Below, in pieces: positions 1 to 64,000 of a stretch of 64,000 bases of DNA. The position numbers and the translations under genes are program-made. Position 1 is the stretch's first letter. Every line of letters starts with the position of its first letter. Source of the stretch: Methylopila jiangsuensis (GTDB taxonomy: Bacteria > Pseudomonadota > Alphaproteobacteria > Rhizobiales > Methylopilaceae); assembly GCF_027922305.1 (NCBI RefSeq), contig NZ_BSFK01000005.1, positions 620,001 to 684,000 on the forward strand, in the 5' to 3' direction. Below the pieces are notes generated by a model. It did no database searches, was not told where the DNA came from, and saw only the letters and a list, made by a program, of their open reading frames with translations.

Positions 1-161
1 CAGGCCAGATCGCGCCGCCACAGAGATTGACAAAACAGCCTAGATGCCGCATCTCCGCCACAGATCGCAAGTCGCGGTGAACGATGGCGTTTTCCTGCGA
101 CGGCGCGTTTCGCGCCTCAGGTCCGATTCCGCCAGACTCGATTTCGATTTCCAAGGACGAC

Positions 162-1619
162 ATGACCTTTTCCGAACTCGGACTGAGCCCGAAGGTGCTC
201 GCCGCCGTCGAGGCGTCCGGCTACACCCAGCCGACGCCGATTCAGGCCGGCGCCATTCCGCATGTGCTCGCCGGGCGCGACGTTCTGGGCATCGCCCAGA
301 CTGGAACCGGAAAGACGGCGTCCTTCACGCTGCCGATGCTGACCAAGCTGGAGCAGGGCCGCGCCCGGGCGCGCATGCCGCGCACGCTCATCCTTGAGCC
401 GACGCGCGAACTCGCCGCCCAGGTCGAGGAAAACTTCGTCCGCTACGGCCAGAACCACAAGATCTCCATGGCGCTGCTGATCGGCGGCGTCTCGTTCGGC
501 GATCAGGACGCCAAGCTCACCCGCGGCGTCGACGTGCTGATCGCGACTCCCGGTCGTCTGCTGGACCATTTCGAGCGCGGCCGTTTGCTCCTGACCGGCA
601 TCGAGATCCTCGTCATCGACGAGGCGGACCGCATGCTCGACATGGGTTTCATCCCGGACATCGAGCGCATCTGCAAGCTGATCCCGCCGTCGCGCCAGAC
701 GCTGTTCTTCTCGGCCACCATGCCGCCGGAAATCCAGCGCCTGACCCAGCAGTTCCTGCGCGATCCGGAGCGCGTCGAGGTGGCCCGCGCCTCCTCCGCC
801 AACGCCTCGATCACCCAGCTTCTCGTGGCGACCGAGGACGATCCGGCCGCCAAGCGCGAAACCTTGCGCCACGTGGCTCAGGATCAGGAGAACTTCAAGA
901 ACGCCATCGTGTTCTGCAACCGTAAGCGGGACATTTCGGTGGTGCAGAAGTCGCTGGACAAGCACGGCTTCCGGGTCGCGGCGCTGCATGGCGACATGGA
1001 CCAGCGCGCCCGCATGGCGGCGCTCGAAAGCTTCAAGGTCGGCGACGTGGACCTGCTGGTGGCGAGCGACGTGGCCGCCCGCGGCCTCGACATTCCGGAC
1101 GTGAGCCACGTCATCAACTACGACGTGCCGATCCACCCCGAGGACTACGTTCACCGCATCGGCCGCACGGGCCGCGCCGGCCGCACCGGCGTGGCCATCA
1201 CCCTGGTCGCGCCTTCGGACGGCAAGCATCTGGACGCCATCGAGAAGCTGACCAACGCCAAGATCGCCTGGCAGGGCGACGCGCTCTCCGGCGAGGCGCT
1301 TTCGGACGGCTCCCGATCGTCGGGTCGCCGGCGCAGCGGCGGCGCTCGCCGCAAGGACGAGCCCGCCGAGAAGACGGTCGCGCAGGTCGCGCCCAAGGAC
1401 GGCGCCCGCAAGGGCCGAAGCGCTGCAGATTCGAAGTCCAGCCCGCCGAAAACGGAAGCCCGGACAAAGGTCGCCGTTCAGCCGGCGCCGGCGAAACCGA
1501 CGCCGGACGTCGCGCCGCGAGGGCGCCGCGCCCCGGACGATGCCGATAACGCCAGCGTTGGATTCGGCGAGCATCTGCCGGCCTTCTTGGCTCGCCCGAT
1601 CCGCGCCAAACGGAGCTGA
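162..1619 (+). CDS. DEAD-box ATP-dependent RNA helicase (RhlE-like)
   Basis: A 485-residue superfamily 2 RNA helicase that remodels RNA duplexes, probably in ribosome assembly or RNA decay. The full motif set is visible: Q motif (TQPTPIQ), Walker A AQTGTGKT, PTRELAAQ, the VIDEAD box, SAT, and HRIGRTGRAGRTG near the end of the second RecA domain. The last ~110 residues are a basic, low-complexity tail rich in Arg, Lys, Ala and Pro, as in RhlE-like proteins. I chose the ATG at 162 because AAGGA lies at 153-157; an upstream in-frame ATG at 84 would add 26 unconserved residues. Positions 1-161 hold only its 5' region. A terminator hairpin begins inside its stop codon. Confidence 0.93.
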   Translation: MTFSELGLSPKVLAAVEASGYTQPTPIQAGAIPHVLAGRDVLGIAQTGTGKTASFTLPMLTKLEQGRARARMPRTLILEPTRELAAQVEENFVRYGQNHKISMALLIGGVSFGDQDAKLTRGVDVLIATPGRLLDHFERGRLLLTGIEILVIDEADRMLDMGFIPDIERICKLIPPSRQTLFFSATMPPEIQRLTQQFLRDPERVEVARASSANASITQLLVATEDDPAAKRETLRHVAQDQENFKNAIVFCNRKRDISVVQKSLDKHGFRVAALHGDMDQRARMAALESFKVGDVDLLVASDVAARGLDIPDVSHVINYDVPIHPEDYVHRIGRTGRAGRTGVAITLVAPSDGKHLDAIEKLTNAKIAWQGDALSGEALSDGSRSSGRRRSGGARRKDEPAEKTVAQVAPKDGARKGRSAADSKSSPPKTEARTKVAVQPAPAKPTPDVAPRGRRAPDDADNASVGFGEHLPAFLARPIRAKRS

Positions 1620-1645
1620 TCGTTCTATTCAGACGATCAGCTTTA
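1615..1645 (+). terminator. Terminator of the DEAD-box helicase gene
   Basis: A 9-bp perfect stem (GCTGATCGT at 1615-1623, ACGATCAGC at 1633-1641) is followed by a T-rich stretch. The left arm includes the helicase stop codon at 1617-1619. Confidence 0.6.
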
Positions 1646-1778
1646 TACTTGGGTTTTCGGATACGCTGCGCCGCCTTAACCGGAACTTAACTCCCTTACT
1701 GTTTTCTTATCACTTGGGGAGCCGCAGGTCGGTCCATCAGGATCGGCGGCGCGGGAAGCCGGCGGGGGCCAAGGCTGC

Positions 1779-2855
1779 ATGCGGCGCAACGCGACCGATT
1801 ACGAGCGTACGCTGATTTTCTGCGACGCCGCGGTGCGCCGTCTCCGGGCGCATCGCCACCCCGCCCTGCCGCGCAACTACGAACTCTGGTACACCTACGC
1901 CACCGGCTACAACGCCGCGCTCAACCGCGCGATCAACGAGGCGCTGGAGCGTTCGCCCACGATCACCGAGGACGAACTCGACAGTCTCTACGAGACCTAT
2001 CTCTCCCCGCTGCGGCTCTCCGATCGGGTCGACCATGTGGGCTCGCGCATTCTGGACGAGATCGTCCAGGTGGCGGGCATCCTCAAGGACGCGCGCGGGA
2101 ACACCATCGATTACGTCCAGAAGCTCGAAAGCATCAGCGAGCGGGCGCGGCGCATGGGCTCCGCAGGAGGGCCTCTCGAGGCCCTGGCGCAGAGCCTGCT
2201 CGCCGCCACCAACGCCACCGTCTCGAAGACGGTGGAGCTGGAGCGTCGCCTGGGAGAGGCCCAGGACGAGATGCAGGAGCTGCATCATGCGCTTGAGCTG
2301 GTCCGCGTGGAGTCTCTCACCGATCCGCTGACCGGCCTCGCCAACCGCAAGTTCCTCGAGAGCACCCTCGATCGGGCGCTCAAGGACGCGGCGGACGGCA
2401 GGCCGTTTTCCGTGCTCGTGATCGACATCGACCACTTCAAGACCTTCAACGACACCTTCGGCCACCTCACCGGCGATCAGGTGCTGCGGCTGGTGGCGCT
2501 GTCGCTGAAGCAGAACGTGAAGACGCAGGATCTGGCGGCGCGGTTCGGCGGCGAGGAGTTCGCCATCGTGCTGGGGGACGCCGACGTCAACAGCGCGATC
2601 GCGGTGGCCGAGCGCGTCCGGCGGGCCGTGATGACCAAGGATCTGGTGAAACGCTCCACCGGCGAGCATCTCGGCCGGGTCACGGTGTCGGTGGGCGTCG
2701 CGACCTGGCGCAGCGGCGACACGGGCCAGACCGTCATCGACCGCGCCGACCGCTGCCTCTACGCCGCCAAGCGCAACGGCCGCAATCTGGTGGTGGCCGA
2801 AACCGACGCGCTCGCGCGCAACGACGACGTCGCCAACATCAGGATCATCGCCTGA
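1779..2855 (+). CDS. GGDEF-domain diguanylate cyclase, cytoplasmic
   Basis: A 358-residue protein with no membrane segment. The N-terminal ~170 residues are helical and end in a coiled-coil-like stretch; I do not recognise this part as a named sensor domain. Residues ~175-345 are a GGDEF domain that should make cyclic di-GMP from two GTP. The active-site loop reads GGEEF at residues 257-261, so catalysis looks intact. The inhibitory I-site position, normally RxxD, reads KTQD at 248-251, so feedback inhibition by product may be weak. The ATG at 1779 has AAGG at 1771-1774. The gene stands alone and converges on era. Confidence 0.9.
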   Translation: MRRNATDYERTLIFCDAAVRRLRAHRHPALPRNYELWYTYATGYNAALNRAINEALERSPTITEDELDSLYETYLSPLRLSDRVDHVGSRILDEIVQVAGILKDARGNTIDYVQKLESISERARRMGSAGGPLEALAQSLLAATNATVSKTVELERRLGEAQDEMQELHHALELVRVESLTDPLTGLANRKFLESTLDRALKDAADGRPFSVLVIDIDHFKTFNDTFGHLTGDQVLRLVALSLKQNVKTQDLAARFGGEEFAIVLGDADVNSAIAVAERVRRAVMTKDLVKRSTGEHLGRVTVSVGVATWRSGDTGQTVIDRADRCLYAAKRNGRNLVVAETDALARNDDVANIRIIA

Positions 2856-2891
2856 GAGACAGCCGGCGCAGGACGCCGGCCGGACTCACAG

Positions 2892-3827
2892 TCAGCCGCG
2901 CGGGAACTCCAGCCCCATTTCCCGGTAGCGCTCGGGATCGTCGCCCCAGTTCTCGCGCACCTTCACGAACAGGAACAGGTGCACGGTGGTCTCGGCGATC
3001 TCGGAAATTTCCTTGCGCGCCTGCATGGAGATGTCCTTCACCGTCTGGCCGCCCTTGCCGATGACGATGCGCTTCTGGCTCTCCCGCTCCACATAGATCG
3101 TCTGCTCCACGCGGGCGGAGCCGTCGGGCCGGACCTCCCACTTCTCGGTCTCCACGGTGGAGGCGTAGGGCAGTTCGTCGTGCAGGCGGGCGAACAGCTT
3201 CTCGCGGGTGATCTCCGCCGCGAGCGCCCGCAGCGGCAGGTCGGAGATGTCGTCGGCGGGATAGAGCCACGGCCCCGCCGGCATCTCCTCGGCGAAATAG
3301 GCGATCAGGTCCTGAACGCCGTCGCCGGTCAGCGCCGAGACCATGAACACGCGCTCGAACGGCGTGCGGGCGGCGGCCTCCTGCGCCAGCGCCAGCAGCG
3401 TGTCGCGGCGCACGGTGTCGATCTTGTTGAGGATCAGCACCTTGCGCCGGCCGGTTTCGCCGAGCTTGTCGAGGATCGCAAGGTTGTCGTCGTCGAGCCC
3501 TTTGCGGGCGTCGATCAGCAGGCCGACCAGATCCGCATCGCCGGCGCCGCCCCAGGCGGTGGTGACCATGGCTCGGTCGAGCCGCCGCTTGGGCGCGAAG
3601 ATGCCGGGCGTGTCCACGAACACGATCTGCGCGTTGTCCGCGATCACCAGGCCGCGCACCAGCGCGCGGGTGGTTTGGACCTTGTGGCTGACGATGGAGA
3701 CCTTGGCCCCGACCAGCGCGTTCAGCAGCGTGGACTTGCCGGCGTTCGGCGCGCCGACCAGCGCCACGAAGCCGCAGCGGGTTTCGCCTTCCGGCTGAAC
3801 CACCTCGTGCGATGACGTGTCAGACAT
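2892..3827 (-). CDS. era: GTPase Era
   Basis: A 311-residue GTPase that binds 16S rRNA and assists 30S subunit assembly. The G1 loop GAPNAGKS is at residues 25-32, DTPG and NKID follow, and a C-terminal KH domain carries IVIGKGGQ. The ATG at 3827 gives MSDTSS and overlaps the end of rnc by 8 nt, so translation is probably coupled to rnc. It is the last gene of the rpoZ-to-era operon. recO, which often follows era, is absent here; the next gene converges. Confidence 0.97.
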   Translation of the reverse strand: MSDTSSHEVVQPEGETRCGFVALVGAPNAGKSTLLNALVGAKVSIVSHKVQTTRALVRGLVIADNAQIVFVDTPGIFAPKRRLDRAMVTTAWGGAGDADLVGLLIDARKGLDDDNLAILDKLGETGRRKVLILNKIDTVRRDTLLALAQEAAARTPFERVFMVSALTGDGVQDLIAYFAEEMPAGPWLYPADDISDLPLRALAAEITREKLFARLHDELPYASTVETEKWEVRPDGSARVEQTIYVERESQKRIVIGKGGQTVKDISMQARKEISEIAETTVHLFLFVKVRENWGDDPERYREMGLEFPRG

Positions 3828-4536
3828 GCTCTCGTCCCTCGATCGCGACGCCCGCGCGCGCCAGCAGCGCCCGCGCCGCATCCTGCTCCGCCGCGCGCTT
3901 GGAACGGCCCGCGCCCAGTCCCTCGCCCAGCCCGTCCACCATCACTGCCACGCGGAAATGCGGGTTGTGGTCCGGACCCGAACGCTCGATTTCCTGATAG
4001 AGCGGCGTGGCGAGGCCCCGCCCCTGCGCCCATTCCTGCAGCTCGGTCTTGGCGTCCCGCAAGGGGCGCCGGGGCGCCAGCATGCGCGGCCGCCAGAACC
4101 GGTCCACCAGCGCCGCCGCTTTCTCATAGCCGCCGTCGAGATGGACGGCGCCGACCACCGCCTCGCACACGTCCGCCAGAATCGCGATCTTGCGCCGCCC
4201 GCCCGAGCCCTGCTCGCCGGGCCCGAGCCGGATGAAGGGCGCCAGATCCATGGCGCCGGCGACCTCCGCGCAGGCCTCCGCCCGCACCAGCTCCGCGAGG
4301 CGGCGCGAGAGTTCGCCCTCGTCGGAGGTGGGAAACGCCTCGATCAGCATGCTGGCGACCGCGAGCCCCAGCACCCGGTCGCCCAGAAACTCCAGCCGCT
4401 GGTAGCTGCCGAGCCGCCCCTCGGAGGAGGTGGCGGCGCTGATGTGGGTCAGCGCCCGTTCGAGCAGCGCGCGATCCGCGAAGACATGCCCGATCCGCGT
4501 CTCGACCTCCGCATGGGCGATCGCTCGCTTCCTCAT
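3820..4536 (-). CDS. rnc: Ribonuclease III
   Basis: A 238-residue double-strand-specific endoribonuclease that processes rRNA precursors and structured mRNAs. The N-terminal catalytic domain has the signature RLEFLGDRVLGL and the downstream metal-binding stretch ADVCEAVVGA, so the Asp/Glu ligands are kept. A double-stranded RNA-binding domain fills the C-terminal third (HFRVAVMVDG, then SKRAAEQDAARALL). The ATG overlaps the lepB stop in an ATGA arrangement at 4533-4536, and the end overlaps era by 8 nt. Confidence 0.97.
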   Translation of the reverse strand: MRKRAIAHAEVETRIGHVFADRALLERALTHISAATSSEGRLGSYQRLEFLGDRVLGLAVASMLIEAFPTSDEGELSRRLAELVRAEACAEVAGAMDLAPFIRLGPGEQGSGGRRKIAILADVCEAVVGAVHLDGGYEKAAALVDRFWRPRMLAPRRPLRDAKTELQEWAQGRGLATPLYQEIERSGPDHNPHFRVAVMVDGLGEGLGAGRSKRAAEQDAARALLARAGVAIEGREHV

Positions 4537-5285
4537 CGCAACGACATGCCGATGCGGCCCCAGCGCACGGACCACGGCCACTGCCACACGGCCCAGGCCG
4601 GAGCCTTGTCGACGGAGAAGAACAGCACCTCGGCGCGTCCGACCAGATTTTCCATCGGCACGTAGCCCACCGCCGACTGCACGCGGCTGTCGGTGGAGTT
4701 GTCCCGGTTGTCGCCCATCATGAACAGATGGCCGTCCGGCACGGTGTAGACCGGCGTGTTGTCGAGGAAGCCGTTCTCCACGAGGTCCAGCACCTCGTAG
4801 GACACGCCGTTGTCCAGCGTCTCGCGGTAGCGGGGGATGCGGCGGGTCTGGCCGCCGGAGCCCTCGACGTAATCCTCGATGCGCTGCTTCGGCACCGCCT
4901 TCTCGTTGATGAACAGCACGCCGTCCATCATCTGGATGCGGTCGCCGGGCAGTCCGATCACGCGCTTGATGTAGTCGGTGGAATTGTCCGTCGGCAGCTT
5001 GAACACCACGACGTCGCCCCGCTTCGGCACGGAGCCGAAGATGCGCCCATGGCCGAGCGGCGGGCTGAAGGGCAGCGAATGGCGGCTGTAGCCGTAGGCG
5101 TATTTGGAGACGAACAGGTAGTCGCCCACCAGCAGCGTCTTCTCCATCGAGCTCGACGGGATGTTGAACGGCTGGAACAGCACCGTGCGGATGGCGACCG
5201 CGATCAGCAGCGCCTGCACGACGATCTTGATGATCTCGACAAACCCGCCGTCGGCGCCCTGCTTCTTGTCGGTGGTCACGCTCAT
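4533..5285 (-). CDS. lepB: Signal peptidase I
   Basis: A 250-residue membrane-anchored serine/lysine protease that removes signal peptides from exported proteins. One hydrophobic segment (about residues 16-35) anchors it. The catalytic Ser lies in PSSSMEKTL just before the Met, the general-base Lys in RGDVVVFK, and the late box reads MGDNRDNSTDSR. The start at 5285 (MSVTTDKK) is preferred over an upstream in-frame ATG that lacks similarity. A 97-nt gap separates it from acpS, so an internal promoter is possible. It overlaps rnc by 4 nt. Confidence 0.96.
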   Translation of the reverse strand: MSVTTDKKQGADGGFVEIIKIVVQALLIAVAIRTVLFQPFNIPSSSMEKTLLVGDYLFVSKYAYGYSRHSLPFSPPLGHGRIFGSVPKRGDVVVFKLPTDNSTDYIKRVIGLPGDRIQMMDGVLFINEKAVPKQRIEDYVEGSGGQTRRIPRYRETLDNGVSYEVLDLVENGFLDNTPVYTVPDGHLFMMGDNRDNSTDSRVQSAVGYVPMENLVGRAEVLFFSVDKAPAWAVWQWPWSVRWGRIGMSLR

Positions 5286-5382
5286 CGCTTTTCCGTCTGG
5301 GGCGGCCGCGGGCCGGATCGGTGGCCGTGATACTCTCCAGCGCCGCAAACGGCAATCGACGCCCAAAGGTTCAGGCGCCGGC

Positions 5383-5784
5383 TCACGCGACCGGCTCCGC
5401 GCTGATGACCACGAAGGCGACCGCGAGCGGCGGCTCGTCGCTCAGCGACACGGTGAGACGCGCGGCGTGGCCGGGCGGCGTCAGGCGCTCAAGCGTCTCG
5501 CGCGCCGCGCCGGTGAGCGCCAGCGCCGGCCGGCCGGCGGCGTCGTTCTCGACGCCGATCTCCCGCCAGGCCGCATGCTGGCCGAATCCGCAGCCGAGCG
5601 CCTTGGCGCAGGCCTCCTTGGCGGCGAAGCGCTTGGCGTAGGCCGCGGCGGGCGCCTTGTGCGCCTGCGCCCTCGCCCGCTCGGTCTCCGTGAACACGCG
5701 CTCAAGGAAGCGTTCGCCGAACCGCTCGATGGAACGCTCGATGCGGCGGATGTCGCAGAGATCGGTGCCGACGCCCAGGATCAC
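5383..5784 (-). CDS. acpS: Holo-[acyl-carrier-protein] synthase
   Basis: A 133-residue phosphopantetheinyl transferase that moves 4'-phosphopantetheine from CoA to a Ser of acyl carrier protein. The family hallmarks are present: GVGTDLCDI at the N terminus and [13 protein letters not shown] in the middle, which supply the Mg-CoA ligands. The start is a GTG that overlaps the pdxJ stop (GTGA), matching the usual protein start VILGVGTD. It sits in the pdxJ-acpS pair common in Proteobacteria. Confidence 0.95.
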
Positions 5785-6557
5785 GCCGCGCGCGCCTCCC
5801 GCCCTTCGGCCATGGCGGCCTTCATGAGGCGGATGGTCTCCGGCAGCCCGACGGCGATGGCCTCGCCGATCAGGAAATGGCCTATGTTGAACTCCGCGAT
5901 CTCCGGCAGCGCGGCGAGCGTCCGCGCGGAGGCGTAATCGAGCCCGTGGCCCGCATGCACCTCGAGCCCGAGCCGGGCCGCAAGCCGGGCGCCGGCGGCG
6001 AGCCGGGCGAACTCCCGCGCCGCCTCGCCGTGCGCGCCGGCCACAAGAGCCTCGCACCACGTGCCGGTGTGCAGCTCCACGACCGCGGCGCCCAGCAGCG
6101 CGGACTGCTCCAGCGCGGCCTCGTCGGCCTCCACGAACAGCGAGACGCGCACGCCCTCGGCGGCGAGCTCCTTCACCACAGGCGCGATCGCGGCCTTCTG
6201 GCCGACCACGTCGAGCCCGCCTTCGGTGGTGCGCTCCTCGCGCTTCTCGGGCACGAGGCAGGCCGCGTGCGGCTTCACCCGGAGCGCGATCGCAAGCATT
6301 TCGGGCGTCGCCGCCATCTCGAGATTGAGCGGACGGTCCACCTCGGCGCGCAGCCGGTCGATGTCCGCGTCCCGGATGTGGCGGCGGTCCTCGCGCAGAT
6401 GCGCCGTGATTCCGTCCGCGCCCGCCTCCGCCGCGAGCTTCGCGAAGCGCACGGGATCGGGATGGGCGCCGCCGCGGGCGTTCCGCACGGTCGCGACGTG
6501 GTCGATGTTGACCCCGAGCCTGATCAGTCCCGCCATATCGAACTCTTCTTCAGCCAT
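5781..6557 (-). CDS. pdxJ: Pyridoxine 5'-phosphate synthase
   Basis: A 258-residue TIM-barrel enzyme that condenses 3-amino-2-oxopropyl phosphate with 1-deoxyxylulose 5-phosphate in vitamin B6 synthesis. Characteristic stretches are [17 protein letters not shown] at the N terminus, [19 protein letters not shown], and the late [12 protein letters not shown]. The start at 6557 overlaps the end of rsh by 8 nt; a second Met lies 7 codons in. It is coupled to acpS through GTGA. Confidence 0.96.
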
Positions 6558-8763
6558 TGACGCGCTGGACGTTGCTCACCACCGGCGCCTGGCGCAAGTC
6601 GGCGATGATGGCGCCCAGATGCTTCACGTCATACACGCCGAGATCGAACACGATGTCGTGGAAGTCCGGCGAGCGCGAGATCATGCGCACGTCGTCGATG
6701 TTCGCCTCATAGGCGCCGATGATCTGGGTGATGCGGGCCAGCGACCCCGGCTCGTTGATGGAGGTCACCACGATGCGGACGGGGAAGCGCTCGCGCTTCG
6801 CCAGATCCACGTCCCAGCGCACGTCCAGCCAGCGTTCGGGATGGTCGTCGTGCTCCTTCAGCGCCGGAGACTGGATCGGGTAGATGGTGATGCCCTGCCC
6901 CGGATCGAGAATGCCGACGATGCGGTCGCCCGGCACGGCGCCGCCGTCGGGGGCGAAGCGCACGGGCAGATCGCCGCGCAGGCCGCGGATCGGAATCGAG
7001 GGCTGGGGCCCGTCCGCGGGCTCCACGCCGGGCGCCTTGAAGCGCAGCGCGCCCGCATGCTCCAGTCCGAACCAGCCGTTGGCCGGCGCCGGCAGCCCGA
7101 GCGAGGTCTGGGGCCGCTCGTCCTGCACCTCCGGGTACACCGCGCGCACCACGTCGAGCGAATGCATCTCGCCGCGCCCGACCGCCGCCAGCACGTCGTC
7201 GATGCTGACGCGCGCCAGCCGGTGCAGCGACATCTTCAGCTTTTCGTCGGTGAACGCCTTGCCGTTGCGCTCGAAGGCGCGCTGGACGATCTGGCGGCCG
7301 AGGCCGGCGTACTGCGCCCGCACCGCGGCGCGGGTGGCGCGCCGGATCGCCGCGCGGGCCTTGCCGGTGACCACCACCGCCTCCCAGGCGGCGGGCGGCG
7401 TCTGGGCGTCGGAGCGGATGATCTCCACTTCGTCGCCGTTCTTCAGCTCCACCACCAGCGATTCGGTCTTGCCGTTGATCTTCGCGCCGACGCAGCCGTT
7501 GCCCACATTGGTGTGGACGGCGTAGGCGAAGTCGATCGGCGTCGCGCCACGGGGCAGCGCGATCAGGCGGCCCTTGGGCGTGAAGCAGAACACCTGATCG
7601 TTGAACAGCTCGAGCTTGGTGTGCTCGAGGAACTCCTCCGGATTGTCGCCCTCCGCCAGCAGCTCCACCGTGCGCCGCAGCCAGCCGTAGGCGCGGCTCT
7701 CCCGCGCCAGCGCGTCGTTGTTGCCGCCGAGTCCGTCCTTGTAGAGCGCGTGCGCCGCGATGCCGTATTCGGCGAAGCGCTGCATGGCCTCGGTGCGGAT
7801 CTGCAGCTCCACGCGCTGGTGGCCCGGCCCCACGATGGTGGTGTGGAGCGAGCGGTAGTCGTTCTCCTTCGGCGTGGAGATGTAGTCCTTGAACCGGCCC
7901 GGCACCGTGGGCCAGCCGGAATGCAGCACGCCGAGCGCCCGGTAGCAGTTCGGCACGTCGGGCGCGATGACGCGGAAGCCGAAGATGTCGGACAGCTGCT
8001 CGAACGCGACCGACTTGCGCTCCATCTTGCGCCAGATCGAATAGGGCTTCTTGGCCCGGCCGGTGATCTGCACGTCCATGCCGGCGGCGGCGAAGCGCTC
8101 CTCGAAGGCGCGCTGGATGTCGGCGATGGAGTCGACGCTGCGCTCGCGCAGGGCGTTCAGCCGGTCGACGATGGTGGCGTAGGCGTCCGGGTAGAGGGTG
8201 CGGAAGCAGATATCGTCCAGCTCGTCGCGCATGCCCTGCATGCCCATGCGGCCCGCGAGCGGGGCGTAAAGCTCCACGGTCTCCTGCGCGATTCGGGCGC
8301 GCTTGGCCGGCGGCACGAAATGCAGCGTGCGCATGTTGTGCAGCCGGTCGGCGAGCTTCACCAGCAGCACCCGCACGTCGTCGGCGATGGCGAGCAGCAG
8401 CTTGCGCAGGTTCTCCGCCTGCGCCGCCTCCTTGGTGACGAGATCGAGCTTCTTGAGCTTGGTCAGCCCGTCCACCAGCGCGCCGATCTGGCGGCCAAAC
8501 AGCGCGTCCAGCTCGTCGCGGGTGGCGTCGGTGTCCTCGATCGTGTCGTGCAGCAGCGCCGCGACGATGGTGGCGTCGTCGAGCCGCAGCTCGGTGAGAA
8601 TCGCCGCCACCTCCAGCGGATGGGAGAAATAGGGATCGCCCGAGGCGCGCTTCTGCGCGCCGTGCGCCTTCATGGCGTAGACGTAGCCGCGGTTCAGCAA
8701 CGCCTCGTCAGCGTTGGGATTGTAGGCTTTGACGCGCTCGACGAGCTCGTACTGCCGCATCAT
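6550..8763 (-). CDS. rsh: Bifunctional (p)ppGpp synthetase/hydrolase (RelA/SpoT homologue)
   Basis: A 737-residue stringent-response enzyme that both makes and degrades (p)ppGpp. The N-terminal HD hydrolase domain contains [13 protein letters not shown]. The synthetase domain contains [20 protein letters not shown]; the RxKD form is the one seen in bifunctional enzymes rather than in RelA-only ones. A TGS domain ([16 protein letters not shown]) and a C-terminal ACT domain ([17 protein letters not shown]) follow. Two adjacent Met codons at 8763 and 8760 could start it; the [12 protein letters not shown] form is usual in alphaproteobacteria. It follows rpoZ, as expected. Confidence 0.96.
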
Positions 8764-8869
8764 GTCAAGGCACGCCGGACGCTGGAGAACGGGAGGGCGG
8801 CGGAGACCGCCGCGGAACCGTTCCAGATATCGTTGCGTTCGGCGCCGCGCACAAGTTCGCGAAAGCCAC

Positions 8870-8908
8870 AAAGCAAAAGCGCCGCAGGGCCTTGGCCGCC
8901 GCGGCGCT
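8870..8908 (-). terminator. Terminator after rpoZ
   Basis: On the minus strand an 8-bp stem (AGCGCCGC, GCGGCGCT) is followed by TTTGCTTTGT. It lies between rpoZ and rsh, so rsh may be served partly by read-through or by its own promoter. Confidence 0.5.
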
Positions 8909-8944
8909 CGTCAGACATGCGGAACGGGTTGCGACGCGAAGGCG

Positions 8945-9328
8945 TCACTCCTCGTCGTCGGTCTCCGCCGGCGGCACGAGGCCTTCAAGGCCGCGCAGCA
9001 GGTCCTCTTCCGTCATGCGGTCGAAGCTGACGTTGCCGTCGTCGTCGGAGGAGGCGGAGCCCGCCAGCGCCGGAACCGTCTCGGCCTCCGGCTCGTCCAC
9101 TTCCACGTACTTCTGCAGCGAGTGGATCAGGTCTTCCTTCAGATCCTCGGGCTGCACGGTCTCGTCCGCGATCTCGCGCAGCGCGACGACCGGGTTCTTG
9201 TCGTTGTCGCGATCAACGGTGATCGGCGAGCCGGAGGCGATCAGGCGGGCGCGATGGCCGGCGAGCAGCACGAGCTCGAACCGGTTATCGACCTTGTCGA
9301 TGCAATCTTCGACGGTGACGCGGGCCAT
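8945..9328 (-). CDS. rpoZ: RNA polymerase omega subunit
   Basis: A 127-residue subunit that helps assemble the beta' subunit into RNA polymerase. The conserved N-terminal part reads [20 protein letters not shown], followed by the omega core with RARLIASG and [13 protein letters not shown]. An acidic C-terminal tail ends in DDEE. AGAGAGGAG lies at 9341-9349, before the ATG at 9328. A hairpin with a T-rich tail follows before rsh. Confidence 0.96.
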
Positions 9329-9511
9329 GGGGCGTCCGCTCCTCTCTCCACGACAAAGTTCAGGATTGAACGCGGTCTTTACCGCGAGGCCGCTCCTGTG
9401 GCAAGGACCGTGACAGGCGCGACATCCGGCGGGGGTTTTCTCCGTCCGGCGGCGCAGGCCCAAGCCCCCCTCTTTTCCCGACCAACGCCTTTTCGGAAAG
9501 CGCACATCCCC

Positions 9512-10099
9512 ATGTTCTATTCGGACGAACGCCTCGGCCTGTTCATCGACGGCGCGAATCTCTACGCCACCGCCCGCGGCGTCGGCTTCGACATCGACTT
9601 CCGCCGCCTGCTCCGCGAGTTCCAGGGCCGCGGCTACCTGATCCGCGCCTATTACTACACCGCGCTCGCCGAAGACGTGGAGGTCTCCACCATCCGGCCG
9701 CTGATCGACTGGCTCGACTACAACGGCTACACGGTCGTGACCAAGCCGATCAAGGAGTTCACGGACAGCCAGGGCCGCCGCAAGGTCAAGGGCAACCTGG
9801 ACATTGAGCTCGCCATCGACGCGCTGGAGATGGCCGAGCACATCGACCACATGGTGCTGTTCTCCGGCGACGGCGACTTCACCCCGCTGGTGGCCGCCAT
9901 GCAGCGGCGCGGCGTGCGCGTGACCGTGGTCTCCACCGTCACCACCCAGCCGGCGATGATCGCCGACGACTTGCGCCGCCGGGCCGACCATTTCCTCGAT
10001 CTCGCCGACCTCAACGCCAAGGTCGGCCGCGACCCGTCCGAGCGCGCGGCGCGCGAGGCCCGCCGCCAGGCGGCGATCGACACCACGCCCCAGCCGTGA
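9512..10099 (+). CDS. NYN-domain (LabA/DUF88) protein, putative ribonuclease
   Basis: A 195-residue PIN-like NYN-domain protein. Family features are the early [13 protein letters not shown], with the first catalytic Asp in FIDGAN, then [17 protein letters not shown] and [12 protein letters not shown], which supply the other acidic metal ligands. Members are thought to cut RNA, but the substrate is unknown. The C-terminal ~25 residues are charged. The start at 9512 is the Met before the conserved domain; the longer frame upstream is antisense to rpoZ. Its stop overlaps the next gene (GTGA). The 183 nt upstream separates it from divergent rpoZ. Confidence 0.85.
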
Positions 10100-10737
10100 G
10101 CGCGGCGCCGGCGGCCGAGCCGTCGCGCGACTGCCCGGCCTGCCCGCGTCTGGTCGCGTTCCGGGAGGAGCAGCGGGCGGCCCGCCCCGCATGGTGGAAC
10201 GCGCCGGTCCCCTCCTTCGGGCCGCAGGCGCCGCGGCTGCTGATCGTGGGCCTCGCGCCGGGCCTTCAGGGGGCGAACCGGACGGGGCGCCCCTTCACCG
10301 GCGACTGGGCGGGCGACCTGCTCTACGCCACGCTGCTGAAGTTCGGCTTCGCGGACGGCGTCTATGACGAGCGGCCCGACGACGGCCTGACGCTGGTCGG
10401 CGCCCGCATCACCAACGCGGTGCGCTGCGTGCCGCCGCAGAACAAGCCCACGGGGCCGGAGATCGCGACCTGCCGGCCCTACCTCGAAAGCGAACTTGCG
10501 GCGCTTGGGGAACGCTCGGCGGTGGTGGCGCTCGGCCGCATCGCCCATGACAGCGTGTGCCGCGCGCTGTCCTTACGCCTCGCGGCCGCGCCCTTCGGCC
10601 ACGGCGCCCGCCACCCGGCAGGCGCCCTGACGCTGTTCGACAGCTACCATTGCTCCCGCTACAACACGAACACGGGCGTGCTGACCACGGAGATGTTCGA
10701 GGCGGTGTTCCGGGACGTGCGCGAGCATCTGGGCTGA
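10096..10737 (+). CDS. Uracil-DNA glycosylase, family 5 (UdgB type)
   Basis: A 213-residue base-excision enzyme. The signature [19 protein letters not shown] and the late [13 protein letters not shown] are typical of family 5 glycosylases, which remove uracil and also hypoxanthine and related deaminated bases from DNA. The Fe-S cluster ligands seem present: CPACPRL at the N terminus and later Cys residues in VRCVPP and TCRPYL. Translation starts at a GTG overlapping the NYN gene stop, so the two are coupled. Confidence 0.88.
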
Positions 10738-10770
10738 GGCTAAAGCGCGGAAGCCCGGGGTTAAGCCGCG

Positions 10771-11661
10771 TTACTTGCAGTCGCTCGGCTTCAGGAACGT
10801 CAGCTCCTTCAGCTCGCCGTCCAGCACGAAGTCGCCGTAGTCGATCTTCATGGCCCGGCTGACGCCGTTCTCGTAGAGGTCGAAGCTCATGGCGTAGACC
10901 GGCGTCTGTTCGCCGCCCTCGTCGCGCTTGCCCTTCTCGAAGTAGCTGACCGAGACCGGCCAGCGCCTGGCGGCGCGCAGCTCCGGCCGCTTGGCGGCCT
11001 CCTCCACGTCCGCGGGTTCGCCCTCCAGCGGACGGCCGATCACCGCCAGGGTGTCGTAGCTCTTCTCGCCGGTCTCGGAGCCGTCATAGACCGGCGCCTC
11101 GATCAGGGTCTCGCCCTTTTCGGCGGCGGCGATGATGCGCTTCAGGTGCTCGGTCGGGAACAGCGTCCGTCCGTCGAACTCCTTCTCGCCCTTGTTCGGC
11201 TTCTTGAGCGTCACCCTGACCTCGTCGGCGGCGCGCTCGGCGCGGCCGTCGGTGTCCTTGTCGAGCTGCTGGTTCAGATAGTTCTGGGCGGTGAAGCGGA
11301 AGCTCTGGGCCTTGCCGTCCTCCCAGGTGGCGGCGCGCAGGTCCGAGACGTTGGTGTCGCCCTCACCGCTGCCGATCTCGGTCACCTGACGGAAGCTCAG
11401 CGCATAGCCGTCGCAGGCGTCGCCGGTGAACTCGTAGACGATGCGGCCGCGGATGCGGTCCACGCCGCTGGAGCCGCGCGTCTCCTTCAGCTTGAGCTCG
11501 TAGATCGCCCGGTGCGGCGCCAGCGCCGCGTCCGCCCATGCGGCGGGCATGGGGGCCAGCAGCGCGGCGGCCGCCGCGGAGGCGACCAGAACGGGCCGGA
11601 ACGTCGCAGTCAGGGTCGTCGCCACAGTGTCGAGCCTCGCAATCAAACCTTCGGCGGTCAT
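10771..11661 (-). CDS. eipB: EipB-type periplasmic envelope-integrity protein (DUF1849)
   Basis: A 296-residue exported protein. An N-terminal hydrophobic stretch (about residues 22-44, ending AAWADA) looks like a signal peptide. The mature part resembles EipB, a periplasmic beta-spiral protein needed for cell-envelope integrity in Brucella. The two cysteines that form the EipB disulfide appear to be kept: one in GDACDGY and one at the extreme C terminus (SDCK). Its partner in the envelope is not visible in the neighbourhood. It is transcribed convergently to the glycosylase gene and divergently from the RidA-like gene. Confidence 0.82.
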   Translation of the reverse strand: MTAEGLIARLDTVATTLTATFRPVLVASAAAAALLAPMPAAWADAALAPHRAIYELKLKETRGSSGVDRIRGRIVYEFTGDACDGYALSFRQVTEIGSGEGDTNVSDLRAATWEDGKAQSFRFTAQNYLNQQLDKDTDGRAERAADEVRVTLKKPNKGEKEFDGRTLFPTEHLKRIIAAAEKGETLIEAPVYDGSETGEKSYDTLAVIGRPLEGEPADVEEAAKRPELRAARRWPVSVSYFEKGKRDEGGEQTPVYAMSFDLYENGVSRAMKIDYGDFVLDGELKELTFLKPSDCK

Positions 11662-11824
11662 TGTGGCGCGCGTCCGCGTCGCGACGCAACGGCGTCCACG
11701 CGCCCATCATGCCGCGCAGCATGGCGGAAATGGGTCGCGGACGCTGGACCAATCTCCCGCTTGCCCGCGGGGAGCGCTTGCGCCACACCCCCATCCGTCG
11801 CCCGTTATTCAGGAGCCCCGCCCC

Positions 11825-12289
11825 ATGGCCGGACCGATCGAAGCCAAGCTCGCCGAACTCGGCGTCACCCTGCCGACCCCCGCCGCGCCGGTCGCGAACT
11901 ACGTGCCGGCGGTTGTGACTGGCGACCAGCTCTTCATCTCGGGCCAGCTTCCCATGGGCCCGGACGGCCTGTCGCTCACCGGCCGGCTCGGCGACGGCGT
12001 CTCCATCGAGGACGCGCAGGCGGCGGCGAAGCTCTGCGCCATCAACATCCTGGCCCAGGCCCGCGCCGCGCTGGGCGATCTGGAGCGCGTGGTCCGGGTG
12101 GTGAAGCTCGGCGCCTTCGTGGCCTCGACGCCGGAGTTCACGGACCACGCCAAGGTGGTGAACGGCGCCTCCGACTTCCTCGTGGCCGCGCTCGGCGACA
12201 GGGGCCGCCACGCCCGCTCCGCCGTCGGCGTCGCCGCGCTGCCGCTGGGCGCCGCGGTGGAGATCGACGCCGTGCTCGAGATCGCCTGA
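11825..12289 (+). CDS. RidA-family (YjgF/YER057c/UK114) protein
   Basis: A 154-residue trimer-forming family member. RidA enzymes hydrolyse reactive enamine/imine intermediates from PLP enzymes. Family features are LFISGQLPMGPDG, the helix INILAQARAALGDL, and ARSAVGVAALPLGAAVEIDA near the C terminus; the Arg in ARSAVG is at the catalytic Arg position. It is longer than archetypal RidA and closer to the ~150-residue subgroup, so activity on the classic substrate is an inference. AGGAG precedes the ATG. Only 4 nt separate it from the diesterase gene. Confidence 0.88.
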   Translation: MAGPIEAKLAELGVTLPTPAAPVANYVPAVVTGDQLFISGQLPMGPDGLSLTGRLGDGVSIEDAQAAAKLCAINILAQARAALGDLERVVRVVKLGAFVASTPEFTDHAKVVNGASDFLVAALGDRGRHARSAVGVAALPLGAAVEIDAVLEIA

Positions 12290-12293
12290 CGCC

Positions 12294-13085
12294 ATGCGCC
12301 CGCTCGACTGGCTGGTGGCGCGCCCGATCGCCCATCGCGGCCTGCACGACCGCGCCGCAGGCGTGATCGAGAACACGCCGAGCGCGGTGGCGGCCGCCGT
12401 CGAGCGGGGCTACGCCGTCGAGATCGACGTGCAGGGCTCGGCAGAGGGCGAGGCGGTGGTGTTTCACGACGCCACGCTGGAACGGCTGACCGAGGACAGC
12501 GGCGCGGTGGCCGAACGGCCGCTGGCGCGGCTGAGGGAGATCGCGCTGCGCGATTCGGCCGACCGCATCATGACGCTCGACGAGTGCATCGAGCTGGTGG
12601 GCGGCCGGGTTCCGCTGGTGATCGAGGTCAAGTCGTCCCGCTCCGGCGACACCCGCCTCGCCCGCCGGGTGGCGGAGATCGCGGGCAAACGCGGCGGCCC
12701 GCTCGCCATCAAGTCGTTCGATCCGCGCGCGCTGGTGCTCGCCCGCCAGCTCGCGCCGCACATTCCCCGCGGCGTGGTGGGCGAGGCCTTCTCCAACGCC
12801 GATCCGGCCTGGGCGCATCTCACCGGAGCGCAGCGCCTGTTCGCGCGCAACATCCTGCACTGGCGGGCGACGCGGCCCGACTTCCTGTCCTGGCATGTGC
12901 GCGATCTCGACCGCTTCGCGGTGCGCGCCGCGCGGCGCTCGGGCCGGCCGGTGATGACCTGGACGGTGCGCACGCCCGAGGACGTGGCGAAAGCCGCGAG
13001 CGGCGCCGACCAGATCGTGTTCGAGGGCTTCACGCCGAACGGCCCCGCGCCGACCCCCTTGGACGAAGGTCGCGAGGCCGGCTAG
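12294..13085 (+). CDS. Glycerophosphodiester phosphodiesterase family protein
   Basis: A 263-residue GDPD-type TIM barrel. PIAHRGLHD with the catalytic His, then ENTPSAVAAAVERGYAVEIDV with acidic metal ligands, and VVFHDATLERLT are the classic motifs. It should hydrolyse glycerophosphodiesters to glycerol 3-phosphate and an alcohol. I see no signal peptide, so it is probably cytoplasmic. It is in one operon with the RidA-like gene and likely the acyltransferase. Confidence 0.9.
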   Translation: MRPLDWLVARPIAHRGLHDRAAGVIENTPSAVAAAVERGYAVEIDVQGSAEGEAVVFHDATLERLTEDSGAVAERPLARLREIALRDSADRIMTLDECIELVGGRVPLVIEVKSSRSGDTRLARRVAEIAGKRGGPLAIKSFDPRALVLARQLAPHIPRGVVGEAFSNADPAWAHLTGAQRLFARNILHWRATRPDFLSWHVRDLDRFAVRAARRSGRPVMTWTVRTPEDVAKAASGADQIVFEGFTPNGPAPTPLDEGREAG

Positions 13086-13120
13086 TTTCGGCGTCTCCGA
13101 TCCACCGTCCCTGAGGGCGA

Positions 13121-14308
13121 ATGGCCTCCGACCCCGCCTTTCGCGCCCGCATCGTCGAACGCATCGCCGAGATTTCGGCCGAGGACTGGAACGCCTGCGC
13201 GCGCGCGGGCGGCGCGGCGTACAACCCCTTCGTCGATCACCGCTTCCTGAAGGCGCTGGAGGACGCGGGCTGCGTCGGCGGCCGCAGCGGCTGGACGCCC
13301 TGCCATGTGGTTCTGGAGGACGACGACGGGCTCGCCGGCGTCGCGCCCTGCTACGTCAAGGGCCACAGCCAGGGCGAATACGTGTTCGACCACGCCTTCG
13401 CCGACGCCTATGAGCGCGCGGGCGGCGACTATTACCCCAAGCTGCAGGTGGCCGTGCCGTTCACGCCCGTGACCGGGCCTCGGCTGATGGCGGCGCCTGG
13501 TCGCGACCGCGCTCTGGCCCGCTCCGGCCTCGCCGCGGCGCTCCGGGGCCTGATGCGCCAGACGGAGACCTCGTCCGTCCACGTCACATTCACGACCGAA
13601 GAAGAACAGGAGGGACTCGCGGCGGGCGGCTTCCTGCCCCGCACCGACCGGCAGTTCCACTGGCGGAACGATGGCTACGGCTCCTATGACGACTTCCTGG
13701 CCACCCTCGCCTCCCGCAAGCGCAAGCAGCTCAAGCGGGAGCGGCGGGAAGCGCTGGCGGACGGGCTGACGGTGCGCCACGTCACCGGCGCCGACCTGAC
13801 CGAGGCGGACTGGGACGCCTTCTTCGGCTTCTACATGGACACCGGCGCCCGCAAATGGGGCCGCCCCTATCTCAACCGCCGCTTCTTCAGCCTGATCGGG
13901 GAGACCATGCCGGAGGCCGCGCTCCTGGTGCTGGCGGAGGAGAACGGCCGCCCCATCGCCGGCGCGCTCAACTTCATCGGCGGCGACGCGCTGTACGGCC
14001 GCTACTGGGGCGCGGTCGAGGACCGGCCGTTCCTGCATTTCGAGCTCTGCTACCACCAGGCGATCGACGCGGCCATCGCCCGCGGGCTGCCGCGGGTGGA
14101 GGCCGGCGCCCAAGGGGAGCACAAGCTCGCCCGCGGCTATCTGCCGGAGATCACCCGTTCCGCCCATCTGTTCGCCGACGCCGGCCTGCAACGGGCGGTC
14201 GCGGACTACCTCGCGCGCGAGCGGAAGCATGTGGCGCAGGAGCGTCAGGCGTTAACCGAATCTTCGCCGTTCCGTCATGCGACCGAAGGCGGCGGCGACG
14301 ACGCTTGA
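13121..14308 (+). CDS. FemAB/GNAT-like acyltransferase (COG3146 family)
   Basis: A 395-residue protein of the family often annotated as GNAT or peptidoglycan-biosynthesis/recognition protein. Recognisable stretches are YNPFVDHRFLKALEDAG near residues 30-45, SRKRKQLKRERREAL in the middle, and GGDALYGRYWGAVED and GAQGEHKLARGY in the C-terminal half. The acyl donor and acceptor are unknown. It begins 35 nt after the diesterase gene with GAGGG upstream. Confidence 0.8.
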   Translation: MASDPAFRARIVERIAEISAEDWNACARAGGAAYNPFVDHRFLKALEDAGCVGGRSGWTPCHVVLEDDDGLAGVAPCYVKGHSQGEYVFDHAFADAYERAGGDYYPKLQVAVPFTPVTGPRLMAAPGRDRALARSGLAAALRGLMRQTETSSVHVTFTTEEEQEGLAAGGFLPRTDRQFHWRNDGYGSYDDFLATLASRKRKQLKRERREALADGLTVRHVTGADLTEADWDAFFGFYMDTGARKWGRPYLNRRFFSLIGETMPEAALLVLAEENGRPIAGALNFIGGDALYGRYWGAVEDRPFLHFELCYHQAIDAAIARGLPRVEAGAQGEHKLARGYLPEITRSAHLFADAGLQRAVADYLARERKHVAQERQALTESSPFRHATEGGGDDA

Positions 14309-14361
14309 CGTGGGGCGGCCGCGTCCGCATGCCTTTGGCCCCGGAAGCGGAGGAGGACCCG

Positions 14362-14787
14362 ATGGCCGACTACGACAACGACAACGTCTTCGCCAAGATC
14401 CTGCGCGGCGACCTGCCGTGCCACAAGGTCTACGAGGACGACGCCGTAATCGCCATCATGGATGTGATGCCCCGCGCCGACGGCCATGTGCTGGTGATTC
14501 CCAAAGCGCCCTCGCGCAACATGCTCGACATCGCGCCGGAAACCATCGCGCCCCTGTTCGAGGCGGTGGCGAAACTCGCGTCAGCGGTGAAAGCCGCCTT
14601 CGGGGCGGAAGGCGTCACCATCCAGCAGTTCAACGAAAGCGCCGGCGGACAGGTGATCTTTCACACCCATGTCCATGTGCTGCCGCGCTTCACCGACGTG
14701 CCGCTGAAGCCCCACACCGGCCAGATGGAGAGCCCCGAGGTTCTGGCGCTGCACGCCGACAAGGTCCGCGCCGCGCTCGACGCCTGA
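14362..14787 (+). CDS. HIT-family nucleotide hydrolase/transferase
   Basis: A 141-residue histidine-triad protein with the active-site motif HTHVHVLPR starting at residue 101. HIT proteins cleave nucleoside phosphoramidates or dinucleotides. The N-terminal part (NVFAKILRGDLPCHKVYEDD) is typical of the Hint-like branch. A perfect AGGAGG lies at 14351-14356. It is the last gene of a plus-strand run and converges on azlD with a 4-nt gap. Confidence 0.93.
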   Translation: MADYDNDNVFAKILRGDLPCHKVYEDDAVIAIMDVMPRADGHVLVIPKAPSRNMLDIAPETIAPLFEAVAKLASAVKAAFGAEGVTIQQFNESAGGQVIFHTHVHVLPRFTDVPLKPHTGQMESPEVLALHADKVRAALDA

Positions 14788-14791
14788 CGGC

Positions 14792-15139
14792 TCAGGCGCC
14801 CAGCGCCCACACCCCGCCGATGAGCGCGATCTCGCCGGCGAGGATGCCCGCCGCGAGCGAGCGGCGGGCGACGGCGTAGCCCACGACGCCGCAGCTCACC
14901 GCCGCGAGCCGCAGCCACAGCGGCGCGAGCGCCAGTTCGCCCGCGGGATAAAGCAGCAGCTTCGCCACAAGCGCCGCCACGAGCGCGGTCGCCACCATCC
15001 GCACCCAGGCGAACAGGCCGCTGTCCTCGTCGATCCGCGCCGAGAACAGCACGCCCAGAACGCGCCACAGGTCGTTGGCGAGGAACGCCAGCACCACTGC
15101 GAGCAGCAGGGTGGCGGGATCGAGCGCCGCGTGGCTCAT
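14792..15139 (-). CDS. azlD: Branched-chain amino acid exporter small subunit AzlD
   Basis: A 115-residue membrane protein with about four hydrophobic segments, typical of AzlD. Together with AzlC it forms a LIV-E type exporter for branched-chain amino acids or their analogues. The ATG overlaps the azlC stop (ATGA at 15136-15139). The substrate is not shown by sequence. Confidence 0.85.
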   Translation of the reverse strand: MSHAALDPATLLLAVVLAFLANDLWRVLGVLFSARIDEDSGLFAWVRMVATALVAALVAKLLLYPAGELALAPLWLRLAAVSCGVVGYAVARRSLAAGILAGEIALIGGVWALGA

Positions 15140-15894
15140 GACGCGCGCTTCCGGCCCGCGACGCGTTCGATCGCGAAGGCGGCCGTGCCGCCGACCAGCC
15201 CCACCAGCAGCAGGTCGAATTTCGGCGTGAGCATCGTGAACAGCGGCGCGAGCACGAGGCCGAAGCCCAGCGCCAGCCGCTCGCCGAGCGTGCGCGAACT
15301 CCGCTCCAGCGACAGCAGGAAATAGAGCGGCGACAGCGCCAGAAGCCCGATGGAGAGCGCCGGCGGCAGCAGGCCCGCCGCCGCATGGCCCGCCGCCGTG
15401 GCGAGCGCGCTGCCGAAGGTGAGCATGTTGGACAGGCCGATGAAGAACGGCATGCGCGCCGGACGCGGCAGCATGGGCGTCAGCCGGAGCCCTTCGAACC
15501 AGGCCGTCACCGCCACGTAATGCGCCGCGAACAGCCGACCGGCGAAGGTGGTGCGCTCGGAGCGCAGCACTGGCAGGATCGACACCACCATCGGCAGCAA
15601 CCGCACGCCGGACACCGACACGGCGAGCGTGGCGGCGGCGAGCCCCGCCCCGCTCGCCAGCGCGCCCGCGAGCACCACCTGCGCCGGCGCCGCCCAGACC
15701 AGGAGGGTGGAGAAGGTCGCGATCCACAGCGGCCAGCCGAAATCATGCGTCATGGCGCCGAAACCGAAGAACGAGCCGAACAGCACGATTCCTGGCGTGG
15801 ACAGGCCGCCTTTCGCGCCCGCCCAGGCCCAGGCCAGATCGCTACGCTCCGCCCCGGCGCGCTCCGGCGACTCGTCGTGGTTGGGATCGGTCAT
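15136..15894 (-). CDS. azlC: Branched-chain amino acid exporter large subunit AzlC
   Basis: A 252-residue inner-membrane protein with several hydrophobic segments. GIVLFGSFFGFGAMTHDFG near the N terminus and the segment around PAQVVLAGALASGAGLAAA match the AzlC family. It pairs with the overlapping azlD. The 274 nt upstream, to the tRNA-Pro gene, holds no gene I can support and probably contains its promoter. Confidence 0.87.
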   Translation of the reverse strand: MTDPNHDESPERAGAERSDLAWAWAGAKGGLSTPGIVLFGSFFGFGAMTHDFGWPLWIATFSTLLVWAAPAQVVLAGALASGAGLAAATLAVSVSGVRLLPMVVSILPVLRSERTTFAGRLFAAHYVAVTAWFEGLRLTPMLPRPARMPFFIGLSNMLTFGSALATAAGHAAAGLLPPALSIGLLALSPLYFLLSLERSSRTLGERLALGFGLVLAPLFTMLTPKFDLLLVGLVGGTAAFAIERVAGRKRAS

Positions 15895-16168
15895 GGGATC
15901 GCCGGCCCTGCTCTGCTGCGGCGCAAAAGCCGCCGCCAGCCCTTAACGCGGCGCGGACGCTTTCCACAAGGCGCGTTTTCCAGAGAAGCAGACCAAATTT
16001 GAGCGGGTGATCGCCACATGCGCCGGATGCGGCGGCTGGCGCCGGACGCAGGCTGGCGCACCGCAAACGCGGTTCTCGTTCGCAGGCTGGATGATGGACG
16101 CCGTCACGGCGGACATCGAGACCCTTTGCGCGGGCTTCGGGAAAGCCCAAAGGTCTCAACAGGTCGGC

Positions 16169-16245
16169 TGGTCGGAGTGGCAGGATTCGAACCTGCGACC
16201 CCCTCGTCCCGAACGAGGTGCGCTACCAGGCTGCGCTACACTCCG
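16169..16245 (-). tRNA. tRNA-Pro(CGG)
   Basis: A 77-nt cloverleaf on the minus strand. The acceptor stem is CGGAGTG/CACTCCG, the T-loop GGTTCGAATC is standard, and the anticodon CGG lies in the loop between CCTCG and CGAGG. The 3' CCA is encoded at 16169-16171. Confidence 0.97.
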
Positions 16246-16341
16246 TGGCCGATGGCGGCCCTTATAGGAGGGACCGGGACGGCGCGCAAGCGCGCTCAAC
16301 CCTCAAGGACGATTTTCCCCAGCCTGAGCGTCAAACCATCC

Positions 16342-16367
16342 GGAACCTTTGGCGCAGGCGAGACGTT
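16342..16367 (+). promoter_or_regulatory. Candidate EcfG general stress response promoter
   Basis: GGAAC at 16342-16346 and CGTT at 16364-16367 are 17 nt apart, matching the alphaproteobacterial EcfG sigma consensus GGAAC-N16/17-CGTT. Transcription would begin near 16375 and read into the ElaB/YqjD-like and CsbD genes, both of stress-associated families. Confidence 0.65.
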
Positions 16368-16465
16368 CTAGGAGCGATCGCAACGCAAAAGCGCTGCATC
16401 TTCCGCCACTTGGCGAGGAGCACCGCTTTGTTGGGCGAACTTTTGGCATGGAGGACGTCACGCCC

Positions 16466-16774
16466 ATGGCTCAGCAAGACCTTTCTGATTCCGCCGACGA
16501 TCTGGCGGACGGCGTATCGGACGCTGGCCGAAAAGCCGGAGATGGCGCTCGCAGCGCGGGCGAAAGCGTCGCGGACACCGTGGAGCGGATCTCGGATCGA
16601 ACGGAGCACGCGGTGCGCCGCGCCGGACGGCGTGGACAGCGCGCCTTCGACGAGGCCTCGGACGATCTAGAGGCGCGTTCCGAATCGCTTGAGCAGGCCA
16701 TCCGGCGCAACCCGCTGGGCGCGGCCGCAGGCGCTCTGTTCGTGGGCTTCGTGATCGGCCGCTTCATGGCCTGA
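16466..16774 (+). CDS. ElaB/YqjD/DUF883-like membrane-anchored small protein
   Basis: A 102-residue protein with a long charged, helical, Ala/Asp/Arg-rich body and one C-terminal hydrophobic segment (NPLGAAAGALFVGFVIGRFM, about residues 80-100) carrying a glycine-zipper pattern. This is the architecture of ElaB/YqjD proteins, tail-anchored in the inner membrane; in E. coli they are stationary-phase proteins that can bind ribosomes. I place the start at 16466 because GGAGG is at 16450-16454; an in-frame ATG at 16448 is possible. It lies downstream of the EcfG-type promoter. Confidence 0.75.
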   Translation: MAQQDLSDSADDLADGVSDAGRKAGDGARSAGESVADTVERISDRTEHAVRRAGRRGQRAFDEASDDLEARSESLEQAIRRNPLGAAAGALFVGFVIGRFMA

Positions 16775-16823
16775 CGCCACCACAGACGTCACGTCACACC
16801 TAAAACACAGAGGAGATGCACTC

Positions 16824-17009
16824 ATGGTCGACAGCAACACCGTCAAGGGCGCCATCAAGGAAACCGTCGGCAAGGGCAAGGAAGCCGTGGGCAGGGCCAC
16901 CGGCAACCACAAGCTCGAGGCCGAAGGCAAGGTGGAGCAGGTGGAAGGCAAGACCCAGAAGACCGTCGGCAAGGCCACCGAGGCCGTGAAATCCGCCGCT
17001 CGTCACTGA
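16824..17009 (+). CDS. CsbD-family stress protein
   Basis: A 61-residue, highly charged, Lys/Glu/Gly-rich protein with the CsbD pattern KGAIKETVGKGKEAVGRATG followed by EGKVEQVEGKTQKTVGKA. CsbD-like proteins are strongly induced by general stress in many bacteria, but their molecular role is unknown. GAGGAG precedes the ATG. It lies 49 nt after the ElaB-like gene and is closed by a strong hairpin, so both probably share one transcript. Confidence 0.88.
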   Translation: MVDSNTVKGAIKETVGKGKEAVGRATGNHKLEAEGKVEQVEGKTQKTVGKATEAVKSAARH

Positions 17010-17031
17010 CCGAAAACCGCATTCCGCGTGC

Positions 17032-17060
17032 GAAAGGCCCGGGCTCAGCCCGGGCCTTTC
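17032..17060. terminator. Bidirectional terminator between csbD-like gene and phoX
   Basis: A perfect 13-bp stem (17032-17044 and 17048-17060) with a 3-nt loop and CCTTTC at the end of the right arm. It is symmetric, and so can serve both converging genes. Confidence 0.75.
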
Positions 17061-17141
17061 GTCGTTTCAGCCGCGCTCGATGCAGGAATCGGTCCGGCCT
17101 CGCTTCGCCTTTGGCGGCAGGACGGCAGGCCCCGCCAGGCT

Positions 17142-19163
17142 TCACCCGCCGATCAGGCCGCCGTCCTTGCGGCGGATGGCGACCACGGCGGGGCGCGGCA
17201 GAGACTCTCCGTCCGGCCAGGACGAGACTTTGTTCGGGACCAGACCGCCCTCGCCCGGATGCTGGATGGCGCAGAACAGCGTGCGGCCGTCGTCGGTGAA
17301 CTCCGGCCCGCACACCTCCGCGCCGCTGGGCGCGCTGAGGAACTGGCGCAGATGGCCCCGGTGCGGCCCTTCGGTCGGAACCGCGTGCAGCGCGTCGTTC
17401 GGCGCGCCGATGCCCTCGGTCTTCGGCTGGCCGTCGGTGGCGATCCAGAGATTGCCATGGGGGTCGAAGGCGATGTTGTCCGGATAGGCGATCTTGCTGA
17501 GCGTCGAGGGGTCGGCGTAGCCGGCGTAGAAGGTGGCGGCGGTGGGGAGCCCCGCCCGGATCTCTTCCGGTTTCGTCTTCAGGTCCACGGCCGGGTCGCC
17601 GCAGAGCAGGAACACGCTCCAGCGAAAGCGGGTCGCGCCGTGGTCGCCGCCGTCCTCGACCAGCTCGATGATGTGGCCGTTCAGGTTGGCGACGCGGGGA
17701 TTGGCGGCGTCGGCGCCCTTCGGCTCGCCGGGCGCGGGCCGTTTGCTGTTGTTGGTCATGGTCATGTAGACCTTGCCGCCCACCGGGTTCGGCTGCACGT
17801 CCTCGGGCCGGTCCATGGCGGTGGCGCCCACGGCGTCGGCGGCGAGCCGCGTCTTGATCAGGATCTCGCCCTGGTCGGCGAAGCGGCCCTTGAGCGCCGG
17901 ATTGTCGATCGTCAGCGGCAGCCACTCGCCGGTTCCGTCGTCGTGGAACCTGGCGACATGAAGCGTCCCCTCGTCCAGCAGGCCGAAACCGGCCTTGCGG
18001 TCGGCGGGATCGAACGCGCGGCTTGAGACGAACTTGTAGACGTAGTCGAACTGCTGGTCGTCGCCGGTGTAAACCGCGACCCGGCCGTCCTTCGCCAGCG
18101 CCGTGGTGGCCGCCTCATGCTTCATGCGGCCGAGCGCGGTGCGCTTCACCGGCTGGAAGGCGGGATCGTAGGGGTCGATCTCCACCACCCAGCCGAAGCG
18201 GAACGCCTCGTGCGGCTCCTTGGTCACGTCGAACCGGTCGAAGAAGGCCTCCCAGCGCGCGGGCGACTCCTTCCTGCTGACGCCATAGCGGGCATGGACG
18301 GCTTTCAGGTCGGGGTCCTGCGCCTGTTCGGCGTTGGCGAAGTAGTAGTTGAAGTTCTCCTCGCAGGTCAGCCACGTGCCCCACGGCGTCTTGCCCCCGG
18401 AGCAGTTGTTGACCATGCCAAGCACGGTGCGGCCCTCCGGGTCGGCCGCGGTGCGCAGCAGCCGGTGGCCGGCGGCGGGGCCGGCGATGGCCATGGGGGT
18501 CGTGGCGTCGATGCGACGGTTGAAGCGCGAGCCGCGCGCCACGCGCCAGCCGTCCGGCCCCGGCGCGATCTCCACCACCGAGCCGCCGTGGGCCGCCATC
18601 TCGATCTCGGCCTGGGCGCGGTTCACGCCCGGCTCGTAAGGCGCGAACATGTCCTCGCCGCTGGTGTACTCGTGGTTCGCCACCAGCAGCAGGTTCGGGC
18701 CGCCCTCGACCGGAAACACGCCGACGAAATCGTTGTTGAAGCCGAACTGCCGCCGCTGCGCCTCGGGCGTCTGGGCGCCGGCGTCGAACTCCGGAGCGTC
18801 CTCAAACAGCGGATCGCCCCAGCGGATCAGCACCTGATGGTCGTAGCCCTCGGGCGTGATCAGACGATCCTCCTTCGACGGCGCGATCGGCGCGAAGGCG
18901 AGCGGATCGGAGCCGGCCGCCGTGGCGTCCGCGCGAACCTCCCCCGCGGTCAGCAGCACGGGAACCGCGGCGGCGCCGGCCGCGCCGGCGAGAAACGCCC
19001 GCCGATGCAGATGACGGCCAAGCACCGCGGCGAAGCTCTCGTTCGCCGGCCGCGCGCCGGCGTCGGCATGGAGGCCCGGCCGGTCCACGCCTTCGATCTC
19101 GCAGGTTTCGGCCGCGACGGCGCGGGCGCGGGCGGCTTCGGCGGCGGTCGGTCGCTGGGACAT
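17142..19163 (-). CDS. phoX: PhoX-type alkaline phosphatase (DUF839), Tat-exported
   Basis: A 673-residue phosphatase that releases phosphate from organic esters outside the cytoplasm. A twin-arginine signal (HRRAFLAGAAGAAAVPVLL) lies near residues 53-72, after an unusually long hydrophilic N region. The PhoX core is clear: VANHEYTSGEDMF, NNCSGGKTPWGTWLTCEENF with the Cys that bridges the iron centre, HEAATT, and CGPEFTDDGRTLFCAIQHPG near the C terminus. PhoX enzymes use calcium and iron. Start chosen at 19163. I found no convincing Pho box upstream. Confidence 0.9.
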   Translation of the reverse strand: MSQRPTAAEAARARAVAAETCEIEGVDRPGLHADAGARPANESFAAVLGRHLHRRAFLAGAAGAAAVPVLLTAGEVRADATAAGSDPLAFAPIAPSKEDRLITPEGYDHQVLIRWGDPLFEDAPEFDAGAQTPEAQRRQFGFNNDFVGVFPVEGGPNLLLVANHEYTSGEDMFAPYEPGVNRAQAEIEMAAHGGSVVEIAPGPDGWRVARGSRFNRRIDATTPMAIAGPAAGHRLLRTAADPEGRTVLGMVNNCSGGKTPWGTWLTCEENFNYYFANAEQAQDPDLKAVHARYGVSRKESPARWEAFFDRFDVTKEPHEAFRFGWVVEIDPYDPAFQPVKRTALGRMKHEAATTALAKDGRVAVYTGDDQQFDYVYKFVSSRAFDPADRKAGFGLLDEGTLHVARFHDDGTGEWLPLTIDNPALKGRFADQGEILIKTRLAADAVGATAMDRPEDVQPNPVGGKVYMTMTNNSKRPAPGEPKGADAANPRVANLNGHIIELVEDGGDHGATRFRWSVFLLCGDPAVDLKTKPEEIRAGLPTAATFYAGYADPSTLSKIAYPDNIAFDPHGNLWIATDGQPKTEGIGAPNDALHAVPTEGPHRGHLRQFLSAPSGAEVCGPEFTDDGRTLFCAIQHPGEGGLVPNKVSSWPDGESLPRPAVVAIRRKDGGLIGG

Positions 19164-19308
19164 GGGCGGACAAGCCTTCGTGCGGGCGCGGAACCGCGCC
19201 ACATTCTGGAACCGTTCGTATCTGCCCTGCGGAGATGTCACTGGTTTGACGTCCTGGACCGCGCTTCTTCTTGCGGGCCTGCGCGCCGCGCGGCACAAGG
19301 GGCGCGCC

Positions 19309-21168
19309 ATGATCAACATCACCGACATCACCTGCCGCGTCGCCGGCCGCGTCCTGCTCGACAAGGCGAGCGCCTTCCTGCCCGAGGGCGCGCGCGTGGG
19401 CGTGGTCGGCCGCAACGGCACGGGCAAGACCACGCTGTTCAAAGTGCTGGCGAACGAACTCGCCCCCGACGACGGCGACGTCTCCATGCCGAAGGGCCTG
19501 CGCCTCGGGCGCGTGGCGCAGGAGGCGCCCTCCGGCCCCGAGGCGCTGATCGACGTGGTGCTCGCCGCCGACGTGGAGCGCGCGGCGCTGATGAAGGAAT
19601 CGGAGACCTGCACCGACCCGGACCGCATCTCCGACATCGTGACCCGGCTGATCGACATAGACGCCTATGAGGCCCCGGCGCGGGCGGCGCGCATCCTGTC
19701 CGGCCTCGGCTTCGACGACGAGGCGCAGGCCCGCCCCTGCTCCGACTTCTCCGGCGGCTGGCGCATGCGCGTGGCGCTGGCCGCCGTGCTGTTCTCCGAG
19801 CCGGACCTGCTGCTGCTGGACGAGCCCACCAACCATCTCGACCTCGAAGGCACGCTCTGGCTGCAGGACTATCTGGCGAAGTATCCGCGCACGGTCCTCG
19901 TCATCAGCCACGACCGCGACCTGCTGAACGCGTCGGTGGACCACATCCTCCACTTCGACAACGGCAAGCTGAACGTCTGGAAGGGCAATTACGACGCCTT
20001 CGACCGCATGCGCCGCGAGAAGCTGGCGCTGGACCAGAAGGCGGCCAAGGCCCAGGACGAGGAGCGCAAGCGCCTCGAGGCCTTCATCGCCCGCTTCAAG
20101 GCCAAGGCCTCCAAAGCCACGCAGGCCCAGTCCCGCATGAAGCGGCTCGCCAAGATGCAGCCCATCACCGCGGTGGTGGAGAGCAGCGTCGTGCCGTTCC
20201 GCATCCCCGACCCGGAGCGGGAGCTGGCGCCGCCGCTGGTGGCGCTCGACGGCGTGTCGGTGGGCTACGGCGACCGCACCATCCTGCACAAGCTGAGCCT
20301 GCGCATCGACCCCGACGACCGCATCGCCCTGCTCGGCTCCAACGGCAACGGCAAATCCACCTTCGCCAAGCTGCTGGCGGGCCGCCTCGCGCCGCAGGAA
20401 GGCCGGGTCAACAAGTCCGAGAAGATGCTGGCGGGCTTCTTCGCCCAGCACCAGGTCGAGGACCTGAACGTCGACCAGAGCCCCTACGACCACATCCGCG
20501 CCAAGATGCCCACCGCGAACGAGGCGCAGGTGCGCGCCAAGACGGCGCAGATCGGCTTTCCCGCCGACAAGGCCAACACCAAGGTCGCCAAGATGTCCGG
20601 CGGCGAGAAGGCCCGCCTCGCCTTCGGCCTCGCGGTGTTCCACGCGCCGCACCTGCTCATCCTCGACGAGCCCACCAACCATCTGGACATCGACAGCCGC
20701 GAGAGCCTCGCGCAGGCGCTGAACGAATTCCCCGGCGCGGTCATCCTCGTCAGCCACGACCGCCATCTGCTCGACGCCACCGCCGACCGGCTGTGGCTGG
20801 TGGGCGACGGCGGCGTGAAGGCCTTCGACGGCGATCTCGACGACTACCGCCGCTACATCCTGTCGGACGCGGCCAAGCCGAAGAAGGCCGGCAAGGGCTC
20901 GGGCAAGTCGTCGGAGCCCGCGCCGAAGCGCCTCGACGTGGGCGCGCTGAAGAAGAAGGTGACGCAGCTCGAGGAGCTGATGGCCTCCTGCCGCGCGGAG
21001 ATCGCCCGCATCGACGCCGAGCTCGAAGCCGGCGGCGGTTTTCCGGGCAAGCCCCAGAAGGCCGCGACGCTGGGCGCCAAGCGCGCCGAGTGCGAGCGCG
21101 CCATGGCGGAGGCCGAGGAGCAGTGGCTCGAGGCCAGCGCCTCGCTGGAAGAAGCCGCCGCCGCGTGA
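19309..21168 (+). CDS. ABC-F family ATPase
   Basis: A 619-residue soluble protein with two ABC ATPase domains and no membrane segments. Walker A motifs are GRNGTGKTTL and GSNGNGKSTF; each half has an LSGG-like signature (DFSGGWRMR, KMSGGEKAR) and a Walker B with the DEPTNHLD pattern. A charged linker joins them and a coiled-coil-like basic tail ends the protein. ABC-F proteins act on the ribosome, as translation factors or antibiotic protection factors; which applies here cannot be told from sequence. The ATG at 19309 has AAGGGG upstream. Its stop overlaps the next gene by GTGA. Confidence 0.9.
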   Translation: MINITDITCRVAGRVLLDKASAFLPEGARVGVVGRNGTGKTTLFKVLANELAPDDGDVSMPKGLRLGRVAQEAPSGPEALIDVVLAADVERAALMKESETCTDPDRISDIVTRLIDIDAYEAPARAARILSGLGFDDEAQARPCSDFSGGWRMRVALAAVLFSEPDLLLLDEPTNHLDLEGTLWLQDYLAKYPRTVLVISHDRDLLNASVDHILHFDNGKLNVWKGNYDAFDRMRREKLALDQKAAKAQDEERKRLEAFIARFKAKASKATQAQSRMKRLAKMQPITAVVESSVVPFRIPDPERELAPPLVALDGVSVGYGDRTILHKLSLRIDPDDRIALLGSNGNGKSTFAKLLAGRLAPQEGRVNKSEKMLAGFFAQHQVEDLNVDQSPYDHIRAKMPTANEAQVRAKTAQIGFPADKANTKVAKMSGGEKARLAFGLAVFHAPHLLILDEPTNHLDIDSRESLAQALNEFPGAVILVSHDRHLLDATADRLWLVGDGGVKAFDGDLDDYRRYILSDAAKPKKAGKGSGKSSEPAPKRLDVGALKKKVTQLEELMASCRAEIARIDAELEAGGGFPGKPQKAATLGAKRAECERAMAEAEEQWLEASASLEEAAAA

Positions 21169-22409
21169 CCACGCGGCCGCTCATACTCAAGCACCTGTCG
21201 CAGCCGCGACCGTGGACCGCCGCGGCCGTGATGCTGGCGGCCGCCCTCGCCTGCGCCGCGCTCACGGTCGCGGACGGCGGCTTCGGCGATCGGAGCTGGG
21301 CGCTGGTGGCGGGGGTGGTGTTCGGGATAGCGCTGCAGCGGGGCGAGCTGTCGCTGGTGCGCGCCTGGCGCGACCTGCTGATGCTGAACGACGGCCGGCA
21401 GCTTCTGGGCTTCCTCGCCGCGCTGGCGGTGGCCGCCGCGCTGACGCTGGGCGGGCTCGCGGGCCTCGGCCTGTCGCCGCCCGCCAACGCCCGCATCGGA
21501 CCGGTGGACTGGCTGCTGCCGCTCGCCGCCTTCGTGTTCGGCGTGGGCTCGGTGGTGGCCCGCGGCGGCGTGATGGTGCATCTGCGCCGCCTGAGCGAAG
21601 GCTCGCTGGTGGCGGCGCCGGCGCTGATCGCCACGTTTGTCGGCTTCATGCTGGGGCTGATGAGCTGGCCGTGGAGCTGGCGCGTCGCCATCGAGCACGC
21701 GCCCCGGCCGTGGATCCCGGCCCTGCTCGGCCTCGATCTCTGGACCACGCTTGCGCTGGAGCTCGCCCTGGTCGCCGCGCTCGCCGCGCTGCTGTGGCGC
21801 CGCCGGCCCCGGCATGAGCCGGACCAGCGCCCGCTTGCGGTGCGGATTCTGGTGGAGCCCTGGCCGGCGGTCTGGGCCGGCGCGCTGCTGGGCGCGCTGG
21901 TGGCGGCCAGCTACGCCGCGGGCGAACCGCTCGGCCTGATCGCCGAATGCGCCACCGTGGCCCGCGCCCTCGCCACCGCGCTCGGCCTGACGCCCCCGCA
22001 TCTGCCGGGCCTCGACGACGGCGTCGGCGGGCTGGTGATCCCGCTGATCGCCCGCATCGAGGCGAGCGAGCACGTGGTCATCGTCTTCGGCTTCCTGTTC
22101 GGCGCCTTCGCCTGCGCGGTCGCCTCCGGCCGGTTCTCGCTCACCGGCTTCGACCGGCGCGAGGCGGCGGAGATGGCGGTCGGCGGGCTGATGCTCGGCT
22201 GGGGCGCCATGACGGCGCTCGGCGCGGTCACCGGCGAGGCCATCGCCGGCGTGGCGGTCGGAGCGCTGTCCGGCTGGGTCTTCCTCGCCTTCGCCTCCCT
22301 CGGCGTCATCGCGGCCCTGAAGCTCGACCCGCGCCAGTCCGTGACCGCCCCGTCGCCCGTGCCCACGAAGGAACTGCCCGAAGACCAGAAAGACCCGCTC
22401 GGCGGCTGA
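21165..22409 (+). CDS. YeeE/YedE-family membrane protein, cysteine-poor variant
   Basis: A 414-residue polytopic protein with about ten hydrophobic segments. It resembles the YeeE/YedE (sulphur transport, DUF395) family in GIALQRGELSLVRAWRDLL (residues 54-72) and in the second repeat (GGLMLGWGAMTALGAVTG, ending at 357). Family members import thiosulfate, or are proposed selenium transporters in selenium-using bacteria. The family's relay cysteines appear replaced here: ELSL at 61-64 where FCF is usual, ARGG at 132-135 where GGC is usual, and GAVTG at 353-357 where GCT is usual. The GTG start overlaps the ABC-F stop. It faces selC. Confidence 0.72.
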   Translation: MTTRPLILKHLSQPRPWTAAAVMLAAALACAALTVADGGFGDRSWALVAGVVFGIALQRGELSLVRAWRDLLMLNDGRQLLGFLAALAVAAALTLGGLAGLGLSPPANARIGPVDWLLPLAAFVFGVGSVVARGGVMVHLRRLSEGSLVAAPALIATFVGFMLGLMSWPWSWRVAIEHAPRPWIPALLGLDLWTTLALELALVAALAALLWRRRPRHEPDQRPLAVRILVEPWPAVWAGALLGALVAASYAAGEPLGLIAECATVARALATALGLTPPHLPGLDDGVGGLVIPLIARIEASEHVVIVFGFLFGAFACAVASGRFSLTGFDRREAAEMAVGGLMLGWGAMTALGAVTGEAIAGVAVGALSGWVFLAFASLGVIAALKLDPRQSVTAPSPVPTKELPEDQKDPLGG

Positions 22410-22487
22410 CGCGGCGACGGACCGAAGGCTGGAGAGGGACGATGCCCCGCTCTCGTCGGCGCGATTCGGACCGACAGCGACGCCGGT

Positions 22488-22583
22488 TGGTGGAAGAGAG
22501 TGGGAGTCGAACCCACCGAAGACCGTCTGACGGCCCCCTCCGGCTTTGAAGGCCGGCCGCCCCACCGGGGACGCTTCTCCTCC
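22488..22583 (-). tRNA. selC: tRNA-Sec(TCA)
   Basis: A 96-nt tRNA with the hallmarks of selenocysteine tRNA: anticodon TCA (loop CTTCAAA between CCGGC and GCCGG), an 8-bp acceptor stem (GGAGGAGA with TCTCTTCC, one G-U pair), a long variable arm and the GGTTCGACTCC T-loop. The discriminator is A and CCA is encoded at 22488-22490. It decodes in-frame UGA with SelB. It lies 13 nt downstream of selB on the same strand, so it is probably co-transcribed. Confidence 0.97.
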
Positions 22584-22596
22584 GAACGCGATCGGC

Positions 22597-24549
22597 TCAC
22601 GCCTCCTGTTCCGTCACGGGCGCGCGGCGGAACAGGTCGCGGCGGCGGCTGTTGATCCGCCGTTCGTCGCCCCGGCGGATGGTGACGCCGTGACGATCGA
22701 AGAACTCGAGGATCTGTATGGCGACCTTGCGGCCGTTGTCGAGCCTGTCGCGGAACGCGGCGGCGGTGAGGACGCCGCGCGGGTCCGCGGCGGCCGCGGC
22801 GCAGGCGACCTCCACCAGCTCCGACGTCACCTCCCGCGGGAAGAAATGGTCGTGGGCGATCTCGTCCGCCTGCCCCAGCCGGCTCACCAGCTTCAGCGCG
22901 CGGCGGATGTCGGCCTCGTCCTCGCCCAGTTCGTGGGCGAGATCGCGCACCCGCGGCGGGCGGAACCGCGTGGCGCCCCCAAGCCGCGGACCGATCTCCG
23001 CCCACAGCGCCTCGTCGGCGGGCGCGAGCCGCGCCGTGTGCTCGGGCCGCCGGACCCAGGCGCCGTCCACCGCGATGGCGCCTTCGCGCTGCAGCCTGGC
23101 CAGCGCGCCGAGGAAGGCCGGCGCCGCGAGCCGCGGCTCCACCATCAGCCGCAGGCGTTCGGCGCCCACGCCCTGAAGATCGGGACTGTCGGCGTGAAAG
23201 ACGGCGAGCCGGGCGGCGAGATCGGCGGCGAAAGCGTCCCAGACGTCGCGCGTCACCACCGCCGCCGCGCCCCTGGGACCGGCGAGGCGGACCAGATCGA
23301 GCGTCTCCGCCAGACGCGCGGCGGCGCCCGGCCCGAGATTGCGGTCGCGGGCGAAACCGTCGAGATCGACGGTCCCCGGCGGGACCGCCAGCAGCTCCGC
23401 CACCGCCTCCGCCGGGTCGTCCTTCGCCAGCGCCGCGAGCTGCGCCAGCCGTTCGGGCGAACGGCGGCGGCGGGCGGGAGCGCGGAGATCGAGAATGCGG
23501 CCGCCCGCGACGGTGCGCTGGCCGGAGGTGTCGCGCAGCACGAAACGGTCGAGCGCCGCCGCGGCCAGCGGCTGCTCCAGCACCAGTTGCGCGCGCACCT
23601 CCGCGCCGGGCGCGATGTGGTCGCCGTCGAGCGGGACCACCCGCGCCGCGATCTCGGCCGCGCCGTGATGCAGCCGCGCCGGCGTCCATGTGGCCATGGG
23701 CCGGGGCTCGCCCGAAAGCAGCCGGAGCGAAACGTCGATGCGCTCCGTGGGCGCGTGCAGCTCCGCGGCGCAGACCACGTCGCCGCGCCGGATGGCGTCC
23801 TTCGCGACGCCCGGCCCCGCAAGGTTCAGCGCGCAGCGCTCGCCGGGCCGGCCCTCCTCCGCGGCGCGGTTCTGGGCGTGGATGGCGCGCACCCGCGCCG
23901 TCAGGCCGGACGGCGACACGATCACCGGATCGCCCACCCGGACCACGCCGTCGCGCACCGCGCCCGTCACCACCGTGCCCGCGCCCTGCAGCGTGAAGCA
24001 GCGGTCGACCGCGAGCCGGAACCGGCCCTCCGCCGGCCGCTCCCGCGTCTGCGCGCGCAGGGCGTCGAGCTTTTCGGACAAGGCGGCCACGCCGTCGCCC
24101 GTGACGGCGGAGACGGGCAGGATGTCCGCGCCTTCAAGCCCGGTTCCCCCCAGCAGGGCCACGACTTCGCTTTCGGCCTCGGCGAGGCGCGCGGCGTCCA
24201 CCAGATCGGTTTTGGTCAGCGCCACCAGCCCCCGGCGCACGCCGAGCAGGTCGACGATGGCGAGATGCTCCCGCGTCTGGGGCATGGGGCCGTCGTCGGC
24301 GGCCACCACCAGCAGCACGAGGTCGATCCCGCTCGCGCCCGCCAGCATGTTGCGCACGAAGCGTTCGTGGCCCGGCACGTCCACGAAGCCGAGCACTTGG
24401 CCGTCGGCGCGCGGCGAATAGGCGAAGCCAAGGTCGATGGAGATGCCGCGGGCCTTCTCCTCCTTCAGCCGGTCGGTCTCGACGCCGGTCAGCGCCTTCA
24501 CCAGCGCCGATTTGCCATGGTCGATGTGTCCGGCGGTGCCGACGATCAC
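22597..24549 (-). CDS. selB: Selenocysteine-specific translation elongation factor SelB
   Basis: A 650-residue GTPase that delivers Sec-tRNA to ribosomes stalled at a UGA followed by a SECIS hairpin. G1 (GHIDHGKS) is at residues 7-14; DVPGHE and TKTD follow. Two beta-barrel domains come next, and the C-terminal ~200 residues form the winged-helix repeats that bind SECIS RNA. The GTG start overlaps the Sel1-repeat gene stop (GTGA). The selC gene follows 13 nt downstream. Its probable client is fdoG, 6 kb upstream on the same strand. Confidence 0.96.
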
Positions 24550-25382
24550 GCCGCCGGCTCCTCGGCCGCGGGCAGCGGCCGGGCGGCGATGGCCTCGGCC
24601 TTCTCCGCGTCCTCCTCCGACAGCAGAGACCGCACCGGGCCGAGGAACGGCGCGGCCAGCGCGCCGCCGCCGGCGTCCGCCCGCAGCAGCCACACGTAAG
24701 CCGCCCGGCTGTCCTGCTCCACGCCCTGCCCCATGTGCAGCGCCGCGCCCAGCATGGCCTGTCCGTCCGGCTCGCCCCGGCGGGCGGCCTCGGACCACCA
24801 GCGCGCGGCCTCGACCGGATCGCGCTCCATGCCGAGCGCGTTGTGGGCGATGAGGCCGAGCCGCGTCATGGCGCTGGCCACCCCCTGCGCCGCCGCCTCC
24901 AGCGCCCAGCGCCGCGCCGCCACCGGGTCGGCGGCGACAGAACCCTGCCCCTCCAGCAGCATCCAGCTCAGCATGTCCTGCGCCGGGCCGTCGCCCTGCT
25001 CCGCCGCCGCCCGATAGAGATCGAGCGCGGCCGCGTCGTCCTGCGCCACGCCCTCGCCCTTGAAGTGCAGCGCCGCCAGATTGCGCTGGCCGAGCGGATC
25101 GCCGGCCTCGGCGGCCCGTTCCAGCCAGTTGGCCGCCTGCGTGGGATCGCGCTCCACCCCGAGCCCCTCGGCGTAGCAGGCGCCGAGGTTGGCCTGGGCG
25201 CGGGCGACGCCGTCCTCCGCCAGCGGCCGCCACAGCGCGACCGCCGTGGCGTGGTCGCCCATCTCCGCGGCGTCATAGGCCGCCTCCATCTGGTCGGCCA
25301 CGTCGGGCTCGTCCGCGTCCCTGTCTTCCGCGCCCGGCGCGCCGAGGCGCGACAGCACGCGGCCGATCCAGTCCCCCATCAT
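24546..25382 (-). CDS. Sel1-repeat (SLR/TPR-like) protein between selA and selB
   Basis: A 278-residue protein built almost wholly of Sel1-like repeats: about six ~36-residue units from residue ~40 to ~255, each with the A.YxxG.GVxxDxxxAxxW pattern (for example [20 protein letters not shown]). No signal peptide or membrane segment is visible, so it should be cytoplasmic. Such repeats bind other proteins. It overlaps selA (ATGA) and selB (GTGA), so its synthesis is coupled to both. The family name Sel1 is unrelated to selenium, but the position suggests a scaffold for selenocysteine synthesis or delivery; that is inference. Confidence 0.85.
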
Positions 25383-26803
25383 GCTGCGGCCTCCGCGCGG
25401 GCGCGGGCGAGCTCGGCGAGACCGGCCTCAAGCGCCGCCGCGTCGTCCATTCCGCGCAGATCGAAGATCAGCCGCTCGTCGGCGATGCGCCCGATCACGG
25501 GCGCGGCGAGCGCCCGGAACGCCGCCGCAAGCTCCAGCAGAGCGGAGCCGGACCGGCGCGCGCCCAAGGGCGCGAGCGTCAGCCCCGCGCTCGGGATCGA
25601 CGCCAGCGGCAGCGCGCCGGAGCCGATCTGGCTGTGGAGCTCCGCCACCTCCACCGCGACGTCCGGGCCGACGGCGGCCTCGAAGGCGGGCTTCAGACGC
25701 GCGGCCTGCTCCTTCAGCCTCGCCGCCGGCCGGGTCAGCAGCATCAGCGTCGGCAGCCGCTCGGCCAGCCGGTCGGGGTCGCGGTAAAGCTTCAGCGTAG
25801 CCTCCAGCGCCGCGAGCCGCAGCTTGTCCAGCCGCAGCGCGCGTTTGAGCGGATTCTTCGCCAGCCGCCGGATCAGATCGGCCCGGCCGACCGCGAGCCC
25901 CGCCTGCGGCCCGCCCAGAAGCTTGTCGCCCGAGAAGGTGACCACATCCGCCCCGTCCGCCACCGCCTGCCGCACCGTGCGCTCCGGCTGCAGGCCATAG
26001 GCCGCGAGGTCCACCAGCACGCCGGAGCCGAGGTCGTCCATCAGCGGCAGGCCGCGGGCGCGGGCGAGCGGCGCCAGCTCCCGCGCCGTCACCTCTTTGG
26101 TGAAGCCCTCGATGCGGTAGTTGGACGGATGCACTTTCATCAGCAGGCCGGTGGCCGGGACGATGGCGTCTTCGTAGTCCGCGAGATGGGTGCGGTTGGT
26201 GGTTCCCACCTCCCGCAGCACGCAGCCGGCGCGCGCCATGATGGCGGGCATGCGGAACGCGCCGCCGATCTCGATCAGCTCGCCGCGGGAGACCACCGCC
26301 TCGCGGCCCTCCGCGAGCGCGTTCAATGTGAGCAGCACGGCGGCGGCGTTGTTGTTGACCGCGACCGCGTCCTCCGCGCCGGTCAGCTCCCGCAGCAGGC
26401 CGCGCACATGATCGTCGCGCTCGCCGCGTCGGCCGGTTGCCACGTCGAACTCCAGCGCGGTGGGCGAGCGCATGGCCATGGTGACGGCGGCGATCGCCTC
26501 CTCCGCCAGAAGCGCCCGGCCGAGGTTGGTGTGCAGCACCGTGCCGGTGAGGTTCAGCACGCGGCGCTGGCTCGGCGTCTCCGACGCCTCCAGCGCGGCG
26601 AGCGCGACCTGCGCCAGCCGATCCGCTGATATGTCCGCCGCCGCCCCGGCGCGCCAGGCGGCGCGGGCCTCCTCCAGCCGGGCGCGCACGCTCGCCACCG
26701 TCGCGGTCCGGCCGAAGCGCTCCTCGGCCACGCGGGCGGCGTCGGCGGCGAGCACCCGGTCGACGGCGGGAAGCGGAGGGCGGGACGAAGGCTGATCGTT
26801 CAT
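25379..26803 (-). CDS. selA: L-seryl-tRNA(Sec) selenium transferase
   Basis: A 474-residue PLP enzyme that converts Ser-tRNA(Sec) to Sec-tRNA(Sec) using selenophosphate. Diagnostic stretches are [44 protein letters not shown] and the PLP-lysine site [14 protein letters not shown] prefer the ATG at 26803 (MNDQPSS); another Met is two codons upstream, and neither has a strong ribosome site. selD, needed to make selenophosphate, is not in the window. The gene lies 61 nt after fdhE and overlaps the Sel1-repeat gene. Confidence 0.96.
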
Positions 26804-26864
26804 GGGCATCCGACGCAGGGCGCGGCGCGGAGCGGCTGTCGTGCGCCCCGCAGCTTCAGGCCGA

Positions 26865-27827
26865 TTAATACCCAAGCAGATATGGGTTGAAACCCGCCCG
26901 CGCCCAGCCGGCCTCCCGCACCTTCAGATCGAGCCCGAGCGAGGCCACGTCGTCGGCCACAGGGTCAATCGACGGCTGAAGGTGCTGGTGGAAGATTTTG
27001 ACGTAAAGCCCGCAGACGTCGCAGGTTTCGGCCTTGATCGGCGTCTCGTCCTCGCGCGCCTTCACCATGGCGCCGCCGGCCAGGGTTTCGCCGTCCTCGC
27101 TCAGCGCATGGTAGCTGATCTTCTCGGTGGACTCGCAGGCCACGCATTTCACCCGCACGTGGTTCCACAGCGTTCCGCACAGCGCGCAGGAGACGTAGCG
27201 CACGCCGTGCACCGGCCCCCAGCCCACCACGAGGCTGACCGAAGGCGGCCCGCCGCAGCAGGGACAGACGCCGAGGCCCACCGGCTGGAGCCTGTCCACA
27301 TCCAGCGCGGCGGCGAGGCGGGCGAAATGGGCCTGAAGCGCTGCGGCGGCGAACACATGCTCCGCCAGCGCGTCCGCGCCCGCCGCGCTGTCCAGCGCGT
27401 CGTTCAGCACCGCCTCCCGGCCCTCACGACCGCTGTCGCGCAACCGGCGCACGGCCTCCGCCGCGGGCTCCGGCATGGGGATCGCTTCAGCGTGGTCGAG
27501 CAGCCGCTCGAACGCAGCATGGACGCCGTCGTCCATGCGCGTGCGGGCGCGGTCAAGCGGCGGCATGGCGAAATCCTGCGCGCGCGCCAGCAGGTCCGGA
27601 TCGGGCGCCGGCGCAGGCGGCAGTTCGGCGACGATTGCGTGCTGGGCGCGGCTCAACGCGCCCAGGAAGCGCAGATAGGCCTCCAGCGGATGACCGGGCG
27701 CGAGCGCCTCGAACCGCTCCGCCCGGTCGAGGAACAGCCGCGACGGGTCCGGCAGGACGGCGAAAACCGGCTGCGCCACGCCGCCGATGTCGGACGGCGT
27801 CGGGGCGAGTGAGGTGGGACCGGCCAT
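26865..27827 (-). CDS. fdhE: Formate dehydrogenase accessory protein FdhE
   Basis: A 320-residue cytoplasmic maturation factor for respiratory formate dehydrogenase. Four CxxC pairs in the C-terminal half (CPCCGG, CALCG, CVAC, CDVCG) form the rubredoxin-like metal sites typical of FdhE. The start at 27827 has GGAG 7 nt upstream; another Met two codons earlier is less well placed. It stands between the fdo structural genes and selA, linking enzyme maturation to selenocysteine supply. Confidence 0.95.
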
Positions 27828-28036
27828 GCGCATGCTCCATTCAGCCGCACGCGGCGGCGTCTCGCTTCAGCGGCGGCGGGGTCCGGCCGAAGCCGGCGCC
27901 CGCATTCCCGCCCTCGTCATATGGCGTCGGGCCTCGCCCCCGTCCAACGCCGCCAGCGCGCCTGACCGGCGAGGCCGACGCCGCGAAACGGCCGCACAGA
28001 TTGATGGGCTTTAACCGCGCTCCGCTTGGCGCGCGC

Positions 28037-28084
28037 ATCTGGCATGCCAACTTGGCCGTACCGCGCGATCATCTGGCATGCCAA
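28037..28084. repeat. Two copies of the palindrome-containing motif ATCTGGCATGCCAA
   Basis: The identical 14-mer occurs at 28037-28050 and 28071-28084, 34 bp apart, both in the same orientation. Its core TGGCATGCCA is a perfect palindrome. The copies lie about 210-260 bp upstream of fdhE and 40-90 bp upstream of the 49-codon gene, so they look like paired operators in the divergent promoter region (GntR-type dimer sites have this form). The rest of the 296-nt gap holds nothing I recognise. Confidence 0.55.
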
Positions 28085-28123
28085 ATACCAACCCAGAGAA
28101 TACTAGACTAAAGGATGATCCCG

Positions 28124-28273
28124 ATGCCCACCACGATCGTTCATGCCGCCCCCGCCGAAGCCACCGGTTTCGGCGCCCTGGTCGCCCGCCTGTTCACCGA
28201 ACTGACCGCGTTCTTCGAAGAGTCCGGCCGCGCCCTGCACCGCGCCCATCGCGACTACCCGTTCGGCCTCTGA
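28124..28273 (+). CDS. Small protein of 49 residues, unknown function
   Basis: I do not recognise this protein. The ATG at 28124 has AAAGGA at 28110-28115, 8 nt away, a good ribosome site. The product runs MPTTIVHAAPAEATGFGALV and ends HRDYPFGL; the middle (ALVARLFTELTAFFEE) would form an amphipathic helix. There is no signal peptide and no Cys. A strong hairpin follows 54 nt after the stop. It is the only plus-strand gene inside the formate dehydrogenase/selenocysteine block, and its promoter region holds two copies of a palindrome, so it may be regulated separately. Confidence 0.6.
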   Translation: MPTTIVHAAPAEATGFGALVARLFTELTAFFEESGRALHRAHRDYPFGL

Positions 28274-28327
28274 TCCGATCGGCGCGTCTTCACGCGGGGG
28301 CTCGCCGCCCTTTCGCGTCCAATCGAA

Positions 28328-28362
28328 AACAGGGCCGTCCGCTGCGCGCGGGCGGCCCTGTT
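28328..28362. terminator. Terminator between the 49-residue gene and fdoI
   Basis: A 10-bp perfect stem (AACAGGGCCG at 28328-28337, CGGCCCTGTT at 28353-28362) with a GC-rich loop. It is symmetric enough to end both converging transcripts. Confidence 0.65.
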
Positions 28363-28389
28363 CCGTTTCGCAACCGACGCCGGCCGGCG

Positions 28390-29055
28390 TCAGTGGTCGC
28401 CCTCGTCCTTCACCTCCGACCGCAGCCACTTGCGGTGGTGCCGCCAGGCCCAGCCGCCGGTGACCCGCCCCTGCGTCATGGCCCGCACGGTGCCCTTGAC
28501 CCAGATGCCGGCGTAGATATGGACGATGATGATCAGGATCGCCCCGATCGCCGCCAGAGAGTGGGTAAGCGCCGCGAGCCTGTTGACGTTGATCGAGACC
28601 AGCCCGTGGAAATACTGGTCCCAGATCACCAGCCCCGAGGCGAGCAGCACGATCAGCAGCAGCGACGTGCCCCAGAACACCATCTTCTGACCGGCGTTGT
28701 ATTTGCCGAGCTCCGGAAGATGCTCTTCCTCGCCCTTCACCACGTCGCCGATCTGGGTCATCCACCTGGTGTCGTCGCGGTTCCAGAGGTTGAGCCGCCA
28801 GAACCGGACGAACAGCACCGAGAAGCTCGCCACCAGCACCACGCCGATCCAGGGGTGGAAGGCGCGGGTGTTGGCGCCGCCGCCGAAGAGGTCGGTGAGG
28901 AAGAACAGGCTGGGGTGGAACAGCGCCAGCCCGCTCAAGGTGAGCAGCACGAAGCAGATCGCCGTGATCCAGTGGTTGACGCGGGCGGAAGCGGAGTAGC
29001 GCTTCACCTCCGTCCGCTCCACGATCAGCGGCCGGCGTTCGATCTCGATCGCCAT
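28390..29055 (-). CDS. fdoI: Formate dehydrogenase cytochrome b subunit (gamma)
   Basis: A 221-residue integral membrane cytochrome b556 that anchors the enzyme and passes electrons to quinone. Four hydrophobic segments are visible. Haem-ligand histidines are expected in VNHWITA, FHPWIG and the later LTHSLAAIGAI and IIVHIYAGIW segments. The start ATG shares one base with the fdoH stop (TGATG at 29055), so translation is coupled. It is the last gene of the fdoGHI operon. Confidence 0.95.
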   Translation of the reverse strand: MAIEIERRPLIVERTEVKRYSASARVNHWITAICFVLLTLSGLALFHPSLFFLTDLFGGGANTRAFHPWIGVVLVASFSVLFVRFWRLNLWNRDDTRWMTQIGDVVKGEEEHLPELGKYNAGQKMVFWGTSLLLIVLLASGLVIWDQYFHGLVSINVNRLAALTHSLAAIGAILIIIVHIYAGIWVKGTVRAMTQGRVTGGWAWRHHRKWLRSEVKDEGDH

Positions 29056-29993
29056 CAGAGCGTCCTCGTCTCGGGCGTAGGCTCGGCGCCGTTCGCCTCT
29101 TCCGCCAGATCCGCCGCGTTGGCCTCGTCCGTGTCGGTGACGCGGTTGGGGCCGACGATGGTGTGGTGGAAGAAGGCCCCCACGGCCGCGAAGGCGATCG
29201 CCCCCAGCGCCAGCAGCTTCGCCCCGCCCTTCCAGGCCGAGACCAGCGGGCTGATCTGCGGGTCCTTGGGCAGGCCGGCGTAGATCTCCGGCTTGTCCAG
29301 GTGATGCAGCACGTACATCACATGGGTGCCGCCGACGCCCTGGGGATCATAGAGCCCGGCGTTGGCGAAGCCGCGGGACTTGAGGTCCACGATCCGCTGG
29401 GCCGCCTGATCCTTCATGTCCTCCTTGGTGCCGAACATGATCGCCGCCGTGGGGCAGGCCTTGGCGCAGGCCGGGCCCATGCCGACCGAGACCCGGTCGG
29501 AGCACAGCGTGCACTTGTAGGCCTTGCGGTCCACCTGGCTGATGCGCGGAATGTTGAAGGGGCAGCCCTTCACGCAATAGGCGCAGCCGATGCAGTTCTC
29601 CGACACGAAATCCACGATGCCGTTGGTGTACTGCACGATCGCGCCCGGCGAGGGGCAGGCCTTCAGGCAGCCCGGATCGGCGCAATGCATGCAGCCGTCC
29701 TTGCGGATCAGCCACTCGAAATTGCCGTTGTCCGGGTTGTCCCATTCGCTGAAGCGCATCAGCGTCCAGCTGTTGGGGGTGAGGTCGTGCGGGTTGTCGT
29801 AGACGCCCGTGTTGACCCCGACCTCCTCCTTCAGGTTGTTCCACTCCAGGCAGGCCGACTGGCACGCCTTGCAGCCGATGCATTTCGAGACGTCGATCAG
29901 CTTGGCCACCTCGAGGCCGGTCGACCGCACGGTCGGCGGCGTCGAGGTGGAGGCCGAGCGGCGCTTGATGTCGAGGGACTGGTAGGAAGCCAT
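29055..29993 (-). CDS. fdoH: Formate dehydrogenase iron-sulphur subunit (beta)
   Basis: A 312-residue electron-transfer subunit. Four ferredoxin-like Cys clusters are present: [11 protein letters not shown] near residue 40, [24 protein letters not shown] and [10 protein letters not shown]-terminal hydrophobic helix ([16 protein letters not shown]) anchors it on the periplasmic side, as in FdnH/FdoH. It starts 14 nt after fdoG with a GAGGG upstream. Electrons pass from the selenocysteine/molybdenum site in FdoG to haem in FdoI. Confidence 0.96.
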
Positions 29994-30007
29994 CTCTCAG
30001 CCCTCCC

Positions 30008-33000
30008 TCACGCGACCGCCGGAGCCGAGGTCGGCTCGATGTTGACCAGAAACGCCTTGTATTCCGGCGTCTCGATGTTCGCGTCGCCCACGAAGGGGGT
30101 CAGCGAATTCGGGTTGTGACCCTTCTTCGTCTTGCCGATGAAGCCCCAGTGCTGGGGAATGCCCACCACATGGACCGGCCGACCGTCCACCATCAGCGGC
30201 TTGATGCGCTTGGTCACCACCGCCTTGGCCTTGAGCGAGCCGCGGTTGGACCACACCCGGACCCAGCCGCCCTTCTCGATGCCTTTCTCCTTCGCGAGCT
30301 CTTCCGAAATCTCCACGAAGAACTCCGGCTGCAGCGCCGCGTTGACCCAGACGTGCTTGGTCCACTGATGGAAATGCTCCGTCAGGCGGTAGCTGGTGCC
30401 CACGTAGGGGAACTGGTCCGGAGACCCGAGGGCTTCGAGATCGGCCTTGAAGATGCGCGCGGCGGGATTGCCGCGGATCTTGGGGTTGATCACGTTGGCC
30501 ACCGGCGACTCGAACGGCTCGTAATGGGACGGGAACGGGCCGTCCCGCATCATGCCGCGGGTGAACAGCCGCGCCACGCCCTCCGGGTTCATGATGAAGG
30601 GGCCGACCGCCTGCTCGGGCTTCACCGTCGGGCCGTAGTCCGGCACGTCGTAACCCGTCCAGCGCTCGCCCGACCACCACACCAGCTTGCGGCTCTCGTC
30701 CCACGGCTTGCCGGACACGTCCGACGAGGCGCGGTTGTAGAGAATCCGGCGGTTGACCGGCCACGCCCAGGCCCAGCGGGGCGCGAGCCCCGTGTCGCCG
30801 GGATCGTAGGTGTCGCGCCGCGAGGTCTGGTTGCCGGCTTCGGTGAAGCAGCCGGCGTAGATCCAGCAGAACGAGGCCGTGGAGCCGTCGTCGCGCAGCT
30901 GCGCGAAGGTGTCCACCTGCTTGCCCTTCTGGACCAGCACCTTGGTCGGGTCGGTCGGGTCGAACACGTCCGACAGCGCCTGGCCGTTCATCTCCTTCGC
31001 AAGCTCCTCCGCCGAAGGCTCCTCCGGCTGGGCGTAAGGCCAGCGCAGATTCACGATCGGATCGGGGAAAGCGCCGCCCTCCTTGAGGTACAGCTCCTTC
31101 AGCCGGAGATGCAGCCCCGCCATGATGAAGACGTCGGACCGCGCTTCCGCGGGCGGCGACACAGCCGCGTTGTGCCACTGCAGCCAGCGGCCGGAGTTCA
31201 CGATCGAGCCCTCGTCCTCGGCGAAGCAGCTGGTGGGCAGCTGGAACACCTCGGTCTGGATGTCCGCCGTCTTCACGTCGTTGAACTCGCCGTGGTTCTC
31301 CCAGAACCGCGAGGTCTCGGTGTCGAGCGGGTCCATGGTCACCAGCCATTTCAGCTTGGCGAGGCCCGCGGTGATCTTGCCCCGGTTGGGGAAGGTCATC
31401 AGCGGGTTGAAGCCCTGGCAGAAATAGCCGGTGACCTTGCCCTGGTTCATCAGCTCGAACGTGCGCAGCACGTCGTAGGTGACGTCCAGCTTGGGCAGCC
31501 AGTCGTAGGCCCAGTCGTTCTCCGCCGTCGCCCTGTCGCCCCACATGGACTTCTGGAACGAGACGAAGAACTTCTTGTAGTTCTGCCAGAAGCTGGTCTG
31601 TCCGGGACGCAGCGGCTTGAAGCCGCGGGTCGACATGTAGGTCCCGAAGTCCTTCTCCTTCTCCGTGGGGAGATTGAGATAGCCGGGCAGCATGTTGGAC
31701 AGCAGGCCGAGGTCCGTCAGGCCCTGGATGTTGGAGTGGCCGCGGAGCGCGTTCATGCCGCCGCCGCGCACGCCGATGTTGCCCAGCAGAAGCTGAACCA
31801 TCGCCATGCCGCGGATGTTCTGCGCGCCCTTGGAATGCTGCGTCCAGCCGAGCGCGTACATCGACGTCATGGTCTTGGTCGGCGACGAACACTCCGAGAT
31901 CATCTCGCAGACCTTCAGGAACTTGTCCCGAGGCGATCCGCAGACGCGCTCCACCAGCTCCGGCGTGTAGATGGCGAAGTGCTGCTTCATGAGCTGGAAG
32001 ACGCTGCGCGGGTCCGTCATGGTCTCGTCGACCCTGGCGAAGCCCTGCTCGTCCATCTGGTAGTCCCAGGACGAGCGGTCGTAGTCGCGCTTCTCTTCGT
32101 TGTAGCCCGTGAACAGACCCTCGGACCAGCCGAACTCCGGCTTCACCAGGAAGGTGGCGTTGGTGTAGGCCTTGACGTAGTCCTTCTGGATTTTGTCGTT
32201 GGACAACAGATAGTTGATGACGCCGCCCAGGAAGGCGATGTCCGAGCCGGGCCGGATCGGGCAATAGAAATCGGCGACCGACGCCGTGCGCGTGAAGCGC
32301 GGATCGACCACGATCAGCTTGGCGCCGCGATGCGCCTTGGCCTCGACCACCCATTTGAAGCCGCACGGGTGCGCTTCAGCCGCGTTGCCGCCCATCACGA
32401 CCACGAGGTCGGCGTGCTTGATGTCGCCCCATGCGTTGGTCATGGCGCCGCGACCGAATGTTGGGGCCAGACTGGCCACCGTCGGTCCGTGTCAGACGCG
32501 CGCCTGGTTGTCGAACGGCAGGGTCCCGAGCGACCGCATGACCTTGTAGGTCAGCGTGCCGGTTTCATTGGTTGTGGCGGACGCCGCCAGGAAACCCACC
32601 GATGTCCAGCGGTTGACCGTGAGGCCGTCCTTGTTGGTGGTCTGGAAGTTCGCGTCGCGATCGTCCTTCATCAGACGCGCGATGCGGTCCAGCGCGAAGT
32701 CCCACGACACCCGCTCGAATGTGTCCGAGCCCGGCTTGCGGTGCATCGGATACTTCAGCCGGGTCTCCGCATGCACGAAGTCCAGCAGCGCTGCGCCCTT
32801 GGGGCAGAGCGTGCCGCGGTTGGTGGGATGGTCGGGATCGCCCTCCACGTGCATCAGCGCGGAGCGCGTGTTCTTGGAGCGGTCGCCGAGGCTGTACATG
32901 ATGACGCCGCAGGCCACCGAGCAGTAGGGGCAGATGTTCCGGGTCTCCGTCATGCGGGCCAGCTTGAACGGCCGCACCGCCTGGGCCATGGCCTGTTCGG

Positions 33001-33094
33001 CGCCGCCGAACCCCATCGCCCCAAGCGTGGTCCCGGCGACGCCCACACCGGCCGCTTTCAGAAAGCCGCGCCGTGAGACTTCACCGATCGTCAT
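30008..33094 (-). CDS. fdoG: Selenocysteine-containing formate dehydrogenase catalytic subunit (UGA read as Sec201)
   Basis: A 1028-residue molybdopterin enzyme that oxidises formate to CO2. The frame is interrupted once, by TGA at 32492-32494 (codon 201), flanked by DNQARV and HGPTVASLAP; this is the selenocysteine position in E. coli FdnG/FdoG. The frame is open on both sides with no shift, and selA, selB and selC are nearby, so this is one selenoprotein and not a broken gene. The N terminus has a Tat signal (SRRGFLKAAG) and a [4Fe-4S] site (CPYCSVACG, then GTLCPKGA). AAGGAGGA at 33104-33111 sets the start at 33094. A SECIS-like hairpin follows the UGA. Confidence 0.96.
32463..32480 (-). 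promoter_or_regulatory. Bacterial SECIS-like hairpin of fdoG
   Basis: Exactly 11 nt after the UGA, the mRNA reads GG-U-GGCCA-GUC-UGGCC-CC. It folds into a 7-bp stem with one bulged U and a GUC apical loop. The spacing, the bulged U and the G-U-containing loop are the features of the E. coli fdhF element that SelB recognises. Confidence 0.8.
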
Positions 33095-33166
33095 CGGGAA
33101 GGATCCTCCTTCGAATGCGCGAACGACCCCTCGGTCGCCGCGCCAATGCAACGCCATCGCTTGGCG

Positions 33167-33180
33167 CTATCGCCCGATAG
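33167..33180. promoter_or_regulatory. Perfect palindrome upstream of fdoG (candidate operator)
   Basis: CTATCG-CC-CGATAG lies 73-86 bp upstream of the fdoG start, in the divergent region shared with the TusA-like gene. No regulator gene is adjacent. Confidence 0.4.
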
Positions 33181-33185
33181 TAGGA

Positions 33186-33207
33186 TTTGACCAATTCGAA
33201 TGTCAAA
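33186..33207. promoter_or_regulatory. Inverted repeat TTTGAC-N10-GTCAAA (candidate operator)
   Basis: A 6+6 bp perfect inverted repeat in an unusually AT-rich divergent region (about 33180-33285), 92-113 bp upstream of fdoG and 82-103 bp upstream of the TusA-like gene. It could control either. Confidence 0.4.
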
Positions 33208-33288
33208 CCGGAAAAATTCTGAAACTGCGCATAATACAATGAAAAATCAGATATTTAGGTCGCATCAAAAACGGAGAAGGATGAAAAA

Positions 33289-33558
33289 GTGATCGGCGAA
33301 TCCGCTGCCACGCTCGACCTCAGGGGCCTGCGCTGCCCGCTGCCCGTGCTGCGCGTCCGCAAGGCGCTGGCCGGACTGGCGCCCGGCGAGCGGATCTTCG
33401 CGCGCGTCGACGACCCGCTTGCAGGCGTCGACATCCCCCACTTCCTGCGGGAGACGGGGCATACGCTGGTCACGACCGAAACCGACGGCGGGGAATTCCT
33501 GTTCGTAATCGAGAAAGCCGCGCCCAAGCCGCTTGAAAGCGCGCCTTCGCCCCTCTAG
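33289..33558 (+). CDS. TusA/SirA-family sulphur-carrier-like protein
   Basis: An 89-residue protein with the TusA fold signature LRGLRCPLPVLRVRKAL; the active Cys is residue 16 in CPLP. TusA proteins carry persulphide sulphur; relatives (YedF) occur in selenium metabolism and others help FdhD mature formate dehydrogenase. It is divergent from fdoG across a 194-nt AT-rich region, so it may deliver sulphur or selenium to this enzyme; that is inference. The start is GTG with GGAGAAGG at 33273-33280; an ATG at 33281 in another frame stops after three codons. Confidence 0.8.
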   Translation: MIGESAATLDLRGLRCPLPVLRVRKALAGLAPGERIFARVDDPLAGVDIPHFLRETGHTLVTTETDGGEFLFVIEKAAPKPLESAPSPL

Positions 33559-33583
33559 TGTCCGCGCCGCGCTGACATGGCGC

Positions 33584-33660
33584 GGGCGCGTAGCTCAGTT
33601 GGTTAGAGCAACTGACTTTTAATCAGTAGGTCCTGGGTTCGAGTCCCAGCGCGCTCACCA
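33584..33660 (+). tRNA. tRNA-Lys(TTT)
   Basis: A 77-nt cloverleaf: acceptor GGGCGCG/CGCGCTC with one G-U pair, anticodon TTT at 33618-33620 between ACTGA and TCAGT, T-loop GGTTCGAGTCC, and encoded CCA at the 3' end. Confidence 0.97.
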
Positions 33661-33735
33661 GACAAATCAACGACTTGGCGATAGTTTTTGAAGCGCATGC
33701 AGTCTCATGTGAGACCGCATGCCCGCGCCGCCCGC

Positions 33736-36700
33736 CTATTCCGCCGCCTGCTTTTTCAGCGGGCGCCGGCGCAGCACCTCGGCGAGGAAGCGGCCGGTGT
33801 GGCTCGCATTCGCGCGGGCGATCTGCTCGGGCGTTCCGACCGCCACCACCATGCCGCCGCCGTCGCCGCCTTCCGGGCCCATGTCCACGATCCAGTCCGC
33901 GGTCTTGATGACCTCGAGATTGTGCTCGATCACCGCCACCGTGTTGCCCTGGTCCACCAGCTCGTGCAGCACCTCCAGCAGCTTGGCCACGTCGTGGAAA
34001 TGCAGGCCCGTGGTCGGTTCGTCGAGGATGTAGAGCGTGCGGCCCGTGGAGCGGCGGGACAGCTCCTTGGAGAGCTTCACCCGCTGGGCCTCGCCGCCGG
34101 ACAGCGTGGTGGCCGGCTGGCCCACCTTGACGTAGCCGAGCCCCACCCGCGCCAGCGTCTCCATCTTCTCCCGGATGGAGGGCACCGCCTTGAAGAACTC
34201 CGCCGCCTCGTCGACGGTCATGTCCAGCACGTCGGCGATGGATTTGCCGCGGTACAGCACCTCCAGCGTCTCGCGGTCGTAGCGCTTGCCCTTGCACACG
34301 TCGCAGGTGACGTAGACGTCCGGCAGGAAGTGCATCTCGATCTTGATGACGCCGTCGCCCTGGCAGGCCTCGCAGCGCCCGCCCTTGACGTTGAACGAGA
34401 ACCGCCCCGGCTGGTAGCCGCGCGCCTTGGACTCCGGCAGCCCCGCGAACCAGTCCCGGATCGGCGTGAAGGCGCCGATGTAGGTGGCGGGGTTGGAGCG
34501 CGGCGTGCGTCCGATCGGCGACTGGTCGATGTCGATCACCTTGTCGATCGCCTCGAACCCCTCGATCCGCTCGTGCGCGCCGGGGTTCTCGTTGGCGCCG
34601 TTCAGCTTGCGCGCCGCCGCCTTGAACACGGTGTCGATCAGCAGCGTGGACTTGCCGCCGCCGGACACGCCGGTGACGCAGGTGAAGCAGCCGAGCGGAA
34701 TCTCGGCGGTCACGTCCTTCAGGTTGTTGGCGCGGGCGCCGACCACCTTGAGCGTCCTCTTTTTATCGAACGGGCGGCGCTTCGGCGGCGTCGGCACCAT
34801 CAGTTCGCCGGTGAGGTACTTGCCAGTGAGGCTCGCCGGGTCGGCCATCACCTGGTCGGGCGTCCCCTGCGCGATGATGCGGCCGCCATGGACGCCGGCG
34901 CCCGGCCCCACGTCCACCACGTAATCGGCGAGCCGGATGGCGTCCTCGTCGTGCTCCACCACGATCACGGTGTTGCCGAGGTCGCGCAGCCGCTCCAGCG
35001 TGCCGAGCAGCCGCTCGTTGTCGCGCTGGTGCAGGCCGATGGAGGGCTCGTCCAGCACGTAGAGCACGCCGGTCAGGCCCGACCCGATCTGGCTCGCGAG
35101 CCGGATGCGCTGGCTCTCGCCGCCGGAGAGCGAGCCGGAATTGCGCGCGAGCGTCAGGTAATCGAGCCCCACATCCACCAGGAAGCGCAGCCGGTCGCGG
35201 ATCTCCTTCAGGATGCGGTAGGCGATCTCGTTCTGCTTCGGCGTCAGATGCCGCGGGAGGTCCTCGAACCAGGCGTGCGCCGCCCGCACCGACAGCCGCG
35301 CCGCCGCGCCGATGTGCCGGTCCGAGACCCGGACGGCCAGCGCCTCGGGCTTCAGCCGGTAGCCCTCGCAGACGAGGCACGGCACGTCGGACATGTAGCG
35401 GCCGATCTCCTCGCGGGACCAGTCGCTCTCCGTCTCCTTGTAGCGCCGCTCCAGATTGCGCACGACGCCCTCGAAGGTCTTCACCGTGTCGTAGGAGCGC
35501 AGACCGTCGTCATAGACGAAGCGCACCTTCTCCGAACCGGAGCCGTAGAGGATGACGTTCTTCGCCTTCTCCGGCAGGTCGGCCCAGGGGACGGTGAGCG
35601 CGAAGCCGTAATGCTTGGCGAGCGCGTCCAGCGTCTGGATGTAATAGGGCGAGGTGGAGCGCGCCCAGGGCGCGATGGCGCCCTTGCGCAGGGTGGCGCC
35701 GCCGTCCGGGACCACCAGATTGGGATCAACCGCGAGCTCCGCGCCGAGGCCGTCGCAGGCCGGGCAGGCGCCGAAGGGGTTGTTGAACGAGAACAGCCGC
35801 GGCTCGATCTCGGCGATGGTGAAGCCGGACACCGGACAGGCGAACTTCTCCGAGAAGGTCAGCCGCTTCGGGTTCCCGTCCCCGTCGGTCTGGTCGGCGA
35901 ATTCGGCGATGGCGATGCCGTCCGCGAGCCCCAGCGCCTGCTCCAGGCTGTCGGCGAGGCGGCTCGCGATGTCGCCGCGGATCACCACCCGATCCACCAC
36001 CACGTCGATGTCGTGCTTCAGCTTCTTGTCGAGCGTGGGCGCGTCGGCGATCTCGTAGAAGGCGCCGTCCACCTTCAGCCGCTGGTAGCCCTTCTTCTGG
36101 AACTCGGCGATCTCCTTGCGGTACTCGCCCTTGCGGCCGCGCACCACCGGCGCGAGCAGATAGAGCCGCGAGCCCTCGGGCAGCGCCAGCAGCCGGTCCA
36201 CCATCTGGCTGACCGTCTGGCTTTCGATCGGCAGGCCGGTGGCCGGCGAATAGGGGATGCCCACCCGCGCCCACAGCAGGCGCATGTAATCGTAGATTTC
36301 CGTGACGGTGCCCACGGTGGAGCGCGGATTCTTCGACGTGGTCTTCTGCTCGATGGAGATCGCCGGCGACAGGCCGTCGATCTGGTCCACGTCCGGCTTC
36401 TGCATCATCTCCAGGAACTGGCGGGCGTAGGCCGACAGGCTCTCCACGTAGCGGCGCTGGCCCTCCGCATAGATGGTGTCGAAGGCGAGCGACGACTTGC
36501 CCGAGCCCGACAGCCCGGTGAACACCACCAGCCGGTCGCGGGGAATGTCGAGATCGACGTTCTTGAGGTTGTGCTCGCGGGCGCCCCGCACCGAGATCAT
36601 CCGGCCGTCCCGCACGGACAACCGCGCCTCGGCCGCGGCGTCGAACGCGGCCTCAAGCGCGGCGGGAGTCTTGGCCCTGGCGCCGGCGGAGTCCGTACTT

Positions 36701-36855
36701 TTAACGCTGGCGGGCGCAGCGTTCACGGCGCTGGCGGGCGCCTTGGCCTTGGCGACGTCGGAACGCGCGGGCTTGGGCGACGCCGGGGCGCGCTCGGCCT
36801 TGGGGCCGGCCTTCGGCGTCCGGCCGGCGCCGGTCCGTGAACGTTCTTTGGTCAT
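33736..36855 (-). CDS. uvrA: Excinuclease ABC subunit A
   Basis: A 1039-residue DNA-damage sensor of nucleotide excision repair. Two ABC ATPase modules are present (Walker [13 protein letters not shown] and [11 protein letters not shown]; signatures [14 protein letters not shown] and [14 protein letters not shown]). Both zinc modules are present: CPACDGLG, and CEACQGDG with CDVCKGKRY. An ~85-residue Ala/Pro/Lys-rich extension precedes the usual start ([14 protein letters not shown]); no strong ribosome site supports the first ATG, so the true start could be internal. A LexA box lies 109 bp upstream. Confidence 0.96.
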
Positions 36856-36963
36856 GCCGCATCATCCCGTGGCGGATCGGAGCGCCGCCGTCCGGCTGTC
36901 AGGTCGGTCGCCGCAGCCTGCCGTCAAGCCAGCGGCTTGTAGGCGACCGGACGCCATGTTAAG

Positions 36964-36978
36964 GAACATAAAAGGAAC
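36964..36978. promoter_or_regulatory. LexA (SOS) box between uvrA and ssb
   Basis: GAAC at 36964-36967 and GAAC at 36975-36978 are separated by exactly 7 nt, the direct-repeat SOS box known from alphaproteobacteria. It sits in the 240-bp AT-richer gap between divergent uvrA and ssb, both DNA-repair genes. Confidence 0.8.
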
Positions 36979-37095
36979 AAAAGCTTCTGTCCATCGAAAC
37001 AGTGCCCGCGCAAGCCGTTGTGGACAAGCCCGGACCCGGCGCGACGCGCCGCCGCGCCGGGTTTAGGGTGCGCGCGCGAACATCTGGAGGTCGTC

Positions 37096-37605
37096 ATGGC
37101 GGGCAGCGTCAACAAGGTCATTCTGGTGGGCAATCTCGGCCGCGACCCGGAGGTGCGCCGCATGAACTCCGGCGAGCCGGTGGTGAACCTGCGCATCGCC
37201 ACCTCGGAGAACTGGCGCGACAAGCAGAGCGGCGAGCGCCGGGAAAAGACGGAGTGGCACTCCGTGGTGATCTTCAACGAGAACCTGGCGAAAATCGCGG
37301 AGCAGTATCTGCGCAAGGGCTCGAAGGTCTATGTGGAGGGGCAGCTCCAGACCCGCAAGTGGACCGACCAGTCCGGCGCCGAGCGCTACACCACGGAGAT
37401 CGTGATCCAGCGCTTCCGCGGCGAACTGGCGCTGCTGGACGGCCGCGGCGGCGGGTCCGGCGGCGACGACGCCTATGAGGGCGGCGGCGACAGCTTCGGC
37501 CGGTCGAGCCCGATCGAGAACCGCAAGCCCTCGTCGCCCGCGCCCTCCTCCGGCGGCGGCCGCGGCGGGTACAGCGACTCCATGGACGACGACATCCCGT
37601 TCTGA
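37096..37605 (+). CDS. ssb: Single-stranded DNA-binding protein
   Basis: A 169-residue SSB. The OB-fold domain occupies residues 1 to ~110 ([20 protein letters not shown], then [17 protein letters not shown]). A Gly/Ser-rich linker leads to the acidic tip DDDIPF that recruits partner proteins. TGGAGG at 37085-37090 precedes the ATG. It is divergent from uvrA with the LexA box between them. Confidence 0.97.
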
Positions 37606-37612
37606 CCCATCC

Positions 37613-37643
37613 AAGGCCCGTCCAAATCCTGGCGGGCCTTTTT
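37613..37643 (+). terminator. Terminator of ssb
   Basis: An 8-bp stem (AAGGCCCG at 37613-37620, CGGGCCTT at 37633-37640), extended by CCA/TGG around a bulged T, runs directly into a T tract. Confidence 0.8.
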
Positions 37644-37773
37644 CGCATCGGCGACACGGGTTTTTTACCGACGCGCCCTTAAGGTCCGCGCGCCGGGCTT
37701 CCCGGCGCTGCGGCGCGCAGGTGCGGAGCGCGGTCGCGGCCTGAAGGAATCAGAAGTCCGCCAGGGCCGGGTC

Positions 37774-38916
37774 ATGACGTTCCAACCCCTGAGGATCGTG
37801 CATCTGGTCCGCTCGCCGGTCGGCGGCATTTTCCGCCACATCGCGGATCTGGCCGAGGCGCAGGCCGAGAGCGGGCACGACGTCGGCTTCGTCTGCGACA
37901 GCCTGACGATCGGACCGTTCGAGGACGCCAAGATCGCGGCGCTCGCGCCCCGCCTGTCGCTCGGCGCGCATCGGCTGCCGATCGCGCGCCATGTGGCGCC
38001 GTCGGACGTGGCGGCGCTGTCCCGCGTGCATGCGCTGCTTTCCCCCCTCGCCCCGAACGTGGTCCACGCCCACGGCGCCAAGGGCGGCGTGTTCGGCCGG
38101 CTGGTGGGAGCGTGGCTCGGCCGCTCCCGGCCGGTGGCGAAAATCTATGCGCCCCATGGCGGCAGCCTGCATTACGACGCCGGCGCGCTGGAGGGGCGGG
38201 TCTATTTCCGCATCGAACGCGCGCTGGAGCGTCTGACCGACGCCATGATCCATGTGAGCGCCTACGAGGCGCGGACCTATGTGGAGAAGGTCGGCGCCCC
38301 GCGCTGCCCCACATATGTGGTGCGCAACGGCCTCGCGCCGGACGAGTTCGATCCGGTGGCGCCCGACGAGGACGCCACCGACTTCCTCTACCTCGGCATG
38401 CTGCGCGACCTGAAGGGCGTGGACGTGCTGATCGACGCCCTGACCGCGCTCAAGGCCCAGGGGCTGCCCGCCACCGCCACCATCGTCGGCGACGGGCCGG
38501 ACGAGGCCCGCTACCGCGCCATGGTGGCCGAGCGCGGCCTGTCCGCCCTCGTCCGGTTCGCGCCCTCCACGCCCGCCCGGCGCGCCTTCGCCATGGGCCG
38601 GGCGATCGTGGTGCCGTCGCGGGCGGAATCCATGCCCTATGTGGTGCTCGAATCGATCGCGGCCGGCCTGCCGATCGTCTCCACCGCCGCCGGCGGCATT
38701 CCGGAAATCTTCGGCCCCCATGCGGACGCCCTCGTCGCCCCCGGCGACGGCGCGGCGCTGACAGCCGCCATGGCCGCGGCGCTGCGCGATCCCGCCGCCG
38801 CCAGGGCGCGGGCGCGCCTGCTGCGCGACCACATCGGCGACGAGTTCTCCCGCGCCGGGATGGCCGCGCGGGTGGAAACCGTTTACCGCGATGCGCTTCA
38901 GGCGGCGTCGATTTAA
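37774..38916 (+). CDS. Glycosyltransferase, GT4 family
   Basis: A 380-residue GT-B fold enzyme of surface polysaccharide synthesis. The N-terminal Rossmann half begins LRIVHLVRSPVGGIFRHI; the C-terminal donor-binding half has YLGMLRDLKGVDVLI, VGDGP and the E-x7-E stretch PSRAESMPYVVLESIAAGLPIV. The sugar donor and acceptor cannot be read from sequence. It is the first gene of a three-gene polysaccharide set on the plus strand. No strong ribosome site is seen. Confidence 0.88.
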   Translation: MTFQPLRIVHLVRSPVGGIFRHIADLAEAQAESGHDVGFVCDSLTIGPFEDAKIAALAPRLSLGAHRLPIARHVAPSDVAALSRVHALLSPLAPNVVHAHGAKGGVFGRLVGAWLGRSRPVAKIYAPHGGSLHYDAGALEGRVYFRIERALERLTDAMIHVSAYEARTYVEKVGAPRCPTYVVRNGLAPDEFDPVAPDEDATDFLYLGMLRDLKGVDVLIDALTALKAQGLPATATIVGDGPDEARYRAMVAERGLSALVRFAPSTPARRAFAMGRAIVVPSRAESMPYVVLESIAAGLPIVSTAAGGIPEIFGPHADALVAPGDGAALTAAMAAALRDPAAARARARLLRDHIGDEFSRAGMAARVETVYRDALQAASI

Positions 38917-39006
38917 CGTCCACATGCCGCGCGTAAGCTCTTATTGTGGCCTGCATGGCATCTTCCGGTCGTTCGATCGAAGATCACCGTCGTGACTGGG
39001 ACATCC

Positions 39007-40515
39007 ATGTCGACGCTTGAGACCGCTCCTCCCGAGACCCGCCCCGAGAAGCCGCGCCAGACGCGGCTGAACGATCAGGCGCGCGAGATCGCGGAGCAGT
39101 TCCGCCAGTCCTCCATCTCCCAGGTTCTGCTGGTGGGCGCCGTGCGGCTGATCGACGTGCTGGGCGTCGCGCTGACGGCCGCCGGCGCCTACGCCCTGCT
39201 CCATGACGGCGCGCTCGCGGCGCCCTGGCCCTATCCGGTCGCGACGCTGGCGGCGGTCGTGCTGACGCTGATCTTCGCCCAGGCCGCGGACGCCTATCAT
39301 GTGGTGGCGTTCCGCGTGTTCGGGGGACAGCTCGGCCGCATGCTCGGCGCCTGGACGCTGACCTTCGCCGGCTTCGCGGTGGTCGGCAGCTTCCTGGATT
39401 TCGGCGGCTCGGTGGAGCGGCGCTGGCTCGGCCTGTGGTTCGTGCTCGGCGCCCTGTCCTTCCTGATCTCCCGCCTGGTGCTGACGGCGCTGGTGCGCCG
39501 CTGGGCGGCGGACGGGCGGCTCGGCCGCAAGGCCGTGATCGTAGGCGGCGGCGAGCCCGCGGCCGAGCTGATCCGGGCGCTGGAAAGCACGCCCGGCAAC
39601 GACGTGCACATCTGCGGCGTGTTCGACGACCGCTCCAACGACCGCTCGCCGGCGATCGTGGCGGGCTATCCCAAGCTCGGCACCGTGGCGGAGCTGGTGG
39701 AGTTCGGCCGGGTGGCGCGCATCGACCTGCTGATCGTGACCATCCCGGTCTCGGCCGCCGGCCGGGTGCGCGAAATCCTGAAGACGCTCTGGGTGCTGCC
39801 GGTGGACATCCGCCTGTCGGCCCACACCGACAAGCTGCGCTACCGCCCGCGCGCCTATTCCTATGTGGGCGCCATCCCCATGGTGGAGCTCGCGGAAAAG
39901 CCGATCGCGAACTGGGACTTCGTGATCAAGCGCGCCTTCGACCTGATCGTCGGGACGCTCGCGCTGATCGCGCTGGCCCCGCTGATGATCGCGACCGCCA
40001 TCGCCATCAAGCTCGACAGCCCGGGCCCGGTGTTCTTCCGCCAGAAGCGCTACGGCTTCAACAACGAGGTCATCGACGTCTTCAAGTTCCGCTCGCTCCG
40101 GCACGAGATGGCGGACCCGGACGCCAAGACCGTCGTCACCAAGAACGACAGCCGCGTCACCAAGGTCGGGCGATTCATCCGCAAGACCTCCATCGACGAG
40201 CTGCCGCAGCTGTTCAACGTGCTGAAGGGCGAGCTGTCGCTGGTCGGCCCGCGCCCGCACGCGGTCAACGCCCACACCTCCGAGACGCTGTGGAACGACG
40301 TGGTGGACGGCTATTTCGCCCGCCACAAGGTGAAGCCCGGCGTCACCGGCTGGGCCCAGATCAACGGCTGGCGCGGCGAGGTGGACACCAGCGAGAAGCT
40401 GAAGCGCCGCATCGACCACGACCTCTACTACATCGAGAACTGGTCGATCCTGTTCGACGCCATGATCCTCATCAAGACGCCGTTCGCGCTCGCCAAGACG
40501 GACAACGCCTATTGA
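39007..40515 (+). CDS. Polyisoprenyl-phosphate sugar-1-phosphate transferase (WcaJ/WbaP-like)
   Basis: A 502-residue membrane enzyme that starts polysaccharide repeat-unit assembly by moving a sugar phosphate to undecaprenyl phosphate. Four hydrophobic segments occupy about residues 35-160; a cytoplasmic nucleotide-binding-like region (AVIVGGGEPAAELIRALE) follows. The C-terminal catalytic domain (about 305-502) holds KRAFDLIVGTLALIALAPLM, FKFRSLRHEM and LVGPRPHA. Glucose is the usual sugar in this family, but that is inference here. Start at 39007; a longer frame upstream lacks similarity. Confidence 0.92.
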   Translation: MSTLETAPPETRPEKPRQTRLNDQAREIAEQFRQSSISQVLLVGAVRLIDVLGVALTAAGAYALLHDGALAAPWPYPVATLAAVVLTLIFAQAADAYHVVAFRVFGGQLGRMLGAWTLTFAGFAVVGSFLDFGGSVERRWLGLWFVLGALSFLISRLVLTALVRRWAADGRLGRKAVIVGGGEPAAELIRALESTPGNDVHICGVFDDRSNDRSPAIVAGYPKLGTVAELVEFGRVARIDLLIVTIPVSAAGRVREILKTLWVLPVDIRLSAHTDKLRYRPRAYSYVGAIPMVELAEKPIANWDFVIKRAFDLIVGTLALIALAPLMIATAIAIKLDSPGPVFFRQKRYGFNNEVIDVFKFRSLRHEMADPDAKTVVTKNDSRVTKVGRFIRKTSIDELPQLFNVLKGELSLVGPRPHAVNAHTSETLWNDVVDGYFARHKVKPGVTGWAQINGWRGEVDTSEKLKRRIDHDLYYIENWSILFDAMILIKTPFALAKTDNAY

Positions 40516-41780
40516 GCCAGGCGCGCGCCCTCGGGGCTCCGCGCCCGCTGACGATCGGCGTCGAGACCCTGCGCGAGGGGCTGGTCGCGCTCGCCGTGCT
40601 GACGAGCTTCGTCGTCATGTTCGAGCCGGCGCCCTACGACCTGCTGTTCGTGCTGGCGATCGTGCTGTTTTCGCTCACCGGGCTGACGTTGCCGCGGACG
40701 CTGCTGCCGTTCGTGACGCTGGTCGCGCTCTACCAGCTTGGCGCCGTGCTCACGCTGTCGCTGGTGATCAGCCGGCCCGACACGCTGAAATGGACCATCG
40801 TCGGCGTGTTTCTGGCGGTGACCGGCGTGTTCTACGCGCTGTTTCTCGCCGACCGCACGGAGGCGCGGGCGCGGCTGATCGCCAACGCCTGGGTGGTGGC
40901 GGCCGTCTTCGGCGGGGCGCTCGCCATCATCGGCTATTTCCACCTCGGGCCGGGATCGGACAAGTTCCTGCTCTACGGCCGCGCCAAGGGCGCGTTCAAG
41001 GACCCCAACGTCTACGCGCCCTACCTGATCTTCCCGGCGCTGATCCTGATCCAGCGGCTCTACGCCGCCGACCGGCTCCGGCAGCTGATCTTCATCCTGA
41101 TCCCGCTCGGCGTCATCGTCAGCGGCATCTTCCTCAGCTTCTCCCGCGGCTCCTGGGGCCATCTGATCGCGTCGGCGGCGTTGATGACGGGCCTCACCAT
41201 CCTCGCCTCGCCGAGCCCCGCGCGCCGGGCGCGCATCCTGCTCATCTGCTGCGGGGCGGCGGTCTGCGCGGCGCTGCTGATCCTGGTGCTGCTCAGCCTG
41301 CCCTCGGTGTCGAACCTGTTCGCGGAGCGCGCCAGCCTCGAACAGGGCTACGACGTGGGCCGCTACGGCCGCTTCGGCCGACACCTGCTGGGCGCCCAGA
41401 TCGCGCTGGTGCAGCCGCTCGGCATCGGCATCTACGAGTTCGCGCGCCTGTTCGGCTCGGACGTGCACAACACCTACCTGAACGCCTTCCTGTCCTATGG
41501 CTGGCTCGGGGGCATCTCGCTGGTGGCGCTGGTGATCGTGACCGCAATCTACGGCGGCCGCTACGTGCTGTCGCCAACGCCATGGCGCCCCGTCTTCATC
41601 TGCGCCTACTCCACCTGGCTCGTGCTGATGATGGAGGCCTGGGTGATCGACGTGGACCACTGGCGCCATCAATGGGCGCTGCTCGGCATAACCTGGGGCC
41701 TGATCGCCGCCACCGCCCGGCACGAGAAACGGCGCGTGGGCGCCGCGACGCCGCGCCGGATGGCGCCGACGGCGAATTGA
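40512..41780 (+). CDS. O-antigen ligase/polymerase-like membrane protein (Wzy_C)
   Basis: A 422-residue polytopic protein with about ten to eleven hydrophobic segments and the Wzy_C-like stretch SFSRGSWGHLIASAALM around a long periplasmic loop. It probably polymerises or ligates repeat units made by the two preceding enzymes. The best start is a TTG at 40512 overlapping the previous stop (TTGA); a later ATG inside the first membrane segment is less likely. It is the last gene of the trio; no flippase or length regulator is in the window. Confidence 0.8.
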   Translation: MSQARALGAPRPLTIGVETLREGLVALAVLTSFVVMFEPAPYDLLFVLAIVLFSLTGLTLPRTLLPFVTLVALYQLGAVLTLSLVISRPDTLKWTIVGVFLAVTGVFYALFLADRTEARARLIANAWVVAAVFGGALAIIGYFHLGPGSDKFLLYGRAKGAFKDPNVYAPYLIFPALILIQRLYAADRLRQLIFILIPLGVIVSGIFLSFSRGSWGHLIASAALMTGLTILASPSPARRARILLICCGAAVCAALLILVLLSLPSVSNLFAERASLEQGYDVGRYGRFGRHLLGAQIALVQPLGIGIYEFARLFGSDVHNTYLNAFLSYGWLGGISLVALVIVTAIYGGRYVLSPTPWRPVFICAYSTWLVLMMEAWVIDVDHWRHQWALLGITWGLIAATARHEKRRVGAATPRRMAPTAN

Positions 41781-41838
41781 GCGTTCTTTACGGGCTGGCG
41801 CGCGCCTGCGCCGGTCCGACCGCCGCCTCGTGACGCCC

Positions 41839-42441
41839 ATGACGGACAGAGCCATACCCGACCGCCCGCTCAAGATCGTGCTGATCGACGCCAGCCCCGT
41901 GCGCGCCGCCATCCTTGAGGAAGGATTGCGGGACGCCGGCCACGCCAACATCATGCGCATCGCCGACCACGCCAATCTGCTGGAGCGCATCTACGCCATC
42001 GATCCGGACGTGATCCTGATCGACCTCGCCGACCCGAGCCGCGACGTGCTGGAGCAGATGTTCCAGGTTAGCCGCGCGGTGCGCCGGCCGGTGGGCATGT
42101 TCGTGGACCAGACTGATTCCGCCGCGATCGAGGCCGCCATCGACGCCGGCGTCTCCGCTTACGTGGTCGACGGACTCAGGCGCGAGCGGATCAAGCCGAT
42201 CCTCGACACCACCATCAGCCGCTTCCACGCCTTCTCGAAGCTGCGCTCCGAGCTGGAGCACGCCAAGAGCCAGCTGGAGGAACGCAAGGTCGTGGACCGC
42301 GCCAAAGGCATCCTCATGCGCAGCCGCAACATCGGCGAAGAGGAGGCCTACGGCCTGCTGCGCAAGGTGGCCATGAACGAGAAGAAGAAGATCGCCGAGA
42401 TCGCGCAATCGGTGGTCACCGCCGCGGAGTTGCTGGGATGA
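41839..42441 (+). CDS. nasT: ANTAR-domain antiterminator NasT
   Basis: A 200-residue two-domain regulator. Residues ~1-125 form a response-regulator receiver (IVLIDASPVRAAILEEGL; Asp in VILIDLADP). The C-terminal ANTAR domain reads QLEERKVVDRAKGILM and EEEAYGLLRKVAMNEKKKIAEIA and binds paired hexaloop RNA hairpins. When released from NasS it prevents termination in nitrate-assimilation leaders. I chose the ATG at 41839; a GTG three codons upstream is possible. Its stop overlaps nasS (ATGA). Confidence 0.93.
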   Translation: MTDRAIPDRPLKIVLIDASPVRAAILEEGLRDAGHANIMRIADHANLLERIYAIDPDVILIDLADPSRDVLEQMFQVSRAVRRPVGMFVDQTDSAAIEAAIDAGVSAYVVDGLRRERIKPILDTTISRFHAFSKLRSELEHAKSQLEERKVVDRAKGILMRSRNIGEEEAYGLLRKVAMNEKKKIAEIAQSVVTAAELLG

Positions 42442-43541
42442 GCCTGGACCGTGTTCGCATCGGCTTCATACCGCTCGTGGACGCCGCGATCCCCATCGTC
42501 GCGGCGGATGTGGGCTTCGCCGCGGCTGAAGGCTTCGCCATCGATCTGGCGCGGGAGGTGTCGTGGTCGAACATCCGCGACCGGCTGACGCTCGGGCATT
42601 TCGACGTGGCTCATCTGCTGGCGCCGCTCGCCATCGCCACCTCGCTCGGCCTCGGCGCGCTGCAGGCCCCGCTGGCCGCGCCCGTCACCTGCGGCCTCAA
42701 CGGCAACGCCATCACGCTCTCCCCCGATCTCTATGACGAGTTGATGGATCATTTCGCGCCGGACGCGAACCTGTTCGACCCCCGGGCGACGGGGGCCGCC
42801 TTCGCGGCGCTGGTCCGCGCCCGCCGCGTCCGGGGCGACGAGCAGCCGACGCTCGGCATGACCTTTCCATTCTCCAGCCACAACTATCTGCTGCGGCTGT
42901 GGCTGGCGGATGCGGGCCTGACGCCCGACGAGGACGTGCGCCTGGCGGTGGTGCCGCCGCCCTACATGGTGGACGCGCTGGAGCACGGCCATGTGGACGG
43001 CTTCTGCGTCGGCGCGCCGTGGAACGCGGTCGCCGTCAGCCTGGGACTGGGGCGCATCATCCATCTCGGCGTGGATCTGGTGGCGCGCTGTCCGGAGAAG
43101 GTGCTCGCGGTCCGCGAGAGCTGGCTGACCGAGGCGCCCGAACGCGCGGACGCGCTGGTGCGCGCCTGCCTCAACGCGGCCCAATGGTGCGACGATCCGG
43201 CCAACCGCGACGACCTCGCCACGCTGCTGTCGTCGCCGCACCGGCTCGATGTGCCGCCCGGCGTCATCCGCGCCGCCCTCGACGGCCGGTTGCAGGTGGG
43301 GCGCGGCGTGCGCGCCCATGACGACTACCAGATCTTCGGCCGCGATCACGCTCTGCGGCCCGATCCGCGCCATGCGCTGTGGCTCTATGCGCAGATGACC
43401 CGCTGGCGCCAGGCGAGCGGCGAGGAGGGCGAGGCCGCGCGCGCCGCGTCGGTCTACCGTCCCGACCTGTTTGATCGGGCGGCCGGAACCCCGCCGCCGT
43501 CTCTCCTGGAAGATCCGCTGGGCGTCTTTCCCGGCGTGTGA
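42438..43541 (+). CDS. nasS: Nitrate/nitrite sensor NasS
   Basis: A 367-residue NrtA-like solute-binding protein without any signal peptide, so it stays in the cytoplasm. FIPLVDAAIPIVAADVGFAA at the N terminus and TFPFSSHNYLLRLWLADAG match the nitrate-binding family. NasS holds NasT inactive when nitrate and nitrite are absent. It overlaps nasT by 4 nt and lies directly upstream of the leader that NasT should control. Confidence 0.93.
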   Translation: MSLDRVRIGFIPLVDAAIPIVAADVGFAAAEGFAIDLAREVSWSNIRDRLTLGHFDVAHLLAPLAIATSLGLGALQAPLAAPVTCGLNGNAITLSPDLYDELMDHFAPDANLFDPRATGAAFAALVRARRVRGDEQPTLGMTFPFSSHNYLLRLWLADAGLTPDEDVRLAVVPPPYMVDALEHGHVDGFCVGAPWNAVAVSLGLGRIIHLGVDLVARCPEKVLAVRESWLTEAPERADALVRACLNAAQWCDDPANRDDLATLLSSPHRLDVPPGVIRAALDGRLQVGRGVRAHDDYQIFGRDHALRPDPRHALWLYAQMTRWRQASGEEGEAARAASVYRPDLFDRAAGTPPPSLLEDPLGVFPGV

Positions 43542-43690
43542 TCCCGTGCGCCTTAGTTGAGCAGCGCCCAGCATTAAGGCGCCGTCTGCGTTTTGCTGCG
43601 GCGCCAAATGGGGTGCGGCGAACCGCTCGGAATCGCCACCCGAAACTAAAATCCTTCAAATTCGAAGCTCCAGCGCATTCGCGCGTGAGT

Positions 43691-43706
43691 TGGCACGCCT
43701 TCTGCA
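43691..43706 (+). promoter_or_regulatory. Sigma-54 promoter of the nitrate assimilation operon
   Basis: TGGCACGCCTTCTGCA has GG at 43692-43693 and GC at 43704-43705, 10 nt apart, an almost ideal -24/-12 RpoN element. The start site would fall near 43717, just upstream of the ANTAR-type hairpins. Upstream, in 43542-43690, I see no gene. Confidence 0.85.
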
Positions 43707-43752
43707 TAGCAATACGCGAAGGCCCGCGCCGACGAAGACGCCGCTTTCACCC

Positions 43753-43782
43753 GCCCAACGATGGGCCCCAGCACAGCCGCTG
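43753..43782 (+). promoter_or_regulatory. Paired ANTAR-target RNA hairpins in the nrtA leader
   Basis: Two tandem 4-bp stems each carry a six-base loop with A at position 1 and G at position 4: GCCC-AACGAT-GGGC (43753-43766) and CAGC-ACAGCC-GCTG (43769-43782). This is the two-hairpin motif that ANTAR proteins bind. The second hairpin shares bases 43775-43782 with the following terminator, so the two are mutually exclusive. Confidence 0.75.
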
Positions 43783-43823
43783 ATCTGACACGCGATCTCG
43801 CATGTCCGGACAGCGGCTTTTTT
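43775..43823 (+). terminator. Attenuator terminator in the nrtA leader
   Basis: AGCCGCTG (43775-43782) pairs with CAGCGGCT (43811-43818), followed by a run of six T. It lies about 80 nt before the nrtA start and should stop transcription unless NasT stabilises the upstream hairpins. Confidence 0.8.
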
Positions 43824-43900
43824 ATTTTCCGATCGCTTCGCGGGGAGCGGTCGTCCGACGACCACGGCGCCGATGGGCGCAAATGGAGCCGACGACTGAG

Positions 43901-45211
43901 ATGACCAAAGACGTCTCGACCTTTCTGACTTCGGGCCTCAGCCGCCGCACGGTCCTTCGCGCCGGCGCGGGCGTTGCGGCGACGCTTGCGGCTGCGCGCG
44001 CTCTGTCGCCTTCGGGCGTGTTCGCGCAGGGCGCCGGCCCGGAAACCACCAAGGCCAAGCTCGGCTTCATCGCGCTGACCGACGCAGGACCTCTGTTCGT
44101 CGCCAAGGAAAAAGGCTTCTTCGACAAATACGGCATGACCGACGTCGAGGTGGCCAAGCAGTCGTCCTGGGGAACGACGCGCGACAACATCGTGCTCGGC
44201 TCCGGCGGCGGCGGCATCGACGGCGCGCATATCCTCACGCCGATGCCCTACCTCATCACCACCGGCGCGATGACCCAGAACAACCGCCCGACGGAGATGT
44301 ACATTCTCAGCCGGCTGAACGTGGCCGGGCAGTGCATTTCGGTCGGCCAGGAATACGCCGACCTCCAGCTCGGCCTCGACACCAGGCCGTTCAAGACGGC
44401 GCTTGAGAAGAAGAAGGCCTCCGGCAAGGAGGTCAAGGCCGCCATGACCTTCCCCGGCGGCACCCATGATCTCTGGATCCGCTACTGGCTCGCTGCCGGG
44501 GGCGTCGACCCCAACCGGGACATCCAGACCATCGTCGTGCCGCCCGCCCAGATGGTGGCGAACATGAAGGTCGGCACCATGGACTGCTTCTGCGTCTGCG
44601 AGCCGTGGAACGAGCAGCTCAAGAACCAGAAGATCGGCTACACGGCCCTGACCACCGGCGAGCTCTGGAACAAGCATCCCGAGAAGGCCCTCGCGCTGCG
44701 CGCCGACTATGTGGACAAGAACCCCAAGGCCGCGAAGGCCCTGCTGCTGGCGGTCATGGAGGCCCAGCAGTGGTGCGAGAAAATGGAGAACAAGGAAGAG
44801 CTCGCCGCCATCTGCGCCAAGCGCAACTGGATCGGCGCTCCGGTCGCCGACACCGTGGCGCGCATGAAGGGCACGTTCGACTACGGCGCCGGCAAGCCCG
44901 TGGTCGAGAACAGCCCCTTCATGATGCACTACTGGGCGGACAACGCCTCCTACCCCTACAAGAGCCACGACCTCTGGTTCATCGCCGAGGACATGCGCTG
45001 GGGCTACCTGCCCTCCACCCTCGACGCCAAGGCGCTGGTGGACAAGGTTAACCGCGAGGACCTGTGGCGCGACGCCGCCAAGGACCTCGGCGTGACCGGC
45101 GCGCCCGAGACCACGTCCCGCGGCAAGGAGACCTTCTTCGACGGCAAGGTCTTCGATCCTGAAAACCCGATGGCCTATCTCGACAGCCTCGAGATCAAGA
45201 AGGCGGCCTGA
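43901..45211 (+). CDS. nrtA: Nitrate ABC transporter substrate-binding protein
   Basis: A 436-residue periplasmic nitrate-binding protein. The N terminus has a Tat-type signal (LSRRTVLRAGAGVAATLAAA, with a cleavable region ending VFAQG). The body shows AKLGFIALTDAGPLFVAKEKGFF, TFPGGTHDLWIRYWLAAGG and FCVCEPWNEQ, as in NrtA. I prefer the ATG at 43901; an ATG at 43883 is equally in frame, and neither has a strong ribosome site. It is the first gene after the sigma-54 promoter and NasT-controlled attenuator. Confidence 0.94.
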   Translation: MTKDVSTFLTSGLSRRTVLRAGAGVAATLAAARALSPSGVFAQGAGPETTKAKLGFIALTDAGPLFVAKEKGFFDKYGMTDVEVAKQSSWGTTRDNIVLGSGGGGIDGAHILTPMPYLITTGAMTQNNRPTEMYILSRLNVAGQCISVGQEYADLQLGLDTRPFKTALEKKKASGKEVKAAMTFPGGTHDLWIRYWLAAGGVDPNRDIQTIVVPPAQMVANMKVGTMDCFCVCEPWNEQLKNQKIGYTALTTGELWNKHPEKALALRADYVDKNPKAAKALLLAVMEAQQWCEKMENKEELAAICAKRNWIGAPVADTVARMKGTFDYGAGKPVVENSPFMMHYWADNASYPYKSHDLWFIAEDMRWGYLPSTLDAKALVDKVNREDLWRDAAKDLGVTGAPETTSRGKETFFDGKVFDPENPMAYLDSLEIKKAA

Positions 45212-45219
45212 TCCCCGAC

Positions 45220-45246
45220 GGGAGCGGCCGCCCGCCGGCCGCTCCC
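45220..45246 (+). repeat. Intercistronic hairpin between nrtA and nrtB
   Basis: A perfect 11-bp stem (45220-45230 and 45236-45246) with a 5-nt loop and no T tract. It probably protects the 3' end of a short nrtA transcript, so that more binding protein than permease is made. Confidence 0.6.
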
Positions 45247-45270
45247 GGCCTGAAACACCGGAGAGCCCTC

Positions 45271-46185
45271 ATGACGCAGACCGCCGCCGCGTCGTCCAAC
45301 GTGACGCCGCTGAAGACGCAAGGCCCGCAGACCACGGCCCATGTGGTCGCCCTGCCGAAAGCGCAGCCCAAGAGCGCGCTGCTGTCCCCGCGCCTGAAGG
45401 CGCGCGGGGTCGAGCTTGCGCAGAACCTTATTCCTCCGCTGCTGACGATCGCGGCGCTGCTGCTGCTGTGGGAGATGCTGTGCTCCTCGCCCGGCTCGTC
45501 GCTGCCGGCGCCCTCGACGGTGGTGTCCGACACCTGGGAGCTGATCGCCAATCCGTTCTACGACAACGGCGGCAACGACAAGGGCCTCGGCTGGCAGCTC
45601 TACGCCTCCCTGAAGCGGGTGGCGCTCGGCTACACGCTAGCGGCCGTGTTCGGCATCGCGCTGGGCGCGCTGGTCGGCGGCTCCACCTGGGCCATGCGCG
45701 GCCTCGATCCGGTGTTCCAGGTGCTGCGCACCATCCCGCCGCTCGCCTGGCTGCCGCTGTCGCTGGCGGCGTTCCGCGACGGCGAGCCTTCGGCGATCTT
45801 CGTCATCTTCATCACCGCGATCTGGCCGGTCATCATCAACACCGCGGTGGGCATCCGAAACATCCCGCAAGACTACAAGAACGTGGCTCAGGTTCTTCGC
45901 CTGAACGCCTGGGAGTATTTCCACAAGATCATGCTTCCGGCGGCTGCCCCTTACATCTTCACGGGCCTGCGCATCGGCATCGGACTGAGCTGGCTCGCCA
46001 TCGTCGCGGCGGAAATGCTGATCGGCGGCGTCGGCATCGGCTTCTTCATCTGGGACGCGTGGAACTCGTCGCGCATCAGCGACATCATCCTCGCGCTCGT
46101 CTACGTGGGCGCCGTCGGCTTCGTGCTCGACCGGATCGTCGCCCTCATCGCCGTCGCGGTCACCCGCGGCACCGCCAACGCCTGA
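45271..46185 (+). CDS. nrtB: Nitrate ABC transporter permease
   Basis: A 304-residue inner-membrane permease with about six hydrophobic segments after a ~45-residue hydrophilic N-terminal tail. The ATPase-coupling EAA-like region lies around YKNVAQVLRLNAWEYFHKIMLPAAAPYIFTGLRIGIG, read here in part as LRLNAWEYFHKIMLPAAAP. It forms the membrane channel for NrtA-delivered nitrate. It starts 59 nt after nrtA, behind an intercistronic hairpin. Confidence 0.94.
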   Translation: MTQTAAASSNVTPLKTQGPQTTAHVVALPKAQPKSALLSPRLKARGVELAQNLIPPLLTIAALLLLWEMLCSSPGSSLPAPSTVVSDTWELIANPFYDNGGNDKGLGWQLYASLKRVALGYTLAAVFGIALGALVGGSTWAMRGLDPVFQVLRTIPPLAWLPLSLAAFRDGEPSAIFVIFITAIWPVIINTAVGIRNIPQDYKNVAQVLRLNAWEYFHKIMLPAAAPYIFTGLRIGIGLSWLAIVAAEMLIGGVGIGFFIWDAWNSSRISDIILALVYVGAVGFVLDRIVALIAVAVTRGTANA

Positions 46186-46197
46186 GGAGACGAGCCC

Positions 46198-46995
46198 ATG
46201 GCCCAATCGTTCCTGACCATCCAGCAGGTGGACAAGAGCTTCACCCGCGGCTCCATGACCAACGAGGTGCTGAAGGACATCTCGCTCGACGTGGAGCAGG
46301 GCGAGTTCATCTCGATCATCGGCCATTCCGGCTGCGGCAAGTCCACCCTGCTCAACATCGTCGCCGGTCTGACCAGGGCGACCAAGGGCGTCGTCTTCCT
46401 CGAAGGCGCCGTGGTGGACGAACCCGGACCGGACCGCGCGGTTGTGTTCCAGAACCATTCGCTGCTGCCGTGGCTGACCGCTTACGAGAACGTGGCGCTC
46501 GCGGTCGACAAGGTTTTCGCCCGCACCAAGAGCAAGGCCGAGCGCCACGACTGGACCATGCGCCAGATCGAGCTGGTGAACATGGCCCACGCCAAGGACC
46601 GGCGGCCGTCCGAGATCTCGGGCGGCATGAAGCAGCGCATCGGCATCGCCCGGGCGCTCGCCATGCAGCCCAAGGTCCTGCTGCTGGACGAGCCCTTCGG
46701 GGCCCTTGACGCCCTCACCCGCACCCACCTGCAGGACCAGGTGATGCAGATCCAGGCGGAGCTCAACAACACGGTGCTGATGATCACCCACGACGTGGAC
46801 GAGGCCGTGCTGCTCTCGGACCGCATCGTGATGATGACCAACGGCCCTTCGGCCCGCATCGGCGAAATCCTCGAGGTGCCGCTGGAGCGGCCGCGCAAGC
46901 GGCTGGAGCTGGTGTCCGACCGCAACTACATCGCGGCCCGCGCGGAGGTGCTGAAGTTCCTCTACGAGCGCCACCGCTTCGTCGAGGCGGCCTGA
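46198..46995 (+). CDS. nrtD: Nitrate ABC transporter ATP-binding protein
   Basis: A 265-residue ATPase that powers nitrate uptake. Walker A GHSGCGKST, Q-loop VVFQNHSLLPWLTAYENVALAV, signature EISGGMKQRIGIARAL and Walker B LLLDEPFGALDALT are intact. It lacks the C-terminal solute-binding domain of NrtC, so it is NrtD-like, probably acting as a homodimer. GAGGAG precedes the ATG, 12 nt after nrtB. Confidence 0.93.
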   Translation: MAQSFLTIQQVDKSFTRGSMTNEVLKDISLDVEQGEFISIIGHSGCGKSTLLNIVAGLTRATKGVVFLEGAVVDEPGPDRAVVFQNHSLLPWLTAYENVALAVDKVFARTKSKAERHDWTMRQIELVNMAHAKDRRPSEISGGMKQRIGIARALAMQPKVLLLDEPFGALDALTRTHLQDQVMQIQAELNNTVLMITHDVDEAVLLSDRIVMMTNGPSARIGEILEVPLERPRKRLELVSDRNYIAARAEVLKFLYERHRFVEAA

Positions 46996-47006
46996 GGAGC
47001 CCCGCC

Positions 47007-48221
47007 ATGAAGCGCGAACGCCTCGTCGTCGTGGGCAACGGCATGGCCGGCCTGAAGCTGCTTGAGGAGCTTCAGGCCGCCTGCCCCGGCCGCTACGCCG
47101 TCACCGTCATCGGCGCGGAGCCGGAGCCGGCCTACAACCGGGTGCTGCTGTCCTCGCTTCTGGCCGGCGAGGCCAGCGACGAGGACATCCGGTTCCGCGA
47201 CCGGGCCTGGTACGGCGCGAACGGTTTCCGCCTGCTCACCGGCGTTCCCGCCCGCGCCATCGACCGCGACCGCCGCCGGGTGGAGCTGCGCGACGGCCGC
47301 GTCGCGCCCTACGACAAGCTCGTGCTCGCCACCGGCTCGGAGGCGATCCGCCTGCCGCTGCCGGGGGCGGACCTGCCGCAGGTGCTGGTGTTCCGCGACC
47401 ATGGCGACGCCATGAAGCTGAAGGCCTTGGCCCGCCCCGGCGCGCGCGCCGTGGTCATCGGCGGCGGCCTGCTGGGGCTGGAGGCGGCTTATGGGCTGGC
47501 GCTGCTCGGCTGCGAGACCACGGTGGTCCATCTCATGGACCGGCTGATGGAGCGCCAGCTCGACGCGCAGGGCGCGGCGACGCTGCGCCGGGCGCTGGAG
47601 GCCAAGGGCGTGCGCTTCCGTCTCGGCGCCCAGAGCCGCCGCGTGACGGGAGACACGGCGGTGGAGGGGCTGGAGCTCGCCGACGGCGAGGTTCTCCCCT
47701 GCGACATGCTGGTGATGGCCTGCGGCGTGCGGCCGAACGTGGCGCTGGGCAGGGCCGCCGGCCTCGCCGTGCAGCGCGGGCTGGTGGTGGACGACGGTCT
47801 GGCCACGTCCGCGGACGGCGTGTTCGCCCTCGGGGAATGCGCCGAACATCGCGGCGTGGTCTACGGGCTGGTGGCCCCGGCCTATGAGCAGGCCCGCGCG
47901 CTCGCCGCCCGCCTCGCGGGCGACCCTGCGGCGGCCTACGCCGGCAGCCTGCTCTCCACCAATCTGAAGGTGTCGGGCGTGTCCGTGTTTTCCGCCGGCG
48001 CGATCGAGGCCGAGCCGGGCGACGACGCCCTGCTGCTCTCCGACCCCGGCCACGGCTGCTACCGCAAGCTGATCGTCCGCGACGACCGCCTGACAGGCGC
48101 GATCCTCGTCGGCGAGGCCTCCGACGCGCTCTGGTACCTCGATCTCATCGCCCGCGCCGCGCCCCTCGGCCCCCTGCGCGACGACCTCGCCTTCGGCCGC
48201 AGCTTCGGGGCGGCCGCGTAA
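47007..48221 (+). CDS. FAD-dependent NAD(P)H oxidoreductase of nitrite reduction (NirB N-terminal-like)
   Basis: A 404-residue flavoprotein with two Rossmann dinucleotide folds: FAD-binding LVVVGNGMAGLKLLEEL at the N terminus and NAD(P)H-binding AVVIGGGLLGLEAAYGLALLG near residue 150. The C-terminal FAD motif reads GVFALGECAEHRG. It matches the first half of NirB-type nitrite reductases, here a free-standing protein. It probably feeds electrons to NirA or NasA. GAGGAG precedes the ATG, 11 nt after nrtD. Confidence 0.87.
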   Translation: MKRERLVVVGNGMAGLKLLEELQAACPGRYAVTVIGAEPEPAYNRVLLSSLLAGEASDEDIRFRDRAWYGANGFRLLTGVPARAIDRDRRRVELRDGRVAPYDKLVLATGSEAIRLPLPGADLPQVLVFRDHGDAMKLKALARPGARAVVIGGGLLGLEAAYGLALLGCETTVVHLMDRLMERQLDAQGAATLRRALEAKGVRFRLGAQSRRVTGDTAVEGLELADGEVLPCDMLVMACGVRPNVALGRAAGLAVQRGLVVDDGLATSADGVFALGECAEHRGVVYGLVAPAYEQARALAARLAGDPAAAYAGSLLSTNLKVSGVSVFSAGAIEAEPGDDALLLSDPGHGCYRKLIVRDDRLTGAILVGEASDALWYLDLIARAAPLGPLRDDLAFGRSFGAAA

Positions 48222-48234
48222 AGGATCCATGTCT

Positions 48235-50028
<1,794 letters not shown>

Positions 50029-50035
50029 GCCGCCC

Positions 50036-51676
50036 ATGACCGCGCAGACCGCCGTGCTTCCTCCGCTCGTTCCCGAAAACGCCCCGTTCAGCCCGGAGCA
50101 GCGCGCCTGGCTCAACGGCTTCTTCGCCGGGCTGCTGTCGCTGGACGGCGGCGTGCAGGCGCTGTCCCGGGACGCCGCCACCGCGTTGCTCGGCTCGCCG
50201 CTGCCGGGCGAGACGCCGCTCGCGGAACCGGAGGAGGACGACGGCGCGCCCTGGCACGACGCCTCCATGCCCATGGACGAGCGCATGAAGCTCGCCGACG
50301 GCCGCCCCCTTCGCCGCCGCATGATGGCGGCCATGGCCCAGCAGGATTGCGGCCAGTGCGGCTATCTCTGCGACACCTACGCCGACGCCCTCGCCAAGGG
50401 CGAGGAGACGAAGCTCAACCTTTGCGCGCCCGGCGGCAAGGAAACGAGCCGCATGCTGAAGAAGCTCGCAGAGGAGCGCGGCGGCGCGGCGGCGCCCAAG
50501 CCGGCGGCGGCGCCCGCCCCCGTTCCGATGGCGGCGGCGGCCATCGAACCCGGCCGCTCGCGCGAGGCGCCGGTCCTCGCCGCCTTTCTCTCGAAGCGCG
50601 CGGTCAGCGGCGCAGGCTCCGACAAGGCGACGAACCACGTCGAGATCGACCTGTCGGCCTGCGGCCTGACCTACGAGCCCGGCGACTCGTTCGGCCTGTT
50701 CGCCACCAACGCGCCGGCGCTGTGCGCCGCCGTGGCGGCCCGGCTCGGCCTCGACGCGGCGACCGCGGTCGCCCATGACGGCGCGACGGCGCCGCTGGGC
50801 GTCTGGCTCGCGGAGAAGGTCTCTCTCGGGGCCGCGCCCGACGCGCTGTTCGAGCTGCTGGGCGCCTACGCCGAAAACCCCGACGACAAGGCGCGGCTCG
50901 CCAAGCTCGCCGAGGGCGAGGACCCGGACGGCGATCTGGAGACGCTGGACGTGCTGGCGGCGCTGGAGAAGTTCCCGGCCGCGACCCCGCCGGCGGCGGA
51001 GCTGCTCGCGGCGCTCGATCCGCTGCAGCCGCGGCTCTACTCCATCTCCTCGGCGCTGTCCGCTGATCCGGGCAAGGTCAGCCTCACCGTGGCGGCCGTG
51101 CGCTACCGCATCGGCGACCGTGAAAGGCTCGGCCTCGCCTCCACCTACCTCGCCGATCGGGTGGCGCCGGGCGACCAGCTCAAGGTCTATGTGCAGAAGG
51201 CGCACGGCTTCGCCCTGCCCGCGGACGGCGCCACGCCGGTGATTATGGTGGGACCCGGCACGGGCATCGCGCCCTTCCGGTCCTTCCTGCGCCACCGCAT
51301 GGCCACCGGCGCGGCCGGCGGCGCCTGGCTGTTCTACGGCCATCAGCACGAGGCCACCGACTTCTACTACCGGGATGAGCTGGAGGAGCTTCAGGCCAAG
51401 GGCGCGCTCACCACGCTTTCGCTGGCCTGGTCCCGCGACGGGGCGCAGAAGGTCTATGTGCAGGACCGCATGCGCGAGGCCGGGGCCGAGCTGTGGGACT
51501 GGCTCGGGCGCGGCGCCCACTTCTACGTCTGCGGCGACGCCAAGCGCATGGCCGCGGATGTGGAGAAGGCGCTGGTGGAGATCGCCGCCGCCCATGGCGG
51601 GCTGGCGCCGGACGCGGCCAAGGCCTTCGTCGCCGAGCTCAAGACGGCCGGGCGCTATCAGGCGGACGTCTACTGA
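50036..51676 (+). CDS. CysJ-like diflavin-derived reductase with an Fe-S domain instead of the FMN domain
   Basis: A 546-residue protein. Residues 18-32 repeat the NirA-like helix FSPEQRAWLNGFFAG. Residues ~100-140 hold a small [4Fe-4S] domain with Cys105, Cys108, Cys112 and Cys130 (DCGQCGYLCDTYADAL). From ~180 on it is a CysJ/P450-reductase-type FAD/NADPH module: RLYSISSAL for FAD, MVGPGTGIAPFRSFL for pyridine nucleotide, YVCGDAKRMAADVE and the C-terminal RYQADVY. The flavodoxin domain of CysJ is missing. It probably passes NADPH electrons through FAD and the cluster to NirA or NasA. Confidence 0.85.
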   Translation: MTAQTAVLPPLVPENAPFSPEQRAWLNGFFAGLLSLDGGVQALSRDAATALLGSPLPGETPLAEPEEDDGAPWHDASMPMDERMKLADGRPLRRRMMAAMAQQDCGQCGYLCDTYADALAKGEETKLNLCAPGGKETSRMLKKLAEERGGAAAPKPAAAPAPVPMAAAAIEPGRSREAPVLAAFLSKRAVSGAGSDKATNHVEIDLSACGLTYEPGDSFGLFATNAPALCAAVAARLGLDAATAVAHDGATAPLGVWLAEKVSLGAAPDALFELLGAYAENPDDKARLAKLAEGEDPDGDLETLDVLAALEKFPAATPPAAELLAALDPLQPRLYSISSALSADPGKVSLTVAAVRYRIGDRERLGLASTYLADRVAPGDQLKVYVQKAHGFALPADGATPVIMVGPGTGIAPFRSFLRHRMATGAAGGAWLFYGHQHEATDFYYRDELEELQAKGALTTLSLAWSRDGAQKVYVQDRMREAGAELWDWLGRGAHFYVCGDAKRMAADVEKALVEIAAAHGGLAPDAAKAFVAELKTAGRYQADVY

Positions 51677-51719
51677 TGGCCCGTGAACCGCAGCAAACCC
51701 CCACCGGGAAGGCGCGTCC

Positions 51720-54389
51720 ATGAACATGCGCGCTCCCGACCCCGGCCCGGTGCGCACCACGTGCCCCTATTGCGGCGTCGGCTGCGGCGTGCTCGCCACG
51801 CCGGACCACCTGGGCGGGGCGACGATCGCGGGCGACCGCGAGCACCCGTCCAACTTCGGGCGGCTGTGCTCCAAGGGCTCGGCGCTGGGCGAAACGCTGG
51901 CGCTGGACGGGCGCCTGCTGCATCCGGAGATCGACGGCCGGCGGGTGAGCTGGGATGACGCGCTCGACGAAACGGCGTCCGGCTTCCGCCGCGTCCTCGA
52001 CGCCCACGGCCCCGGAGCGATCGCCATATACCTCTCCGGCCAGCTTCTGACCGAGGACTATTACGCCGCGAACAAGCTGTTCAAGGGCTTCCTCGGCTCC
52101 GCCAATGTGGACACCAACTCCCGGCTCTGCATGTCGTCCTCGGTGGCGGGGCACAAGCGCGCCTTCGGCTCCGACACGGTGCCCGGAACCTACCGCGACC
52201 TGGAGACCGCCGATCTTCTGGTCTTCGTCGGCTCCAACGCCGCCTGGTGCCACCCGGTGCTGCATCAGCGCATGCTGGCCGCCCGCGCCGCGCGCGGAAC
52301 CCGGTTCGTGGTGATCGACCCCCGCGGCACCGCCACGTCGGAAGAGGCCGACCTGCATCTTCCGATCGCGTCCGGCACGGACGCCATCCTGTTCAGCGGC
52401 CTGCTGGTCGCGCTGGCGGAGCGGGGCGCGGTTTTCGCTTCCTATGTGGCCGACCACACCGAGGGCTTCGACGCCGCGCTGATCCGCGCTCGCGAACTGG
52501 CGCCAAGCGTGGACGCCGTAGCCGCCGCCTGCGGCGTGGAGGCGGCGAAGGTCGCCGCCTTCTACGACCTGTTCGCCGCGACCGAGCGGGCGGTGACGCT
52601 CTACAGTCAGGGCGTGAACCAGTCGGCGCAGGGAACCGACAAGGTGGGCGCCATCCTGAACGTCCATCTGGCCACCGGCCGCATCGGCCGGGAGGGCATG
52701 GGCCCGTTCTCGCTCACCGGCCAGCCCAACGCCATGGGCGGCCGCGAGGTGGGCGGCCTCGCCAACACGCTGGCCGCGCATATGGAGTTCGACGCGGAGT
52801 CGATCGAGAAGGTGCGGCGCTTCTGGGGAGCGCCGCGCATGGCCCGCGCGCCCGGCCTGAAGGCGGTCGAGATGTTCGAGGCGATCGGGCGCGGCGAGAT
52901 CAAGGCGCTGTGGGTGATGGGCACCAACCCCGCCGCCTCGCTGCCGCGCGCGGACGCCGTGAGCACGGCTTTGCGCAAGCTCGACCTGTTCGTGGTGTCC
53001 GAGAACGTGGCGTCCAACGACACCGTCAACGCCGGCGCCCGCATCCGCCTGCCCGCCGCCGCCTGGGGCGAGAAGGACGGCACGGTGACGAACTCCGAGC
53101 GCCGCATCTCGCGCCAGCGGCCCTTCCTCGCCCTGCCCGGACAGGCGCGGCCGGACTGGTGGGCGGTGGCGCAGGTGGGCCGGCGGCTCGGCTTCGAGGA
53201 CGCCTTCGGCTGGCGCACTCCGGGCGAGGTGTTCCGGGAGCACGCCGCGCTCTCCGCCTTCGAGAACGACGGAACGCGGGACTTCGACATCGGCGCGCTG
53301 GCCGGGCTCGACACCCGCGACTACGACCAGCTTCGCCCGACCCAGTGGCCGGCGCGCCAGAGCGCGGTCCGGGACGAAACCCGTTTCTTCGCCAAGGGCG
53401 GCTATTTCACCCCCAACCGCCGCGCACGCTTCGTGGCCGTGGCGCCGATCACGCCCGGCGCGGGGACGGACGACGCCTATCCCTACCGGCTCAACACCGG
53501 CCGCGTCCGCGACCAGTGGCACACCATGACCCGCACGGGCAAAAGCCCGCGCCTCGGCAGCCATCTGCCCGAGCCGTTCCTCGAGATCCACCCGGACGAC
53601 GCGGCGCGCGAAGGCGTCGCCGACGGCGGCTTCGCCCGGGTGACAAGCCCGCACGGCGCGGTGGTGCTGCGGGCGAAGGTCGATCCAGGCGCCCGGCGGG
53701 GCGCGCCGTTCGCGCCGATCCACTGGACCGGCGAGACCTCATCGAGCGGCCGCGTCGGCGCGCTGGTGCACGCCGTCACCGATCCGTTCTCGGGCCAGCC
53801 CGACGCCAAGGCGACCCCGGTCGCCGTGGCGCCCGTCAGCTTCCCGCTGCAGGGGTTCGCCCTGGCGCGGAGCGGCCTCGGCGGTCTCGACGCCGCCGCG
53901 TGGTGGGCCAAGGCGGCCGCGCCGGGGGGGCACGGCCTGCTGTTCGCGCTTGCGGCCGAGCCGGAGGTGGCGGCGCTGTTCCCGCACATGGCGCCGGACG
54001 ACGAGCTGGTCGAATATGTGGATGCGGCCCGGCGCGTGCGTCGGATCGCCATGTTCCGGAACGGAGCGCTCGAAGCCTGCCTGTTCGTCGGCCCGGCCCG
54101 GCCGGAAAGCAGCTGGACCTATCTCCGCGACAAGCTCGGCGCCCGGCTCACCGACGGTCAGGTGCGGGGCCTCCTGCTGGCGGGGCGCGCCAGCGACGGC
54201 GCCGCCACAGGGCCTCTGGTCTGCGCCTGTCACGGGGTGCCCAAGGGCGAGATCGAGCGCGCGATCGCATCCGGCTGCGGCGACGCGGCGGCGGTGGGCG
54301 CCGCCACCCGGGCCGGCACCAACTGCGGCTCCTGCCTGCCGGAAATCCGCCGCATGCTGGCGGCGCAGCGGGTGGTGGTCGAAGCTTAG
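51720..54389 (+). CDS. nasA: Assimilatory nitrate reductase catalytic subunit
   Basis: An 889-residue molybdopterin enzyme reducing nitrate to nitrite in the cytoplasm. An N-terminal [4Fe-4S] site (CPYCGVGCGV, then GRLCSKG) is followed by the catalytic domain; Cys137 in RLCMSSS is the expected molybdenum ligand. The C-terminal ~60 residues form a BFD-like [2Fe-2S] domain (VCACHGVPKGEIERAI, then TNCGSCLPEIRRML). No Tat signal is visible. GGAAGG precedes the ATG at 51720. It closes the nitrate operon and converges on hflX with only 19 bp between. Confidence 0.95.
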   Translation: MNMRAPDPGPVRTTCPYCGVGCGVLATPDHLGGATIAGDREHPSNFGRLCSKGSALGETLALDGRLLHPEIDGRRVSWDDALDETASGFRRVLDAHGPGAIAIYLSGQLLTEDYYAANKLFKGFLGSANVDTNSRLCMSSSVAGHKRAFGSDTVPGTYRDLETADLLVFVGSNAAWCHPVLHQRMLAARAARGTRFVVIDPRGTATSEEADLHLPIASGTDAILFSGLLVALAERGAVFASYVADHTEGFDAALIRARELAPSVDAVAAACGVEAAKVAAFYDLFAATERAVTLYSQGVNQSAQGTDKVGAILNVHLATGRIGREGMGPFSLTGQPNAMGGREVGGLANTLAAHMEFDAESIEKVRRFWGAPRMARAPGLKAVEMFEAIGRGEIKALWVMGTNPAASLPRADAVSTALRKLDLFVVSENVASNDTVNAGARIRLPAAAWGEKDGTVTNSERRISRQRPFLALPGQARPDWWAVAQVGRRLGFEDAFGWRTPGEVFREHAALSAFENDGTRDFDIGALAGLDTRDYDQLRPTQWPARQSAVRDETRFFAKGGYFTPNRRARFVAVAPITPGAGTDDAYPYRLNTGRVRDQWHTMTRTGKSPRLGSHLPEPFLEIHPDDAAREGVADGGFARVTSPHGAVVLRAKVDPGARRGAPFAPIHWTGETSSSGRVGALVHAVTDPFSGQPDAKATPVAVAPVSFPLQGFALARSGLGGLDAAAWWAKAAAPGGHGLLFALAAEPEVAALFPHMAPDDELVEYVDAARRVRRIAMFRNGALEACLFVGPARPESSWTYLRDKLGARLTDGQVRGLLLAGRASDGAATGPLVCACHGVPKGEIERAIASGCGDAAAVGAATRAGTNCGSCLPEIRRMLAAQRVVVEA

Positions 54390-54408
54390 CGCCCTTGGCG
54401 CGCTTCGC

Positions 54409-55779
54409 TCAGGCCGCGTCCTCCACCGCGGCGAAGCGGCGGCGCAGGCCCTCGATCCGTTCGGGCTCGATGCGCACGGTGACCCGCGTCGCGCCGTTTT
54501 CCAGCGCGCGGCGCTCCATCACGTCGCAGTGGCGGAACAGCCAGTTCACGCCGGCGCCGTCCTCGGGCGCCACGGTGACGATCACGGTCTCGCGGCCGAC
54601 CGACAGCCGGGCCTCGATCGCGGCGAGCAGGACGTCCTCGCCCTCCCCGGTCAGCGCGGAGACCGGCACGGGCCGCGCCTCCGGCTCGCGCCGGGCGGCG
54701 GTGGCGAGAAGATGCTCCCGCGCGCCCTCGTCCAGCAGGTCGATCTTGTTCCAGACCTCGATCACCCGCCGGCTGTCGTCCGGGTCGATGTCGAGATCGC
54801 GCAGCACCGCGATCACGTCCGCCCCTTGCGCCTCCGCGTCCTCGTGGCTGATGTCGCGCACATGGAGGATGACGTTGGCCTCGATCACCTCCTCCAGCGT
54901 CGCCCGGAAGGCGGCCACGAGCTGCGTCGGCAGCTCGGAGATGAAGCCCACCGTGTCGGACAGGATGGCGTGGGCGCCGTGCGGTAGGGTGATGGAGCGC
55001 AGCGTGGGGTCGAGCGTGGCGAACAGCATGTCCGCGGCCATCACCTCGGCGCGGGTCAGGCGGTTGAACAGCGTCGACTTGCCGGCGTTGGTGTAGCCCA
55101 CCAGCGCCACCACCGGATAGGGCACGCGCTTGCGCCCCGCCCGGTGCAGGCCGCGGGTGCGCTTCACCTGCTCCAGCTCGCGCTCGATCTTGAGGATACG
55201 CTCGGTGATCATCCGGCGGTCGGCCTCGATCTGGGTCTCGCCGGGACCGCCGAGGAAGCCGAAGCCGCCGCGCTGCCGCTCCAGATGGGTCCAGGAGCGC
55301 ACCAGCCGGCTCTTCTGCCAGGTGAGATGCGCGTGCTCCACCTGCAGCACGCCCTCCCTGGTGCGGGCGCGCTGGCCGAAGATCTCCAGAATGAGGCCGG
55401 TGCGGTCCAGCACCTTGGCGCCGAGCGCCTTTTCCAGATTGCGCTGCTGGACGGGCGTGAGCGCGGTGTCCATCACCACCAGCTCGATGTCCTCGGCCTT
55501 GGCCAGTTCGGCCAGCTCCTCCACCTTGCCCTTGCCGATGAAGGTGGACGGCCGCGCCTGCTGCAGCATCACCAGCCGGCGGTCGCGCACGTCGAGGTCG
55601 ATGGCGAGCGCGAGCCCGACCGCCTCCTCCAGCCGCGCCTCCGGACTGCGGACGGGACCTTCGACGAGGCCCCGGAACGCGGGCGTCACCACGAGCGCGC
55701 GCGTGCGGTCCGCCCGCCGGGTCTCGTAGCCCCGCACGGGACGGTCGTCGCCGTCCTCGAACATGTCGTCGTCGCTCAC
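54409..55779 (-). CDS. hflX: Ribosome-splitting GTPase HflX
   Basis: A 456-residue GTPase that splits stalled or heat-damaged ribosomes. The HflX-specific region LERQRGGFGFLGGPGETQIE precedes the GTPase domain (G1 GYTNAGKSTLF, then SDTVGFI and NKIDLL). It lies 37 nt downstream of hfq, the usual partner. Confidence 0.96.
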   Translation of the reverse strand: MSDDDMFEDGDDRPVRGYETRRADRTRALVVTPAFRGLVEGPVRSPEARLEEAVGLALAIDLDVRDRRLVMLQQARPSTFIGKGKVEELAELAKAEDIELVVMDTALTPVQQRNLEKALGAKVLDRTGLILEIFGQRARTREGVLQVEHAHLTWQKSRLVRSWTHLERQRGGFGFLGGPGETQIEADRRMITERILKIERELEQVKRTRGLHRAGRKRVPYPVVALVGYTNAGKSTLFNRLTRAEVMAADMLFATLDPTLRSITLPHGAHAILSDTVGFISELPTQLVAAFRATLEEVIEANVILHVRDISHEDAEAQGADVIAVLRDLDIDPDDSRRVIEVWNKIDLLDEGAREHLLATAARREPEARPVPVSALTGEGEDVLLAAIEARLSVGRETVIVTVAPEDGAGVNWLFRHCDVMERRALENGATRVTVRIEPERIEGLRRRFAAVEDAA

Positions 55780-55816
55780 GCCGTCATCCTGACCGCGACG
55801 AACGCGCCGCGGGCCG

Positions 55817-56083
55817 TCAGCGGCCGCCCCGGGCGGGCGTCTCCGCCTCGTCCTCGGGCTCGAACAGCTGGATCGGGTGGCCCGGCATCACGGTCGAGAT
55901 CGCATGCTTGTAGACAAGCTGCGAGTGGCCGTCCCGGCGCAGAAGCACGCAGAAGTTGTCGAACCAGGTTACGACGCCCTGCAGCTTCACGCCGTTGACC
56001 AGAAAGATCGTCAGAGGGATCTTGTTCTTGCGGACATTGTTGAGAAACGTGTCCTGAAGGTTCTGCGTACGCTCGGCAGCCAT
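55817..56083 (-). CDS. hfq: RNA chaperone Hfq
   Basis: An 88-residue hexameric Sm-like protein that pairs small RNAs with mRNAs. The Sm1 motif ([20 protein letters not shown], then [13 protein letters not shown]) and Sm2 motif ([10 protein letters not shown]) are complete; a short acidic tail follows. It heads the hfq-hflX pair. The 218 nt upstream hold no gene and probably its promoter. Confidence 0.97.
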
Positions 56084-56301
56084 GTTTTTCTTCTTCCGTT
56101 AAAGGCTCGACCGACACAAAGCGCCCGCCGTGGGAAAGAGCGCCTTGCGCGCACGCCAGAATTCAGGCTCCCCCGAGCGTCGGACACTGCGTCCCGCGGG
56201 CGAACCCGCGGCCGCATTTAACGCCGGGCGGCCTGCGCTTCGCAAGAGCGAGATGGTCACGGCGTCACTTTGAGCGGGGCTCGGCGTCGTCTTTCTGGGG
56301 A

Positions 56302-57159
56302 TTAATCCCGCTCGGCGAACTCATGAAACCGGCGGCGCAGCCCAAGAGCCACCGGGCCGGGACGCCCCTCGCCCACAAGCGCGCCGTCGATGGCGACCAC
56401 CGGCGTCACCAGCGCGGTGGCGGCGGTGTTGAACGCCTCCTTCGCGGCCTTCGCCTCCGCCACGGTGAAGCGCCGCTCCTCGATCCGCATCTGCAGCTTC
56501 TCGGCCAGATCGAACAGCGTGGTGCGGGTGACGCCGCGCAGGACGCCGCTCTCCGCCGGCCGGGTGACGATGACGTCGTCCTGCGTCACGATCCAGGCGT
56601 TGGTGGAGCCGCCTTCGGTGACGTAGCCCTCGGCGTCCACGTACCAGGCCTCCTTGGCGCCGGCCTCCTTCGCCTGCTGCTTCACCAGCACGTTCGGCAG
56701 CAGGCCGACGGTCTTGATGTCGACTCGCGGCCAACGGTTCTCGGGCACGGTGATGACCCTGATCCCGGCCTCGGCGCCAGCGTCCATCTTCGCCCGGTCA
56801 TGGGCGCGGGCGGTGACCACCAGCGCCGGCGGCGTGGCGTCGGAGGGGAAATAATGGTCGCGGCGGGCGACGCCGCGCGTCACCTGCAGATAGACGATGC
56901 CGTCCCGCACCCGGTTGCGCCGCACGGTCTCGCGCAGCACCACGCGCAGCGCCGCCTCGCCCATGGGCGCGCGGATGCGCAGCTCCTTCAGCGAGCGCCA
57001 CAGCCGGGCGAGATGGCGGGGCGCGTCGATCAGCGCGCCGTCCCGCACTTCGCACACCTCGTAGACGCCGTCCGCGAACTGGTAGCCGCGGTCCTCGATG
57101 TGCACGGCGGCCTCCGCGTGGGGGACGTACTGGCCGTTGACGTAGGCGATGCGGGACAT
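56302..57159 (-). CDS. dat: D-amino acid aminotransferase (class IV)
   Basis: A 285-residue PLP enzyme of fold type IV. AYVNGQYVPHAEAAVHIEDRG and FADGVYEVCEV at the N terminus, the PLP lysine in RVDIKTVGLLPNVL, and AEGYVTEGGSTNAWIV are typical. It probably exchanges amino groups between D-alanine or D-glutamate and 2-oxo acids. Branched-chain aminotransferase or aminodeoxychorismate lyase are alternatives, but its place between ntrX and hfq is the usual one for dat. Confidence 0.87.
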   Translation of the reverse strand: MSRIAYVNGQYVPHAEAAVHIEDRGYQFADGVYEVCEVRDGALIDAPRHLARLWRSLKELRIRAPMGEAALRVVLRETVRRNRVRDGIVYLQVTRGVARRDHYFPSDATPPALVVTARAHDRAKMDAGAEAGIRVITVPENRWPRVDIKTVGLLPNVLVKQQAKEAGAKEAWYVDAEGYVTEGGSTNAWIVTQDDVIVTRPAESGVLRGVTRTTLFDLAEKLQMRIEERRFTVAEAKAAKEAFNTAATALVTPVVAIDGALVGEGRPGPVALGLRRRFHEFAERD

Positions 57160-57234
57160 GGAGCCGCTTCCGTTCGATGAGAGGTGGCCGGTCCTTCTCG
57201 GCGGACCGGAAAATCAGATTCAGGCGCGCCCACG

Positions 57235-57262
57235 GTCATGCCCGCCCTGCGGCGGGCATGAC
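57235..57262. repeat. REP-like palindrome between dat and ntrX
   Basis: A perfect 12-bp stem (GTCATGCCCGCC at 57235-57246, its complement at 57251-57262) with loop CTGC. GTCATGCCCG-type palindromes recur in intergenic regions of many alphaproteobacteria. I see only this copy here. Confidence 0.6.
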
Positions 57263-57301
57263 GAACGCGTGAAACCCGACGCCGTGGCGCCCAGCGGCGC
57301 C

Positions 57302-58666
57302 TCAGCCGATCCCCAGCGCCTTGAGCTTGCGGTGGAGCGCGGAGCGCTCCATTCCGATGAACTCGGCGGTGCGGGAGATGTTGCCGCCGAAGCGGCTGAT
57401 CTGCGCCATCAGATACTGCCGCTCGAAGATCTCCCGCGCCTCGCGCAGCGCGAGCCCCATGAGCTGCTCGCCGCCGGCGCCCTGGGGCATGGGCGGCACC
57501 ATGGCGCCGATCTCCGACGGCAGCATGCTGGCGGTGACCACGGCGTTGGGATCGCCGCCCGCCAGAATCATCAGCCGCTCCACGTTGTTGCGGAGCTGGC
57601 GCACGTTGCCGGGCCAGTCGTGGCTCTGCAGCACCGCCATGGCGTCCTCGCCGATGTCGCGCTTGGGCAGGCCGGTGGCGGAAGAAATCTGGTCCAGGAA
57701 GAAGTCGATCAGCTCGGGGATGTCCTCCCGCCGCTCGGCTAGTCCCGGCACCCGCACCGGCACCACCGCGAGCCGGTGGAACAGGTCCTCCCGGAAGGCG
57801 CCTTCGGCGATCTCGCTTTCGAGATTACGCGCCGAGGACGAGATGATGCGCACGTCCACCGACACCTTGGTGGAGCCGCCGACGCGGGTGAAGGTCTGCT
57901 CCACCAGCACCCGCAGGATGCGGTTCTGGGTCTCGCGCGGCATGTCGGCCACTTCGTCGATGAACAGCGTGCCGCCGTGCGCCTCCTCAAGCGCGCCGAC
58001 CTTGCGGTGGCCGTTCACGCCCTCGACGCCGAACAGCTCCTCCTCCATGCGCTCGGGCGTGATGGCGGCGGCGTTGATCAGCACGAACGGCCCCGCCGCC
58101 CGTGACGAGGCGGCGTGGATGGTGCGGGCCGCCAGCTCCTTGCCGGCGCCCGAAGGGCCGGTGATCAGGATGCGGCTGTTGGTGGGCGCCACGCGGTCGA
58201 TCGCGGTGCGCAGCTGGTTCATCACCGTGGAGCGGCCGACGAAGCGGCTGCCATGGGCGGAGCCCCGCTTCAGGTCCTTGAGCTCGCGCTTCAGCCGCGA
58301 AGCCTCCAGCGCCCGCTGGGCGATCAGCACCAGCCGGTCGGCCTTGAACGGCTTCTCGATGAAGTCGTAGGCCCCGCTTTTGATGGCCGCCACCGCGGTC
58401 TCGATGTTGCCGTGGCCGGAGATCATGACCACGGGAAGATCGGGGTGCTCGGCGTGGATCTGGTCGAGAATCTCGAGCCCGTCGAGCTTGGAGCCCTGCA
58501 GCCAGATGTCCAGGAACACGAGCTGGGGCCGCCGCTTGGCCACCTCGGCCAGCGCCTCGTCGGAGTTGCGGGCCGTGCGCGTGCCGTGGCCCTCGTCCTG
58601 GAGGATGCCGGCGACGAGTTCGCGGATGTCGGCTTCGTCGTCGACGATGAGAATGTCGGTCGCCAT
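57302..58666 (-). CDS. ntrX: Nitrogen-regulation response regulator NtrX
   Basis: A 454-residue regulator: receiver domain with phospho-acceptor Asp53 (LVFLDIW), an AAA+ domain (Walker A GPSGAGKE; GGTLFIDEVADMP), and a C-terminal Fis-type helix-turn-helix (RTAEFIGMERSALHRKLKALG). The loop that contacts sigma-54 (GAFTGA) is missing: LFG at 211-213 runs through VEGVNGH to RK at 221-222. It therefore probably does not activate sigma-54 directly. It follows ntrY by 34 nt. Confidence 0.95.
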   Translation of the reverse strand: MATDILIVDDEADIRELVAGILQDEGHGTRTARNSDEALAEVAKRRPQLVFLDIWLQGSKLDGLEILDQIHAEHPDLPVVMISGHGNIETAVAAIKSGAYDFIEKPFKADRLVLIAQRALEASRLKRELKDLKRGSAHGSRFVGRSTVMNQLRTAIDRVAPTNSRILITGPSGAGKELAARTIHAASSRAAGPFVLINAAAITPERMEEELFGVEGVNGHRKVGALEEAHGGTLFIDEVADMPRETQNRILRVLVEQTFTRVGGSTKVSVDVRIISSSARNLESEIAEGAFREDLFHRLAVVPVRVPGLAERREDIPELIDFFLDQISSATGLPKRDIGEDAMAVLQSHDWPGNVRQLRNNVERLMILAGGDPNAVVTASMLPSEIGAMVPPMPQGAGGEQLMGLALREAREIFERQYLMAQISRFGGNISRTAEFIGMERSALHRKLKALGIG

Positions 58667-58700
58667 GGGACGGGTTGAAAACTCCGTTTCTTGGTCGTGT

Positions 58701-60962
58701 TCAGGCCGCGGGGGCCCCTCGGTTGGGCGCGACGTTGGGCACAGCGGCGCTGTCGCCGGCGCGGGCCTGGAACCAGAGCCGCACCATTGCGCCGCGCCCG
58801 CCGGAGGCCACGGAGGGCGCGTCCAGCAGCTCCACGCCGCCGCCGTGCTCCTCCATGATCTTGCCGACGATGGCGAGGCCGAGGCCCGTGCCCTTCTCCC
58901 GCGTGGTCATATAGGGCTCCAGAAGCCGCTGTCTGTTCTCCACCGGCAGGCCGGCGCCGTTGTCGATCACGTCGATCACGGCGAGGTCGCCCTCGCGCCG
59001 CACGGCCACGTCGATGCGGCCCTCGCCGCGGACGTCCTCCGGCACCGCGTGCACGGACTCGGTCGCGTTCTTGACGATGTTGGTGACGGCCTGCGCCACC
59101 AGCCGGCGGTCGAAGCGGGCGAGCACCGGCTGGTCCACGCCCTCCAGCTCGATGCGGATGTCGGGATAGCCGACCCGCATCATGAACACGCCCTGCTTCA
59201 CCACCTTGGCGAGGTCCTCCTCCTCCATGGTGGGCTTGGGCATGCGCGCGAAGGAGGAGAACTCGTCCACCATGCGCTTGATGTCGTCCACCTGGCGGAT
59301 GATCGTGTCGGTGCACTGGTCGAACACCTCGCGCTCCTCCACGATCACCTTGCCGTATTTGCGGCGGATGCGTTCGGCGGAGAGCTGGATCGGCGTCAGC
59401 GGGTTCTTGATCTCGTGGGCGATGCGGCGGGCCACGTCCGCCCAAGCGGAGGTGCGCTGCGCCGCCACCAGCTCGGTGATGTCGTCGAGCGTGACCACGT
59501 AGCCGTGCTCGTCGGCGCTGGACGTCTCGGTGGTGAATCGCACGTTCAGGTTGCGCTCCCGGCCGCCGCGCAGCATGTTCACTTGGCCCTGCACCAGCTT
59601 CTGCGCCCGGCCGAGCGCGGCCTCCACCAGCGGCGCGAGCTCGGGCGCGGCCTCCGCCAGCGGCGCTCCGAGCAGCTTCTCCTCCCGCGAGCCCAGCAGC
59701 TTCTCGGCGGTGCGGTTCATCAGCGTGATCCGCCCCTGCGGGTCGATGCCAATGACGCCGGCGCTGACGCCGGCCAGCATGGCCTCGGTGAAGCGGCGGC
59801 GGCTGTCCATCTGGTCGGCGGCCTCCACCAGCTCGTTGCGCTGGGTGCGCAGGTCCGCCGTCATCTTGTTGAAGGTCTCGGCGAGGCCGCCCAGATCGCC
59901 GCCCTGCTTCTTCGTCTCCGGCACCTGCACGTAGAGATTGCCCTGGCTGACCTGATCGGCGGCGGAGATCAGCCGGCGGATCGGCGTCACCAGCCGGTTG
60001 GCGAAGGCGAGGCCGAACCAGATCGCCGCCAGCAGCAGCGACAGCGCCACCACCAGATAGAGCAGCGCGAAGGTGGCCTGGATGCGCGGCCTGCGATCCG
60101 TGAGGATCGAGTATTCCTCCGCGCCCTGCTCCACCAGCTGGAGATAGCTGTTGGCGCGCGGGTCCACGGGGCGGGCGACGAACAGCACCAGATCGTCATA
60201 GCCGGAGAGCTTCAGCACGGCGCCGATGGCGTTCTGGCGGCCGGGCGCGAGCAGGGTCGGCTCGTCCGCCGCCGCCTGCTGCACGTCCAGCAGCGGCGCG
60301 CGGGGGAACTCGCGGCCGATCTTGATGTTGGCCCTCAGAACCACCGCGCCGTCCGGCCGCAGCAGCTGCGCCTCGGGCAGGCCGCGGATGGTGGCCTGGG
60401 CGGTGAAGAACTCGGCGAAACGCTCCCGGTCGTTGTCGAACAGCGGCCGCGCCCGGTTCACGTCGTTGGACATGGCGAGGATTTCGCCGCGGATGGAGCG
60501 AGCGTGCTCCTCCAGATAGGCGCGCGCCACCGTGCGCGAGTTCTCCACGATCTCCCGCACGCGGGTGGAGAACCAGCTGTCGAAGCCCCTGTCGATGGTG
60601 ACCACGGCGAAGATGGCGAGCAGCGCCGCCGGCGTGACCGCCACCACCGAGAACAGCGCCACCAGCCGGCCGTGGATCTGGGACCCGGCGAGCCCGCGCT
60701 TGCGGGCGATGACGAAGGCCCGCGCCTCCCACAGGATGACGAGCAGCAGCAGCCCGACGAAGAAGCCGTTCACATAGACCGCGATGCGGCTGGCTTCCTC
60801 GGTGGGCTCGATGTCGAACCGCCCGGTCAGCACCACGAAGGTGACCAGCGCCGAAATCAGCGCGGCGATGACGCAGACCGGCCCGAGCACGCCCGGCCCG
60901 CGGCGCTCGAGGCTGGCGATCGGCAGGTCGGTGGTGGCGGCGGCGGGCGCGTCGCTGGGCAT
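58701..60962 (-). CDS. ntrY: Nitrogen-regulation sensor histidine kinase NtrY
   Basis: A 753-residue membrane kinase. Three to four hydrophobic segments lie in the first ~340 residues around a periplasmic region; a HAMP domain, a PAS domain (VSAGVIGIDPQGRITLMNRT) and the kinase core follow. The phosphorylated His is 516 in RRIAHEIKNPLTPIQL; ATP-binding motifs include NIVKNATES, DNGAGLP and KGTGLGLAIV. It signals to NtrX downstream. NtrB and NtrC, often upstream in this order, are not in the window. Confidence 0.95.
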   Translation of the reverse strand: MPSDAPAAATTDLPIASLERRGPGVLGPVCVIAALISALVTFVVLTGRFDIEPTEEASRIAVYVNGFFVGLLLLVILWEARAFVIARKRGLAGSQIHGRLVALFSVVAVTPAALLAIFAVVTIDRGFDSWFSTRVREIVENSRTVARAYLEEHARSIRGEILAMSNDVNRARPLFDNDRERFAEFFTAQATIRGLPEAQLLRPDGAVVLRANIKIGREFPRAPLLDVQQAAADEPTLLAPGRQNAIGAVLKLSGYDDLVLFVARPVDPRANSYLQLVEQGAEEYSILTDRRPRIQATFALLYLVVALSLLLAAIWFGLAFANRLVTPIRRLISAADQVSQGNLYVQVPETKKQGGDLGGLAETFNKMTADLRTQRNELVEAADQMDSRRRFTEAMLAGVSAGVIGIDPQGRITLMNRTAEKLLGSREEKLLGAPLAEAAPELAPLVEAALGRAQKLVQGQVNMLRGGRERNLNVRFTTETSSADEHGYVVTLDDITELVAAQRTSAWADVARRIAHEIKNPLTPIQLSAERIRRKYGKVIVEEREVFDQCTDTIIRQVDDIKRMVDEFSSFARMPKPTMEEEDLAKVVKQGVFMMRVGYPDIRIELEGVDQPVLARFDRRLVAQAVTNIVKNATESVHAVPEDVRGEGRIDVAVRREGDLAVIDVIDNGAGLPVENRQRLLEPYMTTREKGTGLGLAIVGKIMEEHGGGVELLDAPSVASGGRGAMVRLWFQARAGDSAAVPNVAPNRGAPAA

Positions 60963-61633
60963 GCGGTCTCGAACGGGGCGGAGGTCTCACAACCGGGCGT
61001 CGCCGGGCGGCGCTCTCCCCGATGCGAGTCGCCGCGACGCCATGATGCAACGGGAGCACACTGTTGTCGAAATGCGACAACTTCGTGGTGGCTCCGGTTG
61101 TGGATGACGCGCCGTCCCGGACGCTTTTCGACCGTCCGGCCCAGCCTGACGCATGCCCCTGCGACCACCGGGCTGTTTCTTTCTTCCCGCTCTCGTCGGG
61201 TCGAAGGCGCCCCACCCTTTCCAAGTTGCGGCGCGGAGAGCCTGCCGTCGCCAGCGGCGGCCCGGACGCAGCAATGAGCAGAATCAGGCGCGGAGGCGAA
61301 CGCGCCTCTCACGAATCATGGGCAGGCGCCGGTTCCGATGAATCGCGGAAAGCGCCAAGGGATCGCCGGTCGACGACGCCCCGACGCAAGGGGTGCGCGG
61401 ACGCGCAAAGCCGCCGCGCCCGACGACCACGTGCGAGCGCCGACAACGCGGGGACAGGCGGCTCGCCTGACGGCGAAAGAAGCGCCGCCATTCAGGGGAA
61501 AGGCCTTAGCCGATCCACGCAACAGGTCTGGAAAAATCGGGAGAGAGAAATTGACGACGCTGCGTGTAGAAACACGGTGCAGTCGTCGTCTTTAACACCT
61601 TGGCGATGAGGCGACCACTTCAGGAAGATGAAG
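60963..61633. other. Gene-poor 671-nt stretch upstream of ntrY
   Basis: It holds the probable ntrY promoter and, at 61553-61590, an imperfect hairpin. Several open frames cross it, the longest 61064-61609 on the plus strand, but they are Arg/Ala-rich, lack ribosome sites and resemble no family I know, so I call no gene. Confidence 0.5.
61553..61590. repeat. Imperfect inverted repeat in gene-poor DNA
   Basis: GACGACG-CTGC-GTGT faces ACAC-GGTGCAG-TCGTCGTC across a short loop, giving about 14 paired bases with small bulges, followed by TTT on the plus strand. It could be a weak terminator or part of a small RNA. Confidence 0.4.
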
Positions 61634-61709
<76 letters not shown>

Positions 61710-61745
61710 GAAAGTCCTTGGGGACCGGCGGGACGCCGCATCGCT

Positions 61746-61780
61746 GAGGTGAGGCGGTGTATACCGAGCCGCCTCACCTC
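61746..61780 (-). terminator. Hairpin after tctA
   Basis: A perfect 12-bp stem (GAGGTGAGGCGG at 61746-61757 and its complement at 61769-61780) with an 11-nt loop, 15 nt beyond the tctA stop. There is no T tract on either side, so it may end transcription inefficiently or only stabilise the 3' end. Confidence 0.5.
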
Positions 61781-61794
61781 TGTCCAGCCCCTTG

Positions 61795-63312
61795 TCAGGC
61801 CTCTTCCTGAAAAACTTCATCCCGCTTGGCGCGCACCGCCGGGAGGAAGGTGATCACCAGAACGGCGACCGCGATCAGCAGCAGCGTGGCCGAGAGCGGA
61901 CGCGTGACGAACACCGTGGGATCGCCGCGGGAGATCGTCATGGCGCGCCGCAGGTTCTCCTCCAGCATCGGCCCGAGCACGAAGCCCAGCAGCAGCGGCG
62001 CCGGCTCGCAGTCGAGCTTCACCAGCACGTAGCCGAGCAGGCCGAACGCGGCCACCGCATAGAGGTCGAAGGCGTTGGAGTTCACGCTGTAGACGCCGAT
62101 GCAGCAAAAGGCGACGATGGCCGGGAACAGCATGGTGTAGGGCACGGTCAGGAGCCGCACCCACAGCCCGATCAGCGGCAGGTTCAGCAGCACCAGCATC
62201 AGGTTGCCGATCCACATGGAGGCGATCAGGCCCCAGAACAGCTCCGGCTTCTCGGTGGCCACGTTCGGCCCAGGCTGGATGCCCTGGATGATCATGGCGC
62301 CGATCATCAGCGCCATCACGGGATTGGCCGGAATGCCCAGCGTCAGCATAGGGATGAACGAGGTCTGCGCGCCCGCGTTGTTGGCCGATTCCGGCGCGGC
62401 CACGCCCTCGATCGCGCCCTTGCCGAAGCGCTCGGGCGTCTTGGAGATGCGCTTCTCCACCGTGTAGGCGGCGAAGGACGACAGCACGGCGCCGCCGCCG
62501 GGCAGGATGCCGAGCACGGAGCCCAGCGCCGTGCCGCGCAGCGTCGGCGCGATCATGGCCTTGAAGTCCTCCTTCGAAGGCCAGAGGTTGGTGACCTTCT
62601 TCACCATCACCTCGCGGTCGCTCTCGTTCTCCAGATTGCGGAGAATCTCCGCGATGCCGAACACGCCGACGGCGAGCGCCACGAAGTTCAGCCCGTCCGC
62701 CAGCTCCAGGAAGCCCATGGTGAAGCGCTGGGCGCCGGTGTTGACGTCCGACCCCACCAGGCCGAGCAGAAGGCCGATGACGACCATGCCGAGCGCCTTC
62801 AGCACCGAGCCGCTGGCGAGCGCCACCGACGCCACCAGACCCAGCATCATCAGCGAGAAATATTCGGCCGGACCGAACTTCAGCGCGATTTCGGTGAGCG
62901 GCGGCGCGAACAGCGCGATCAGGATCGTGGCGACCGAGCCGGCGAAGAACGAGCCCAGCGCCGCGGTGGCGAGAGCCGGACCCGCCCGGCCCTGCCGGGC
63001 CATCTGGTAGCCGTCGATGGCGGTGACCGCGGAGGAGCTTTCGCCGGGCAGGTTGATCAGGATGGCCGTGGTCGAGCCGCCGTACTGCGCGCCGTAATAG
63101 ATGCCGGCGAGCATGATCAGCGAGGTCGCCGGCTCGAAGTTGAAGGTGATCGGCAGCAGCATCGCGATGGTGGCGGTGGGCCCGATGCCGGGCAGCACGC
63201 CGATCAGCGTGCCGAGCAGCACGCCGAGGAAGCAGAAGCCGATGTTGACCGGCAGCGCCGCCGTGCCGAAGCCGAGGCTCAGATTCGAGAACAGTTCGGT
63301 GACGATGTCCAT
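61795..63312 (-). CDS. tctA: Tripartite tricarboxylate transporter large permease TctA
   Basis: A 505-residue inner-membrane protein with about eleven to twelve hydrophobic segments. Family stretches are GVLPGIGPTATIAMLLPITF near residue 40, YGAQYGGSTTAILINLPGESSS (shown in part as YGGSTTAILINLPGE) and the mirrored second half with GILPGGGAVLSSFAAY. It imports tri- or dicarboxylates with TctB and TctC. The substrate is not shown by sequence. It starts 16 nt after tctB. Confidence 0.95.
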   Translation of the reverse strand: MDIVTELFSNLSLGFGTAALPVNIGFCFLGVLLGTLIGVLPGIGPTATIAMLLPITFNFEPATSLIMLAGIYYGAQYGGSTTAILINLPGESSSAVTAIDGYQMARQGRAGPALATAALGSFFAGSVATILIALFAPPLTEIALKFGPAEYFSLMMLGLVASVALASGSVLKALGMVVIGLLLGLVGSDVNTGAQRFTMGFLELADGLNFVALAVGVFGIAEILRNLENESDREVMVKKVTNLWPSKEDFKAMIAPTLRGTALGSVLGILPGGGAVLSSFAAYTVEKRISKTPERFGKGAIEGVAAPESANNAGAQTSFIPMLTLGIPANPVMALMIGAMIIQGIQPGPNVATEKPELFWGLIASMWIGNLMLVLLNLPLIGLWVRLLTVPYTMLFPAIVAFCCIGVYSVNSNAFDLYAVAAFGLLGYVLVKLDCEPAPLLLGFVLGPMLEENLRRAMTISRGDPTVFVTRPLSATLLLIAVAVLVITFLPAVRAKRDEVFQEEA

Positions 63313-63328
63313 GGCGTGTCGTCTCCGC

Positions 63329-63823
63329 TCAGACGCCGAACAGGGCGAACACGGGCGCGACCACCGCGTTCAGGGAATCAAGCGGGCCCGCGAAGATGGG
63401 AATCGGCACGCCCAGCATTTTCTGGAACACGACCACGCAGAACACCGTGAGGGTGAGCGTGAGAATCACCGCGAGCTTCACGGTGGACCGGCGGCTCGCG
63501 AAGGACGCGATCAGCACCGCGAGCGCCACCGACGGCGCGAGGCCGAGCCAGCGCACGGTGAGGCCGAACACGATCGGCGCGATCAGGATGAGCGCCGAGC
63601 CGCGCCAGGACACCTCGCCGAACGAGGCGCTCGGACGACCGATGGCCTTGATCAGGATGATGGCCCCGATCAGGGCCAGCACGCCCGCGAGCACCAGCGG
63701 GAAATAGCCCGGGCCCATGCGCAGCGCGGTGCCGATCCTCAGATCGAGCGTGCCAAGGGCGAACAGCCCGGCGATGGCGATGAAGACGCCGCCCGCGGCC
63801 ACGTCGCGATAATTCGCCTGCAT
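63329..63823 (-). CDS. tctB: Tripartite tricarboxylate transporter small permease TctB
   Basis: A 164-residue membrane protein with four hydrophobic segments. VAAGGVFIAIAGLFALGTLD at the N terminus and RMGPGYFPLVLAGVLALIG are typical of TctB. GGAAGG at 63833-63838 supports the ATG at 63823 over a longer frame. It lies between the partial tctC and tctA. Confidence 0.92.
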   Translation of the reverse strand: MQANYRDVAAGGVFIAIAGLFALGTLDLRIGTALRMGPGYFPLVLAGVLALIGAIILIKAIGRPSASFGEVSWRGSALILIAPIVFGLTVRWLGLAPSVALAVLIASFASRRSTVKLAVILTLTLTVFCVVVFQKMLGVPIPIFAGPLDSLNAVVAPVFALFGV

Positions 63824-63902
63824 TGAAAAAAGCCTTCCAGAGAGTCTTTCGCGCCAAGTCGCCCGGCGCGTCCGCGCCGGATCGCCTCCGGCCGGAACGG
63901 AC

Positions 63903-63928
63903 ACGGCCCGCAATCGCTTGCGGGCCGT
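63903..63928 (-). repeat. Intercistronic hairpin between tctC and tctB
   Basis: A perfect 11-bp stem (63903-63913 and 63918-63928) with a 4-nt loop and no T tract, 13 nt beyond the tctC stop. It parallels the hairpin after nrtA. Confidence 0.6.
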
Positions 63929-63941
63929 TGGGCGGGTGGGA

Positions 63942-64000
63942 TCAGTCGGCGTAAACGCCGGCCGCTTTGATGACCGGGGTCCAGCGCTCGATCTCGGACA
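63942..64000 (-). CDS. tctC: Tripartite tricarboxylate transporter binding protein TctC, C-terminal end (partial)
   Basis: Only the last 18 codons are inside the window; the gene continues beyond position 64000. The visible end SEIERWTPVIKAAGVYAD matches the usual C terminus of TctC/Bug solute-binding proteins (EIERW...VIK.AG). Its place before tctB and tctA supports the call. Confidence 0.8.
   Translation of the reverse strand, partial: SEIERWTPVIKAAGVYAD

Follow-up and report, generated by a model that had tools for sequence, protein, structure and literature searches.

Two questions are raised by the selenocysteine (Sec) gene cluster of Methylopila jiangsuensis: whether it encodes a working system for decoding UGA beside the enzyme that depends on it, and whether it reached its present site as a mobile island. 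The cluster lies on the minus strand at positions 22488-33094 of the window (the whole 64,000-nucleotide stretch of DNA that was analysed), in the order fdoG, fdoH, fdoI, fdhE, selA, a Sel1-repeat gene, selB and selC. We consider it very probable that this is a complete and apparently working Sec-decoding cluster with a client of the formate dehydrogenase N/O (FDH-N/FDH-O) type, ancestral in the genus, passed on by vertical descent and, most likely, lost twice, each time sparing sel1. The features of the cluster are as follows.

30008..33094, minus: fdoG, formate dehydrogenase alpha subunit (TIGR01553, 1449 bits; PF10518 TAT signal), with an in-frame UGA at 32494-32492, codon 201 counted from the ATG at 33094
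32439..32497, minus: SECIS_3 element, beginning on the UGA codon (Rfam RF01989 covariance match, 83.7 bits, gathering 63, E 2.1e-18)
29055..29993, minus: fdoH, iron-sulfur beta subunit (TIGR01582, 459.8 bits)
28390..29055, minus: fdoI, cytochrome b gamma subunit (TIGR01583, 188.5 bits, cutoff 115.85)
28124..28273, plus: small conserved open reading frame (ORF) of 49 codons, between fdoI and fdhE and divergent from fdhE, like a small protein in six relatives
26865..27833, minus: fdhE, formate dehydrogenase maturation factor (TIGR01562, 262.6 bits)
about 25379..26809, minus: selA, Sec synthase (TIGR00474, 568.8 bits); start codon inferred, frame open from 26875
24546..25382, minus: sel1, Sel1-repeat protein gene (PF08238, 5 repeats; ortholog family A1)
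22597..24549, minus: selB, Sec-specific elongation factor (TIGR00475, 413 bits)
22488..22583, minus: selC, tRNA-Sec (UCA) (ARAGORN; Rfam RF01852, 73.5 bits vs cutoff 47)

A preliminary description of this DNA had read the genes from fdoG to selC as running in one direction over 10.6 kb, with a UGA in fdoG, and the profile, SECIS_3 and tRNA matches bear this out; the spacing of 13 nt between selB and selC is likewise confirmed. The selA/sel1 and sel1/selB overlaps are of four bases each (ATGA with the selA stop, and GTGA, which is the selB start). All parts of FDH-N/FDH-O were found, namely a Tat-type alpha subunit, an Fe-S beta subunit with a membrane segment, a cytochrome b gamma subunit and FdhE. 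A tRNA-Thr placed by ARAGORN at 23530-23615, within selB, is absent among the Rfam gathering matches and was taken as an artefact.

In an alignment with E. coli formate dehydrogenase N (1kqf), the UGA of fdoG falls on the X, a modified residue, and the SECIS_3 element that directly follows it is the only such match in the whole genome. When FdoG was used as a query against the genome, one of the eight matches, the window gene itself, had an internal stop. Both selD and fdhD, previously noted as missing from the cluster, turned up elsewhere in the genome: selD at G000:C16:863854 (427 bits, cutoff 125) and fdhD at C5:798765 (196.5 bits), with the nearest FDH-like match about 1.4 kb off. The Sec-decoding trait is accordingly represented by selA, selB, selC and selD together with a UGA at a known Sec site. 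Because the SECIS element, the complete selA, selB, selC and selD set and the matching Sec site coincide, the UGA of fdoG is most plausibly decoded as Sec, and the earlier view that the decoding genes are packed next to the enzyme they serve is supported. Judging by the families of the proteins, SerRS, SelA and SelD would make Sec-tRNA-Sec on the selC product, and SelB would bring it to the fdoG UGA via the adjacent SECIS element. FdhE and FdhD would mature the formate dehydrogenase, which would be exported via Tat, with FdoH and FdoI relaying the electrons of formate to quinone.

As a gene set, the cluster is unremarkable and already described. Clusters of the fdoGHI-selABC(D) kind in Alphaproteobacteria are presented in the available text of Mukai 2021 (PMC8124441), where the Figure 3 legend mentions a Sel1-like protein, and the window matches the gene order fdoGHI-fdhE-selA-(sel1)-selB-selC of this alphaproteobacterial fdo-sel cluster. 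The same text states that Methylopila has a new stop codon before selC and calls the nesting of selC within selB not essential; in the window selC is indeed not nested, the selB stop lying before it. The window tRNA-Sec has an A before CCA, as that legend reports for 'Methylophila'. Sinorhizobium meliloti pSymA (NC_003037.1) carries the same order, fdoGHI-fdhE-selA-sel1-selB, with selD further on, but its cluster is on a plasmid and its FdoG and SelB are 71% and 57% identical to those of the window; in S. meliloti a transposon is described as separating selAB from selCD (PMC8124441, available text). That selA, selB and selC cluster with a single fdhA client, and that this set is transferred horizontally, was reported by Zhang et al. 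2006 (PMC1794560); in the portion of that paper available, transfer is among classes and orders, whereas the pattern here concerns one genus and looks vertical with losses. Relative to the available text of Mukai 2021 (PMC8124441), what is mapped here in addition is the neighbours of the cluster, the departures of selC within one genus and the sel1 gene left after loss. Close relatives with and without the trait form a natural experiment on how an extension of the genetic code is lost within a genus.

The cluster is present in 11 of the 13 genomes of the genus. Across the family, SelB at 58% identity or more was found in 12 of 18 genomes (in two pieces in G008, where the cluster genes are fragmented), and exactly these 12 have an FdoG (E 1e-60 or better) with one TGA and a tRNA-Sec of at least 65.7 bits. 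Weaker SelB matches (at most 48% identity) occur in all 18 and were taken as EF-Tu and other GTPases. For tRNA-Sec, all 18 likewise exceed the gathering score (47); the best matches in the six genomes lacking SelB reach 48.8-50.9 bits and were taken as other tRNAs, because second matches in the positive genomes score alike. The family genomes without the cluster are G006 and G009, which belong to the genus of the window, and G001, G002, G003 and G005. Further afield, among 80 named loci (the best 80 of 563 relatives, many cut by contig ends), fdoG, fdoH, fdoI, fdhE, selA and selB follow in this order on one strand in 26, and a Sel1 gene is shown in nine; in loci L297 and L298 the protein gene order is identical to that of the window cluster. 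SelB relatives at E 1e-80 or better were found in 108 plasmid records, and Roseomonas p1-AD2 and a Terrarubrum plasmid have the same order, including the Sel1 gene, with selD nearby.

Whether the cluster arrived as a unit depends on what surrounds it. The nearest border genes are tusA, uvrA, a PF04143 gene and an ABC-F gene.

33289..33558, plus: tusA-family sulfurtransferase gene (PF01206, 78.8 bits), between fdoG and tRNA-Lys
33584..33660, plus: tRNA-Lys(UUU), close by in 10 of the 11 genus members with the cluster
33736..36855, minus: uvrA, a cluster neighbour in the window genome only
21165..22409, plus: PF04143 (YeeE/YedE-like) membrane protein gene (131 bits), abutting selC

The TusA-family gene, the PF04143 gene and the 49-codon ORF had been overlooked in the preliminary description.

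A conserved neighbourhood emerges from the ten other cluster-bearing members of the genus. All of them have tusA before fdoG on the opposite strand and moeA 0.6-5.6 kb downstream of selB; nine have a relative of orf1 between selB and moeA, and a SelD-like domain is encoded there in three genomes, closing a frame of 821 residues in G012. A tRNA-Lys(UUU) is found near tusA in nine of the ten (in opposite orientation in G016), the exception being G010, where the cluster and tRNA-Lys are on different contigs. The window genome has kept tRNA-Lys and tusA with the cluster; its moeA maps to C5:612122, about 29 kb away from selC, and the flank with secretion genes maps to C5:129309. The distance between uvrA and selB is 24-25 kb in G014, G015 and G017, and in the remaining relatives uvrA is further away or on another contig. 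No match above 50 bits to the ABC-F or PF04143 genes was obtained in the uvrA regions of 17 out of 17 relatives (about 20 kb each, mainly on the uvrA 3' side); therefore, there is no empty site of the ABC-F/uvrA form. The uvrA and ABC-F/PF04143 borders are the product of a rearrangement peculiar to the window genome.

It had been suggested from these borders that the cluster may have moved as a unit, which a clean presence or absence between the ABC-F gene and uvrA in relatives would have supported. The borders are real in the window genome and the vicinity of tRNA-Lys holds well beyond it, but relatives do not share the uvrA and ABC-F borders and no such pattern is seen in their uvrA regions; on these gene neighbourhoods, the idea that an island recently entered between ABC-F and uvrA was rejected. 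A mobile genomic island that entered in one piece at tRNA-Lys, with the ABC-F gene and uvrA on its two sides, would account for the recurrence of that tRNA in 10 of 11 positive genus members, for the absence of the cluster from two others and for the existence of plasmid copies; we nevertheless regard it as highly improbable. A repeat of the tRNA-Lys 3' end was sought in the window and not found, a search of 19000-37500 for direct repeats gave nothing but weak matches dispersed over the region, and tRNA-Lys turns its 5' side to the cluster; for want of any repeat of its end, tRNA-Lys was rejected as an attachment site. In addition, the cluster trees fit descent within the genus, and both cluster-less species keep sel1, G006 also the small ORF, as scars of loss (see below). 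Ten further flank frames, PhoX included, gave no integrase match against Pfam, six of them having no Pfam match of any kind. G+C runs at about 0.64-0.67 in fdoGHI, 0.73-0.76 in the sel genes and 0.67-0.74 in most flanking bins, a profile with no clear foreign block.

The PF04143 and TusA-family genes might be thought to form a selenium uptake and delivery pair belonging to the cluster, for which FdhT/FdhU of Campylobacter are the model. The YedE/FdhT model NF033796 does match the PF04143 protein, at 63.8 bits, and wherever the genus has the cluster, tusA lies beside it; a link of YedE with selenium genes is given in the available part of PMC5322559. The score is, however, far under the cutoff of 350, neither the cluster loci of 11 relatives nor the 80 named loci (best 80 of 563) yielded a match to the PF04143 gene, and tusA was kept in both species that lost Sec. 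Such a pairing appears improbable: the PF04143 gene was rejected as FdhT, being below the cutoff and not a conserved neighbour, and is probably not part of the Sec system.

The history of the cluster was read from trees, of which those of SelB, UvrA, cluster proteins, flank proteins, sel1 and moeA were made without G008, owing to its fragmented genes, and the last three also without G001, G002, G003 and G005. Of the 93 rows of the SelB tree, the 10 from the genus fall into a single starred clade. Six cluster proteins taken together (2940 columns) unite the window with G016, G007, G012 and G013 (100) and G010 with G017, G011, G014 and G015 (97); these two large groups recur in the SelB tree, where the joining of G010 has a support of 85. 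The flank-protein tree (6470 columns, sel1 and moeA being included in the concatenation) recovers the same inner groups. Rooted on G004, which is 26% filled and has a long branch, it places G009 and G010 outside both large groups (99), and the cluster-protein data reject such a position for G010 (AU p 0.019). The two trees agree once the G004 root is dropped; the history of the genus is therefore read as vertical, and the cluster looks ancestral and vertically inherited within it. G004 represents a different genus of the family; its SelB clusters with Bosea (99), and a topology constrained to unite it with the window genus was rejected (AU p 0.009). Transfer therefore happens between genera, not recently into the window genus. 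Thus, the part of the earlier proposal that stands is that such units move, as G004 and the plasmid copies attest; as far as these trees indicate, mobility of the cluster holds at the scale of the family and above, not as a recent entry into the genus. The cluster would have been in place before the genus diversified, flanked by tRNA-Lys(UUU)/tusA and, at its downstream end, by moeA; vertical inheritance would have followed. In the window genome, a rearrangement would then have brought uvrA and ABC-F/PF04143 beside it.

The two cluster-less members of the genus retain the outline of the locus. In G006 the locus reads tRNA-Lys, tusA, small ORF, sel1, moeA; in G009 it reads tusA, sel1, moeA, with the small ORF absent and with flanks collinear with the G010 cluster locus. 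The fdo genes, fdhE, selA and selB were sought between tusA and moeA of both species and gave no match. The pairing of G009 with G010 has an SH-aLRT of 100 in the flank-protein tree, a support of 96/94 in the sel1 tree and 97/96 in the moeA tree, and only 74/67 in the UvrA-only tree. A clade of G006 and G009 is rejected by the flank-protein tree (AU p 0.012); an earlier concatenation with untrimmed frames, superseded by the trimmed version, did not reject it (AU p 0.097). The absence of the cluster from G006 and G009 probably reflects two separate losses, both sparing sel1. Each species would have lost fdoGHI, fdhE, selB and selC, together with selA at the same site, most likely separately, while tusA, sel1 and moeA were kept. 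A single loss in the ancestor of G006, G009 and G010, with the cluster regained by G010, would agree with the UvrA (77/90) and moeA (75/72) trees, which weakly unite the three, and with the joining of the G010 cluster proteins to the G017 group (97). Yet the sel1 of G010, which lies mid-cluster, is the sister of the G009 sel1 (96/94), so that imported genes would have had to settle to either side of an existing sel1 and still end up in the usual order. G006, moreover, holds the small ORF that in G010 is found between fdoI and fdhE, and the position of the G010 cluster is also predicted by descent if the root adjoins the window group. We therefore rate loss followed by regain as rather unlikely and retain two losses as the preferred history.

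The cluster-less species show which gene of the operon outlives Sec and so provide a cheap test of the role of Sel1, a protein for which no function is stated in the literature searched or in the available text of PMC8124441. Survival of sel1 after Sec loss was likewise not found in print within the same scope. The gene is intact in G006 and G009, which differ from each other by dN 0.213 and dS 0.75. Over 28 pairs the sel1 pN/pS ranges from 0.33 to 0.64, with 0.39 for G006-G009; the frames of G013 and G009 began too far upstream, so aligned codons alone were counted, and the pairs involving G013 are rough. Constraint in the G006 and G009 copies thus resembles that of Sec users. A survey of 397 genomes of the order, in which up to six candidates were scored per genome, retrieved 19 strong Sel1 orthologs (at least 265 bits). 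A sel cluster houses 17 of them (12 from the family, and all five others, which lie beside selA and/or selB), the remaining two being those of G006 and G009. Six weaker matches (187-207 bits) have no selA or selB in their 1.5 kb flanks, one of which is cut by a contig end, and were taken as paralogs.

Since both cluster-less species kept sel1, the Sel1-repeat protein is most likely not a dedicated Sec factor, and its retention suggests that it has work outside Sec decoding. It may, more speculatively, act in something that outlasts Sec, perhaps the handling of molybdoenzymes or their cofactor with MoeA. Our tentative suggestion, offered with less than even confidence, is that Sel1 is a molybdoenzyme maturation partner (MoeA/TusA) that rides in the Sec cluster and is still selected when the cluster is lost. 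It is also possible, though doubtful, that Sel1 does serve Sec decoding or FDH-O assembly and survived in G006 and G009 by accident, a reading favoured by the residence of 17 of the 19 strong orthologs in a sel cluster. This is countered by its being kept in both cluster-less genus members, probably after separate losses, by the intactness and Sec-user-like constraint of these copies and by the many sel clusters without Sel1, which is shown in only nine of the 80 loci. A role beyond Sec remains the reading that we prefer; the retained sel1 could also be in slow decay, or merely a leader for moeA expression.

Losses aside, selC has left the cluster in some relatives. It is not behind selB but elsewhere in six of the 12 positive genomes (G008, G010, G011, G014, G015 and G017), and the relocated copies have one or two extra bases; those of G011 and G010 share no common stretch beyond about 110 nt with the other five. 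In G004, selC is nested in selB. Such a departure is already known, selC elsewhere being reported for Roseomonas in the available text of Mukai 2021 (PMC8124441).

A terminator-like scan of the window stayed at chance level (5 found vs 5.0 expected), and a sigma-70-like scan placed a promoter-like site upstream of fdoG, at 33206-33177 on the minus strand (0.4 expected). The 49-codon ORF at 28124-28273 gave no match in a Pfam scan. A conserved motif is located upstream of both this ORF and fdhE.

28074..28090, plus: TGGYATGCCAMATACCA motif, possible operator

It has one match in the window against 0.09 expected, and its exact matches, in 11 of 323 loci, come from the window genome and six relatives, always at this position.

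A SelD-like domain lies between orf1 and moeA, genes downstream of selB in the cluster loci of relatives, and was found in three genomes of the same genus (G012, and further loci L218 in G007 and L146 in G013). In G012 this domain constitutes the end of an 821-residue frame, the front part of which is oxidoreductase-like, and the frame is possibly a fusion of the two:

L216 (G012) 2789-5254, frame with the SelD-like domain (TIGR00476, 277 bits)

Another congener, G008, carries a second fdo set, the FdoG pieces of which are 63-70% alike to the FdoG of the window; its frames appear broken in the G008 assembly. Within the window itself, a further gene displays weak similarity to FdoG and contains no in-frame stop:

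G008:C1:2031863-2034941 (L295), second fdoG with in-frame TGA, plus fdoH, fdoI and fdhE
window 51750-53846, + strand, molybdopterin oxidoreductase

The tRNA-Sec genes of six genus members (L289-L294) are located apart from the sel operon and are one or two bases longer; when two of them were compared with the rest, no common flanks were found. One tRNA call inside selB is absent from the Rfam gathering hits and is probably an artefact:

window 23530-23615, - strand, tRNA-Thr (ARAGORN)

Divergently from fdhE runs a small ORF, also present in six relatives, including G006, which has lost its Sec genes; the motif upstream of it is conserved, and a second TGGCATGCCAA copy lies nearby:

window 28074-28273, + strand, ORF of 49 codons with upstream TGGYATGCCAMATACCA motif
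window 28040-28050, second TGGCATGCCAA copy, near the TGGYATGCCAMATACCA motif
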